A stretch of DNA of 64,000 nt. It comes from Dipteronia dyeriana. Taxonomy: Eukaryota > Streptophyta > Magnoliopsida > Sapindales > Sapindaceae. Position numbers and translations under genes: made by a program. This document shows positions 1 to 64,000 of this stretch, in pieces. The notes under the pieces were generated by a model that saw only the letters and a program-made list of their open reading frames with translations, did not search any database and had not been told where the DNA came from. The first letter of the stretch is position 1; each line of letters begins with the position of its first letter. Location of the stretch: positions 96,781,891 to 96,845,890 of the forward strand of contig CM065298.1 in the NCBI GenBank assembly GCA_032871835.1. The letters are read 5' to 3'.

Positions 1-311
1 CTGAAAGACTTGGCAACTAGCAATCTAGTCAACTAGTGGCTTGAGTTTGGGTCATGGTAGACAAGTCCACGGTTCCGGTTCTGAACTGTCGGTTCCGGTT
101 CTAGAGGGACCGGGAAGACAGTTCCACTTTTGATTTCGGTTCCGGTTCCACCGTTCCAATTCTGTTCCCTAGTTCTAACGGTTCGGTTTTTTTAACCAAA
201 TATCAGATCAACAATCAACCTAAATCTCCCATCTTCCCAACCCAGATTTTCCCATATCTACCCAAATCTCAAAATCTCTAATTATATCCGTTCAACCCTA
301 AATTTTCTCAA

Positions 312-314
<3 letters not shown>

Positions 315-348
<34 letters not shown>
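315..348. repeat. (AT)n microsatellite
   Basis: Seventeen AT dinucleotides, followed at 351-364 by a short CA tract, inside the left part of the H1 element. Confidence 0.95.
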
Positions 349-351
<3 letters not shown>

Positions 352-475
352 TCACACACACACAAATCACCCATCACCGGTCCACCATCACTATCTTCTT
401 CATCCAACCATCATCTTCTTATTTCTTCTTCGTCCGTGGATCGATCGATCTTTAATGGAATTGATGTGGATCTGT

Positions 476-478
<3 letters not shown>

Positions 479-515
<37 letters not shown>
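479..515. repeat. (AG)n microsatellite
   Basis: About eighteen AG dinucleotides in the left part of H1. A shorter AG run of the same element lies near 7578-7593. Confidence 0.95.
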
Positions 516-518
<3 letters not shown>

Positions 519-581
519 ATGGATCTGTGGATGAAATCGGTGGATGGATCGATCTGTAGATTGAGTATGGATATGGGTATT

Positions 582-1879
582 TGATTGCAGTATTTTTGAT
601 CTTAATCAATTTAAAGAAAAGTTCGTTCACTGGGAACGTTGATCCGACTAGTTGAACACTAATTAATCTAATTAAATCCTAATCTAAGTGCATGAAAACT
701 AAATGGCATAATGCTTGTCTTGGGTTGGTATTTTAACTCACTAATATGTAACAATGCAATAAACTAAATTGCACAAAAGCTCACACGAAAATATGAATAT
801 GAGGAAATGTCAGGGAATCAATGCAACCTAATTAAACTTCTCAATGTAATCCATAAGTCTCATTTAAGAATTTAAATCCAATTGATAGGGTTTGTTTCAT
901 GAAGCAACTAATCTTTCCTATTACTCACACAAGGTCATGTAATGAGCAATGGTTAGAATTAGTTTTTAATTAAAAAAAACTCTAAACCAAACCACACATA
1001 ACATGGTCATGCATATGGACATTTTCTTAATTATTAAGCTTGTAGTTAGAGACTAAATGGGATGGTCACCCACATCTAACCCTCAACACCATAAATTAAC
1101 TAATCCTAACACAAACATTCATTGAGGTCTCATTTGAATATAAGTGAAGGAATTATAACAAATATTGCAATAAAGGAGACTACCAATGAATTTAATTAAT
1201 AAACATTAGACTATAGGATTACAAAGAGTTGTTCAACCGGTTTACATTAATCCCCTAACTTAGAAATTAGTTACACATCAAAGAAAGGAAATAAAATAAA
1301 GAAGAGTGAAAGAAGAAACTAAAGTTGGCCATTGAGGTTCCTTGACTTGTAAGCTTCCTCTTCTTGCTTTCCAAGATTCCAAGATGGATGGATGGAGGAA
1401 AAATGTCTAAGAATGGTGATGAAGGGGTGAAAGTGTCTAAACATTTGTGTGGATGATGTTCTTTCACCAAAATATAAGATGGAAATTTGTATGGGTCTAA
1501 AAATAGGTCAGGAATCAACCTAGAAACTCGTGCTAGCGAACTGTAGCTTTCCTATATATCGCGGTTGTCCATGACGACATGTCGCGGTCTTTCATGACGA
1601 CATCACAAGCGACGCTTTAGAAAAGTTGTTGTCGAGTGGTGTGTCACGGTCTCCCATGACGACACACCATGATAGTGACATCTTGTGTCATTTTGTCCAA
1701 TTTTTCAATTTTCAGCTCTTTTGGGTCCCAATCTTCACTCATATCTCCAATATGATGCCTCTAATACAAAGTCCTACAAAAACACTTAATCGAGCCATTA
1801 AACACTTAATTTTACCCGAGAATTGGGCAATAAGCATAAGAAGGGAGACTCGAAATCTGGTGTTACCATGTCTCGATCA
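582..1879 (-). repeat. 3' LTR of element A
   Basis: Direct repeat of 6173-7485, with scattered substitutions and small indels. Positions 1560-1680 hold the motif GTCACGG...CATGACGACA several times, including a 9-bp stem (1637-1645 with 1661-1669). Confidence 0.9.
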
Positions 1880-1895
1880 ACACCCCCAAACCTAG
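1880..1895 (-). other. Polypurine tract of element A
   Basis: The minus strand reads GGTTTGGGGGTGT next to the LTR start TGATCG, the expected plus-strand priming site. Confidence 0.8.
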
Positions 1896-4189
1896 CCTTT
1901 TGCTCGTCCTTGGTTAAAATCAAGAGAAAACAACAACAAAAACAAACAAGCAAACAACACAAAGACTCGATAAAAAACAAAAGAAATTCAAACAACAATA
2001 ACTCAAAAGCATCATTTTCAACTAGTGATGAGATGTAAAGAGATGTGGATAAGGAGAGTAGACACATGCAAAACATTCTCAAGCAACTCGAAGGCATTCG
2101 TGGGACACTCGAGCAACATGAATCCCACACCTAGATTGCTCTCGTGTTGGGAACTACTCACTTTCACACCTCGAGCATAATTCGCTTTGACTCTAAACCT
2201 CACGTGGACATTCTCTTTTCTTTTCTCTAGGAGTCTTAAGTTCATACTCATACAAAGTATGCAAGGATAGAGTTATGCATGAGAATCAAATACGTGCATA
2301 CAATAAGAAATGAAATGTTATTATTTTGGTGAACTAGCCTAGGAAATGAATCAAATACCATGAATATGGAAGATCATGCTTTAACAAACATTCCCAATCT
2401 AGATTTCATAATAGATCATTTTGGTCTTCCCTTTGGTTGTAATGGGCCATTGGATGAAATATGGTGAACAAAGGATAGGAAATGGAGTTCAAAAGTCACC
2501 AATCTTGCTAAGACACTACACGATACACCCAATACTTAAGCTCTATTCACATCACTCGTGGCACTAGTTAGGCTTGACTTTTCATTACACTTGTGCTATA
2601 CATGAGTACTCTACTAGTGAGTACTTTACAATTACATACAAGATTCTTATTCCTTTTTTCTCTTTTTCTCTCTTTTTTTTTTCCTTTTTTTTACACTTTA
2701 AGCTTATAAGTGCACAATTTCGTACTTTTACATTTTTTAGCATTTTGCCTTGCAAATTTACAAATATAGCCTAAATACACGCTAACTTTTCATATTTAAA
2801 GCTTTTCCACCTTTCATCACAATACAACACATCCTAACAAGATTGACAACAAGGGTATGCATGTGTTTAGGTTTAGGCTATATGGTGTAATGTAGTTCCA
2901 AAAGAAAGGTAAGTTTTTGGCCTCAAAATTGGCTTGGGAGCACACAAATAGGGACATAGAATGTGTTTAGGCTAATATGAGTAGTTAAGCACACACATTG
3001 CCTAAAATCATTTCCACCATTTCATCTATCAAGGGAATGTAAGTATCCATCAAGCAATCCACAAATTTAATGCAATGTGATACCTATGGCAAATGATGCA
3101 CCTGACGAGATAAGTGTTTAAGATGAAACAATGATAACACTCAAATGCACTTTTTAAGGCTTGTGTTTGTGAACTCACTAGGTGGTCTCCACTATTAGAA
3201 CAAGGTGTTTGAGCACCGAGTCTCCTCAACTTGAACACAAAAGGATGGGACAAGCCAATGAAGTGCAAGCCTAGAGTGACAACAAGATGCTCAATCAAGC
3301 ATATCATGCATAAATAAATTCTCACACAAATACACACTCAAAGCATCACACCCAAGCTATTTGAAGCTCAAAATTTTTTAGCCATGCGTTTATTTTTGAA
3401 AAGTTTGACTCAACCAAAAATTTGGACTCAAAAGGAAATTAAAAATTGTGACTCAAAAATAAAATTTAGGACTCAATAAAACCAAAACGACCGAAACCGG
3501 TGTCGACACCCCCAAACCTAAACTCAACATTGTCCCCAATGTTGACAATGAGAGCTCGGCGAAAGGGCGCCTAAACCAAAAAGCAACACAATTCAACAAT
3601 ATAAAATAAAATGCACAACAACTCGATTAAGATGGCATAGAAAGCTCCCAATGGCAAGTAAACATCAACCATCACACAATACAGCGCACACCCTTATTCT
3701 AAACAAAAGTAATGATGCTTAAGTACCACTACGATAAAAAATCAAATAATAAGAGTAATTAAAACAAGTACGAAAAATAACTAAAAACAGTAAAACAAAC
3801 AAAACAAGTCTAGATACACAAGAACAACTCAAAGCAAATAAAAAGGTGGTGGTGGTGGTGGCCAAATGTGCCCCAATTTTCATTATTTTCAACAAATCTC
3901 ACCCAATAATCATGAAATCAACGTAATAGATGCTTATATGATCTCCATAACCCAAAACTCATACTTTAATTTAAACAATGGTCACAACAATCTTCCACAA
4001 AAAAAAATTCACAATTTCTCCAAATCTGACCTAGAATCATATAAGTAAGGGAAAAGAGGGAATATGGAACTAATAATGATCTAGAACAAGTACAAAGGAG
4101 AAAGAAATATTGATGACTTGGGCCAGAAGTCTTCGATGTCGCATGGAGGGAGAATTGTCATGATTGAGGTTTTAACTTTTGGTGAGAGG
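1896..4189. other. Non-coding 3' interior of element A
   Basis: I see no credible coding sequence here. Two marks stand out on the minus strand: an ACATTGGGGACAATGT hairpin (3527-3542) and, just downstream, a G-rich tract resembling a second polypurine tract (about 3505-3518). A GGT/CCA trinucleotide run lies at 3845-3860. Confidence 0.6.
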
Positions 4190-4430
4190 CTGCACTACCA
4201 CGAACTGATACTTTTATACCAGGTGTCTGTCGTGGTCAACATGTTGTGGTCTTCCATGACTGAAATTATGTCCGTGACACACCACTTCTTCATCAAGGAG
4301 ATTGTTGTGTTTGGCACACCACACCATGAGACCCACAAGCGACACTTTAGGCGACATCAACTCCTCTTTGATGTCACTTGGTATTGTCACGGTCGTTCAT
4401 GACGACATCTTGACCGCGACATTCCTTTAA
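4190..4430. repeat. Internal copy of the A-LTR hairpin block
   Basis: This interior stretch repeats motifs of the LTR blocks at 1560-1680 and 7140-7285 (GTCACGGTC...CATGACGACA, ACAAGCGACACTTTAG, TGACACACCAC). It is diverged and outside either LTR, so it is an extra copy inside the element. Confidence 0.6.
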
Positions 4431-4593
4431 AAATTCCTCTTTAATGCCATTAAGTGGTCCTAAATTCCTAATCTAGATGGGTTGCCTCCTACCAAGCGCA
4501 CGATTTAACGTCTAGGCAAGACGTGGTGAGAGCACTACAGCTCTTGAAGCTCTATCTCTTTCAACCAAGCAATTTTCCCATCAATGATAGTGT

Positions 4594-4863
4594 CTATTGC
4601 TTTGTGAAGTTCGTCTTTCCGAACCTAAACTTGTCGAATCTTCTTTGACCTTCCTTTAGGCATATTCCGTCTCTTTTTGCACACTTCCATAAATTCAATA
4701 CATTGGGCTTTTTATGACCCATAGTGTGGCAAAAATGACATTTGTAAGGAAAATATGATGAACTACCTTCCGTCTTCTTAATTCTTGCCCTTATATGGTT
4801 TGCATCTCTCTTGATGATGTAGAGTTGCAGAGTCTCTTCATCTATGCTTCTGTCATTGGTCAA
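4594..4863 (-). pseudogene. Zinc-knuckle-like fragment in element A
   Basis: A frame of 89 codons containing CHFCHTMGHKKPNVL. The CxxC....H spacing fits the first three ligands of a CCHC zinc knuckle; the fourth is not where it should be (a Cys appears six residues further on). Such knuckles bind RNA in gag proteins. It lies downstream of the coiled-coil ORF on the same strand, so the two may derive from one gag-like protein, now broken by stops between 4863 and 4992. Function is inferred only from the motif. Confidence 0.4.
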
Positions 4864-4991
4864 GGTTTAATTGTTCGTTCGGCTCTTTCAAGCTCCACTA
4901 AGCAGTCACATTCCTTGACATTTGCTACCTTTAAAGCAATTTCTTTTCTGCTCAACTCCTGCTTGACGGCATTGATTTCCTTGTCCTTTTG

Positions 4992-5327
4992 TTAAATTTT
5001 CCATTGCAACTTTCGAGTGCTTCGGGCAAAGTTTTCTTCTTTCTCTTCTACTAGCTTAGCAAGAACTTCCACCCTTTTTATTGCTTCATCCCTTTCTTTC
5101 CTAAGAGTTTCCACTTCCTTCATTAAATACTCATGTTCACTCTTAAGCTCATTGGTCTCTAAGGATGCATCTTCCTTACAAACTTCTTTGACATGACTGT
5201 CTTCTTCACCCTTGTCCTCAAAGAGTGCTAGGATTTCATCTAAATACTCAATTGGATTCCTAGAATAGTCTTCTACCTGGAGTGTATCCACAGCAAGGCA
5301 ATCAACTGAGCTAGTGACTTTCTTCAA
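4992..5327 (-). CDS. Coiled-coil ORF fragment in element A
   Basis: An open frame of 111 codons. The second half (about residues 63-104) is rich in Glu, Lys, Arg and Leu in heptad-like spacing (NELKSEHEYLMKEVETLRKE), so a coiled coil is likely. It follows the gag remnant on the same strand with only a few bases between them. I cannot assign a protein. It may be a rearranged gag C-terminus, or a piece of Copia-type gag, in which coiled coils precede the zinc knuckle. It has no recognisable catalytic domain and ends with a normal stop codon. Expression is doubtful because element A lacks pol. Confidence 0.4.
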   Translation of the reverse strand: MKKVTSSVDCLAVDTLQVEDYSRNPIEYLDEILALFEDKGEEDSHVKEVCKEDASLETNELKSEHEYLMKEVETLRKERDEAIKRVEVLAKLVEEKEENFARSTRKLQWKI

Positions 5328-5339
5328 CCTTCCCGAAAT

Positions 5340-6101
5340 GGAACCGGTGGGATATAGAGATTGGGTGTGGGATGTAGGGATTGGGTGAATTGTGTAGTAG
5401 AGATGTCTTATCAGGAATCTTCTTTACTCTTACTTTCTCTTCTTCTACCAAAATCTCCACCTCAATTTACTCTTCCGGTTCTTTAGCCTTTTTCTCCTTA
5501 GGCTCTCCATCTGTCTCTCCGGTGTCTAACACTTCGGCACTCCTCAGAACTGTCACCGTCTTAGCTTGTTCATTCTTATGAATTGTGTCAGTTACTTGCC
5601 CTAACTGTGTCACCAACTTCTTCACAGATGCCTCTAAGTTAGTGAACCTTTACCCGGTTGCCTGAATGAAATTATTCAAGTTCTGATCTGTCTGTCTTGA
5701 ACTCTGGGCAAGGGTAGTCACATTGTCCTCCACAGAACTCTTCCTAGGCCGATATGAAGTCACATCTCGATTATCCGAGTTGTTCCATTGTTGCCCATTT
5801 AACCCTTGGCCTTGGTAGTTCTGAGTTTGTTATTCAAAGTGTTGTTCGGGTCGGACCATGAGAAGTTGGAATGGTTGTGCCACCCCAGACTGTAAGAGTT
5901 AGAATATGGATCATTTCTTTCTCTTCGAAAATTTAGGGCATGGACATCTTCCGTCTCATAAAGTACCATCTCTCTACCTTGACGGTTCGTTTCATACACC
6001 ATGTTTGCCCTTAAACACCAAAAACAAAAGTACCAACGAAGTAAAAAGAAACTAAAAAAAATGAAAATAAAACTAAATATCAAAATAAAATAAAATGACA
6101 C
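5340..6101 (-). pseudogene. gag: gag 3' fragment of element A
   Basis: The reading frame at 5799-6101 contains NDPYSNSYSLGWHNHSNFSW, matching the Athila/Tat gag signature of the type NPYSNTYNPGWRNHPNFSW. The frame continues through 5700-5400 with stops; that stretch looks like the disordered gag C-terminus, ending near a PPVPF segment at about 5350. Gag would form the virus-like particle. The N-terminal part, including most of the capsid domain, is missing, and stop codons interrupt what remains. It lies directly downstream of the element's leader and primer site, as gag should. It is a non-functional remnant. Confidence 0.75.
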
Positions 6102-6150
6102 ACACTACCTAAATCAAACTAATTAGGCTCAACTAATGAATATACGTCGA

Positions 6151-6170
6151 TCTCCGGCAGCGGCGCCAAA
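6151..6170 (-). other. Primer-binding site of element A (tRNA-Asp type)
   Basis: The minus strand reads TTTGGCGCCGCTGCCGGAGA immediately after the LTR end. It differs at a few positions from the TGGCGCCGTTGCCGGGGA expected for plant tRNA-Asp, the usual Athila primer. Confidence 0.85.
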
Positions 6171-6172
6171 AT

Positions 6173-7485
6173 TGATTGCAGTATTTTTGATCTTAATCAA
6201 TTTAAAGAAAAATTTGTTCACTGTGATCAATGATTCGACTAGTTGAACACTAATTAATCTAATTAAATCCTAATCTAAGTGCATGAAAACTAAATGGCAA
6301 AATGCTTGTCTTGGGTTGGTATTTTAACTCACTAATATGTAACAATGCAATAAACTAAATTACCCAAAAGCTCACATGAAAATATGAATAGGGGAAATGC
6401 TAGGGAATCAATGCAACCAAATTAAACTACTTAATGTAATCCATAAGTCTCATTCAAGCATTTAAATCCAATTGATGGGGTTTGTTTCATGAAGCACCTA
6501 ATCTTTCCTATTACTCACACAATGGCATTTAATGAGCAATGGTTAGAATTAGTTTTTAATTAAAAAAACTCTAAACCAAACCACACATAGCATGGTCATG
6601 CATATGAAAATTTTCTCAATTATTAAGCTTGTAGTTAGAGACTAAATGGGATGGTCACCCACATCTAACCCTCAACATCGTAAATTAACTAATCCTAACA
6701 CAAACATTCATTGAGGTCTCATTTGAATATAAGTGAAAGAATTAGAACAAATATTATAATAAAGGAGACTACCAATGTATTTAATTAATAAACATTATAG
6801 GATTACAAAGAGTTGTTCAACCGGTTTACATTAGTCCCCTAACTTAGAAATTAGTTACACATCAAAGAATGGAAATAAAACAAAGAATAGTGAAAGAAGA
6901 AACCAAAGTTGGTCATTGAGGTTTCTTGACCTGTAAGATTCATCTTCTTGCTTTCCATGATTCCAAGATGGATGGATGGAGGAAAAATATCTAAGGATGG
7001 TGATGGAGGGTGAAAGTGTCTGAAAGTTCGTGTGGCTGATGTTCTTTCACCAAAATATAAGATGGGTATTTATATGGGTCCAAAAATAGGTCAAGAATCA
7101 ACCTAGAAATATGTGCTGGTAGACTGTCACTTCACTGTATATCGCGGTTGTCCATGACGACATGTCACAGTCTTCCATGACGATGTGTCACGGTCTTTCA
7201 TGACGACATCACAAGCGACACTTCAGAAAAGTTGTTTTCGCGTGGTGTGTCACGGTCTCCCATGACGACACACCATGACAACATCATCTTGTGTCATTTT
7301 GTCTAAGTTTCTAATTTTCAGCTCTTTTGGGTCCCAATCTTTACTCATATCTCTCATATGATGCCCCTAATACAAAATCCTACAAAAACACTTAATCGAG
7401 CCCTTAAACACTTGATTTTACCAGAGAATTGGGTAATAAGCGTAGGTTGGGAGACTCAAAATCTAGTGTTATCATGGCTCGATCA
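6173..7485 (-). repeat. 5' LTR of element A
   Basis: Pairs with 582-1879. The hairpin-rich block corresponds to about 7140-7285. On the minus strand it ends directly before the tRNA-Asp primer site. Confidence 0.9.
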
Positions 7486-7876
7486 ATATTCTGGAAAAAA
7501 GAAAGAAGAAATAAGAAAGAGAGAATGAGAGATATCAGAGATTCAGAGAGATAGATCAAAGAAAGGAAGAAAAACGAGAGAGAGAGAGAGAGAGGGAGGG
7601 ATGTCTCATGTCAGTGATTTAAAGAAAGAGAAAGAGAAAGAGATAAAGAGATAAAGAAAAAATAAAATATAAAAATATAAAAAAATCGGTTGGGACTTCC
7701 AAAATCGAACTGAACCGTCGATTCCTGGTCGATTTTTTTCGATGAGAACCGAAACCGAAATTTAAACCCCACGGTTATGATTACGGTTATAGAACCGGTT
7801 CTATGGTTCCGACTACGGTTATGGTTCGGTTCCACGGTTTAAACCGAACTGAACCGTGGTCATGTCTATGTCATGG

Positions 7877-8670
7877 GTCGGACCCTTGGGCTTGGGCTTT
7901 CGTTTTGGGTCTAGAGCTTGTTTTTGATTGTTCTATTTTTGGCTACTACAATAATTATTTTTGAATTGTTTTTATTACATATTATATGTATAATTGTTTA
8001 ACATGGGTATACATGTACAATTACTTATTTTCAGTCAGTTTAATTATAAAAAACAAACGTGTTAACAATGTATTCAGATGTGATGAAAGAAAAAACAAAC
8101 CTGTCATTCAAGTTCTGATTTCAATCCCTATTCAATCCTTTAAAAAAAATCAAGATTGTTCAGTCTTTAGACAAAAAAAAAAACAAATGACCTCTTAATT
8201 TTTTAAAAGATTCATTAAATCTCTTGACAGATTATAATTACTTTAGATAAGTAACTCATCATTAACTTCTTAAAATTGATGTCAAATCAACTCAGATTAT
8301 TAAATAATCACTTTTAAAAGATTTATCAAATATTTTTTTAATATATAAATATTAAATCATCTAATTTAACTTCTTAAAAAAATTATCAAATTGGCACTTA
8401 ACCCGCATGTTTGTAAGACCCAGAAGTTTTGAACTTTCAACCCGAGCAACCTGTGAATGATCCCGACTGAAGCTAATTGATCAGACATGATTGAGGGCTC
8501 AACGGTTCGGCCCACAATTGGGGTGAAATTGGATACGGCCCCTATACAGAGGCTTTCTAAAGCCCCTAGATGCAAAGTAAATCTAGTGGTCTTTTCCTGG
8601 TCTAAATTGGCAAAACAAAATCGAAGTATAACATTAATCATCATTTACTCTATTATTTTTTGTTTTTGAC
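7877..8670. other. Unassigned spacer between H1 and element C
   Basis: AT-rich DNA without recognisable genes. The last ~90 bases (about 8580-8670) resemble 51395-51440, the left part of the dispersed repeat that continues beyond element C at 23443. Confidence 0.5.
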
Positions 8671-8859
8671 TGATATGTCCTAAAGAAGTGTTCATACTCC
8701 CAAGTATAAGAATGTCATAGTAATAAATTAACCGGTAAGACCGGGTCGAACCACAGGGAGGTTGTTCACTTGTTTTGCAGAATTAATTATCTAGATTAAT
8801 TACTAAGCTTGTTATAAAATGTAAATCAATTAAAATTTAAAACTAGGACTAAGGGATCC
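8671..8859 (-). repeat. Left LTR of element C, outer part
   Basis: Reverse complement of the terminal ~190 bases of the C/B type LTR, including the conserved CCGGTAAGACCGGGTCGAACC. It continues at 18681 after removal of element B and one GATCC. Confidence 0.9.
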
Positions 8860-10116
8860 TGATTAACACTGAAAAGTGTATGTTTACTAAGGGATAATAT
8901 CATCATTTTACACTTCCAATATGATTAATTCCCCAATTCAGACATAATTTCGTTCGTTCGCTTAAATAAATGTGTTTTGTAGTAATCAGTATATTTTTCT
9001 TTGTATTTCAGAGTTAATTCAATCAATTCAGAATCATGGAGAAGTCAGATGGCAAAACAAACATTGTTTTCAAGTTTAGAACGTCAAAAAACCATAAGAA
9101 GACTACGAAGGGCATTTTCATAATTTTGATTTTTCACTGTTCACAGTTGACTTTCATTGTTCAATCACGATGCGTTATTGTTCACTCTCGGATGCGTACT
9201 GTTCACTCATGGATGGGGGGTACTATTCACTATCACTGTTCACAGAAGGGTATTTTCGTAATTTTGACTATTCACTGCTCACTGTTGACTTTTATTGTTC
9301 ATAGTTGACTTTCACTGTTCACTCATTGATGCGTTTACTGTTCACTCATGGATGGGTTACTGTTCACTGATGATGTGGTGAAATCTGGACGCTCCATTCT
9401 AAATTCATCCGATGGTCAATTTTCATCCAAATTTTATATAAATAAGGGGTCTCCCCCCTAATTTTCACATTCTGAATCCAAATATAATGTTAGATTTGTG
9501 AAATTCTCTCTCTTTTGTTCTCAAATTCTCATTTTAAATAAAATAATTATTTTATAGTTAATTTATGTCTAGCTAATTTTATATAGCTGGGGACAAAGGT
9601 GATACCGTTGGTATGGAAAATATGATCCAATTTTGGCAAGTTTATTATTTTTATGCTTTCTCCCCTCTGATCTTTGTTGAGTTTTTGACTCACTGTAGAT
9701 AGACAGATATTGTCTAGCACAGTGAGTACTTTTACCCATATCTATCAGAGAGTGGTTTATCCTCTCTAATCTTTATGGAGTTTTTGACTCATTGTAGACA
9801 GGCATATATTGTCTGGCACAGTGAGTACTTTTACCCACATCTATTAGAGAGTGGTCAGTGGAGTGGAATACCCTCCCATTAATCTATACTAAATACAAAT
9901 AATTGGATCATATTCGAAATACCAACAGTGGAACCCTTAGCCCCAGTATTAATTTTAATTGATTTACATTTTATACAAGTTTATTAATTAATCTAGAAAT
10001 TAATTCTACAAGGACAAGTGAACAACCTCCATGTTGTTCGACCCGGTCTTACCGGTTAATTTATTACTTTGACACTCTTATACTTGAGAGTAGGAACACT
10101 TCTTTAGGATGTGTCA
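8860..10116 (+). repeat. 5' LTR of element B
   Basis: 1257 bp. It has many copies of TTCACTGTTCAC-type motifs (about 9135-9370), a probable leader segment, and two tandem ~100-bp units (about 9660-9850) with palindromic cores. The end carries CTCCATGTTGTTCGACCCGG and the CCGGTCTTACCGG hairpin. Confidence 0.93.
9688..9727. repeat. Nested palindrome in the B 5' LTR
   Basis: Outer arms ACTCACTGT / ACAGTGAGT and inner arms AGACA / TGTCT around GATAT. The element recurs, with slight changes, in each ~100-bp tandem unit of all B and C LTRs. Confidence 0.85.
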
Positions 10117-10122
10117 AGTTTT

Positions 10123-10140
10123 TAGCGCCGCTGCCGGGGA
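10123..10140 (+). other. Primer-binding site of element B (tRNA-Asp type)
   Basis: TAGCGCCGCTGCCGGGGA, six bases after the LTR. Two changes from the tRNA-Asp complement. Confidence 0.88.
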
Positions 10141-10590
10141 GGTAAGTCTGCATTTTCTTTGTAGTAGTAATTTCTTTTTAATTTTATTTCAGTTTTGATA
10201 TTTTTTTCTATCTTCTTTATATTTATTTTGTATTTAATTTTGCATCACTCATCTCAATCATAAACTTCGTCCACTTGAAAAAAAAACACTTATTATATTT
10301 AATCATATTTTTGCATTTTAGTCCTTGTACTTTTTATTTGCATTTTAGCTTAGATCTAGTTTGTATTTGCATATAGGTCATTTTATTTTTCATTTTTGCA
10401 TATCAGTCCCTGTAATTATCATGTTTTCACTTCAGTCCCTATATTTATAATTATTTACACTTTTTCCCCCACACTCGTGCATATTTGCATTTACACCCCT
10501 AGAATTTTCATCTTGTTATTTTTATCATTTTTCTTTTATTTTATTCATTTTTGTGTATTTCATCTCCATTAACCCTCATTCACTAACAAC
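10139..10590 (+). promoter_or_regulatory. Leader with a strong splice donor after the primer site
   Basis: The primer site runs into GAG|GTAAGT with the donor GT at 10142-10143, an ideal plant 5' splice site. The leader to the gag ATG (10591) is T-rich with loose repeats of TTTGCATTTTAGTCC and TCAGTCCCTATA (about 10310-10450). Element C has the same leader. Confidence 0.5.
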
Positions 10591-11876
10591 ATGGCTGGAA
10601 ACCCACTTAGACATCCAGCACGAAACCAAGCTGAAAACCTTTTAGAAACCCTTGACAACATATCTCAACACGGCAACTAGCCGGCCTTATGTTGACCATG
10701 ACAACCACATTAACCCAAATCCACCTAGAACTCTTAGAGACTACATGAATCCCACACGTACTGGAGCACCTTCATGCATAGCTTTCCCACCAAATGCAAC
10801 ACACTTTAATTTTAAACTGAGAATCATTCAACTTTTACCCAATTTTCACAGTCTTGAATCTGAAAATCCATATTTGTATCTTAGAGAGTTTGAGGAAGTC
10901 TGTAACACTTGCACTGACCAAAATGTTAGCATGGATATAATCAAGCATAAGTTTTTCCTTTTTTCCTTAAAAGATAAAGCTAAAACTTGGTTATAAAACC
11001 TTATGTCAGGATCAATCCAAACTTGGAATGATATGCAACAACAGTTCTTAAAGAATTTTTTCCCCACCTCATAGAACAAACTCTCTTAAGAGGCAAATCA
11101 CTTCATTTGCCCAAAAACCTAGGGAAACACTTTACCAATGTTGGGATAGGTTCAAAAAGTTGTTAAATGTCTGTCCACATCACGGTTTTGAAACATGGAG
11201 GATAGTTTCACATTTCTATGAGGGACTCACACCCCAAAGTAAACAAGTCATTGAAATGATGTGTAATGGGGAGTTCAGTGACAAAACTCCTGAAGAAGCA
11301 CTTGAATACCTTGACCATATCGCCAAAAGTGCTCAAAATTGGGACACAGTTGGTTCCTATGAGTCCATGAGCAAACCACAACCATCTCCATCTAGTGGAG
11401 GCATTTACAATCTTAGGGAAGATCATGACCTTCAAGCTAGATTCACATCCCTAGCTAGGAAAGTTGAAGCTTTAGAAACTAAAAAGAGTGAACATGTAAA
11501 ATCTATACAAGAAATTGCATGCCATGTTTGTGATTCTGATGATCATATCACTCATAGTTGCCCAACTTTGCCAGCCATAAAAGATTGCCTTTATGAACAA
11601 GTCAATGTTTTGCATGATTTCAACAAGCCAAATTCCAACCCATATTCACAAACCTACAATCCTGGTTGGAAGAATGACCCAAATTTTAGTTGAAGGAACA
11701 ACAATCAAGCCCAGGCTTCACAACCACCAGGTCCATCACATCCCCAAACACACCAGAATTTCCAAAACCCTCAAGGTTATGCACCTTATGTCCCACCATA
11801 TAGGAAAAACCTTGAAGACACTTTATACTCATTCATTGAGAAGCAAGAATCCATTAACAACCAAACTGCACAAACC
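10591..11876 (+). pseudogene. gag: gag of element B
   Basis: The frame starts ATGGCTGGAAACCC and reaches a stop after 29 codons (about 10678). The gag coding then continues in another frame (about 10652-10996) with segments such as RTLRDYMNPTRTGAPSCI and FHSLESENPYLYLREFEEVC, typical of the Athila capsid N-terminus. Several stops follow around 10994-11160, then an open stretch at 11160-11693 (YEGLTPQSKQVIEMMCNG) ending in NPYSQTYNPGWKNDPNFS, where TGA replaces the usual Trp codon. Gag normally forms the particle and binds RNA. A CHVCDSDDHITHSC stretch (about 11517-11560) is the zinc-knuckle-like part. The gene is broken by at least one frameshift and several stops. Confidence 0.85.
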
Positions 11877-13162
11877 TTGATAGATGTTAAAGATACTTTG
11901 GCAAAGATTGCTTCTACACTCACCACACATGAAAAAGGTAAGTTTCCATCTCAACCACAACCAAATCCCAAGAGTCAGTCAAGTTCCTATGATAATAACC
12001 AATGCCCAGATCAAGTCAAATCAATTATCACTCTTCGTAGTGGTAAGGTCATCGAAAAACCTATTCTTGAATCTGGTAAAAATGATGATGAGTCACTTTC
12101 CAAGGGTAAGGAAGGGGTTGATGAAACCACTGTTGACGAAGAAATAATTGAATCCCCACTTACACTCCCATATCCTCAGGCTCTTAAAAATTCACAGAAA
12201 TCGAAGCATTCCCCAGAGATTTTTGAAATTTTCAAACAGGTAAAGATCAATATCCCTTTGTTGAACGCAATCAAACATGTACCTTCCTATGCCAAATTTC
12301 TGAAGGATCCGTGCACTGTGAAAAGGAAGCATCAGGTAAAAAAGAAATCATTTATGGCTGAACAGGTAAGTTCCATTCTTTCCAATAAAAATGTTTTGAA
12401 ATATAAAAATCCTGGCTATCCCACTCTTTCCTGCACAATTGGTAACTGTAAAATTGAGCATGATATACTTGACCTAGGTGCTAGTGTAAATTTGCTCTCA
12501 TACTCATTTTATCAGCAACTTAAACTTGGTGAGTTAAAGCCGACTTCAACCACACTTTATCTTGTTGATATGTCAATTAATATACCAAAAGGAATAGTGG
12601 AAGATGTGTTAGTACAAGTCGATAAATTTATCTACCCAATATATTTTATTGTCTTGGAAACACAACCTGTTGTTAATGAGCACAAATCAATTCATGTTAT
12701 ATTGGGCCAACCATTTTTGGCTACTGCTAATGCCTTGATTAATTGCAGGAATGGAATAATGAGCATGTCTTTTGAAATATGGAAATTAAGCTTAATGTTT
12801 TCAGCATGTCTAATGAATCATTTGATGATGAAAATGAAGATAAAGATGAAGACATTATTGAAACCATTGTTGAAGATCATGTTCAAAAGGATTCTTTTAA
12901 CTCATCTAAAATTTGTTCGATCAATTCACCTGAGTCAAGCTCGCATTCACATCTTGATAATTGTTTGCAGATAGTCGAAGAAGAAAGAGAAACTTCAGAT
13001 TTTGAAAAATTGGAATGGAAAGATGACGAGCCAGAAGAAAAAGCACCCATCAATGATTCTTTTTCTGATAAACTTTTATTCTCTATCACAACTTTGCCTT
13101 GGTATGCTGACATTGTTAATTATCTTGCAACAGGAATGATGCCACTCGATTGGAATGCATAG
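11877..13162 (+). pseudogene. Retropepsin-type protease and linker of element B
   Basis: Open from 11877 to 12974. The aspartic-protease active site is DLGAS (12471-12485), with the flap-side motif ILGQPFLATA (about 12697-12726). After about 12776 the homologous frame shifts to the one read from 12779 to 13162, an acidic linker (SFDDENEDKDEDIIETIVED). It ends in TLPWYADIVNYLATG, which normally lies after RNase H. The whole reverse transcriptase and RNase H, several hundred codons, are therefore missing between the linker and PWYADIVNYL. The protease would process Gag-Pol; here it is separated from gag by broken frames. Confidence 0.82.
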
Positions 13163-14394
13163 AATAAAAAGAAATTTTTGACCGAGGTAAAACGTTTTAC
13201 TGGGATGACCCGTACTTATTCAAGTATTGTCCTGATCAAATTGTTCGACTGTGTATTCCAGGCAATGAGGTAAGTAGTGTCATTGAATTTTGTCATTCTG
13301 AAGCATGTGGTGTCATTTTTCTTCAAAGAAAACGGCTGTAAAAATCTTACAGTGTGGATTTTATTGGCCCACCTTGTTTAAAGACGCACATGCATTTTGT
13401 AAAACCTGTGAAAAATGTCAAAAGTTAGGATCCATTTCCAAGCGAAACATGATGCCTTTAAACCTCATTCTTGTCATTGAAATATTTGATTGTTGGGGAA
13501 TTGATTTTATGGGTCTATTTCCACCGTCATTTGGATTTTTGTACATTTTAGTTGCTGTTGATTATGTGGCAAAATGGGTAGAGGCAATTCCTTGTCGAAA
13601 TAATAATCACAAAACAGTTACCAAGTTTTTAAAGGAAAATCTTTTGAGTCGATTTGGAATCCCTCGAGCCATTATTAGCGATGGAGGCAAACACTTTTGT
13701 AAAAAACCTTTTGAGTCTTTAATGAAGAATTATGGAGTCACACACAAAATTGCCACACCATACCACCCTCAAACAAGTGGTCAAGTTGAGTTAGCAAATA
13801 GGGAGATAAAACATATCTTGCAAAAAACGGTTAACCCTGATCGAAAAGATTAATCTCTTAGACTAAATGATGCACTTTGGGCTTACCGCACTGCATTCAA
13901 AACATCTTTGGGTATGTCTCCTTATCGTTTAATTTATGGAAAACCTTGCCACTTACCTGTTGAACTTGAGAAAAAAGCATATTTGGCCATTAAAGCTTTC
14001 AATTCTAACCTAAATGATGTTTGTGAATTGCGCAAGTTGCAATTAAATGAACTTGAAGAATTAAGAAATGATGCATAAGAAAATGCAAAAATTCTTAAAG
14101 AAAAATCTAAAACCTTTCATGACAGACGAATTTTAAGAAGATCATTTGAAGTTGGTCAAAAGTTTTTGCTTTATAATTCTCGACTTCATTTATTTTCCTG
14201 GTAAATTGAAATCGAAATGGAGTGGTCCATTTGTTGTGAAACACGTGTATCCATATGATGCCCTTGACATTGAGAATCCTAGGAATGGTAATGTGTTTAA
14301 AGTAAATGGACAACGTGTGAAACCATTATTAGAAAATACAGATTTTCAAAAAGATTCTGCCGTTCTTTCTGACCCTTGTTACAAAAGTGAGTAA
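13163..14394 (+). pseudogene. Integrase of element B
   Basis: After a stop at 13160 the sequence still encodes KRFYWDDPYLFKYCPDQIVR. A single frame at 13305-13853 then covers the zinc-binding region (CKTCEKCQKLG) and the catalytic core, with Asp in IDFMG (about 13500), Asp in IISDGG (about 13675) and Glu in GQVELANREIK (about 13783). The C-terminal domain follows with a TAA at 13851, another stop near 14076 and a frameshift near 14190. It resumes with the GPF/Y-like segment KSKWSGPFVVKHVYP at about 14212-14256 and ends at 14394. All three catalytic acids are present, but the breaks make it non-functional. The family is Ty3/Gypsy integrase. Confidence 0.87.
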
Positions 14395-14468
14395 ACAAAT
14401 CTTTTGCTTTTGACTTTATTTGTGTTTGCAATTATTATTTTTGTTTTTGTTTGCTTCTATGTTTTGAA

Positions 14469-14477
14469 TTTTTGCAG
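14469..14477 (+). promoter_or_regulatory. Candidate splice acceptor before the 183-codon ORF
   Basis: TTTTTGCAG preceded by a T-rich stretch. With the donor at 10142 it could make a spliced subgenomic mRNA for the downstream ORF, as is proposed for env-like ORFs of plant Gypsy elements. A similar GTTTTGCAG lies at about 16175-16183. Confidence 0.35.
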
Positions 14478-14612
14478 GATTAATTTCTAGGTTCAATTTT
14501 TGCTTGGTGTGTTTTGCTATATAACCCCGGTTAAGTGGCGGATAACGGTACTTCGTGACAATTCCAGTCGGTTTAATTCAGTTTCCTAAATAACTGATCC
14601 CCAAAACAAGGC

Positions 14613-15164
14613 ATGGACGAAATTTTCACAAACCTGCGAAAACATTTTCCATCGTTGCCCCAAAATGCTCTGAAAAAGATTTACAAAGCACGTTTCGAAA
14701 TATTACGCTTACTGATGATAAACAACATTCCTGTTGAAATTCGCTGGTTGATCGAAGCTAAGGTACATCTAGCAGGTGAGTCTGTTGATTCATTTATATC
14801 TTACATGCCTGGTTTTGGAAGAAGTAACCTTGCAAAAAAACGAAGAGCTAAGAAGTTAGGGGTTACTTGTCACAAATGTGCACGTACAACTTGCAACACA
14901 CGTTGTCGTTCTTTAGGAATAGTGTCTAATAATCGGGAAGATAAAATTTTATTCATTAGGCATGGTTTGCGTAGGGAGTCACTGGATAATATCCTAACGA
15001 CTCTTGATGCACATCCTAGTGGATATGTACAAATGGCAATTGACCGTTTATGGCCACAATTTCAAAAAGAACATGCACAATATAGTCTTGGGAATCTGAC
15101 TTTAAAAGACCATGTTTGCCAATTTATAAGAAAATTGGATGGGAAGCATATCCCCGACCCATAG
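14613..15164 (+). CDS. Uninterrupted 183-codon ORF of unknown function in element B
   Basis: A complete frame from ATG to TAG, placed where Athila elements carry their third (env-like) ORF. I do not recognise the protein. Visible features: a helical N-terminal half (LPQNALKKIYKARFEILRLL), a basic NLS-like stretch NLAKKRRAKK at about residues 71-80, and immediately after it a Cys cluster CHKCARTTCNTRC (CX2CX4CX3C, about 85-97) suited to binding zinc. I see no signal peptide or membrane segment, so it does not look like an envelope protein. Gag, protease and integrase of the same element are all broken, while this frame is intact. A possible splice acceptor (TTTTTGCAG, ending 14477) lies 135 bp upstream. 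Its last ~32 codons persist in element C. Confidence 0.7.
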   Translation: MDEIFTNLRKHFPSLPQNALKKIYKARFEILRLLMINNIPVEIRWLIEAKVHLAGESVDSFISYMPGFGRSNLAKKRRAKKLGVTCHKCARTTCNTRCRSLGIVSNNREDKILFIRHGLRRESLDNILTTLDAHPSGYVQMAIDRLWPQFQKEHAQYSLGNLTLKDHVCQFIRKLDGKHIPDP

Positions 15165-15387
15165 AGGGCGTTGAAGCCGTTTCTGGACGTAAAACCAGAG
15201 GAAGATGTGAGCCACAATCACAACTACCAATAAATATCCTTTTGTTTTTATGATTTTTTTCCTTCCGCATTTGATGTCTTTTGTAATTATTGTTGTTTAC
15301 TTTTGATTTTTGAACCATTTGGATCTAATATCATTGACAAATACGCCACCCTATACAGGTGTATCATTGTGTTACCTTTTCAGGATC

Positions 15388-15395
15388 TATAAATA
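15388..15395 (+). promoter_or_regulatory. TATA box upstream of the LOG-like gene
   Basis: TATAAATA, 71 bp before the ATG at 15466 (first base to start of gap), in a context (GGATCTATAAATACAAGC) typical of plant core promoters. The ~150 bp between the 183-codon ORF's 3' flank and this ATG is absent from element C. Confidence 0.5.
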
Positions 15396-15465
15396 CAAGC
15401 ATTTGTTTTCCTTTTTGCTTCAAGCACTCATAAACATTCAAAAGAAAAATTCAGAGAGTGCATTA

Positions 15466-16119
15466 ATGGCGTCACCTTCAACTAAATGATTCACAAACAT
15501 TTGTGTGGTTGGTGGCACCAATTATGGGAAATACAAAGAGTTTATTGATGCTGCAACTCATCTTGGTAAGGTTTTGATTGAGCGAAAAATACACCTAGTG
15601 TATGGAGGAGGTAACTTGGGATTAATGGGATGTGTTTCACGAGCTACATGAGACAGAGGTAGTCAAGTTCTGGGTATTGTCCCAAAACCTATGGCCACAG
15701 CAAACATCATCGGAAAGACAAACGGCAAAGAGCTAGTTATTTCAGGTATGCTTGAAAGATTGACTGCTATGTTACATCATATTGATGCGTTTATAGCTTT
15801 ACCAGGTGGTTTTGGAACCTTAGAAGAAATCTTTACAATGGCATCATGGGCGTAACTACACATCCATGAGAAACCCATCGGTTTGTTGAATGTTAATAAA
15901 TTTTATGATGTTTTGCTTTCATTTCTTGATCATGCTCAGAAAAATTATTACATTCCACCTTCAATCCGAAAAATCGTTATATCTGCTTCAAGTCCTCATG
16001 AGCTGATTGACCAGTTACAAGCTTTCAATTATGTGCCAGATCCTTCAACCTCCAAAATTGATTAGTCCACTGATGAAGAGAACAAGAAACGTAGAATTGA
16101 TCTGAATCTCAGTTTGTGA
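15466..16119 (+). pseudogene. LOG-like: Captured LOG gene (cytokinin riboside 5'-monophosphate phosphoribohydrolase), intronless
   Basis: One frame of 218 codons from ATG to TGA, the usual LOG length. LOG enzymes release active cytokinin bases from N6-substituted riboside monophosphates in the cytosol and nucleus. The family signatures are present: GGGNLGLMG at residues 47-55, PGGFGTLEE at 113-121, and a catalytic-type Arg at 98 preceding the latter with Glu at 121. Flanking parts also match (IHLVYGGG, HIDAFIALPGG, HEKPIGLLNV). Four in-frame stops break it, at 15487 (TGA), 15649 (TGA), 15853 (TAA) and 16063 (TAG). Each is one C-to-T change from CGA, CAA or CAG, and the 15853 stop stands where LOG proteins have the Gln of WAQL. 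No introns and no frameshifts. The tail KKRRIDLNLSL after the fourth stop is not typical of LOG. The gene lies inside element B, same strand, upstream of its 3'UTR, so it is a captured host gene. Confidence 0.92.
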
Positions 16120-17324
16120 TTGTCCCATGTTTTTTATGCATTTTATTTTCCTTTATTTTGTATCTTTTTTGTTGTTTTGCAGGATTTTGTTGTCTTTCAA
16201 GTTGTTCAGATGATATCTTCTAAACCTTAACTCTTTCTAAAGACATTGGGGACAATGTCTCATTCTGGTTATGGGGAGGGGATAATTGATTCAATAACTT
16301 TTGTTTTTTTTTTTAAAAAAAACCTAACTTTTGACCATTTTTTTTGTAAAGATGGTCGAGTAAGGAGATCTTTTAGATACTTCCGAGACGCATCTTTGTA
16401 GTTCTGATGCATTTTTTTTCTTTTCCTCTCTTCTGACTATTCAAATTTATAAACTCTCCATTGTGATATCATTGACTAATCCTTTTGTTCATTAAGTAAT
16501 CTTGAGAAATTTTTCAAACTATTCTAGACACACAGGCACATTGACAAGTGATTATGTGCAGTAAGTTGAGATTTTGCGATATTGAGTTCTGAAATATCAT
16601 TCAAGGGTAACAAACAAAGGCAGTGGTCTTGTTTAAAAATTTATATAGTAATAATAATAATAATAATAATTTTGTGTGTTGTAACCAAAACTCTTACTTA
16701 GTAGACAGGCCTCATGCTTCAGTAAGCATAGAGTGTTTGCGCAAAACGGTGGAGTCTGGATAAGAATAAAGTACAGTTATGTAGCCTCTTTAACTCGAGC
16801 AATTAAGTCCGAGGGGTGCTTTAACACCTAATGCCCTAAGACCAACTGGTTTGGGAGTCATTGACCCAAATCTCGTTACACGGGTTAAAGAGAAAGCTTA
16901 AGGGAATTGTACTAAAAAAAAAACATCTGCAATCCGAGTAATTAAGCTCGTAGGAGTGTTTTAACACTTAATGCCCTAAAGCCAACTGGTTTGAGAGTCA
17001 TTGGCCCAAAGCTTGCTACATGGATTAAAGATGGAATGTTTGTTTCCAATTTTGTTATATTAAAAAAAAAAAAAAACTGCTGCCTAAGGAAAAAGCCCTG
17101 GTGAGATTTCAGAATGAAAATGTTGTTTGATTTCAATTGAATCTCATAGTTATCGTGTTAATCTTTATTGAACACAAGAAAGTTTGACTGATAACTCAAT
17201 TGATGACTGGTTGTCAAAGGGTGAGAAAAGAGGTATGGGAGAGTTTGTCTATTTGGTAGTTCAGAGATTTGAATTTGAGTTTATACTATTTTAGCTTTAA
17301 TTGCTAGGGACAAGCAATAAGCTG
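16120..17324 (+). other. 3' untranslated interior of element B
   Basis: No gene seen. It holds the hairpin ACATTGGGGACAATGT (16243-16258) followed by a G-rich tract (about 16271-16282), a (TAA)n run at 16649-16671, and the tandem repeat listed separately. Confidence 0.7.
16796..17032. repeat. Tandem ~140-bp repeat in the B 3'UTR, two units
   Basis: Units begin at about 16796 and 16936. Both read GAG(C/T)AATTAAG...TTAACAC(C/T)TAATGCCCTAA...CCAACTGGTTTG.GAGTCATTG. The reverse complement of both units is in element C (about 20219-20420). Confidence 0.85.
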
Positions 17325-17335
17325 GTTGGGGGGTG
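17325..17335 (+). other. Polypurine tract of element B
   Basis: GTTGGGGGGTG immediately before the LTR start TGATTAAC. Confidence 0.85.
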
Positions 17336-18675
17336 TGATTAACACTGAAAAGTGTATGTTTACTAAGGGATAATATCATCATTTAACATTTCCAATATGA
17401 TTAATTCCCCAATTAAGACATAATTTCGTTCGTTCGCTTAAATAAATGTGTTTTGTAGTAATCAGTGTATTTTTCTTTAAATTTCAGAGGTTATTCAATC
17501 AATTCAGAATCATGGAGAAGTCAGATGGTAAAACAAACATCGTTTTCAAGTTTAGAACGTGAAAAAACCTTAAGAAGACCACGAAGAGCATTTTCGTAAT
17601 TTTGACTTTTCACTGTTCACAGTTGGCTTTTACTGTTCACAGTTAACTTTCACTGTTCACTCATGATGCGTTATTGTTCACTCTCGGATGCGTACTGTTC
17701 ACTCATGGATGGGTTACTATTTCACTGTCACTGCTCACTGTTCACTGAAGGGCATTTTCGTAATTTTGACTATTCACTGTTCACAGTTCACAGTTCACAG
17801 TTCACAGTTCACAGTTCACAGTTGACTTTCACTGTTCACAGGTGACTTTTATTGTTCATAGTTGACTTTCACTGTTCACTCATTGATGCGTTTACTGTTC
17901 ACTCATGGATGGGTTACTATTCACTGATGACGTGGTGAAATTTGGACGCTCCATTCTAAATTCATCCTATGGTCAATTTTCATCCATATTTTGTATAAAT
18001 TGGGGGGCTCTCCCCCCTAATTTTCACATTCTGAATCCAAATCTAATGTTAGATTTTTGAAACTCTCTCTCTTTTGTTCTCAAATTCTCAGTTTAAATAA
18101 AATAGTTATTTTATAGTTAATTTTTGTCTAGCTAATTTTATATAACTGGGGACAAAGGTGATACCGTTGGTATGAAAAATATGATCCAATTTTGGTAAGT
18201 TTATTATTTTTATGATTTCTCCCATCTGATCTTTGTGGAGTTTTTGACTCACTGTAGATAGACAGATATTGTCTTGCACAGTGAGTACTTTTACCCATAT
18301 CTATCAGAGAGTGGTTTATCCCCTCTAATCTTTGTGGAGTTTTTAACTCATTGTAGACAGACAGATATTGTCTGGCACAGTGAGTACTTTTACCCACATC
18401 TATTAGAGAGTGATCAGTGGAGTGGAATACTCTCCCATTAATCTATACTAAATATAAATAATTGGATCATAATCGAAATATCAAAAGTGGATCCCTTAGC
18501 CCCAGTATTAATTTTAATTGATTTACATTTTATACAAGTTTATTAATTAATCTAGAAATTAATTCTACAAGGATAAGTGAACAACCTCCCTGTGGTTCGA
18601 CCCGGTCTTACCGGTTAATTTATTACTTTGACACTCTTATACTTGAGAGTAAGAACACTTCTTTAGGACGTGTCA
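17336..18675 (+). repeat. 3' LTR of element B
   Basis: 1340 bp. It pairs with 8860-10116. It is longer mainly through an ACAGTTCAC expansion at about 17783-17822 and neighbouring TTCACTGTTCAC repeats. It has the same two palindromic tandem units (about 18225-18420). Confidence 0.93.
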
Positions 18676-18680
18676 GATCC

Positions 18681-19896
18681 ACTGTTGGTAATTCGAATAT
18701 GATCCAATAATTAATATTTAGTCCATATTAATGGGAGGGTATTCCACTCCACTGACCACTCTCTGATAGATATGGGTAAAAGTACTCACTGTGCTAGACA
18801 ACATTTGTCTGTCTACAGTGAGTCAAAACTCCAAAAAGATCAGAGAGGATAAACCACTCTCTGATAGATATGGGTAAAAGTACTCACTGTGCTAGACAAT
18901 ATCTGTCTGTCTACAGTGAGTCAAAAACTCCACAAAGATCAGAGGGGAGAAACCACTCTCTAATAGATATGGGTAAAAGTACCCACTGTACTAGACAATA
19001 TCTGTCTGTTTACAGTGAGTCAAAAACTCCACAAAGATCAGATGGGAGAAAGCATAAAAATAATAAACTTACCAAAATTGGATCATATTTTTCATACCAA
19101 CAGTATCACATTTGGCCCCAGCTATATAAATTTAGTCAGTCATAATTTAACTAGAAAATAGCTATTTTATTTTAACTGAGAATTTGAGAACAAAATAGAG
19201 AGAATTTCACAAATCTAATATCATATTTTGATTCAGAATATGGAATTTAGGGGGTAAAGGCACCCTATTTATACAAAATACGGATAAAAATTGACCATCA
19301 GATGAATTTAGAATGTAGCGTCCAGATTTCGTCACGTCATCAGTGAATAGTGAACAGTGAACATTGAACGCATCCGTGAAAGTGAATAGTGATCAGTGCA
19401 CCAACTTCTAGATTATTATTCTCTGTAGTATGTGTACGGTGCACTCACAATTTAGCCCAATAAAAAATGTGTCACATCATCGGTCAATAATCTTCTTGAA
19501 AGTCAACTATGAATAGAGCACCGACTTCTAGAATGTGATTCTCTACAATCGTATGTACGATGCACTCGCAGTTTGAGCCAATAGAAATGTGCCACGTCAT
19601 TAAGAACAGTGAAAGTCAACTGTGATAAGTTAATAGTCAATATTACAAAAATACCCTTCATGTCCTTCCTAAGGTTTTTGATGTTCTAAACTTGAAAACG
19701 ATGTTTGTTTTGCCATCTAACTTCTCCATAATTTTGAATTGATCGAATTACCTCTGAAATACAAAAAACAATACACTGATTACTACACAACACATTTATT
19801 TAAGCGAACAAACGAAATTATGTCTAAATTAGTGAACTGGAAGTGTAAAATGATGATATTATCCCTTGGTAAACATACACTTTTCAGTGTTAATCA
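18681..19896 (-). repeat. Left LTR of element C, inner part
   Basis: Resumes at ACTGTTGGTAATTCG, exactly as the intact right LTR reads at 22190. It has three tandem ~105-bp units with palindromic cores (about 18740-19045), where B's LTRs have two. Confidence 0.9.
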
Positions 19897-21288
19897 CACT
19901 CTCTAACCAGCTTATTGCTAGTTCCTAGCAACTAAAGTGAAAATAGTAAAAACTCAAATTCAAATCTCTAAACTACCAAATAAACAAACTCTCTCATACC
20001 TCTTTTCTCACCCTTTGACAACCAGTCATCAATTGAGTTACCAATCAAACCTTCTTGTGCTCAATAAAGATCAACACAAAAACTATGAGATTCAATTGAA
20101 ATCAAGCAACATTTTCATTCTGAAATCTCATCAGGGCTGCTTCCTTAGGCATTACTTTTATTTTATTTTTTTATTTATTTTTTGTCTTTTTTTAATATAA
20201 CAAAATTGGAAACAAACATTCCATCTTTAATCTATGTAGCGTGCTTTAGACCAATGACTCCCAAACCAGTTGGCTTTAGGGCATTAGGTGTTAAAACACT
20301 CCTACGGACTTAATTACTCGGATTGCAGACGTTTTTTTTAATAGTACAATTCTCTTAAGCTTTCTCTTTAACCCAGTTGGTCTTAGGGCATTAAGTGTTA
20401 AAGCACCTATCAGACTTAATTGCTCGAGTTAAAAAGGCTACGAAACTGCATTTTATTCTAATCTAGACTCCACTGTTTTACGCGAATACTCTATGCTTAC
20501 TGAGTCATGAGGCCAGACTACTAAGTAAGAGTTTTGGTCACAACACACAAAATTATTATTATTATTATTACTATATATATTTTTAAACAAGACCACTGCC
20601 TTCGGTTGTTACCCTTGAATGATGTTTCAGAACTAAATATCGTAAAATCTCAACTTACTGCACATAATCACATGTCAATGTGCGTGTGTCTAGAATAGTT
20701 TGAATTTTTTTTCAATATGACTTAATGAACAAAAGGATTAGTCAATGATATCACAATGGAGAGTTTATAAATTTGAATAGTCAGAAGAGAGGAAAAAAAT
20801 GCATCAGAACTACAAAGATGCATCTCAGAAGTATCTAAAAGATCTCCTTACTCGATCACCATTACAAAAAAAAAATGGTCAGAAGTTAGTTTTTTTTTTT
20901 TTTTTTGAAAAACTAAAGTTATTGAATCAACTATCCCCTCCCCCTAACCCGAACGAGACATTTTCCCCAATGTCATTAGAAAGATGTAAGGTTTAGAAGA
21001 TATCACCTGAACAACTTGAAAAACAACAAAATCCTGCAAAACAATAAAAGAAATACAAAATATAGGAAAATAAAATACATAAAAACCATGGGACAATCAC
21101 AAACTGAGATTCAGATCAATTCTGCATTACTTGTTCTCTTCAAAAATAAAAAGTAAACAATAATAATTACAAAAGATATTAAATGCGGAAGAAAATAGGT
21201 AATAAAAACAAAGTGATATTTACTGGTAGTTGTGATTATGGCTCACATCTTCCTCTGGTTTTACGTCCAGAAACGGCTTCAACGCCCT
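19897..21288 (-). other. Non-coding 3' interior of element C
   Basis: Collinear in reverse with B 15165-17335, except that B 15315-16077 is missing at 21139-21142. It contains the tandem 3'UTR repeat (about 20219-20420), the conserved hairpin (20958-20973) and a degraded purine tract at 19897-19912. I see no gene. Confidence 0.75.
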
Positions 21289-21384
21289 CTATGGGTCGGG
21301 GATATGCTTTCCATCCAATTTTCTTATAAATTAGCAAACAGGGTCTTTTAAAGTCAGATTCCTAAGACTATATTGTGCATGTTC
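21289..21384 (-). pseudogene. 3' remnant of the 183-codon ORF in element C
   Basis: This matches the last ~32 codons of the ORF at 14613-15164 in element B. It has one new in-frame stop where B has CAA (in C, TGC TAA TTT). At its upstream edge (21381-21384) it is fused to the first ~48 bases of gag, showing that the intervening gag-pol was deleted across a GAAC-like microhomology. Confidence 0.8.
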
Positions 21385-21958
21385 TCGGCTTGGTTTCCTG
21401 CTAGATGTCTAAATGGGTTTTCAGCCATATTGTTAGTGAATGTGGGTGATTGAGATCTCCTAATTAATCTACCGCTAGATGTTCGAGACCAACGTTTCAT
21501 GTAAATTTAATGAGGGTTCATGGAGGCGAAATACACAAATATGAAGAAAATAAAAGAAAAAAGAAAAATAAGTGATGAAAATAACATGCAAAAATTCTAA
21601 GGGTGTAAATGCAAATATATACAAGTGTTGGGGTAAAAGTACAAATAATTATAAATATAGGGACTAAGGTGAAAATATGATAATTACAGGGACTGATATG
21701 CAAAAATGAAAATGAAAATGACCTATATGCAAATACAAACTAAATCTAAGCTAAAATGCAAATAAAAAGTTGAAAGACTAAAATGTAAAAATGTGATTAA
21801 TGATTACAAGTGCTTTTTTTTAAGTGGATGAAGTTTATGATTGAGATGAGTGATACAAAACTGAATATAAAATAATAACAAAGAAGATAGAAAAAAATAG
21901 CAAAACTAAAATATAATTAAAAAGAAATTACTTCTACAAAGAAATTGCGGACTTACCT

Positions 21959-21977
21959 CCCTAGCAGCGGCGCCAAA
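21959..21977 (-). other. Primer-binding site of element C (tRNA-Asp type)
   Basis: The minus strand reads TTGGCGCCGCTGCTAGGGAG directly after the LTR. It differs from the tRNA-Asp complement at a few positions. Confidence 0.8.
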
Positions 21978-21981
21978 AACT

Positions 21982-23437
21982 TGATATGTCCTAAAGAAGT
22001 GTTCATACTCCCAAGTATAAGAGTGTCATAGTAATAAATTAACAGGTAAGACCGGGTCGAACCACAGGGAGGTTGTTCACTTTTCCTTGTAGAATTAATT
22101 ATCTAGATTAATTATTAAGCTTGTTATAAAATGTAAATCAGTTATAAAATGTAAATCAGTTAAAATTTCAAACTGAGACTAAGGGATCCACTGTTGGTAA
22201 TTCGAAAATGATCTAATAATTAATATTTAGTCCATATTAATGGGAGGGTACTCCACTCCATTGACCACTCTCTGATAGATATGGGTATAAGTACTCACTG
22301 TGCTAGACAACATCTGTCTGTCTATAGTGAGTCAAAACTCAAAAAAAGATCATAGAGGATAAACTACCCTCTAATAGATATGGGTAAAAGTACTCACTGT
22401 GCTAGACAATATCTGTCTATCTACAGTGAGTCAAAAACTCCACAAAGATCAGAGAGGAGAAACCACTCTCTGATAGATATGGGTAAAAGTACCCAATGTA
22501 CTAGACATTATCTGTATGTCTACAGTGAGTCAAAAACTCCACAAAGATCAGACGGGAGAAAGCATAAAAATAATAAACTTACCAAAATTGGATCATATTT
22601 TCCATACCAACAGTATCACCTTTGGCCCCAACTATATAAAATTAGCTAGACATAATTTAACTAGAAAAATTTAACTAGAAAATAGCTATTTTATTTAAAT
22701 TGAGAATTTGAGAACAAAAGAGAGAGAATTTCACAAATCTAATATCATATTTGGATTCATAATATGGAAATTAGGAGGGAAAGGCCCCTCTATTTATACA
22801 AAATACGGATGAAAATTGACCATCGGATGAATTTAGAATGAAGCGTTCAGATTTTGCCATGTCATCAATGAATAGTGAATAGTGAACAGTGAATGCATCC
22901 GTGAAAGTGAATAGTGAACAATGCACCGGCTTCTAGATTATTATTCTCTACAGCATGTGTACGGTACACTCACAATTTAGGCCAATCGAAATGTGCCACA
23001 TTATCGGTCAATAATCTTCTAGAAAGTCAACTATGAACAATGCACCGACTTCTAGAATGTGATTCTCTACAGTCGTGTGTATGGTGCACTCGCAGTTTGG
23101 GCCAATAGAAATGTGTCACGTCATCAGGAACAGTGAAATTCAACTGTGAACAATAAATAGTCAAAATTACGAAAATACCATTCGTGGCCTTCCTAAGGTT
23201 TTTGACGTTCTAAACTTGAAAACGATGTTTGTTTTGCCATCGAACTTCTCTATAATTTTGAATTGATCGAATTACCTCTGAAATACAAAGAAAAATACAC
23301 TGATTACTACACAACACATTTATTTAAGCAAGCGAACGAACGAACGAAATTATGTCTAAATTAGAGAATTAATCATATTGAAAGTGTAAAATGATGATAT
23401 TATCCCTTAGTAAACATATATTTTTCAGTGTTAATCA
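21982..23437 (-). repeat. Right (5') LTR of element C
   Basis: An uninterrupted 1456-bp copy. It includes the uninterrupted GGGATCCACTGTTGG site (about 22186-22200) that shows where B inserted in the sister LTR, and three palindromic tandem units (about 22255-22560). Confidence 0.9.
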
Positions 23438-23442
23438 TTAAC

Positions 23443-23700
23443 CTTCTCCCATAAATGCATTGTTTCTAACAATTCATATTAATTTATTTTCACTAAAGAG
23501 CCATCCAATTACATTATTACCCTTATTTATCTCTTCCTCAACCTTTCATACCTCACCGTTCTTTCTCTACAATCAAAACCACACATACATCGCATTTTTT
23601 TAGAATATTATCAAACAACATTTTCATACCGATAAATCAGTGGAAATCTGTGTAGAAATTGATAAAAAAGACGAAATGAGATATAATTGATTTTATTCTC
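23443..23700. repeat. Dispersed repeat R (right part), copy at 23.5 kb
   Basis: Strongly similar to 51460-51690 (shared blocks include CCATCCAATTACATTATTAC and CTACAATCAAAACCACACATACA). With the ~90 bases left of element C (8580-8670) it represents the site into which C inserted. The family is unknown; I see no coding sequence. Confidence 0.75.
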
Positions 23701-24829
23701 GAAATCTTTTCAACACAGTTGAAAGTATGTAAATTTTACGTATTTAATTAAAGTTTTTACTTTGTTTCATATTTATGTTGCTAGGTTAATTTTCAACTAT
23801 CACCAAATTGAAGTTTTGGGTGAAGAAAATGGTTAAAAAAATTCGGGTTTTTTATTTATGAATCCGTAGTGTGTCACGTTACACTCTTGTGTTTCAGTCT
23901 CCAAAGTAACATACACAATATGTGTTAGAGATGAGATGTTCCACTCTTCAAGAGTGAAACACAAGTTTAATAAAAACTAAAATAAAGGATATTTTTGACA
24001 ATATTTGGGTTGTGTTTATAAATTATAACAGTTTAAAAATTTGAATGAGTTGTAGATAAGAAACGCGTGCACACACGAATTTCCAGGTGTGCAATATCGT
24101 AATTAAAGTTAACCCATGGGCCATGGCCAATTGGCCTTGGGCGGCATGCCATTGTTAGATTATGGTTCATGTTATTGGCACCCGATCAATGTCTTTACGG
24201 CACCGATTTTATTAAAAAATAAAATTATCATTTGTGAATATAAAACGTGTTAGTATGGTGTCAACGTAACATTGGTGAGTAGAAAAAATAGAAAATGAAA
24301 AAAAAAACAAAAAAAAATCAGTAAAAACTCTATTTTAACTTATAAGTATACAAATCTAATTAGTAACAATGTTTTAAAAAATAAATAAATGAGTAATTAG
24401 TTTGATATTGTAGTAATTAGTTTACTTAATATTTATACAAATCTTAATAGTTTTTTTTTTTTGAAATGAACATTTCTTGATAGTTGGTACTAACAAAATC
24501 TTATGATTTTTTTTTGAAAGGTAACAAAATATTTGAAATATCCCTAGGAATCTAGGATATATGAATGACAATAGAGCTGGCTCAGGGCGAAGTGACCCTT
24601 CTCACACCGAATTTTCATAATATGGATATTTAGCAATCTTGGAGGGTAACTTTTTCAGACTTTGATTATTGCACAAACAAACTATCAAAGCGCTTCTTAA
24701 AACAAACACAAAAAAATCTTCATAAGATGATTAGTACTAACAAGTATAACAAATATAGCAATATAGAGTAACTACTATAATGTAAAGTAAATGAATTTAA
24801 TAAAAGAAGAAAAAATCAACACAAATTTT
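23701..24829. other. Unassigned AT-rich spacer
   Basis: No gene recognised. A short inverted pair, CTTGTGTTTCA / TGAAACACAAG (about 23889-23899 and 23957-23967), and poly-A/T runs are the only structure I see. Confidence 0.4.
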
Positions 24830-26617
24830 TTAAAAATGGTAAAACCTCACAACTGAGAAAACATCCACGGGTTGATTCCATAACCATCGGCAACACTATC
24901 TTTCACCAGTTGGTAGAATGTACACCATCAAGCGATTAATACACATGATCCACCCTATTGGATCGTCCCACTCTAACCTACCTTCAGGCCTTTTACTAGT
25001 GAGAGACTTGTCACTTTCTATCCAAGACACCTCACATGTCTCTAGAAGGTTTCTTGCTTAACTTTCAGGATCTCTCCGATCCAAGTCAAGACTTCATTGC
25101 TCAAGTTAGAACGTCACATTCCAACAAGAGACTTTCTCCTTTTACAAAACAATGATCTAAGTGAAGTGAAAACATACAAACAGAAGCAAAAAGAGTATGT
25201 AGATCAAATACACTTTATGAAAAATTAGTTATTACAATTCAAGCTCACAAACATATGAAACTAATCCTTGTGAACATGTTATAGGAAATCTAGAATATGT
25301 AATTCAATTCATACACAAAATATATATTGAAACCTAAACATGTCAATCAAAGCTAGAATAATAGATTTGCAACAAAAAGCACAAAACTAGCCTTGACTTT
25401 CAAGTGGACAAATCAGCACTTGAAATCCATAACATATTCACTCAAAGAAGAACTAGACTTGAACAATAGAAATCACAATAAAAATATGCTAATTCTAGAA
25501 CATATGACTAAAATTTAGAAATCAACAATCAGGAACAAACATAAAGTTTTTCTAGATTCACGTTCATGTTTATCAAAATTAGCTAAAAAGATATCCAATT
25601 AAAAATCACAAAACTAATTTCAAAAATTAATCAAACAAGTCCAAAAATAGAATCCAAATCATTATAAACACATTTCACATTCAAATCAAAAGGTTCAAGA
25701 AATTGATCGCAATAAACGTATACAGAATATGATTTACTTACAAGATGATGAACACTTGATGAAGATAAAGTAAATAAAAAAATTTGGACTCCAATTTTCT
25801 TTGAAAATACTTGAGACTTGTTCTCCTTTGAAAAGAAATAATTTTTGGTTTTTGAATCATAAAAAATGGATCTAAAATGAGTGAGATATTGTAAAAACAA
25901 AAAATGGACAAGTTATGAAATTTATGTACAAAATTTCAATTTAAAAGAATGGGAATTGATATGGCGTTGGAGAAACCACGGGAAGAAGAATGCACCATGC
26001 CACCTTAGCAGCCTGTGGAGTTGCGTCTCCACGGGATCAGAGGGTACCTTATCCGTGGAGGCCACACACCTCCACCGGAGAGAGGATGTTTTGGCAATTT
26101 GCCACACTTCTTCCCTTTTCTTCCAATTGTGTACCTCTCGCGTTCTTCGACCTTTCTCCGATCTTGGAACTCGAAATTCAAATTTGTTGTTGGATTATGA
26201 ACCCTAACTAACTCATGGACATGGATGTCTACAAAAATTTAATCAAAAACTTGAAATTTGACTCGATACATAAGGATTAAAACCATACAGGATAAACACA
26301 TAGAAAGTTACGTAAAATCCAACTCGAAACTCAAAAACTTATGCATGAGTAACTGAAACCTTCAGAACTTAATAAGGAACAATATGAGAACATATTTAAG
26401 TTCAATTCCAATAAAATATAAATAAACAAATGCAAGAACACACAAGTTTACCATTTTCTAGTAATAGTCCTAGAACATGCATTTTTACAAAAGTTGTCAA
26501 TTAAAAAATAATGCATGTGCATACAATAATATGTGTGTTTATGTGTTATACCAATTGAGAACAAAGATGCATGGACACAAATATATGCAATGTGTGTGCG
26601 TGCTTACGCCTTTCATT
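24830..26617 (-). repeat. Copia-type LTR fragment G1
   Basis: The reverse complement matches G3 (53870-56010) over most of its length: the AAACATCCA(C/T)GGGTT block at about 24863, repeated CAAG(T)CTT..GAG units at 24990-25150, the hairpin at 26053-26077, and the ATGAACCCTAACT block at 26197. Both the LTR start and its far end are missing. It abuts the F1 LTR at about 26618. Confidence 0.7.
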
Positions 26618-27408
26618 AAATGATTTATATACCTATTTAAGGTCCTCATTTCCTATCGTTTGTTCTCATTTTCGACTGTGTTTTTGTATATAATGTGTTT
26701 TGTTAGCCTTGTGTAAGTACATGTTCTCTAAATAAGGTTTGGAGCTAAATTGAAGAGATCTGGAGGCTCAAAGAGCTAAAATCGTAAAGGCTTGTGTTGA
26801 ACATCCAACTTGCGAAGGTTATATCTCCTTCCTCAGATCTAACCACGTTGAGATCCATATATATCCAGAATGCCCGGATGTCAAGTTTCTAGAAAATTTT
26901 ATGGATTGTGATTTCGAATTTTCAAGAGAAAGTTATGCATGTTTGAGTAACCAACGCGTGATGCTGAAAATTCCATGCCAGTGTTCATGACGACCTCTGT
27001 GGCAACCACCTTACTTGCCTTGAAGCTTGGAAAGGCCAAAACTGTCCTTTCATGCCCAAATTCGTACCCTAAGCCTTCCCACACTATAATTACAACAACT
27101 TCTCTGAAACCACACAACATCCTCATCATCTAAAGATTACTCTTAGCATACTTGATCTTCTTCACACAACAAAAGAGAGAGAGAGAAGCCTTTAAAGTCA
27201 TCAATAGAGCTTTTTCTCCATGGATGCCTCACGACTACCACCTTGTACATATCCACCACCATATTTTAGAGTAGATTGCAAGGAGAAAGGAGAGGTCTTG
27301 GACCAATTTCGAGCAAGCAAAGCATGGAACTCTTGGAGGGGTTTTCTTCAAGGGTTGTTTCCCTTTTACTCTTCTCTTGGTATATCTTATTTTCTTAGAT
27401 GTGTAATC
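26618..27408 (+). repeat. F1 5' LTR, left part
   Basis: Resembles 35861-36240, 59141-59480 and the reverse complement of 39880-40195 (AGGTCCTCATTTCC, ATCGTAAAGGCTTGTG, TATCTCCTTCCTCA). It stops at the D insertion site TAATC. Confidence 0.8.
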
Positions 27409-27694
27409 CGTTAAGGAAAACAACTCAAATGGAGCATATCACGGAGAAAATTCTATCACCAAATCTGAAAGTCGAGAGGCCATTATTATCTATAATAAAC
27501 CATCCCAGAATCAAGAAAAATCAAGAGATTTGTCAACTATACTGATCTGATTTGGTTTGCAATCACGTAAATTCATCTTTGTATTTATTTTTGCAAAGCT
27601 TCCTTATTTCCTCTATGTACTACATCTATATATTGTACAGAGTTATCAATGATAAAAGTACGCTTCCTTCCATCAAAAACTTTAGAAATTCTCA
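27409..27694 (+). repeat. 5' LTR of element D
   Basis: Begins CGTTAAGGAAAAC and ends AAATTCTCA. Pairs with 32100-32380. Confidence 0.92.
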
Positions 27695-27706
27695 TGGTAT
27701 CAGAGC
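27695..27706 (+). other. Primer-binding site of element D (tRNA-iMet)
   Basis: TGGTATCAGAGC, the standard plant Copia primer site, adjacent to the LTR. Confidence 0.92.
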
Positions 27707-27760
27707 AAACAAAACCTACAAGCTCTAACACCATAATTCTTTCTTCAGTTAGCAAACCAA

Positions 27761-28740
27761 ATGGAAGAGCCTCAACTTTCCATTCAATCCTTCCACCAGT
27801 GCTCAAGTTTGATCTTAATCAAACCGAATAACACCAACTACCTTATATGGCATTCCCAAATTCGTCATCTAACTCGTAGCCTAGGTGTGCTTCATCATTT
27901 TTAAAGCGGTGAAACACATGCTGCAGAAATAGAGGACGACAAAGGAAACAAGAGCCCAAACCAAGTTCATACTATTTGGACAAATAACAACGGGCTTATC
28001 ATCTCTTGGCTTTTCCTTACCATGAAAGAAGAGATGTAAAGCTCTATCCTTGAAGCTGAATTTACCACAGTGTACCAAATTTGGACGTCACGTGAAGAAC
28101 AACTCATTCCTATCATTATTGAGAATGAGGGACTGCAAAAAAAATATGCTCGTAACATTAAGATGGGCTCACGGTCTGTGGAGGAATATCTGAAGGAGTT
28201 CAAGATGATATGTGATAATCTTGCAACCATCAAGAAACCTGTCTTTGATATGGAGAATGTCTTTCAGTTTACTTGTGGTTTGGGATAAAAATATGAGAAA
28301 TTTTGTCTTGTTATGATTACAAAACCTCCATACCCAAGTTTTAGTCAGTTTGTGCTTGCTCTTCAAGGGCATGAGCAAACCATGGTTGTACAACGAGAAT
28401 AAGAAAGATTGTATATTGAGCATGCTCAAGCATTATTTGGGTAGTGTGAATGTGGATAAAACAATCGTAGAGGCAGATGTGGCTTCAATTATAGAGGTTG
28501 TGGCTTTACTCTTGCTGGACGGTATAACACTCAAAATGAAAGGCAAAACTCTCAAGGCAACAACAGTCAACAATAACCAAATCAAAACAAAAATCGACAG
28601 AGACAAAAGCAATTCAAGCAACAACATGACCCAAATAATACTACTGCCAAGCTTGCATGTCAGATTTGTGGGAGATCAAACCACCTCGAGATCAACTGTT
28701 GGTATTGGTTTGACTACTCATATCAATCTAAAGAGCTTCC
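27761..28740 (+). pseudogene. gag: gag of element D
   Basis: The ATG at 27761 opens a frame (FHQCSSLILIKPNNTNYLIW) like the N-terminus of Copia gag proteins, interrupted by a TAA near 27899. The capsid region continues in 28070-28288 (KMGSRSVEEYLKEFKMICDN) up to a stop at 28286, then LALQGHEQTMV. A CCHC zinc knuckle CQICGRSNHLEINC is encoded at about 28657-28698. The protein packages the element's RNA. At least three stops and frame changes separate the parts, so no full Gag can be made. Confidence 0.82.
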
Positions 28741-29480
28741 ACAAGCTCTTGATGCCATGGTTCTCAATGAAAATGATCCTTCTTTCTATGTCGACTCAAG
28801 AGCTATATCTTATATGATTAATGATCTAGGTAAATTATCCCACATTATACCTTATAATGGAAATGATGTTATTTATATTGGGAATGTAAATAGTCTGCCT
28901 ATAACTTACATTGGAGATACATGTGTTGACACTAAAGATGGAAAATTAAAATTGAAAGACGTTATTGTTGTACTGGGTGGAAAAGGAATTTGTTATCTAT
29001 TGGGAAATTTACTTCTCATAATTATTTCTCATTTGAATTACTTCTTCTTGCTTTGTCATTAAGGATCAAAAACAGAGAACGATAGCAAGTGGAACTAAGA
29101 GATGACATTTTTATGCTTTGGATGAATCGTTTCAGAAGGCTTTCAGTGTAATAAGGAAAAGTGGCTCTTATTCTATTTGGCACCAACGGTTTGGCCATCC
29201 TAATTTAAAGACATCGTCTTTGTTAAAGGAAAAGAAAGTCATTAATGTCACTAAATGGATTACTACAAAATATGTATATGTTAGTTGTCAATTGGGGAAG
29301 AGTTGTAAACTAACATTTATTTCTTCGAATAAAATTTCTGAGTTGCCTCTTGAAAAGATTTACTGTGATCTTTAAGGGCCTGCCCCTATTAATTTCAATC
29401 AAATATTTCGCTACTATGCAATATTTGTGGATGATTATTCTCGTGGTTTTATCCTTTAAAAGGGAAATCAAATTTCTTTT
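28741..29480 (+). pseudogene. Protease and gag-pre-integrase region of element D
   Basis: The frame 28757-29062 has FYVDSRAISYM, the Copia protease active site, in which the canonical Gly of DSGA is replaced by Arg; this alone should abolish activity. The pre-integrase segment at 29118-29375 contains YSIWHQRFGHPN (the His pair of the zinc finger) and CQLGKSCK. A TAA at 29373 interrupts the first catalytic region of integrase (CDL*GP). Stops lie between the two parts near 29060-29110. Confidence 0.8.
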
Positions 29481-30173
29481 GATGCTTTCAAAAGTTTCAA
29501 AATTTTGTTGAAAAAACAGTTTGATCATAAAATCAAAATTTTCCAATACGATGGTGGTCGCAAGTTTAGTTCAAATTCTTTTCTTGATCATGAGAGCGGA
29601 ATTCAAATGCAAATCTCTTATCTAGGTACACCTGAGAAAAACGGTGTTGTAGAGAGAAATCTCAAACATATAGTTGAGACAAGTTTGACATTACTCTTCC
29701 ATGCTAATTTACCAACTTCTCTTTCAGTTGAGGTATTTCTCATGGTTGTCTACTTGATTAATCGGTTGTCATCCTCATCTTTAAAATTTGAGAGTACTTA
29801 CTATAAGCTTTATAAACGGCATACAAACTATAATAGCTTGCGTGTGTTACAATGTCAATGCTTCCCTTCTTTAAGGCATCATGGTGGTTCAAAGTTCACA
29901 AAGAAAACATATCCTTGTGTTTTCTTGGGTTATAGCCAATACCACAAGGACCATCGATGTCTAGAGCTAGAAACGAAACGAGTCTACATCTCTCGCCATG
30001 TAGTGTTTGATGAAGAATATTTTTCGTATAAGGCCACTGAGAAAAAGCTTATCAATTCTCTGTTGATGGTGTTTGAATTTCCTTTCATGGATGAATGGTT
30101 TGATAGTGCCAAATTCAATCAATTCACCAAAAGATGCTGCTTTAGAAATAGAATCATTGACCAAGCAGAATGA
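29481..30173 (+). pseudogene. Integrase core of element D
   Basis: An open stretch of about 222 codons. The second catalytic Asp is in QYDGGRKF (about 29545-29568) and the Glu in PEKNGVVERNLK (about 29632-29667). The typical Copia C-terminal segment follows (KTYPCVFLGYS, YISRHVVFDE). The first catalytic Asp lies upstream, beyond a stop. The enzyme would insert element cDNA into chromosomes. The open length is notable but the domain is incomplete. Confidence 0.82.
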
Positions 30174-30510
30174 GGAAAAATCTCTTATGTTTGATGCTAA
30201 CGATTCACATTGCAATGATTTTCCTTTTGTTTATGGTGAAGATCAAACACTTTTCAAAAATAACAATTTAGTTATTGAGGATCAATCCATTGAAAATAAT
30301 GCTGAAAATAGAGCAATAAGTCGGGGGGTTGGAGAGGAAAACTCACCTCTTTCACCAACTAGTCAACACAGTAATTATGCTCATTAAGACACATTAATGA
30401 CAGATTTTAAAAATCTGAAATTTTCTATTCAACACACTAATTTTGCTTATAAAGACACTTTAATAACATATTTTGAAAATTAGAACTTATCTTTATCAGA
30501 TCCCCTATTT

Positions 30511-31400
30511 ATGCAAAATTTAGAATCAGATGTATCACAAGATCAACATCCAACTCGAGACCATCATCCTCCAGCTTATCTAAGAGATTATGTGTGTCTT
30601 ATGAACAACAATCACAATGCCCTTGTGATGGAAAATACAGCTCCTACTAAACCAAGAACTTTAAAATCTGCACTTAATGACCCAAGATGGGTTGGTAACA
30701 TGCGTGAAGAGTTGGATGCACTCTATGAAAATGGGTCCATTAAGCATTTTAAGGCCCGACTTGTTGCAAAGGGTTTTACTTGGATTTCTAGACTTGATTA
30801 CTACGAGATCTTTAGCCCGATTGTTAAAACGATAACAATTCGACATGTCATTTCCATCTATCTATCTCTTAGTTGTTGGATGAGACAATTAGATATCAAA
30901 ACGCCTTTTTTCATGGTCATCTCAAGGAGATTATTTATATGGAGTAACCAAATAGATTCATTTCCTCTCATCTTCATACTAATGTGTGTCTTTTGAAGAA
31001 ATCACTTTATGGGCTAAAGCAGGTGCCGCGTACATGGTCCGACAGACTCTCACAATACATTTTTCACATCGGCTTCTATTGTAGTAAGGCAGATTTATCT
31101 CTCTTTGTCCTACGCATACATAACATGGTTACCTTACTTCTCATTTATGTTGATGATATATTGGTTGTTGACAATGATAATATTTTCATCACTGATCTTA
31201 TTCAACAACTTGGCTATGAATTTGCTATTAAAGATTTAGGGTCTCTTAATTATTTTCTTGGTATAGCAATTAAGCCATTTCAGGGTGGAGTTTTCTTATC
31301 TCAAGCAAAATACACTCAAGATCTACTCACTTGCACTCAATTATACTTGAAAGCACTGCCAATGCTACACCTATGAGTCCCAAGGATAAAGTAATATCAT
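30511..31400 (+). pseudogene. Reverse transcriptase of element D
   Basis: Starts with LKSALNDPRWVGNMREEL and runs to KARLVAKGF. About 27 codons that normally precede KARLVAKGF (the region with CKWVFKIK) are deleted near 30735. The frame stops at 30994 and resumes at 30984-31376 with KKSLYGLKQ, the catalytic YVDD (31146-31157) and LNYFLGI. Copia family; the deletion and frame changes inactivate it. Confidence 0.87.
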
Positions 31401-32080
31401 CTCATCATTATCTGGTGGATGCCTTTTCCTGTTGGAGCATTACAATACCTCACATTCACTAGACATGATATCACTCACGATATTAATCAGGTTTTGCCAG
31501 CATTTCAATAATCCTACCATGGTTCACATGGAAGCAATAAAATGCACCCTAAGATATCTCAAAGGAACACAAGACTTTGGAGTGCAATTTCTCTATAGTG
31601 GTTCTCTTTCTCTCTATGGTTTTTACAATACAGATTGGGCTGGTTGTCCCACAACACGACGTAGTACTTCTGGATTTTGTATCTTACTTAATGCCAGTTA
31701 TGTTTCATAGAGCTCTAAGAAGTAACCTACAGTATCTCGATCTAGCTCTGAAGTAGAGTACCACTCTATGGCATCTGCCATTGCTGAACTCACTTGGCTT
31801 ACCTTTTTACTCCGAGTTATTGGCATCTAAATATCCAAACCTCCCTAGTTAATCTGTGATAATATTAGTGCTCTCCATATGTCAGTTAATCCAATGTTCC
31901 ATTCTCGTTCGAAACACATCGAACTTGACTACAACTTTGTTCATGAAAAAATGGCAATGTAGACTCTCGTCACTCAATACATCACTTCCTCTCCACAACC
32001 AGCAGATATCTTTAGAAAACCTCTCTCTAAAGCCGCATTCACACTCTTTCGAAACATGTTGGGTGTCAATTGTTATTCCC
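31401..32080 (+). pseudogene. RNase H of element D
   Basis: The segment 31432-31710 ends with DWAGCPTTRRSTSGFC, the first RNase H region. Farther on come SSSEVEYHSMA (catalytic Glu, about 31747-31779), CDNISAL (catalytic Asp, about 31855-31875) and [13 protein letters not shown]. At least five stops interrupt it (for example near 31708, 31724 and 31828). Confidence 0.82.
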
Positions 32081-32099
32081 TCTCTAACTTGAAGGGGCA

Positions 32100-32380
32100 T
32101 GTTAAGGAAAACAGTTCAAATGGAGCATATCATGGAGAAAGTTCTGTCACCAAATCAGAAAGTTAAGAGGCCAATATTGTCTACAATAACCATCCCAGAA
32201 TCAAGGAAAATCAAGAGATTTATCAACTATACATATCTGATTTGGTTTGCAATCACATAAATTCATCTTCGTATTTATTCTTATCAAAGCTTCCTTATTT
32301 CCTCTATTTACTACATATATACACAGAGTTATAAATGATAATATTACGCTTCCTTCCATCAAAAACTTTATAAATTCTCA
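32100..32380 (+). repeat. 3' LTR of element D
   Basis: Begins TGTTAAGGAAAAC and ends AAATTCTCA. Confidence 0.92.
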
Positions 32381-32385
32381 TAATC

Positions 32386-33283
32386 CCCATTTAGGAATAT
32401 TTGTAAACCTATATTTGTGCTCATTTATGCATATGATTGTTCTTAAATTCGATTGGGGTCTTGATTCACTCTTCTTGTTATTGATTAATCTCTTATCTTG
32501 ATATGGATGTGTGTGAAGATTAGAAATTGATATTTATACATGGATGAGATTAGGAGTAGATTAACTTAATATAGGAGTAGTTGTAATCAAATATCTCATT
32601 TGTGTGTGTATGTTGATGGATGGTCGAAATGCCTTACTTGGATTGGTTTGAGTGTATGTGAGTTAGGATTGTACTTCCATGGATGGCCTTCCAGGTACGA
32701 CCTTGACTACTTAGCTCTAAAATAATGAATGAAACTTGTTTTATGCATGGTCGTGCTAGAATAGGTTTTGGTTCTATGTTCCGGTGCTTAATGGGTCTTG
32801 GGAAAAGAGACACAATTGCTCTTCCATGGCCTTTGGGGAGTGATTAATGATTTTGGTATTCCTTAATCATGAGAACGAGCCCCTAACTTGAATTGGACCA
32901 TTGTTTAGCAATCCTCTAGGTGTGCACCTGTGTTTGGTCAACTCATTATCTCTATTGTAACCATTATCTTGCATCTCTCCAACCCACCAATTTATTTCTC
33001 TTTGAACATCATTCTCACCCCTTCATATTCTTTTGTTTTTATTTTCATTTCTTTCGCACACACCCCCACTATGTATACACCTCATACATACCATTCTCAC
33101 CACTTCCACATTCTTATTCACATGCTTACAATGAACACTAAAACTTGAGAAGGTTGACGGATGACACCCTCTACCGAACGATACCCTTGCTTTTTGATAA
33201 ACTAATCTCTTGACTCGTGTACTTGCGAGGTAAAAGATACAAAATATACATCTTTGACACATGCACAATGACGCTCTTATCAA
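32386..33283 (+). repeat. F1 5' LTR, right part
   Basis: Resumes at CCCATTTAGGAATATTTG. The reverse complement of 39360-39400 reads through the same site without an insertion, confirming the break. It ends CTCTTATCA before the primer site. Confidence 0.78.
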
Positions 33284-33286
33284 AAT

Positions 33287-33304
33287 GGTGTCATTGCCGG
33301 GAAG
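33287..33304 (+). other. Primer-binding site of element F1 (degenerate tRNA-Asp type)
   Basis: TGGTGTCATTGCCGGGAA, three bases after the LTR end. It is a decayed form of the TGGCGCCGTTGCCGGGGA site. Confidence 0.7.
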
Positions 33305-35850
33305 GTGACATATTCGTTAATTGTTTCTAGTTTTAACTTAGGTTCTGTAAATAGCTTAGATTTACTTGCTTTGCGGTTTTTTGTTTATGTGTTTTCTTGT
33401 TTGTTTTATTTTTCTTATTTTTGTTAAAAGCATATGCATTTGAAGTTGTTTGAGTTGTCTTGTGCAAGGAAAAGAAATTTCCAGGCCGGATAGACCGAAT
33501 AACTTAAGAGAACGTGGCGAAAGCTTAGTTGGCTCGAAAACCACTCGTGAAGGCTAGTACTTCAAGGGTAAAATGCGTTGCCTATTTGTTTGTGATTTTT
33601 TTTCTTATTTTGTGTAGATCTATAGTGGATATGTATTGTGCTTAGATCTCAGGACTTCTTGTGATTTTGTTTTTCTTAGTTTTTTATGATTTGTGATTTG
33701 TCCTCATTTCCAAATTCTAGTTTACATTGTCCAATCTTATAAGTGGAGATGGTTCTACGGAGCAACATTAAGGACAATGTTGAGGTTAGGTTTGGGGTGT
33801 GGACAACCCTCGTTGTGTTGTGTTCATTTTCGTTTTGTGTGTTTAACTAGAACCTTTTTTAAATCTCTGTAAACAATACCATTTGAGTTAAATGTTTCTT
33901 TAAAATTGTACTAAATGTTGAAGAATTTTTTGTTTGCCCATGATGCATTCTTTGATTTTTTATTACGATTCTGAATATATAAAGAACGTAAAATTCTGGA
34001 TGGCAGTTCAAAAGTTATGAACATTTCTTCGACCAAAGGTCAAGGGCGATGCCCTGTTTTTTCGAAATTGAGCATACACTATTTTCATCATCCTTTTTCA
34101 CACTTTTCTGATTCGAATTTTAAAATATTTTTAAGTAAAAAGTGTGTATTTATATGTCAACTTTATAATGTAAAATTTGTGTCAAATTATTTTGAGTTAT
34201 TTTAAAGATATGCACTAGAAATTAGACATTGGATGAATTTGAATTTCAAAAGTTTTTTGGAATTTTTGACCTCCATGTTGAGTTGTTTACTTCACGTGCC
34301 GGTAGAAACATGTCATGTATGCTTTTAGCTTTGTACATTGCTATAAACTTGTTTGTATAGTGCCAATATTTTAATGTTGAGGTGGATAGAACTCTTTGTT
34401 TGTTTAGTCTATAAGAATAGTAGAGATTAACTTGTGAGACTTTTGTGCCTTAACATTCATTTTAGAGGGTTTAATTTTGTTTATATTTGTTCTTCAAATA
34501 TATAGATTGATCTTTATAGGCTTTGCATTGGATATTAAAGAGTAATCCTCTTAAGATATCACATGTGTGTTTGGTTTACTTTTGTGTTATATGACCTTTG
34601 AGAAGTGATGCTAGACAATGCGTGCTTAAACTACTAAATGGCCTAAACATTTACTCTTACCCTATGAGTGTGCTTCATTAGCCAATTTGAAGCCAAACAT
34701 ATAGTCTTTTCTTTCATTACCCACACTTTCAAAGAACCAAGCTACTATAATGAAACCATACATAATGGGCATGGGACCATATGGTGATGAAGAAGGTAGT
34801 AAGTATTAGGGTGTCTTTTAGTTACTACCATTGTTAGTTAGGAAGAAACCAATGAGTTTCTTGGGTTGAATTGTAAACTGTAATTGTCCAGGCTTGAATA
34901 TAAAGATTCAATGTATATATTTGTAGTGTAATTCGAAGAAATGAATGGTGGATCAAAAGAAAAAAATGAATATCTACTCAAAAGAAAAAGGTGTAGGAAA
35001 AAAAGTGTTAGAACACAAAAGGTAACCTAGTTTTAGACCACAAAGAATGTATTTTGGACTCCATTATTGCATTGTAGATGGACAACAAAGTCCTTGATAA
35101 ATACATGTTAGGATTACGTTATTTCATTGCAGATGGTCAACAAAATCCCATGTTATGGTCTCAAGTTTTTGTTTTCATTTTTTCCATTCTTTCTTAGCCT
35201 GCATGACCTAGAGGATCTCTTGGTAATGCTTGCTTGAGAGTGAAGTTGCATGTGCTCTATTTATGTTCTTAATGTTTGATTCATTCATGAGACCTTGTGC
35301 ACTTATATGAGCGTCTTTCTAATTATACTTATATGCGATTACATTTTGATTTCCATGTACCTAAATTCCATTTCACAAATGTTTGATGAGTTTTATCGCC
35401 TAGGTTATGAGTACAAAATGAGAGAAATCCGGTAAGGATAGAGTCAAGGTGAATTCCATCTTGGGCATTAGAGCGTAGTTGTTTTGTAAATCGAAAGCAT
35501 CCTAAGTATTGACATACATGCATTGTGTGATGTATTGATTTATATGGCATAATTTGAGATTTTAGTATGCATATAGTTTTTGTTGGTATGTGCGGATTGT
35601 ATCTCAACATTTTTCTTGCAGAGTTATGTTTGTGGGTGTCGTAGTTGTAAACCCTCAGGAGACTATAACTCATTCTACTAGGGCCGCTGAGGTTTAAAGG
35701 CCTATGGTATATGCTAAGTGCCATCGTGTTTCCTACGAAAATGGACTAGCCTAGATTTTATCTTTTATATGTTTTTGTGTGTCTTATTGTTGTTTTGTTT
35801 ACTTTTTTTGTTTTTAGTTTTTAGTTTTGCTCGAGAACGAGTAAAAGATA
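33305..35850 (+). other. Non-coding interior of element F1
   Basis: No gag or pol homology seen. It contains the degraded hairpin ACATTAAGGACAATGT (33765-33780) followed by GGTTAGGTTTGGGGTGTGG, the same arrangement as in A, B and C. Confidence 0.6.
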
Positions 35851-36245
35851 GGTTTTGGGGTATTTAATCGGACGATTTATTTACCTATTTCATGCCCTCA
35901 TTTCCTATCAGTTGTTTTCGTTTTCGAGCGTGTTTTGTATTATTATTTTTTTATGAGCTTTGTGTAGGTACATGTTCCATAAATAAGGTGTTGAGCCTAA
36001 TTGAAGAATTTGGAGGCTAAAAGGGAAAAAATCGTAAAGGCTTGTGCTGAATGTCCAATTTGTAGAGGTCATATCTCCTTCCTCAAATCGAACCACGTTG
36101 ATATCTACATATATTCAGAAATCCCTGAATGTATAGTTTATATAACATTTACGGATGACAATTCCGGGTTTTCTAGAGGAAGTTATGCATGTTTTAGTAA
36201 ATGGTACGCGATGTTGAAAATTTCATACCGGTGGTGTTCATGGCC
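35851..36245 (+). repeat. F1 polypurine tract and truncated 3' LTR
   Basis: GGTTTTGGGG (35851-35860) precedes the LTR start (TATTTAATCGGACG). Similarity to the 5' LTR continues to about 36240 (GTTCATGGCCCG) and stops where Copia LTR sequence G2 starts. Confidence 0.72.
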
Positions 36246-37079
36246 CGATTGCTCTAAAAGAAGAATACACCACTCCACCTCAGCAGCCTGTGGAGGCGCA
36301 TGGCCTCACGGGGCAGAGGGTTGCCTTTCCCGTGGAGGCCACACACCTCCACGGGAGAGGGGATGTTTCGGTAATTTGTCACCCCTCTTCTTTTTTCTTC
36401 CCTATCGCGCACCTCTAGCATTCTTCGACCGTTCTCTGGTCTCGAAACTCAAAATTCAAATCCGTTTTTGGATTATGAACCCTAACTCACTCACAGACAT
36501 AAATGTCTATAAAATTTAATAAAAAACATAGAATTAGACTTGATACACAAGGTTGAAAATCATGCACGATAAATACACGAAGGTTTTATAAAATCCAACT
36601 CGGAACTCGAAAACTTTTGAATGAGTAATTAAAACTTCGGAACTCTATGAGGAATAAAATGAGAACATATTCAAGTCTGATACCAATAAAATACAAATAA
36701 ACAAACACAAGAACACATAAGTATGTCTTTTTTTAGAAATAGTCCTAGAACATGTATTTTTACAAAAGTTGTCAATTTAAAATCTAATATATGTGCATAC
36801 AATAATATGTGTGTATGTGTTATATCAATTGAGCACAATGATGCCGGGACACAAATGTATACAATGTGTGTGTGTGCGCTTACATCTTGCATGAGGAAAA
36901 AGAATCTTGATACCTTAGCATCCAAGTAAGCATTTTTCCTCTTGAAAACGAACTTTGCATGCAAAGTTGTTTTCCTCCTTTGAAGCTCAATCTAATCATG
37001 TATCACCTAAGCAACTAAGCAAAACAGATAAAGAGCATTTTGTTACCGAATCAAGTCAAGACAAATCTAAAACCTAACA
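36246..37079 (-). repeat. Copia-type LTR fragment G2
   Basis: Parallel to G1 (25970-26617) in the same orientation, and the reverse complement of G3. It extends to the LTR start: the minus strand begins TGTTAGGTTTTAG at 37079, comparable to G3's TGTTAGGTTTGTG. It contains a perfect 10-bp hairpin CCCGTGGAGG / CCTCCACGGG (36329-36355). Confidence 0.7.
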
Positions 37080-37620
37080 TGCACCCCACCCCACTTATTT
37101 TTTAAAAACTCATCCCCTTATAAAACCTCATAATAGATGAAGCGGGGTAGGGCGGGGTGGGGTATGCTTTCTCCATCCCCACCCAATTTAATGCATTTAA
37201 CCCATCTATCTATATCATTTATTAAAATCTTCTCAAAAATTTATTTATTAAAATAATAAATAAATAAATAAATATATATATATATATATATATATATCAA
37301 TGCATATGATATAATATATAAAGTAATTCCAAAAAGACTATTGAAAATCATCTCATAAATATAAATCTAAAAACTAAACAAATAAATTCAATCTTTTTAA
37401 AACATAAACATTGAACTAAATAATAATAATAATATATATTATATTTTAAACGGGATGGTGTGGGGTGGGGATTATAAAACTTATCTCCGTCTTATGCTTA
37501 TTGCGGGTTTTACTATTTATCTTCATCTCCGCCTTATCCTCACCAAATTGAAACTCATCCTCATGCCATAAGCATGGGTCCCCATGAGGCCCCGTTCCTG
37601 TGGTTATTTTGCCATCCCTA
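37080..37620. mobile_element. GC-tract, hAT-like MITE remnant
   Basis: The right end in reverse complement reads TAGGGATGGCAAAATAACC, and both arms carry GGGGTGGGG/CCCCACCCC runs, a pattern common in plant hAT-type MITEs. The left terminus is missing; it abuts G2. Related sequence lies at 52440-52660 and 53080-53250. Confidence 0.5.
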
Positions 37621-37649
37621 CTACGATATTTTAGTAACTGGTCTGGTTA

Positions 37650-38025
37650 GAGCATCTCCAATAAAGAGCACCAAATTGGGAATATTCTTACACATAATTT
37701 TTTTTTCACACTCTAATTCATCCAACACCAATTTGGTGTAAAAAAACATTTTTACAAGAATATTTACTCAATAGAACTTTATACCAACACCAATTTGGTG
37801 TAAAAAAACATTTTTACAAGAATATTTACTCAATAGAACTTTATACAATACTAATGAATTTCTATCGGTTAACTTACACAAAATTAAATATTTTTTTTGA
37901 AAAAAAAATATTATTCTTAAATAAATAATTGCATAATATAAAAAAAAATCACTCACATAATTTTACCCCAAATTTTTCACCATAATATTGACTAACCCAA
38001 AAGGGGTACGAGGACATTGGAGTAG
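37650..38025. mobile_element. Possible PIF/Tourist-like MITE
   Basis: Begins GAGCATCTCCAATAAAGAG after a TTA; the right end (ACATTGGAGTAGTAG) is a poor inverted match. A second, related unit lies at 41819-42270 (CATCTCCAATGAAG ... CATTGAAGATGCTC). Confidence 0.4.
37722..37845. repeat. Perfect 62-bp tandem duplication
   Basis: 37722-37783 and 37784-37845 are identical by eye. Each starts CCAACACCAATTTGGTG with a CACCAA-T-TTGGTG hairpin. Confidence 0.93.
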
Positions 38026-38869
38026 TAGAATGATAAATAAAATTTGTTCCTATGAGGAGGTGTAATTCGAAAAATGTTCCTAGTATAATTGAATTGGAAA
38101 ATGAATTGAGGTGTGTGTGTTTATGGATAATATATACATATTGCTATGAAAATATAAATTCTATACAATAGTATTTACAAAGACATAATGGACTTGAGAG
38201 ATGCAAGATATATGGTTACATTAAGAAGATAACTCCACCATAACAATCATACAATTTCATACAAATATGCTTATAAATATTGAAAGTCGTGCTCACCTAA
38301 TCCATATCAATATTCTCTCTCGAGCAACAAAGGCTATACCCATGTGCACCGGCAGACCTATCTCTCGATGGCTACCCAAAATTACACACGAGTTCATAAG
38401 AATAATGAGACACATTTAGAAACTATACATTCAAAACTTCACGTATCTCTACCTTACTCTACATGCAATGGAGATTTAATTGAGCACGTTGAGTGCATCA
38501 CCCCTCGGTTCATAGCACACAAGCTTATTCAAGTGGTGGTTAATCACTCAAAAGCCTTAGGAAGTTAAATAACCACTCAATCATAAACATATTCAACAAA
38601 AGAGGCAACAATGCTAGGTTTACATCGAATCCCAAGTGAATGAAAGTACACATCAAAGAAGAGATAAGAAATATAATGAAAGAAATATAAAAGAGATAGA
38701 AACGAGAACCCATCCGCTACCGGGTTTTCATAGTTGTCAGTTGGATGTCTTGACCGCTAGACGTTCACAATGGGTCTCCGATCTTCTTGAATGCTCAACT
38801 ATCTCATAGAAAAGAAAGCTCTCTCTTCATCTCTCTATCTAAGATGGATGGCTAAAAAGGGAAACAAGT
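38026..38869. other. Unassigned sequence next to F2
   Basis: No gene recognised. Positions 38493-38520 are the exact reverse complement of 39471-39498. It may be a diverged outer part of the F2 LTR, but I cannot align it. Confidence 0.35.
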
Positions 38870-40195
38870 TTACCAAACAACAATGCACATCAAGTACGTT
38901 GATTGCTAAATATTAAGAACATTAAATTCAAGTTAAGGGTTCATTCTCTTGATTAATGAATTCACCAAAATCAATTCGTCACTCAACCGAAGCCATGGGA
39001 TGAGCAATTGTGTCTTAAAACAAATACCCATTAAACACAAGAATATGGAACAAAAGCCTAAGTTAGCTTGTAAAGGCATTAACCAAACTTGCCCCATTCT
39101 TTGAAGCTAATTCTCTAACACTCAAATCATTCTAAACATGGTATTTTGGATCATCCACCAACATCCAAACAATCATGGGATGTTAAGTTACACAACTTTT
39201 ATTCTACTCTTAATCTCATTCATGAATACACATCAATTCTTAACCTCTATACAAATGCATATCACAATACGAGATTCAATCATGGATATAGCAAAGAATA
39301 GAACAAAACCCAAAGAATTTAAGAACAATCATACATATATATATCACAAGTGTAGGTTTACAATATTCCTAAATAAGGGTTACACATCAAAGACAACAAG
39401 ATATACAATTAGAAGAGTAAATAAGAGGAAACCCTTGAAGAAATCTCATCCAAAATGTATGGATGAGATTGTGTGCTATGAACCGAGGGGTGATGCACCC
39501 TTGAAGAAACCACTTCTTTCTCCTTGCAATCTACTCTAAGATGGGTGGAAGATATAAAAAAGGTGGTGGCAGAAATGTATGGTGAGCTCCCATGGAGGAA
39601 ATACCTCCATGGGAGCTTGAATCTCTCTCTTATTTGGTAAAGAAGATGAATAAGGGTTTGAAGGTGGTGCGCTTCGATTAGGGGAGGTGTGTAGGTTCTT
39701 TTTATGTGAAAATAAGATAGGTTTATATAAGAGAGTGAATTAAGGCAAGTCAAAGATGGAATTTTCTAAATTTAGGCGACAATACGACTTGAAAAGCGAC
39801 CTGGTGCTCAGGTCGCTTCCAAGTTGCTTTGTTGTCTGGTGAAGATTTTCAATTTCACGCACCAATTACTAAAACAACCTTAACTCCCATTAGAAAACCT
39901 AGAATTGCAATCCGTAAAAACTATTGAAACCTAGACGTCCGGGGCTTTCATAATAGATATAGATCTCAATGTAGTTCAATCTGAGAAGAGAAATATGGCC
40001 CCTGAAAGTTGAGTGTTCTGCATAAGCATTTACCATTTCAGCCATTTAACCTTCAAACTCTTCATTTAAACTCAACACCTTATTTTAGGGCATATAACCT
40101 ACACAAGGCTCACAAAGCATATTATAAATATAAACATGCTCGAAAACGAGCACTAAAACTAGGAAATGGAGACCTCAAATAGGTATATAAATCTT
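38870..40195 (-). repeat. Athila-like LTR fragment F2
   Basis: The minus strand from 40195 begins TTTGATTGGAAGATTTATATACC and follows the F1 LTR, including the undisturbed version of D's insertion site (39360-39400). It carries hairpins at 39585-39617 and 39795-39817, and an insertion at 39443-39498 not present in F1. Confidence 0.72.
39585..39617. repeat. Perfect 14-bp hairpin in F2
   Basis: AGCTCCCATGGAGG, a 5-base loop, then CCTCCATGGGAGCT. Confidence 0.92.
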
Positions 40196-40398
40196 CCAAT
40201 CAAATATTATTCAACTTATTTATCCAACTAATTTTCACTTAATTTTTCAACTAATCTATTCGCATCTAATTTTCTCATGCAATTTTCTCATCTAGTTATT
40301 TCTCCATTTTCTTTTATTAAAGGCAAAACACCTCCATCTATTTCATCATACAACCCTCTACCAAAGTTTCTTAAATCCATTTACATTTATCTTCAACA

Positions 40399-40716
40399 AT
40401 GAGTTATTTCAATGCCGGTCCATCTTATATACCATCTTCATCCTAAAATCCTGAGGATAAACTTGATCTCACTCCTGCTATAGAGGCTCAAATTCAAGCG
40501 ATTAATGCGCAACAAACAACACTACTTAATGCATGTAATAACAACAACCTCATCATAGCTTACCATCTCAATGAAGAAGAGAAAAACCAACCAACTCGTA
40601 GAGGCTCAGTTCCCGGTCGTATATTCATTTATCAAGATCGGAAAGATGCTGAACATAATTTATGGGTTGACTATTTTGTAAAGAACCCACAGTATAAACA
40701 ATCAAATTCTACATGA
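40399..40716 (+). pseudogene. N-terminal fragment of a PIF/Harbinger-type (Plant_tran/ALP1-like) protein
   Basis: A frame from ATG (40399) to TGA (40714) with one internal TAA at codon 16. The C-terminal part, TRRGSVPGRIFIYQDR followed by AEHNLWVDYFVKNPQY, matches the start of the plant transposase-derived family, where RRGSVPGR is followed by GHERLxxDYF and then RRRFRM. The match stops just before RRRFRM, so the catalytic DDE domain is absent. The remaining sequence to 40925 shows no match. It could be a remnant of a Harbinger transposase or of a domesticated relative. MITE-like sequences nearby (37650-38025, 41819-42270) may belong to the same superfamily, but this is not shown. Confidence 0.65.
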
Positions 40717-41159
40717 TGCTATTTGAGGTGAACAAATGAGAAATTATGGAAAAAGAGCTCATGAACAATAAGTTCAAAGAGGAAATGGATCATCTGATGG
40801 CTTTAGTCGAAAAATTTGTGGTTATGGAAGAAGTGGAGATAATCCTCCGAATTTTTGAATGGTTCGTTGCAGTTATTGTTATCGAGTTTTTTTTATTGTT
40901 AAGTTATGTGGTTATTTGCTTATTTTAGAGTTTATTTCTAACATGTATTTTTTTTAAAAATACATTGTTATGTACTTTGTCATGTACTTTTTTTTAAAGA
41001 ATATTGTCACGTATTTTTTAAAAAGAATATTGTCATGTATTTTTTTTAAGTATTTTGTCATGTACTTTTTTAAAGTATTTTGTCATTTATTTAATTGCAG
41101 TAAATTAAGTTAATATAAAAATCTGCTATTTTTTAAATGTATAATTAATAAGAAAATGA
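40717..41159. other. Low-complexity spacer
   Basis: Contains four or five loose repeats of TTGTCATGTACTTTTTTTAAA (about 40938-41090). No gene seen. Confidence 0.5.
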
Positions 41160-41169
41160 ATAATTTAAA

Positions 41170-41538
41170 GAGTGAGTCTCTCATAAGGGATCCTGTATTT
41201 TAATTTCGGTAAGGACTTTGATGAAGCCACATTGATTTTTATATAAAACAAATTATGGATGATAAGTTAAATGAATTGTATATAGGAATAAAACTTGAAA
41301 TTTTTTCATGCACTAAAACTTTTTCGATTTTGTTAAATATGAAGGCATCGAAAAATGAACAAAATATAGGAAAATTCAAGAAAAATATCTTTAAAACTTG
41401 AAAAATACATAAATTTTATTTACATGTAGATTTCAATGAACTTATCATTCATAAAAAAATCATAACAAAATTCATAAAAGTCGATGTGATTTCATCAAGG
41501 TCCTTACTGAAATTAAAACCCTTATAAGAGACTCACTC
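41170..41538. mobile_element. MITE with long inverted ends, Mutator-like
   Basis: The left end GAGTGAGTCTCTCATAAGGG and the right end in reverse complement GAGTGAGTCTCTTATAAGGG begin inverted arms of roughly 75 bp or more. The flanks are ATAATTTAAA on both sides (41160-41169, 41539-41548), an exact 9-10-bp duplication typical of Mutator-like MITEs. No coding sequence. Confidence 0.82.
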
Positions 41539-41548
41539 ATAATTTAAA

Positions 41549-42001
41549 TATATATATATATATTAATATTGGTATCAGTTTTAAGATCTCAACGAGATCT
41601 TTCCAAAGATATAATTTTTGGAGTAAATATTGTTATAAATAAGTATTGGAATGCTATATTAGGAATTGTAATAAGTATAAAATATTGATTTGACAATTTA
41701 ATAAAATAAATACTTAAGAAAAAAATATTGGTGTAGGTGAATAGTGTTACACCACCAATAACTTTTCTTTATTATTTCTTTTATTAAATTTTTAAATTGG
41801 AAATTGAAAAATGGTGGAAAACATCTCCAATGAAGAGTACTAAATTTTACACCAAATTTATATAAAAAGAGCATCTTTTTGAAATATTCTTACACCAAAT
41901 TTTACATCAAAAAAGTATCTTTAAATAATATTATTTCAATAAATCTTTAAATTATTATAGAAGTTTAATATTAGTTAAATGTCTAATTAATAAGTAAATT
42001 A

Positions 42002-42036
<35 letters not shown>

Positions 42037-42344
42037 TTGGTGTCATTTTAAAGATCTAAACGAGATCTTTCCAACGATATATTTTTGGAATAAATATTAT
42101 TGTAATTAAGTATAAAATAGTTAAATTATGAATTTTCTAAAATATAAAGTAATCATATGATTAATAAAAAATAATTAAAAAAGAAAAAAAATTGATGTAA
42201 ATCTGTTCATTACACCGAATATCAGGTCTTGGGAGGTGCAATTTGGTGTCCCATTGAAGATGCTCTTAGTATTTAGGATAAACTGCACAAATGCCTTAAT
42301 ATTTATTATAATTGCATACATATACAAATTTTGTCAGAAATTTT
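41549..42344. repeat. MITE-like AT-rich repeats
   Basis: Two copies of a block reading AAGATCT(C/A)AACGAGATCTTTCCAA (about 41582 and 42051) flank a MITE-like start (41819) and end (42252-42270). (AT)n runs lie at 41549-41563 and 42008-42031. Confidence 0.5.
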
Positions 42345-42640
42345 ACAATCACCTCTGTAAGTTTCTCGATTTTTTGGTTGGCTTATTTCAGTGACAAACC
42401 ACATCGGGATTGTTATATAACGGATAGCTTAGGTGATCGTCAATGGCAAGCTTCTGGGCATCCTAAAGTGCTTCAAGAAGGTAGTGACTTGTTCTTGACT
42501 TCTTGAAGAGAATAGTTGCACACACACACACACATACATACATGCATCTCTATTACTCTAGCATTTGAGTTTTCGTGATCATGCATTTTATTTCATCATG
42601 TGATATTTTGTTGTGTGCATGATGTTTAAATGTGTTAGAT
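42345..42640. repeat. Dispersed repeat S, copy at 42.4 kb
   Basis: Similar to 63600-63900: GACAAACCA.AT.G.GATTGTT, GGTAGCTTAGGT, CTTCAAGA.GGTA.T, TAGTTGCAC.CACACAC. Confidence 0.7.
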
Positions 42641-44287
42641 TTGGTTTAGTTATTTAGAGTAATGTGTCCACTTTCAAAAGATTGATTTTCAACGATTTAA
42701 ATATTTTTCAAAACCAATCTTTATATGGTCTTATAATCATAATGTTTTATACAAAGATCTAAATTGAGTTTTAAATTTTTTTTGACAAACTAGACAGTGA
42801 TACCTTTCCAACGGTATAATATTCGTAATATTTCATAACCTTTTGGATTGTTTTTGAAATCTCCAAAGTAACAACTAAAACAGAGTAACTCTATTTTTGT
42901 TTGAATCTGACCTTTAATCATTCAAATGACCATAACTCTTTCTACACATATCAAAATATTTTTTTGAAAATAAGTAGAAAGTAGACATTCGTACATTTTC
43001 AATGGTATATTATACGAAAAGTTTCGATATCGTTTGGTCATGTTTTGGATCACTCGAAACTAAAGTTGTTGTGTTGTCACGTTTTTAAGTGAACTGAGAA
43101 GTGACCTGCCAATCAAGTTGCTTTTCAAGTCGCTTATGACGCCCAAAAATCAATTTTTCTTTCTCAAAATGATGTAACTTCATTTAGGGTTATTAACCCT
43201 ATCTTCTCTATATTTCGTTTTTAGGAGTCAAAAATCATTCTTTAGAGAGATGAATTTATTTTCAAGAGAGAGAGACTCACAAGAACCCATTTGTACTCAA
43301 CCAATCCCAAATCTCATATCCATCTAGCATCATTCATGGATCAATCCTTCATGGGTCTTTCTTGTTCTCATAACTTGGTAAGTTAAACATGTGATAGAAC
43401 TCATTGCTTCCATTATTGTTCATCTATGCTTAGCAATAGCATTTTTTATGTTGATTAAATGTGTGACTCTTCTCTTAAGCTTATATTGAATATGTTTTGA
43501 GTCTTTGTTTGTTGGTTAAGATTGATTCTTCATTGATAGCTTGCATTTAGGACATTATTGCTCTCAAGCTAAGTCTTTATGCTTTGTATCTAGTTATTGA
43601 TAATTATGAATTGTTTATTGCATATTTTATTTTCTAATTAAGCATTTGGTATTTACCTAGCATTAATTGCATCTATAATTTTTTCATATTCACTTAGGTA
43701 GTTTAATCTCTTCGAGTTAAGTCATGTGACTAAGAGTGTTAGTACACAAGCACCGGTCTATAATCACTATTAAAGTCATGTGGGTCGACTGGAATGTGTT
43801 AATGACCAATGATGGTTTGACCAAAGGTCAACCTAAGTTGTAAAATATCATTCTGATAGTGGATTTGATTACCGTAAGTGACTAGATGGATAGCTCGTAA
43901 GTTTTTTCCAATTGGAGGGTTTATCACATAAATCAATTATTGTGTTTTTATCGTTTTCCCCATATATATATGTATGATTGTTTGCTTGTTACTTTGAGTG
44001 TTTTGATAATTATTATATATATAATTTGACTAAATTCCTTTAAGAAAAACTCAAAACCCAAATTCCATAGATCGTAATCCTATTAATATTATAATTCTAA
44101 AAGTAGTCATTTTACTTATCTCTTATTTTTTGCAAAGCTTTCTATTTTACTTAAATAATGCTTTTTTTTATATATTCTTAGATACGATAAATATTTTTTA
44201 TTTTAATTTATACGAATTACATTTTATTTAGTAAATAAAGAATTATTTATTTAATTTTTTCATGTTAATGATGATAATAATAAAAAG
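42641..44287. other. Unresolved repeat-like DNA, possibly a Copia LTR
   Basis: No gene recognised. The sequence style (CCTTTCCAACGGTATA, repeated ATTCATTTG-type statements, AGAGAGAGACTCACAAG, then a long T-rich part) resembles the G-type LTRs. Block 43099-43140 shares AGTTGCTTTTCAAGTCGCTT words with the F2 hairpin region (39790-39830). I could not find ends. Confidence 0.35.
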
Positions 44288-44777
44288 GGGATAATTACCC
44301 CGGTGACCATCAACTCTTGCCACCACTATCAAAATGGCCACCATATGGGAAATTGGTTTTAAAATGAACATTTTTAGCAAACATTATTACACTAATGGTC
44401 ATTCCATCCATTTCCATCTAATTCCATCCAATGATTGGTATTTTCGTAAATAAGGGGATGTCATTAATTTTTTTTAGATATTTTTTAGAAATATTTTTTT
44501 TCCTTTTGATTTTTGAAACAAATAATTATATTTAGTGTGTATATATACGTATACCATATCCCAAACACACACACATATATATATACTTTTCAACTTATTT
44601 AGAATTTTAATTTTCTCAATAAATAAATAAAAATTTTATATATATATTTAATTTTATCTCAAATATATTTTTTAGAATTTTTAAAATTTTTAGCATTAAT
44701 CTTCTCAAAATATATATATATATCAAGTTAGGGATGGTATTTATGGTTATTTCAAAGACCACTTTGCTTCTAAGTGC

Positions 44778-46266
44778 ATGGATAGACCAAGATTAGATGG
44801 CATTGAGTTTGCTCGAATTTCTACGGAGAGTAGGATGTTACTTGAGGAGAATTTTAGTATTGAGGGGTTGAAAGAGGCGTTGAATGGGTGTGATGGTAAC
44901 AAGCTCCGGGTCCGGACAACTTCAATTTCAATTTCATCCAGAAAAGTTGGAAGGACATAGAAGGGGGTTTCATTAGCTTTTCGGATGTTTTTTTTATGGA
45001 TGGATATGATGTGAGCAGCCTAAATCATACCTTTAATACTCTTGTTCCTAAGGTAGTGAACCCAAGCTCTCTATTTGATTACAGACCTATTAACCTCGTC
45101 AACTCTTTGTACAAGGTTTTGGCAAAAATCCTTTATAATCTGTTGAGAAAGGTGATGAACGAGGTGATTGGTTCTTGTCAGATTGCCTTTGTTGATAATC
45201 GACAAATAATTGATAGCTTCGTTATTGCTAATGAGGTTATTAGTAGTTGAAGAAGAGAGAAAGATAGGGGATTGTGTTAAAACTGGATTTTGAGAAGGCT
45301 TATGATAGTGTGGATCATAAGTTTTTGGATCTGTGTTTGGAAGGTATAGGCTTTGGTGATAAATGGAGAGGTTGGATTCGCCATTGCATCATTTCTCCCA
45401 CGATTTCTGTTCTTGTTAATGGGAGCCCTACGAAAGAGTTTGGTATTAGTAAGGGCCTTCGACAAGGCGATCCCTTGTCCCCCCTTTTTTTCAACATTGT
45501 GGTTGAAGCTCTTAATAGACTGCTCTTAAAAGCTAGGGATCTCAATTTTGTCAAAGGCAAGGTCTTAGGGAGGGAAGGAATTCATCTTTCTCATCTTCAA
45601 TTTGTTGATGATACGATCATGTTCATTGAAGCTAAAGAATATTCGGTGATCAATGTGAGACGCATTCTGAGGTGCTTCGAGATTGGGTCAGGGTTTAAAA
45701 TTAATTTCCACAAATCTATTCTTGTTAAAGTCGGAAAGGTTAGCAGCCCAGCTGAGAAATGGGTGGCTCTGTTTAGATGCCAAAAGTCCTCTCTTCCTTT
45801 TAGCTATTTGGGGTTGCCGTTTGGAGGAAATCCGAATCGTATTAGGTTTTGGGATTCGATTTTAGAGAGAATAAGGGCAAGATTAGCCCCGTGGAAAATG
45901 CGGTTTTTATCTAAAGCAGGTCGGCTTGTTCTTATTAAATTTGTGTTGTCGAGCCTTCTAACTTACTTCTTATCGGTGTTCAAGATTCCGGCTGCGGTGG
46001 CTCTTGCCATTGAAAAAATGCAACGGGAGTTCTTTTGGGGGGACAAAAGAGACAAAAGGAGTATTCATTTGGTCGATTGGGAGACATTGTGTAGGAATAG
46101 ACGGAACGATGGTCTAGGTATTGGCCGAATCCAAGATAAAGGAAATGGTTTGCTTGCGAAGTGGATTTGGAGGTTTGGTAATGAGGTTGAGGCTTTATGG
46201 AGGCAATTTGTGTGTGCCAAGTATTCTATTGAGTCTATCGAGTCCCATAACCTCGTTTGGGATTAG
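44778..46266 (+). pseudogene. LINE reverse transcriptase
   Basis: N-terminal RT parts are in the frame from 44778 (LKEALNGCDGNK), which breaks at a PGPDN-like site near 44910. Fragments follow at 44996-45250 (YRPINLVNSLYKVLAK). A long open frame, 45274-46266 (about 330 codons), has LKLDFEKAYDSVDH, ISKGLRQGDPLSPLFF and the catalytic FVDD (45601-45612), then FSYLGLPFGGNP and WDSILERIRARLAPWK. These are typical of plant L1/LINE ORF2. The enzyme makes cDNA at a nicked target. Breaks include a frameshift near 44910, a stop at 45248 and a TAG at 46264. Confidence 0.9.
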
Positions 46267-47688
46267 AAAGGTGGGCTCCTAGCTTCTCAGTTTATTAATT
46301 ATGTGGGTAGTCTTTTGAAGTCAAATTCGGTGACGGTTGAGGTTTTATCAGCTTCTTTGGGCGTGGTAGTAAGATGTGGGAATCGTGCTAGTTTCTGGAG
46401 GGAACTTAAGGTCGCTAGAGTCCCTTTAGCGGAAGCGTTTCCTAGAATCCATGTGTTGGCTGTTAAGAAATCAGGGGTGGTGGGTGAGTTTGGTGCTTGG
46501 AATGGTGGTGGGTGGCAGTGGAAAGTTGAGACTAGGAGGCCTGTTCTGGGTTGGGAAGAGGAGGTCTGTAGTAACTTTATGTATGAGGTGGAAAAGTTCA
46601 CGATGAGGATTTTCGTTCCTGATTCTCCAATTTGGACTCTTACTCATTCTGGTTAGTTTTCTGTTTGCTCGTTTCGAAAGGAAATTGAGGCGAGGCTGTC
46701 AAATGTCCCTTTTCCTTTCGATAAAGGGTTGTTATGGAGTGGGGTGGTGCCTACTAAGGTGTATCTTTTCCTTTGGATGCTTGCCAAAAAAAGGTTGTTG
46801 GTTAGCGAGTTGTTACCCAAGTTCACAGGCGGGAAAGTTGGCTGTCAGTTGTGTCCGTTTTGTAAAACGATGGTTGAGTCACTAGACCATTTATTCATCA
46901 GTTGTATCTGGTCCTGGTAGCTGTAGTCGACGTGTCTTAATTGGTGGGACATTTCGGCGTGTATGCCTGTTAGTTTTAATAACTGGTTGGAGGAGTGGAT
47001 GAACCTTTGTTATGATGTGCGTAGTAGCAGAGTTTGGAAGGTCGTTTTTCATACCGTTTGTTGGTCCATTTGGGAGTCTATGAACGATGTGATTTTCAAC
47101 CAGGGGTTAGCTGATGCTGGTATGGTCGCTGAATTGGTGAGATGGATGGTGGTTTGGTGGTTCAAGAATTATGGTCCGGGGGCCCCGACGTCGCCGACGA
47201 TCATGATATTGAATCCTAAGGTTGGTTGTGTTGATTCTTCTAAGATTCGGAGGAAAACTGTTATCAGGTGGTGCCATCCGCCTGAAGGTGCCTTTATGTT
47301 TAATGTTGATGGTTCTTCTAGAGGCAACCCAGGCCCTTCTGGTATTGGTGGCATCCTTCGTAATCATGTTGGTGACACGATTTGTATGTTCTCTTCTTTC
47401 TTGGGTATGGGTCTATCCTCCTCTTTTGCTGAGATCTTTGTCATTCTCAAAGCTTGCGAGTTATACGAGAAGGAAAGCTGTCCAGCCGTTAATCGCATCA
47501 TCATTGAAAGTGATTCCAAATCGGTTGTCTCGTGGACGAATGGGGGTGTTGGTGTTGGCAACGTTAGGATGATGGATATCATCATGGACATTAGAGAGAT
47601 CTTGTCTAGGAATTCGCCGAAGAGGTCCAGTTTGCCCCGAGAAGTGGCAATGTTTCTGCTGATTTTTTCGCTAAGTTGGGTCCCTTAA
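46267..47688 (+). pseudogene. LINE C-terminal part: zf-RVT and RNase H
   Basis: After the stop at 46264 the frame continues in 46303-46656. It then continues, after a TAG, as LLWSGVVPTKVYLFLWMLAK with the Cys/His cluster CQLCPFCK...SLDHLFISC (about 46729-46920), the zf-RVT domain that follows plant LINE RTs. The segment 46963-47688 carries an RNase H: FNVDGSSRGNPGPSGIGG (first Asp, about 47299), SFAEIFVILKACEL (Glu), IIESDSKSVV (Asp). It ends near the RSSLPREVAMF segment just before the stop. Such C-terminal RNase H domains are known from plant L1 elements. Confidence 0.88.
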
Positions 47689-47869
47689 GTGGTTTGGTTC
47701 AGGTGGTCTGGGGCTGCTGAGGCTTGTTCTGGTCTCCTTTCCTTGCTGGTTTTCTTTTGCTTTGTGTTTGGTTTTGTTGGGCCTTCATGTTCGGGTTTGC
47801 TTTCTTCGTTGTTGCTCTGTTGTTCTGTTTGTGTTACCTTTGGCTCCTTCAATATAGATGCCTTTTTCA

Positions 47870-47883
47870 AAAAAAAAAAAAAA
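47870..47883 (+). other. Poly(A) tail of the LINE
   Basis: Fourteen A residues directly after ATGCCTTTTTC, marking the 3' end of the inserted cDNA. Confidence 0.85.
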
Positions 47884-48643
47884 TCTTTTCAACTTATCTT
47901 AAATATATATTTTAGAATTTTTAGATTTTATAGTCTTAATCTTCTTAAAAAATAAAAAATATGTTTGACATATGTATAATTTTATCATTTTTAGATTTTG
48001 TAACCTTAATCTTTTTAAAAAATAAAAAATATGTTTGAGATATGTATAATTTTATCTCAAACATATTTTATATATCGGTCATTTTTATCTCAAAAATATT
48101 TTGTAGTTTGATATATATATAATTTTATATGTATATCTCAAATATAATTATATATATATGTTTGAGATATGTATGTTATATATATATACACACACTAAAA
48201 ATAAGTCTTTGTTTCAAAAATAAAAGAAATTTTGATTTTCAAAAAACATCTAAAATAAATTAATGGCAACCCTTTATTTACCAAAATGTCAGTCATTGGA
48301 TGAAATTTGAAAGAATGATCATTAGTGCAATAATGTTTGTTAACAATGAACATTTTAAAACGAATTCGTCATCCGATGGCCATTTTGATAGTGAGGTGGC
48401 ATAAGTTGATAGTCATCGGGGTAATTATCCAAAAAATAATTACATTGACCATTTTTCATACCAAGTAAAGAAACCGATGACCAAAGTAGTTCTTATAAAA
48501 AGTTAAGGGTGTTAAATGAATGGTCATTAGTATAATATTGTTTAATAAAAATGACTATTTAAAAATAAATTTTCATCTGATGACCATTTTGATAGTGATG
48601 CATGAGTTGATAGTCCACCGGGGTAATTATCCTTAAAAAAAAG

Positions 48644-49439
48644 TATGGGCCCCCAATTTTTGTTAATATCCTTAAATAGATCGGTCCACGAAATGTCTGA
48701 AGATGGCTATGTATGTTCATTTAAAAAAAAATGGTGTGGATAGTAGTTGTTTTTTTGGTGTGGCAATAGAGGCTATTGAGCCACCCCAATTTTAAAATTA
48801 TTGTTTTTTTTATTATTTATTTCTCTTGCTGTTTCGGTGATCATATGTATAGCAACAGGGTGGGGAAAGTGTTCTGAGCCCTAACTTTTGAATTACATCT
48901 TATCTTTGCTGAAGTGAACCCTCCAACAAGTCAACCCTCGAATGGTCTTAACTTTCCTGCTCCTTGGAATGAACCATCTCTTCAACAGGCAAGTCCAAAT
49001 GATATGTTTGTTTAGCTAGTTTGGAAGAAAAAATATAACATAAACTCACAATCTCAACGAGTGGATAAGCGAGGCTTACATGCTTATTAATTAGTTAGTC
49101 CCTAGCCTCCTGAATAATAGTTAAATAGGTGAAAACCTACTATAGTTATTTAAAAAGTAACATTTGTTTTGAATATATATATTAAGCAAATAAAAAATGC
49201 AAAATAAAGCATTTTTTCGGAAAGCATCTAAAACCACATTATGCAGTGAAAAGAAAAGAGAAGTAATTCAGGACGTTGAATTTATTATTGCTAAAACGGC
49301 AAAAAGAATTTATATATATATATATATATATAATTTTATGTAAGGTAGTCCAATGACACTATTCTCATCGTCGAGCTCTATTTTAGATCCAGAACTACTT
49401 ACAAACATAATAAAGAAATAATAATTAAAATACTGCATA
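48644..49439. other. Unassigned spacer
   Basis: No gene assigned. A short coding-like stretch (EVNPPTSQPSNGLNFPAPWN, 48913-48972) lies between a splice-acceptor-like and a donor-like context and might be a captured or old exon. An (AT)n run lies at 49311-49332. Confidence 0.3.
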
Positions 49440-49860
49440 TGTTTTGACTCACAGTTTGTCTATGGAAATTACAATATGTCTAACGCTTTCCTAAAACAAG
49501 TTATTAATGTTAAAGAATGTTTGGTCCTTTCGGGTTCCTGGAATGAAACCCAATAAAAATACTTCATCGTTAAAAAAAGAAATTTTAACTATTGTTTTAA
49601 CTATACAAAAATTACAAGATGATCTTATTAACCAAAAATTTGTTTTAAACATAGATTGCCAATCAGTAAAATTTATTTTGAAAAATGACATAAGAATATT
49701 GTCTCCGAACAATTTTTTGCCGGATGGTAAACATTACTATCTGCTTTTAATTTTACTATTAAATATATCAAAGGTGATGTCAATCCTTAATGAAAATAGT
49801 GATAAATCCAAGTAAGCATTTATAAGAGAATTAAAGGTCGTTTGTTTTTTTTTATCTAAA
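49440..49860 (+). pseudogene. Endogenous pararetrovirus (Caulimoviridae-type) RNase H fragment
   Basis: The frame at 49507-49815 contains LKKEILTIVLTIQKLQDDL and QKFVLNIDCQSVKFILKNDI. This matches the RNase H segment of plant pararetrovirus polyproteins (the KKEIL...KFQDDL...DCKSAK pattern of the petu/florendovirus type), with an in-frame neighbour upstream (VLSGSW) in another frame. Downstream of about 49700 the matching frame changes again. No movement, coat or transcriptase domain accompanies it. It is a short, broken, ancient integrant, not a virus gene able to act. Confidence 0.7.
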
Positions 49861-50700
49861 AACTGAACCGTCCTGAGTTTTGTGAATACTGGATGGAGAC
49901 TGAAAACTAAAACTGAACGATCTGTTGTTATTTATTTTTATCAAATCTGAATATAATGTCAACTTGTACGTTATTAAAGATAAAATTGTTTGAAAATAAA
50001 TGATTTGACATTTATACCCCTATTACTATTAATTGCTATGTATTTTACATTGATATGATATAAATAACTAAATAAAAGTAATTTAACAAATACTAAATCA
50101 TTTTTATGTAAATATTAATAAGATATTATGCAATGTTAAGATATGATAAATAGTGATATTGAAATGATTTTGATTTTTACATAACAAAAATATTGAAGTT
50201 TAACCATGGAGATGAAAGTGATAATGTGATAAAGGTTTTTTATTATTATTTTATTTTGTTTATAGTTATTTATCATTAATAATATGTTAAAAAATTGTAT
50301 AATATAAAATCATGGTAATATTGGAAATAATTACCTATGAAATATTTTAAATACAATACAGTGATTTGAAATTAAATGAAATGTCAAAAGTTTTTACTTT
50401 TTAAATACATTGATTTAGAATTAAGTGAAAAGTGAAAAGTGAAAAGTTTTTATTTCACGTTGTTTTAGGATATTTTTAAGTTGTTTGATCACTTAAAACA
50501 ATAAACAAAACAACTTAATAGGTTTACTTTAGACTCATTCAGTGTTAAAGTGGAAAAAATAAATGAACTCTTACTCATCTCTATGATCATTAATGTTAGA
50601 TAATTGTATTTGAGAGTTTTTTTTAAACTCATTATTTATCCATCCTATGTGGCAATTTTTTTTTATCCAAATACATAATAGCATCGGAGATGTTCTTAAA
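49861..50700. other. Unassigned AT-rich DNA
   Basis: No gene. Its ends (GGTCGTTTGTTTTTTTT at 49854 and AAACAATAAACAAAACAACTT at about 50497) are loosely inverted and might be the ends of a MITE, but this is weak. Confidence 0.3.
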
Positions 50701-50704
50701 TATT

Positions 50705-51390
50705 CATTTATTATGTCCATAAAATTGCAAGATATATAGTTTTGAAACAGATGAATCCAGGCCTGAAATTTAAAAAATAAAAAATAAAAAATATGGAGGC
50801 TCTTTAGAACTCCTATATTTTCTACATAAAGAGCTCGTTTAGCACACTGTACGTATTGTATTGTAATGGATTGTATTGAATTAGATTGAATTGGATTATA
50901 TTAGATTGGACGCATCATTGTTATACAATATTGTGTTCGGTGATATTTTGTATTAGACTGAATTAGGATGTATTAACTAATACAATTTCTCTACTTCGTA
51001 TTAGCTAATATGACATCCACAATATTAGACCAATTAAAATGTATTAGTTAATACAATTCGATAAATTTTACAAAACAAACCAAACATCAGATGATTCAGA
51101 TTATATTATTCTAATAAATTTTAAATCTCTAATACATAGATCACATGCTAACAAACATGGCCAAAAGGACTAGTCCTACTAAAAAAATAAACATGCAATT
51201 TAGGCTAGCTGCACACAAACTTAATAATTAGATCCCGTAGCTAGATTTTCTTCCCCTAACAAGAGATATCAGCGGGCCAGTATGTAATTTTTAAATATTT
51301 CTTGTGTTTGTTCTCCAAATTATAATCTCTACTAACAAGATATGATTTAATTATTTTCGTTGGTTTCAATTATATGTTTACCAATAGTTT
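50705..51390. repeat. Duplicated segment T, copy 1, with a MITE-like insertion
   Basis: Matches 61845-62148 in the same orientation (TTATGTCC.TAAAATTGCAAGAT, AGATTTTCTTCCCCTAACAAGAG, GTTGGTTTCAATTATATGTTTAC). Copy 1 has about 335 extra bases at 50829-51163. Confidence 0.82.
50829..51163. mobile_element. MITE-like insertion, empty in the paralogous copy
   Basis: Begins GAGCTCGTTTAGCACACTGTA and ends CATGCTAACAAACATGGCC (reverse complement GGCCATGTTTGTTAGCATG). Many TTGTATTAG / CTAATACAA words lie on either side. At 61904 the sister segment reads straight through. No clean TSD. Confidence 0.6.
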
Positions 51391-51460
51391 AAGTGGAAAA
51401 TGCCAAAAACAATCCATTTAAATTATTATTTTGTTTTTAACCTTTAATTATAAAATTATT

Positions 51461-51690
51461 ATTTCTAACCATTCATATTAATTTCTTTTCACCAAATAAC
51501 CATCCAATTACATTATTACTTTTCTTTACCTTTTCCCTAACCTAACATACCTCTCCATTCTCTCTCTACAATCAAAACCACACATACACCTCATTTTTCT
51601 GAAATTATTGTCGAAAAACGTTTTCATATCAAGAAATCAGTGGAATCTGTGTTAGTAATCGATGAAAAACAAGGAATGAGATAAATAAAA
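51461..51690. repeat. Dispersed repeat R, copy at 51.5 kb
   Basis: Uninterrupted counterpart of 8580-8670 plus 23443-23700, with TTTTTAAC at the point where element C inserted in the other copy. Confidence 0.72.
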
Positions 51691-52110
51691 AAAAATTCCT
51701 TGTTGGACTTTTTTGTAGACAGCAGGGGTCTTCTTTAATTTTGAAATTACATGGTTGATTTCTATTTTTCTTGGGGGAGTTTTGTATTCTCTCTAATATG
51801 TTTTTTTTTTCAAATTTTTAGAAGAATTATGTCTAATTGTCTAAACCATGCCGAAACTATTTCTCAAGATTTAGTTTATTTCTTATTGACAAAAATAAAT
51901 AATTTTTTTCTAAAAAAATTATTTGAATCTTAAATCAAACCAAAAATTAAGGCCTCGTCCTGCTGTTTTTTAATCCGTTTTTGTTTTTATTTTTCAAAAA
52001 AACGTTCGTTAACCGTTTTTCATTTTATTTTCGAAAAAAAAAATGAAAAACAAAACAATTATTAAAAGTTAAACTTCGTAATTTTCAAGAAAATAAATAT
52101 ATTTAAAAAA

Positions 52111-52167
<57 letters not shown>

Positions 52168-52204
52168 TATATACACACACATTAACCCTAACTTTACTAT
52201 TAAA
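51691..52204. other. Unassigned AT-rich DNA with (AT)n
   Basis: No gene. An (AT)n run covers about 52113-52160. A stretch at 51949-51990 (GGCCTCGTCCTGCTG) is loosely inverted to 58012-58032 (CAGGACGGACCC). Confidence 0.4.
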
Positions 52205-52576
52205 AAATCCATAGCCGCTAACTGTAACTCTAAATCTTTAATCCTTAAACAACTCAAAGTTCATTGTTCTAGCTTCAACCTTAAACACAAAAGGGTATAT
52301 AATAAGTTTCTTTCTCAACTAACTTGACATACGATAAGTTTCTTTCTCAAATAACTTTTAAAATTTTAAGTTTAAAAACAACAGTATTTTTATTCAAGTT
52401 TATTACTTCAATGATTAGAAATTTGCTATTTTAATAAATAAAAAAAATTATAAATGGGGTAAATGTGTGGGGATCGGGGAAAACACTCCCTGTTGTACCC
52501 CGTCCCAACCCAACCCAACCCAACCCACTCCATCTATAGTGGGGTTTTATGAGGGGATGGGTGTTCACAAAATAAA

Positions 52577-52618
52577 TGGGGTGGGGTGGGGTGGGGTGGG
52601 GTGGGGTGGGGTGGGGTG
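52577..52618. repeat. (GGGGT)n tract
   Basis: Eight consecutive GGGGT units. A (CCCAA)n run at about 52503-52526 lies 50 bp upstream. The second duplication unit lacks the expansion. Confidence 0.95.
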
Positions 52619-52663
52619 CGGGAAAGGGCACCCCGCCCCGAACCCGCCTCATTGTCATCCCTA

Positions 52664-52664
<1 letters not shown>

Positions 52665-52726
<62 letters not shown>
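52665..52726. repeat. (AT)n microsatellite
   Basis: About thirty TA dinucleotides. Shorter runs follow at 52770-52790, 53247-53264 and throughout 53310-53520. Confidence 0.95.
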
Positions 52727-52727
<1 letters not shown>

Positions 52728-53325
52728 CAAAATACTTTATTTTCAATTAAAACTAAAAACATTAATGTAATATATATATATATATATATATTATAATATT
52801 AATATATCATATATATTATATATAAAATTATAATATATATTAATTACTGCAACTCTAAGTCTTTAATCCTCAAACAACTCAAAGTTCATTGTTCAAGCTT
52901 CAACCTCAACACAAGAGGGCATACAATAAGTTTCTTTCTCAAATAACTTGACATACGATAAGTTTCTTTCTTAAATAACTTTTAAAATTTTAAGTTTAAA
53001 AACAACAGTTTTTTTCTTCAAGTTTATTATTTCATTGGTTAGATATTTGCTATTTTAATAATAATAAAAATTATAAATTGGGTAAATGTGTGGGGATGGG
53101 GAAAGCACTCCCTGTTGTACCCCGGCCACTCTAACCCGCTCCATCTATGGTGGGGTTTTATGAGGGGATGGGTGTTCAAAAAATAAATGGGACGGGGTGC
53201 AGGGAAGGCCACCCCGCCCCGAACCCGCCCCATTGTCATCCCTAATGTATATATATATATATATGTATTCCAAAATACTTTTTTTTCAACTAAAACTAAG
53301 AACATTAATGTAATATATATATATA

Positions 53326-53684
53326 TATGCATTATATTTATTATATATATATATATATTTATATTATATAAATATTTATATTATATATAATATATATAAT
53401 TTTATAATATATCTATATATATATATATTAATACTATATATATTATGATATATATATAATGTTTTTATATACAATAATATATTATATAATATTATATATA
53501 TATATATAATATCAAATATTATATATTTTGTTAACTAAAAATCTACTTAAAATGACAAATTCCCACTAACACCCTTGAGACCACTACCACGGAGGTGGTG
53601 ACCGGGGTCGGTACCTTTGATACCTAACTTGCTTAGATAAAAACGAATGTTTGTATAACAATAGTAAGTGTGGACTTTAGTATT
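53326..53684. other. AT-repeat spacer
   Basis: TA-rich to 53530, then about 150 unassigned bases including CCACTACCACGGAGGTGGTG. No gene. Confidence 0.5.
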
Positions 53685-54410
53685 GTTAGGTTTGTGAGTT
53701 ATGTTGGCATTATTCTATATCAAAACAACATTTCCTTTGTATTGTTTAGTTGTCTGGGATTCATGATGATTCAAGCTTCAAAGAATAAATGACAACTATT
53801 CAAGCAAGTTCAAGTCTTCAAAGGGAAAAGTGCTTCATGATTCTACAAAGGTATATTAAGACATTTCTTTTCTCTTTCAAGGCTTAGGCACACACATACA
53901 ATTCATTCATATGTGTCCCTGCAACGTTCTGCACCATGTATAACACATTCACATACTTGAAGATGAATGCTCATGCATTGGTATGAAAATAACATGTTTT
54001 GGAAAATACATGATTGGAGACTATCTCTATGTAGTTTGCATTCTTGTGTGGATTGTGTTTGTATGTATATATGCTTGTATAACATGGATATTGAACTTGA
54101 TTTTAGTCTTAAAACATTCTTGATTGAGTTCCAATCATTTCGGTTACTAATTCTATTGATTTCAAGTTCCGAGTCAAAAGTTATGACACTTTCCAGTCAT
54201 GTTACGTACATTGTCTTCGTCTTCATATATCGAGTCGAATTCTTATTTTCTGGATTGAGTATCTTATATGTCCATGTCCTTGAGAGAGTTACGGTTTGTA
54301 ATCCACAAACGGATTCAAATTTCGAGTTCTGAGGCCAAAGAACAGTCGAAGAACGGGAGAGAAGTGCAAGGGAGGTGCACCATGGCCAAATGCCATCAAA
54401 TGGTGCAAGC

Positions 54411-54435
54411 CCGAGATGGCGCGTGGCCATCTCGG
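54411..54435. repeat. Perfect 10-bp hairpin in G3
   Basis: CCGAGATGGC, loop GCGTG, GCCATCTCGG; a third copy of CCATCTCGG follows at 54471. The position corresponds to the 36329-36355 hairpin of G2, with different sequence. Confidence 0.88.
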
Positions 54436-55567
54436 CCACAACTCCTTGCTGCCCCAAGATGCCCACATGCCATCTCGGGGAAGCATTCTCAAAGGGGTTA
54501 TTTTGGTCCTTTCATGCTCTTTTATTCCCTCTCCTTTATATATCTCTTCTCTCTCTCATTTGAATCCAAGGAAGAAGAAAATGTAGTGCAGAAATTTCCA
54601 GGTTTTTTCTCTCAACTTTGAATCACCATATCTCTCTCATCTCTTATCCGATTTGAGTGATTCAAGTTGGAGAAATTTTGTATTGAAGTCTTCTATCATC
54701 TACAAGCAACCTTGAAGTCATTTTTTCAAGTATTTCTGGTGGATCGCACCATTTTCGTGACTATACTCGAAATTGACAAGGTATTGGTTTATCTTTTGAT
54801 TTCCTTGATTCTAATGTTCAAATACTTGGGTCTTCTTCCTACTTGTGTGTATTTGACTTGAACATATGTTTATGAGTGATAGATATTCAATTAAATGCTA
54901 GTTGTGCTTAATTAGATACTTGATTGTGAGTTAGGTTTCAATCAAACCTATGTTTTCACATGATTGTGAGTTGTATTGTGCTTGCATCTTATCTAGGACT
55001 ATTTGTACTTTGATTGACTTTATTTTCATGATTAATAGTCTTATCATGTGCTAGAACTCATTTTTTGAATAAATTTAGGATTAGCACATTTGATTATATA
55101 TTTAGAGTCTATTAGAGCTTAATTGACTATTTTATGAATATAGGCTCTAAATGATTGCTAGAGATTTGATTGATCATATCTTGTGTTTCTAGCATTTTTG
55201 TGTTAGTATTAAAGTCTTGAATATGTACTTCATGAACATGTTTATTTCAAGATTTATTAACATGAATAAAATCTAGGTTTAAAGTGTGTGTTTGGAAATT
55301 TGGCATGCTCTATTTATTCATGCATAAGATATAGACAATCTTATTTTGTGAACTTTATTGTCTATGTCTAGATCTTCATGACCTAATCCAACATTTCATA
55401 TGCTCATGCATCATCTTGTGTGGTGTCATTTTTGGATTATAAACTAAAAAAAAAATACTTTGTGTGCTCATTGATTAATTCTAGTTTCCATAGAATTTGT
55501 TGATCATCTTATTCTATGTTGCGTGCTTGTTTATGTTTTGCATTCATGATCACTTAGATGCCTTGTG

Positions 55568-55830
55568 AGAAGGAAGTCTTGACAATAGGTGTGAGACCTA
55601 TGTTATTGAGCAAGAAAGTCTTGGCAAGAGGTGGGAGACCTCGGATTGTCAAGCAAGGAAGTCTTGCCTAGGGTCGTGAGGATCCGGAATGGTGAGCGAG
55701 GAAGTTTTGACTAGAGTTGGGAGGACTCGGATAGTTGAGCAAGAAGTCTTGCCTTGGGTCATGAGGATTCGGAAGAGTGAGTGAGAAAGTCTTTACAAGA
55801 GGTGTGAGGCCTCAGATTATTGAGCATGAG
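55568..55830. repeat. ~48-bp minisatellite in G3, about five to six units
   Basis: Units follow the pattern GGAAGTCTTG....AG.GGT.GTGAG...TCGGA..TTGAGCAA. The corresponding, more diverged part of G1 is about 24990-25150. Confidence 0.8.
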
Positions 55831-56450
55831 GATGACATCCTCATGAGTAGGATAGGAGGGTAGTTTTTAGGTGAAGGGGTCACTTGAGAGATTGTACTTT
55901 TCTTATCTATTAGTGGATTTTGTTTGCCGGTGGTTGCTAACCCATGGATGTTTCCTCTTTGGAGGTTTACCACGTTATATCTTGTGTCAACTTTTCTCTA
56001 TCCCTATCTCTCTTATATTGGTAATTGTTATTTGAATAATGTGGATATAACTTTATATGTAAGTTGACTTCCTTACACAATATTGTTTGTGTATGTTAGA
56101 TAACTTTGTATCTTGTGATATTCCATTCAAGTTGTAAAGTACCACATTGTAATACCCTAAGTACAACTTATGGAATTTTGTCTACATTGAATATATTTGT
56201 TCATAAGATACATTGACTCTTGTTGTACATTTTGTAGACTAAGAGTGAAGATTTGAGCATACATGAATATATTGTTTTCTCACAACAATCATGTTAAATG
56301 TTAATTTTTATGCTTATCAAGGTTTTGTCACTAGTCTTGAAATATTTGTTAAAAGTGAGAGACAACCTATTCACCCCTTCCCCCCTAGGTTGTTTAGTAT
56401 AACATTGTACATATTATTTTCAAGTATCTAATACTAGTGGTATACAGAAT

Positions 56451-57480
56451 TCTCTCTCATATGCTCATTATCTCTCTAGAACGTAGGAAGGTGGTAACTT
56501 CGTACTTGTTGAATAGTGGACGTCACGACGGCCGTGTTCTGATCACAGAATTTAGGCCTGACGTACTTCTCTCTCCCTTTTACTATGTCGTCTATATGTC
56601 TCCCCCCTTTCTCTTTTTCTTTTTAGGCATATTTATATATGACCGAATCAATTTGAACGGGTGTATCTCCCGCCTTGATTCTCTGAACCTACTCCCCCCT
56701 TATCGGGCAGGATCCTCTATTTGAAAGTCGTTGACTTCGAGTAAATAACAGAAGCGATGATATTGTTGACGAAGATAAGTTTGTTTCCTTTTTGGAATCA
56801 AACTCTTGACTTGCATGTAAATGCTGGTTATTACGTAGATATGTTCATGTGTGTACTTACGACATGATTCTTCATGGAGGTCGTTGAGCTTGCCGTTAGT
56901 AGTCTTCGTAGAGCGAGGTAGATCTATGCTTTGGTTCCATTCTCGGAAGCTTGGAATGGACATCCTAGCAGGCATTCCTAGGAGGTAACATGGATCTGAT
57001 TCACTTAGAGGCCTTCTTCCACCTCGTATCGTGGAGAGGACAGCGGGCTCCTAGAGAGGTTGGTGGGCTTCTCATTCAGCTATGAATTAAGTTTGACCTC
57101 TAAAAGCCTTAACCCGTAGGGGGCTTGCTTTGCTTGTCGAGCTTCTTTCAAATGTTTCTTGAGCTTGGCGACCTTCCCTTGCTTTCACGGGATGGTTGAG
57201 GAGCCCGACCCTAGGAACCGAGATTTCCAGGTAGGTGGCCTCGAGAAGCCCGAATTTCAGTGTTCGTGTGGGGGCTCGACCTGGTTGTGCCTAGCTTCTT
57301 CCCTGATAGTTCTGAAGCCCGGTGATCCTTCCGTGCTTCTGCGGGGTAGTTTTATGGTACACCCGGGGTTTCATGAATGTCGATTTTGGGCTTCGATTCG
57401 GGCTGGGAGAGTGAAAAATTTCTCTTTGACCCCTAGACAAATTTTACTATTAACATATATATTTATATAGGACATAATGT
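56451..57480. other. Unassigned, less AT-rich DNA after G3
   Basis: No domain recognised on either strand. It has notably more G+C than its neighbours, with repeated words such as GAGCCCGA, GAAGCCCG and GGGCTTC (57195-57395), suggesting another retrotransposon LTR or interior that I cannot name. Confidence 0.35.
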
Positions 57481-58533
57481 AATATATTATGTATTATTAT
57501 ATAAAAAAATATAATAATATTTAATATATAAAATAACATATATAATATTATAATATATGTAAATATATTTATTATGTTTTTTATATATTATTATAATATG
57601 TATATATATATATTAATATAATATATACAGTTATATTTTTATTATATAATATATATATATATATATTGTATTTATTTATAATTTAATAGTTTAGTTTTGA
57701 TTAATTCGTTTTTTGATATGTTTTTTTGAATTAATTTTTGATGTGTTACTTTTGTTTAATTTAAAAATTACAATACAAAAATTATATTGGTTAATTATAT
57801 AATCAATTTGTTTATATTTGTAATAATATTAAACAAAATGCCAAAATTGATATTTCAATTTTTGATAGTTTTCGGTTAACCTACTAGACGCGTTTTTTTC
57901 ATTTTCATTTTTAAAATACAGCTTTCAGTATTTGCTACCAGACACGTTTTCAGAATTTGAAACTGAAATCAAAAATACTGTTTTCATTTTCATTTTTGTT
58001 TTTGAAAAACGCTTACAGGACGGACCCTAAACTTTTCTTCAGTGATCCATTGTTTCTTTGTAAAACATATACCAACTTCATTTTTTTTATTTAGACCAAC
58101 TTTTTGTTTTTGGTTCACCAACTTCTTGTTTTTGGTTCACATTTAAACATCTTCTTATATGTACACGAAAATTACAATGTACAGAAATTTCGCACATTTT
58201 TTTTGTACATATTCGATTCCACAACGTTATAGAACATATTACATATGTCTTATAATCGATTCTCGTAAGAAAAAATGTGTTAAACCCCACACAATCATCT
58301 CTACCTCTTTTAAAATTTCAGATCCAAGTATTCTTTGAATTTTAATTAAACGGATCACTACTGACTAGATTTATTTCATTTAATTCACCATCCAATGTAA
58401 CTTAAGGTGAATGGTGCTTATTCATTTTGATAATGTTCAGGACCGTCACCACCGCGGAGTGGTACATAAAGGATATATATATATATTCTACCTAATTTTT
58501 TCGATATCTCATTGAAGGGCCAAATCTACAAAA
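57481..58533. other. AT-rich spacer
   Basis: TA-rich to about 57700. Then short repeated TTTTCATTTT words at 57895-58010. No gene. Confidence 0.45.
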
Positions 58534-58805
58534 TATTTTAAAGAGATAATTACTCCGGTGGCCACCTATTTGTTCTCACACTATCAAAATAGTCATTAGA
58601 TGGAGATTTCGTTTCAAAATGGCCACTTTTGGTGAAAAGTGTGACACTAATTGTCATTCTATCCAATTTCGTCGTACCGTTAAATGAATGGCATTATAGT
58701 AAATGAGGGGATGATATGGATTTATTTTAGATTTTTTTTGGAAATCAATTTTTTCTTTTGTTTTTTAAAATGATTCATTATATTTAATGCACGTATATAT
58801 GTATA

Positions 58806-58818
58806 GTATATCTCAAAT

Positions 58819-58875
<57 letters not shown>
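58806..58875. repeat. (CA)n and (AT)n microsatellite
   Basis: A CA run at about 58820-58843 followed by an AT run to about 58875, inside E2. Confidence 0.93.
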
Positions 58876-58879
<4 letters not shown>

Positions 58880-59140
58880 TATATTTCTTTTCAACTTATA
58901 AAAAGTAAAGTATATAACTATAGTTTATATATCATCCATGATGAAATGCATGTTTCTATAATTTGTTGCTTTATGAGCTTTTCGATTTTATAGAAATCTC
59001 TCGTTATATTACAATATACATACATAGAGAGCATATCGATGATGCTTAAGAACAAATCACATAAACACTCAACTTTTGACATAAATTTTAACACAATTTT
59101 ATAGCCCTTCGATCAATAATATATTAATGGTTTAGATCAA

Positions 59141-60838
59141 TGATCAGACCATATTTATACATATTTAAGGTCCTCATTTCTTATCATTTGTTCTCATTTT
59201 CCAGTATATTTTGGTTCATAATATGTTTTATGAGGTTTTTGTATGTATTATAGCATAAATAAGATATCCGAGCTTAATTGAAAAGTTTAGTTGTTTTATG
59301 GGCTGAATTTGTAACAGTTCGTGCAGACTACCCAACTTCGGAAAGCTATATCTCCCTGCTCATAATAAATCAAGTTGAGATCCAGATATATACGGAAAGC
59401 CCCAAATGTCTACTTTATAACAGTTTTTACGGATTACAATTCTAGATTTTCTAGAGGGAGTTATAACCTTTTCTATAACAGTGTGCGTTGTTGGAAACCA
59501 CTGAAGAAGCAAAGAATCAAGAAGTGAAGGCATGCACTGGTGTGGCACTTGACAACCAGCGTACCCTCACCAGCACACTTTCTCCAGTAGGGTGGCACTG
59601 GTGAAGCGTTGGTCGACCAACGAACCCTCACCATCACACTTTTTTCAGTAGGTTGACTCTGGTGAAGTGCCACTCGACCAGCGCACGTGTTCAACTCAGC
59701 AGAATTTTTAGGGTTTTGTGCCATAGTTCCAAAAATATAAATACCTCATTTCAGCTCTTCTTGAGAACCTCTTGCACGACCCTTCATCTCCCAAAACACC
59801 TAAGAACATATTTTTACTCTCCAAATAACCAAATCACTACATCCAATCTTGAATCCATCTTCCAAACTTCAAATCTACTCTGCCAAACACTAAACATCCA
59901 AATTTCCCACCATTACCCACCATCAAAATATAACCTTGGAGCATAGAGGAAAGCATCAATAGAAGAAGCAAGTCAAGCACATTCAACCAATCAAGAGAGA
60001 GAAGATCAACACTTAGTTTATTCTTAACATTTCTCTATTTCATTTAGCACTTGTATTTGATTATGACTTATATAAAAATCACATCTTTTGTAGCCATGTC
60101 TTGTAATATGAACTAAAACCACCTTGGCTAAGGCCAAGATGAAACCTTTTCTATGAATCATTAATGAAGGTCATCACTTTATCACTATTGCTTGTGTTGT
60201 GTATAGTTATTTCATTCTCTTAATTATTATTGAGTGTGTAGCTAGCATTTCGTAATTATTTGGTTGTTTTGTGATGCACCAAGAGGAGAAACACACAATG
60301 TTCTCGATGAAATGAGTGATAGGAGTTGATAAGATAGAAATATGCAACGCTAGGTTCTAGGATTCATTTGTGTGCTATAAATCTTAATGAATTCACATGT
60401 AACTCTAATAACCATTGAGAAATATGTTATTGGTGTATGTGAATATTGTCTTTATCACTTGAGAGAGGGTAGAGAATAATTAAGGGTATCACGAATCTAC
60501 ATACACACTTGTATATTTTATTTTAATGATTTCACTAAAATTAGTGAGAATTGGATAAGTGGATTCAAATGTCTAAGCCTCATTCACATATACTTGCATC
60601 CAAATGTTTCGGTTTGTTTGCTTGTTTATGTAGTTTCATTTATTGCATTAGAATTGCAATTTCTTTAATTTAAATTAGAGTAGAGTAATCATAACCATCT
60701 TGATTTCAGTTGTCCAAAGAGTAGTTGAATTGATAAATTTCGGTAATAAATACATTAATCTCTATGGAACGGACTTTCTTTATCATCGTGCTACATCACG
60801 GCCCCGAAATATTACGGGCGCCCATTTCGGTGTGATCA
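59141..60838 (+). mobile_element. Solo LTR of the F (Athila-like) family
   Basis: Starts TGATCAGACC and ends GGTGTGATCA, flanked by exact ATCAA (59136-59140, 60839-60843). Its first ~350 bp match the F1 LTRs (AAGGTCCTCATTTC, TATATCTCCCTGCTCA). No interior or second LTR, so it is the product of LTR-LTR recombination. Confidence 0.85.
59607..59622. repeat. Perfect 16-bp palindrome in the solo LTR
   Basis: CGTTGGTCGACCAACG, between two ~66-bp repeats (ACCCTCACCA.CACACTTT...CAGTAGG, at about 59562 and 59628). Confidence 0.9.
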
Positions 60839-61844
60839 ATCAATAAACGAGTCTCTTTTTTAATTTTATATTTTCTATGATTCTTTCCTTTAAAAAAATA
60901 TTGTCTAATACATAACATTTAACTGTGTTCCTCTTCTCTTTTCTATCATTTTTTTTTCTTCTTCGTCTATTTCTCTTGCCTTTATCTTCTATTTTGATTT
61001 TTTTTTCTGTTGTCACTTCTATTTTGATATTTTCTTCTCTGAATTCATTAAACATAATTAAAATGATATCAATAATCTTTATTCTACATTACTATATATT
61101 GTCTATTTTTTTAAACTTCGTACAAGTTATGAAAACAATGTAACCAAGTCAATTAGATAACTTGGACACAATTTAAATATCGAATTAGTAGTTGAACACA
61201 ATTTTTTTTTTTGCTTAATCAAAATTTTATTTTCATTTAATTTCTTAAAGTAAACATATATTTAGGGAGGAAACAAAAAAATGGAGAAAGAGAAAAAATG
61301 TAGGATGAGATGAAAATTGAAGATGGGTGAGAAATAATTAATTATGAAAAATGAGAGAGAAAATAGGAGAGAGAAGAGCCAGGAGAGAAACATCATAAAA
61401 AGGAAAAATCTATAGAAAATCTTAAAAATAAACTAGAGACATATGGATTAATCTAAACCATTAATATATAATTGATCAAATGGCTACATAATCTTGTCAA
61501 AATTTGTGTCCCTCGATCCATCCCCATAATCGTGTCAAAATTTGAGATATGATATATGTATATACACACTAAATATAATTATTCGTTTTAAAAAACAAAA
61601 TCAAAAGTTGATTTCTAAAAAAAAAAATCTAAAATAAATTAATATTATCATCTTATTTACTAAAATGCCACTAATTTAACGGTAAGTTAACGTAATTGGA
61701 TGAAATAACTATTAGTGTCACACTTTTGTCAAAAATTGTCATTTTGAAATGAAATCTCCATCTAATAGTCATTTTGATAATACGAGAACAAATGGATGGC
61801 CACCGAGATAATTATCTCTATTTTAAAACTTAAATCTTCATAGA

Positions 61845-62148
61845 TTATGTCCCTAAAATTGCAAGATACATAGTTTTTTGAACTGAATCTAGAGATTTTT
61901 TAGATCCCCTATATTTTTATCCATAAAAGGACCAGTCCTTTCGAAAACATAAATATGTAATTAAGGCTGTACAAACTCAATAATTAGAGCCATAGATTTT
62001 CTTCCCCTAACAAGAGATAACAACAGAAGATTTTGTAATTTTTATATTTCATGTGAATATAGCATGTGTTGGTGCTCCAAATTATAATTTCGAATAATAA
62101 TATTTGTTTTTAATTATTTAAGTTGGTTTCAATTATATGTTTACGAAT
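61845..62148. repeat. Duplicated segment T, copy 2 (without the MITE)
   Basis: Direct counterpart of 50705-51390. It gives the empty-site version of 50829-51163 at about 61904. Confidence 0.8.
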
Positions 62149-62523
62149 ATGTAGTAGTATAAGATAGCATATATGAACAACTAGTAATGGATAAATGGTA
62201 TAAAATGAATTGCAAATACAAATATTACGACTTTAATATACACAAAAGTAATAATAATATTCAAATTGAACTTATTATACATTTTTTAATTGACTTTTCT
62301 AATAATTATATTAAGCATACGTCACTAATTCTGACCAATAATTTAATTTTCATTTCATATCTATAATTATTTTGAAAATCGAGTGGTATTGTATGGAAAA
62401 TTGGAAAGATCTCGAGTTTTCTACCAAATTATGAGAAACGAAAATAGGAATATTAAAAAATAAAAATAGTTATATTAAGGGCAATCAAAATCTATGAATT
62501 ATAAATAAATAAAAAATCCAAGC
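62149..62523. other. Unassigned AT-rich DNA
   Basis: No gene or repeat recognised. Confidence 0.4.
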
Positions 62524-63599
62524 TAGACCTGGTCACGGTTCGGTTCCGATTTGGAACCGCTAGTTACGGTTTCGTGGCAAGGTCAAACTGTAACTGTAAC
62601 TGTAATTGTAACCAACCTAGCCTGTTTGGTTTACGGTTTGTAACCGCCGGTTTGGCGGTTCCGGTTCCGGTTCCGATTCGAATCCGGTTCAGGACCGGTT
62701 TTTTCAATTTTTATAATAAAATAATAATAAAAAATAAGTGTGAAAAATATAATTTTTTTACGCATAATAATAATTAAAATTGAACAAAGTTTAAAATAAA
62801 AAATTGAACAAATATTTTCATTCTCAATATATTTCACTTAGAAGTTATAATGTATTTCATATAAAATATCTAATACAATTATCTAAATATACAATTGAAG
62901 TATTTAACAATGTTTAAAATAAAAGAAATTGAAATTGATTAATAAATACAAATTTACAATTGTAGAAAAATTATTTAAAAAAATTAGAAATTGACATTGC
63001 ATTCAAATATACAATGTAACTAAGTTGAAATATAAAAAAAAATGGTCTTACACTTAATTTTGCCCAGAATTAAATTACCTACGTATCCTCCACCAATGTA
63101 GAGGAATCAAAGGTCATGTAGTTGTTTTATCTTTAATTAGATACTCGGTGTTGAAGGTTGAAAGTTGGAACAGAATCTATTTGTTGTCTTCTGTTCCCGT
63201 GGTTTGGTCATCTTCGAAAAAATCATTCACTATCTTCGACTCGAGTTCTAGTTGTCTGTATTTTGTCTTTGTTCAATCATTAACACACATCTGGGCTTCA
63301 AGTGATTGTGGACACATAACCGACTGTCTTGGTTTAAAATATTTTCACCTACACTGAATTCTTACTCCACAGCAACGGTAGAAATCGGTGTTCCAAGAAC
63401 TTGTTTGGCAATAATAGCCAAAATTGGAAATACATGTTCATGATCCTACCACCAAACTTAGATACTAAATTCACTTTCTTCTAAAAATTCATGAGTGGTT
63501 TGTAAATACCGGTCAAGCTCTGAAATCCAACCGGATAAGGATGAAGAATATGTTCGTAATTTTTTGGCTCTTTGGGAAAACAATCGATCCCCTTGTAAG
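62524..63599 (-). mobile_element. hAT element H2, one end, truncated
   Basis: TAGACCTGGTCACGGTTCGG matches the H1 termini. A subterminal CGGTTCCGGTTCC array follows (62640-62700), and a hAT transposase C-terminus lies on the minus strand inside. The other end is missing: at about 63600 the sequence changes to dispersed repeat S. Confidence 0.7.
63248..63560 (-). pseudogene. hAT transposase C-terminal dimerisation domain (decayed)
   Basis: On the minus strand one frame reads WISELDRYLQTTHEFLEE, then VWW, DHEHVFPILAIIAKQVLGTP, STVAVE and EFSVGENILNQDSRL. This is the order of the hAT dimerisation domain (ELDxYL, WW, FPxLxxxAxxxLxxPxSTVxSE, FSxxxxxLxxxRxxL). The domain mediates dimer formation of hAT transposases. 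In-frame stops lie after FSI, after VWW and after STVAVE, so it is dead. The upstream catalytic and BED zinc-finger parts are absent. Its position just inside a hAT terminus (62524), transcribed toward it, fits the 3' end of a hAT element. Confidence 0.75.
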
Positions 63600-64000
63600 G
63601 ACCTCTATTTTTTATTGTCTTATTTCATGACAAACCAGATTGAGATTGTTTGTAATGGGTAGCTTAGGTCTCCTATTGTGACTCATCTTCAACAAGCTTC
63701 CTAGGTCTTAAAATACTTCAAGAGAGGTAATTCACTTGACTTAACTCTTGAAGAGATAGTAGTTGCACGCACACACTTACATGCATTTGTATTGACATGC
63801 ATTTGTTGTTGCATACACACACACACACACATACACTTACATGCATTTGAGTTGTTATGCATTTATTTTTTATTGCTCTTGGGTACATTTCACACACTTC
63901 ACACTTGCACATTTTGCATATAAGTTAGTGTGTTTAGTTTGCCTGGAAAAGAGGGTTTTCCTCTTCACAGCGGTGCAGTTCGTTGGCTATGCATCTGCCT
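63600..64000. repeat. Dispersed repeat S, copy at 63.7 kb
   Basis: Similar to 42345-42640 (GACAAACCAGATTGAGATTG, GGTAGCTTAGGT, AGTAGTTGCACGCACACAC). A (CA)n run lies at about 63816-63831. It runs off the window. Confidence 0.65.

Follow-up and report, generated by a model that had tools for sequence, protein, structure and literature searches.

How does a gene for a hormone-activating enzyme of the LOG type come to lie inside an LTR retrotransposon, and is it a lasting part of that element or an accident of one copy? The window, meaning the whole 64,000-nucleotide stretch of Dipteronia dyeriana DNA that was analysed, raises both questions at positions 15466-16119 (plus strand). A sequence-only reading had identified a LOG frame there, and this identity holds: the segment encodes a LOG protein by Pfam (PF03641, Lysine_decarbox, E 8.2e-35), and matches the Arabidopsis LOG-type structures 2a33 (E 3.4e-52) and 1ydh (E 1.2e-47). 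The translation contains the GGGNLGLMG, PGGFGTLEE and R98 on which the assignment had been based, together with E121. R98 and PGGxGTxxE with E121 are the catalytic residues of LOG. Chance likeness to LOG is excluded because of these E-values and the many genomic copies described below. The frame spans 654 nt, i.e. 217 codons and a stop, and is free of introns, as had been claimed. The same reading had described an open frame of 218 codons; four in-frame stops, at codons 8, 62, 130 and 200, contradict it. This copy is a dead member of a family that lacks reverse transcriptase and is present many times in the Dipteronia genome. In the same genome, a 40-residue probe finds its best host-type LOG match over residues 10-40 only, the pattern that an exon edge would produce, and host LOG genes of peanut mostly have 7 exons and 6 introns, according to passages of PMC13257298.

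The frame sits on the sense strand of an LTR element, here called element B, between the integrase, whose ORF lies upstream, and the 3' LTR, in the position previously given. The 5' LTR (8860-10116, plus strand) and 3' LTR (17336-18675, plus strand) form a pair with TG...CA ends and a K2P distance of 0.0597 over 1257 aligned sites, and the exact GATCC target-site duplication already reported flanks them at 8855-8859 on the left and 18676-18680 on the right (both unstranded). Directly after the 5' LTR comes a primer-binding-site-like stretch, GCGCCGCTGCCGGGGA, for which a tRNA identity is presumed, followed by the last bases before a splice-donor-like AG/GTAAGT (10117-10141, plus strand). The coding pieces follow in the order gag, protease-like ORF, integrase, a cysteine-rich protein (CRP) of 183 aa, and LOG. 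The gag piece (11052-11693, plus strand) matches PF03732 at E 8.9e-9; the next ORF (11694-12974, plus strand), which has no Pfam match, contains LDLGASVNLL, which we take to be a protease-like motif; and the integrase (13302-13853, plus strand) matches PF00665 and PF17921 (E 3.6e-16 and 8.5e-7). LTRs, target-site duplication, gag and an integrase downstream of the protease are all present, as in the Athila lineage of Ty3/gypsy elements, an arrangement that also fits other Ty3/gypsy lineages. Pfam detects no reverse transcriptase or RNase H in the 9 ORF pieces scanned out of the 31 listed, and neither was found between ORF 11694-12974 and the integrase. Over 12975-13301, the interval from the protease-like ORF to the integrase, the window aligns collinearly with two further long copies in the genome, L031 and L032, so that loss of reverse transcriptase is common to three of the three copies examined; L032 also lacks 12463-12751.

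Element B is one of many. A DNA search of the genome from which the window comes (914 Mb in 78 contigs) gave at least 1045 candidates, of which 40 were scored, each near full length: the window copy at 100% identity and the other 39 at 94-95%. Protein searches of the same genome scored 150 of at least 786 candidates and 150 of at least 1045. A set of 90 of 92 loci (L031 and L032 left out) reduces to 73 distinct LOG sequences, whose identity to the window copy is 91-100%. CRP adjoins LOG, at 475 or more of its 552 nt, in 71 of these 73, and is whole or nearly whole in length in 29 of the first 30 loci; having been collected by LOG search, the loci are uninformative on copies free of LOG. The sequence-only reading had proposed looking for other elements with the same gene order, and many copies match, which means that the refuting outcome it had named does not arise. 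Since they keep that order, LOG is not confined to element B, and uptake of LOG by an LTR retrotransposon lineage, as originally suggested, is supported by the intronless copies and their common arrangement. The accompanying search for intact frames succeeds in part, as an internal stop is absent from 31 of the 73 distinct copies, without regard to inserted bases, and occurs at least once in the other 42; 15 of the first 30 loci are without an internal LOG stop, one of these having a one-base deletion.

The lack of introns would equally be explained if the copies were ordinary processed pseudogenes of host LOG genes that lie in repeats by chance, an explanation to which we assign almost no probability given the CRP neighbour in 71 of the 73 copies, the 41-49% identity of the 150 scored genomic matches to host LOG3, and the separate clade that element-type LOGs form (see below). 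We consider it likely instead that an Athila-like Ty3/gypsy lineage took up a plant LOG, probably once and long ago, and that the gene has since stood beside CRP as a regular member of the element. The plant gene would have entered the lineage through RNA or a spliced intermediate.

Element B lies in an LTR of a second, related element, C (18676-23437, minus strand; remainder of this LTR at 8670-8859). Element C lacks exactly the counterpart of B 15315-16073, and the junction (21139-21142, minus strand) falls at a 4-nt TGAA overlap. So precise a gap could be taken as an empty site, with LOG having been inserted recently into element B. This is highly improbable: C retains the CRP end and the last LOG codons, which are also present in the element-type LOGs of Populus and Citrus; gag-pol has been lost from C as well, with no match to B 10581-15067; and LOG occurs in many copies, although these were found by means of LOG. 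Because the final codons are shared with other plants, and because C and B are 86-93% identical on either side of the missing segment, C is read as a deletion derivative and not as a pre-capture site.

Other repeats are present in the window. A second direct repeat pair (581-1880 and 6172-7486), about 90% identical and 5.6 kb apart, probably marks another LTR element; direct repeats at 27410-27695 and 32101-32381 flank Copia-type pieces at 28350-30996 (RVT_2, SH3_retrovirus); and 45274-47688 contains ORFs of non-LTR-type reverse transcriptase and RNase H-like kind.

A protein search with the window LOG returned 6877 matches, and the 120 listed come from Dipteronia, Xanthoceras, Populus, Citrus and many unnamed metagenome proteins. 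Many of these are encoded on metagenome contigs, and the label element-type rests on similarity; genomic context is at hand for the window's genome, for P0314 and P0336 of Citrus and for P0002 and P0003 of Xanthoceras. The two Citrus gene models fuse CRP to LOG, and a Pfam scan at E 0.01 recovers both domains in P0314 and the LOG-related domain only in P0336. In the two Xanthoceras proteins, a stretch of 42-48 residues that is 56-60% identical to window ORF 11694-12974 (E 1.5e-12 and 5.5e-12) is set between LOG pieces. Three further element-type LOG fragments, P0007, P0011 and P0101, are named cytokinin phosphoribohydrolases in public records.

Phylogenetic analysis places 38 element-type LOGs in one group (99/95) and 23 host LOGs in another (100/98). 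The sequences were chosen by eye and comprise 37 of the 120 listed element-type matches plus the window copy, and 22 of 120 host matches plus LOG8, with two bacterial LOGs as outgroup. The host sample represents the LOG1, LOG3 and LOG8 types, and because LOG5/7/9-type proteins are absent from it, a single origin, like the uniqueness of the C-terminal tail discussed below, holds for the sampled LOGs only. Element-type LOGs share with host LOG1/3/8 cytokinin riboside 5'-monophosphate phosphoribohydrolases the fold, the Lysine_decarbox domain, R98 and PGGxGTxxE. They differ from them in being intronless, in their low identity to host LOG3, and in changed residues near R98. Among 110 full-length element-type rows, R98 is conserved in 96% and E121 in 95%. 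The strict PGGxGTxxE motif is found in 85 of the 110, compared with 107 of 115 host rows, and MxxRxxxM in 98 of 110, compared with 115 of 115; many residues fixed in host rows, e.g. lysine 99, are different. The AF2 model of one relative, P0012 (mean pLDDT 84.9), aligns with 2a33 at E 3.9e-24 and an rmsd of 1.1. The activity predicted for the element LOG would be that of a cytokinin riboside monophosphate phosphoribohydrolase.

Element-type LOGs have a C-terminal tail, which in the window reads KKRRIDLNLSL (16084-16116, plus strand) and joins a basic stretch to an EAR-like LxLxL. This motif stands at the very end of 100 of the 120 listed element-type LOGs and of none of the 120 listed host LOG1/3-type matches; among the 20 without it are truncated or unusual gene models and the Xanthoceras type, whose sequence stops once the basic stretch is complete. 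Entropy across the 105 of 110 rows that reach 215 aa or more is low at the leucines (0.34, 0.08 and 0.16 bits at positions -1, -3 and -5), compared with 1.89, 0.99 and 0.46 bits at -2, -4 and -6. LxLxL also ends 16 of 18 rows picked as less than 75% identical in an ungapped comparison, P0024, P0107 and P0116 being possibly among the 18 through register shift only. The tail falls outside the confident core of the P0012 model, with low confidence at 201-212 and 215-217. The likeness to EAR repressors is one of sequence motif; in such proteins, motifs of the LxLxL type work via TOPLESS, according to passages of PMC10942257. A flexible, basic tail of this kind could direct LOG into the nucleus and into contact with TOPLESS-type co-repressors. 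The open-licence literature yielded no retrotransposon protein described as having an EAR motif.

The CRP ORF (14613-15164, plus strand), which is open in the window copy and conserved in element copies and other plants, encodes a cysteine-rich protein resembling nucleic-acid-binding proteins of plant viruses. The window copy matches PF01623 (Carla_C4) at E 3.7e-4 and 20.8 bits, against a Pfam cut-off of 20.9, and PF05515 (Viral_NABP) at E 1.4e-3 and 19 bits, against a cut-off of 23. Its relatives number 312 at E 0.01 or better, and the 120 listed each have a precomputed PF01623. Fifty CRPs, namely the window copy and 49 chosen by eye from the 120 listed, were scanned at E 0.01; 47 match Carla_C4 (best 3.7e-8) and 47 match Viral_NABP (best 1.2e-8). 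In common with the nucleic-acid-binding CRPs of carlaviruses and Betaflexiviridae, the element protein combines a Pfam match with a basic stretch, KKRRAK, directly before a cluster of four cysteines. It differs from the carlavirus proteins in its length of 182-183 aa, in an additional conserved C-terminal part, in being carried by a retrotransposon, and in its cysteine spacing, C-x2-C-x4-C-x3-C, in place of the zinc finger C-X2-C-X12-C-X4-C given in passages of PMC8839810.

This difference in spacing, scores of the window copy below both Pfam cut-offs, the lack of a confident fold (pLDDT 58) and the absence of any relative in the PDB at E of 1 or below would fit convergence on a basic and zinc-finger motif in place of homology to the viral proteins. 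Convergence is a possibility of some weight that we nevertheless do not favour, since 47 of the 50 chosen relatives match two plant-virus families, with E as low as 1.2e-8, and in the window copy the PF05515 alignment extends over 86 residues. Scans of viral contigs, with the CRP alignment and P0012 as queries, yielded no relatives, and a search of PHROGs with CRP gave nothing better than E 0.05. The open-licence literature yielded no mention of CRP in retrotransposons.

Both genes are preceded by sequences resembling splice acceptors. Downstream of the primer site, three of three copies (B, L032 and element C) retain the donor-like AGGTAAGTC, L031 not extending that far. Before the CRP ORF, an acceptor-like T-tract and CAG (14467-14477, plus strand) takes the form TTTTT[AG]CAGGATT in 29 of 30 loci, the remaining one not being covered. 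Before LOG, the acceptor-like TGTGTTACCTTTTCAG (15368-15383, plus strand) lies in a 20-nt string that 20 of 30 loci share without any difference; in 4 of 30 its CAG/G has been altered or lost. In active lineages, CRP and LOG would probably be expressed from spliced subgenomic RNAs that use the donor after the primer site and the acceptor before each gene. The spacers between CRP and LOG have slightly higher similarity between copies than either gene, which alone is no evidence for function. Another acceptor-like T-tract and CAG, in a 19-nt string identical in 20 of 30 loci, occurs shortly after LOG at 16168-16182.

Within the Dipteronia family, the two genes drift almost neutrally. Relative to neutral expectation, N/S for LOG across 73 copies is 0.99, 0.89, 1.02 and 0.50 for changes found in 1, 2-3, 4-7 and 8 or more copies, with an uncorrected one-sided p of 0.04 for the last class. 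For CRP across 70 copies the values in the same classes are 0.91, 1.05, 0.94 and 0.52 (p 0.095 for the last), and across the first 30 loci N/S lies between 0.78 and 1.1 (LOG) and between 0.6 and 1.03 (CRP). In the larger set, all classes except that of the most widely shared changes are thus near neutral, and this counts against a present role in the Dipteronia genome, where LOG and CRP look like decaying cargo. The sole sign of past selection is conservation, at the protein level, among distant relatives, which suggests past function in active elements.

Near-neutral N/S, internal LOG stops in 42 of the 73 copies and the lack of reverse transcriptase are also what would be seen if LOG and CRP were passengers acquired by chance, without any role for the element and persisting only through young copies. 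We regard this as unlikely, because protein relatives that mostly share 53-62% identity with the window LOG keep 217-aa frames, R98, E121 and the tail, which unselected DNA would not be expected to do over such divergence. Past function in active elements is the preferred reading, and LOG and CRP may have been of benefit to such elements. Carlavirus CRPs bind nucleic acids and suppress silencing, and that of one virus has been linked to a cell-proliferation regulator, according to passages of PMC8839810 and PMC10141686. A more elaborate proposal, which we hold to be quite doubtful, is that the two genes form a host-manipulation module, in which a virus-like, nuclear CRP would damp silencing or alter transcription and a nuclear, co-repressor-binding LOG would act with it to promote meristem-like dividing cells and thereby heritable insertions.

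Steinbauerova et al. reportedly described, in 2011, two Athila-like elements with similarity to LOGL4. Passages of PMC9289625, which cite Steinbauerova et al. 2011 for the YgdH/LOG finding, report that the consensus sequences of Gypsy elements from two Citrus species and, with a filter off, from Populus trichocarpa contain a YgdH domain, which is linked there to LONELY GUY proteins. Since LOG-type domains in Citrus and Populus Gypsy elements have thus been published, LOG capture by a retrotransposon is not new, and the earlier impression that it was undescribed has to be abandoned. The elements in those passages resemble the present ones in carrying a LOG-type extra domain inside Ty3/gypsy and in overlapping host range; what differs here is the new host genus, the copy numbers, the copies lacking reverse transcriptase, the LxLxL tail and the CRP neighbour. 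PMC9289625 also describes Ty3/gypsy elements of orchids that contain an m6A demethylase domain; these are alike in having captured an enzyme domain, and differ in enzyme and hosts. No earlier mention of the tail or the CRP neighbour was found in the open-licence literature, including the available passages of PMC9289625. The terms YgdH, cytokinin, lysine decarboxylase and LOG have 0 occurrences in PMC7264820, as do decarboxylase, cytokinin, YgdH and phosphoribohydrolase in PMC11963269 and "decarboxylase" in PMC6317226. The capture of LOG is real, multi-copy and known in kind, and it looks ancient; the LxLxL tail and the CRP partner may be new features beside it.

To our knowledge, retrotransposons are thought seldom to retain a host enzyme for long. 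A hormone-activating enzyme retained as a standing gene by elements in Sapindales and, judging from relatives and the literature, in Populus, together with a tail that looks regulatory and a partner resembling viral proteins, would tie transposons to plant growth and silencing control. There is also a practical consequence for genome annotation: LOG gene counts in such genomes may be inflated by element copies, and several listed "cytokinin phosphoribohydrolases" are of the element type.
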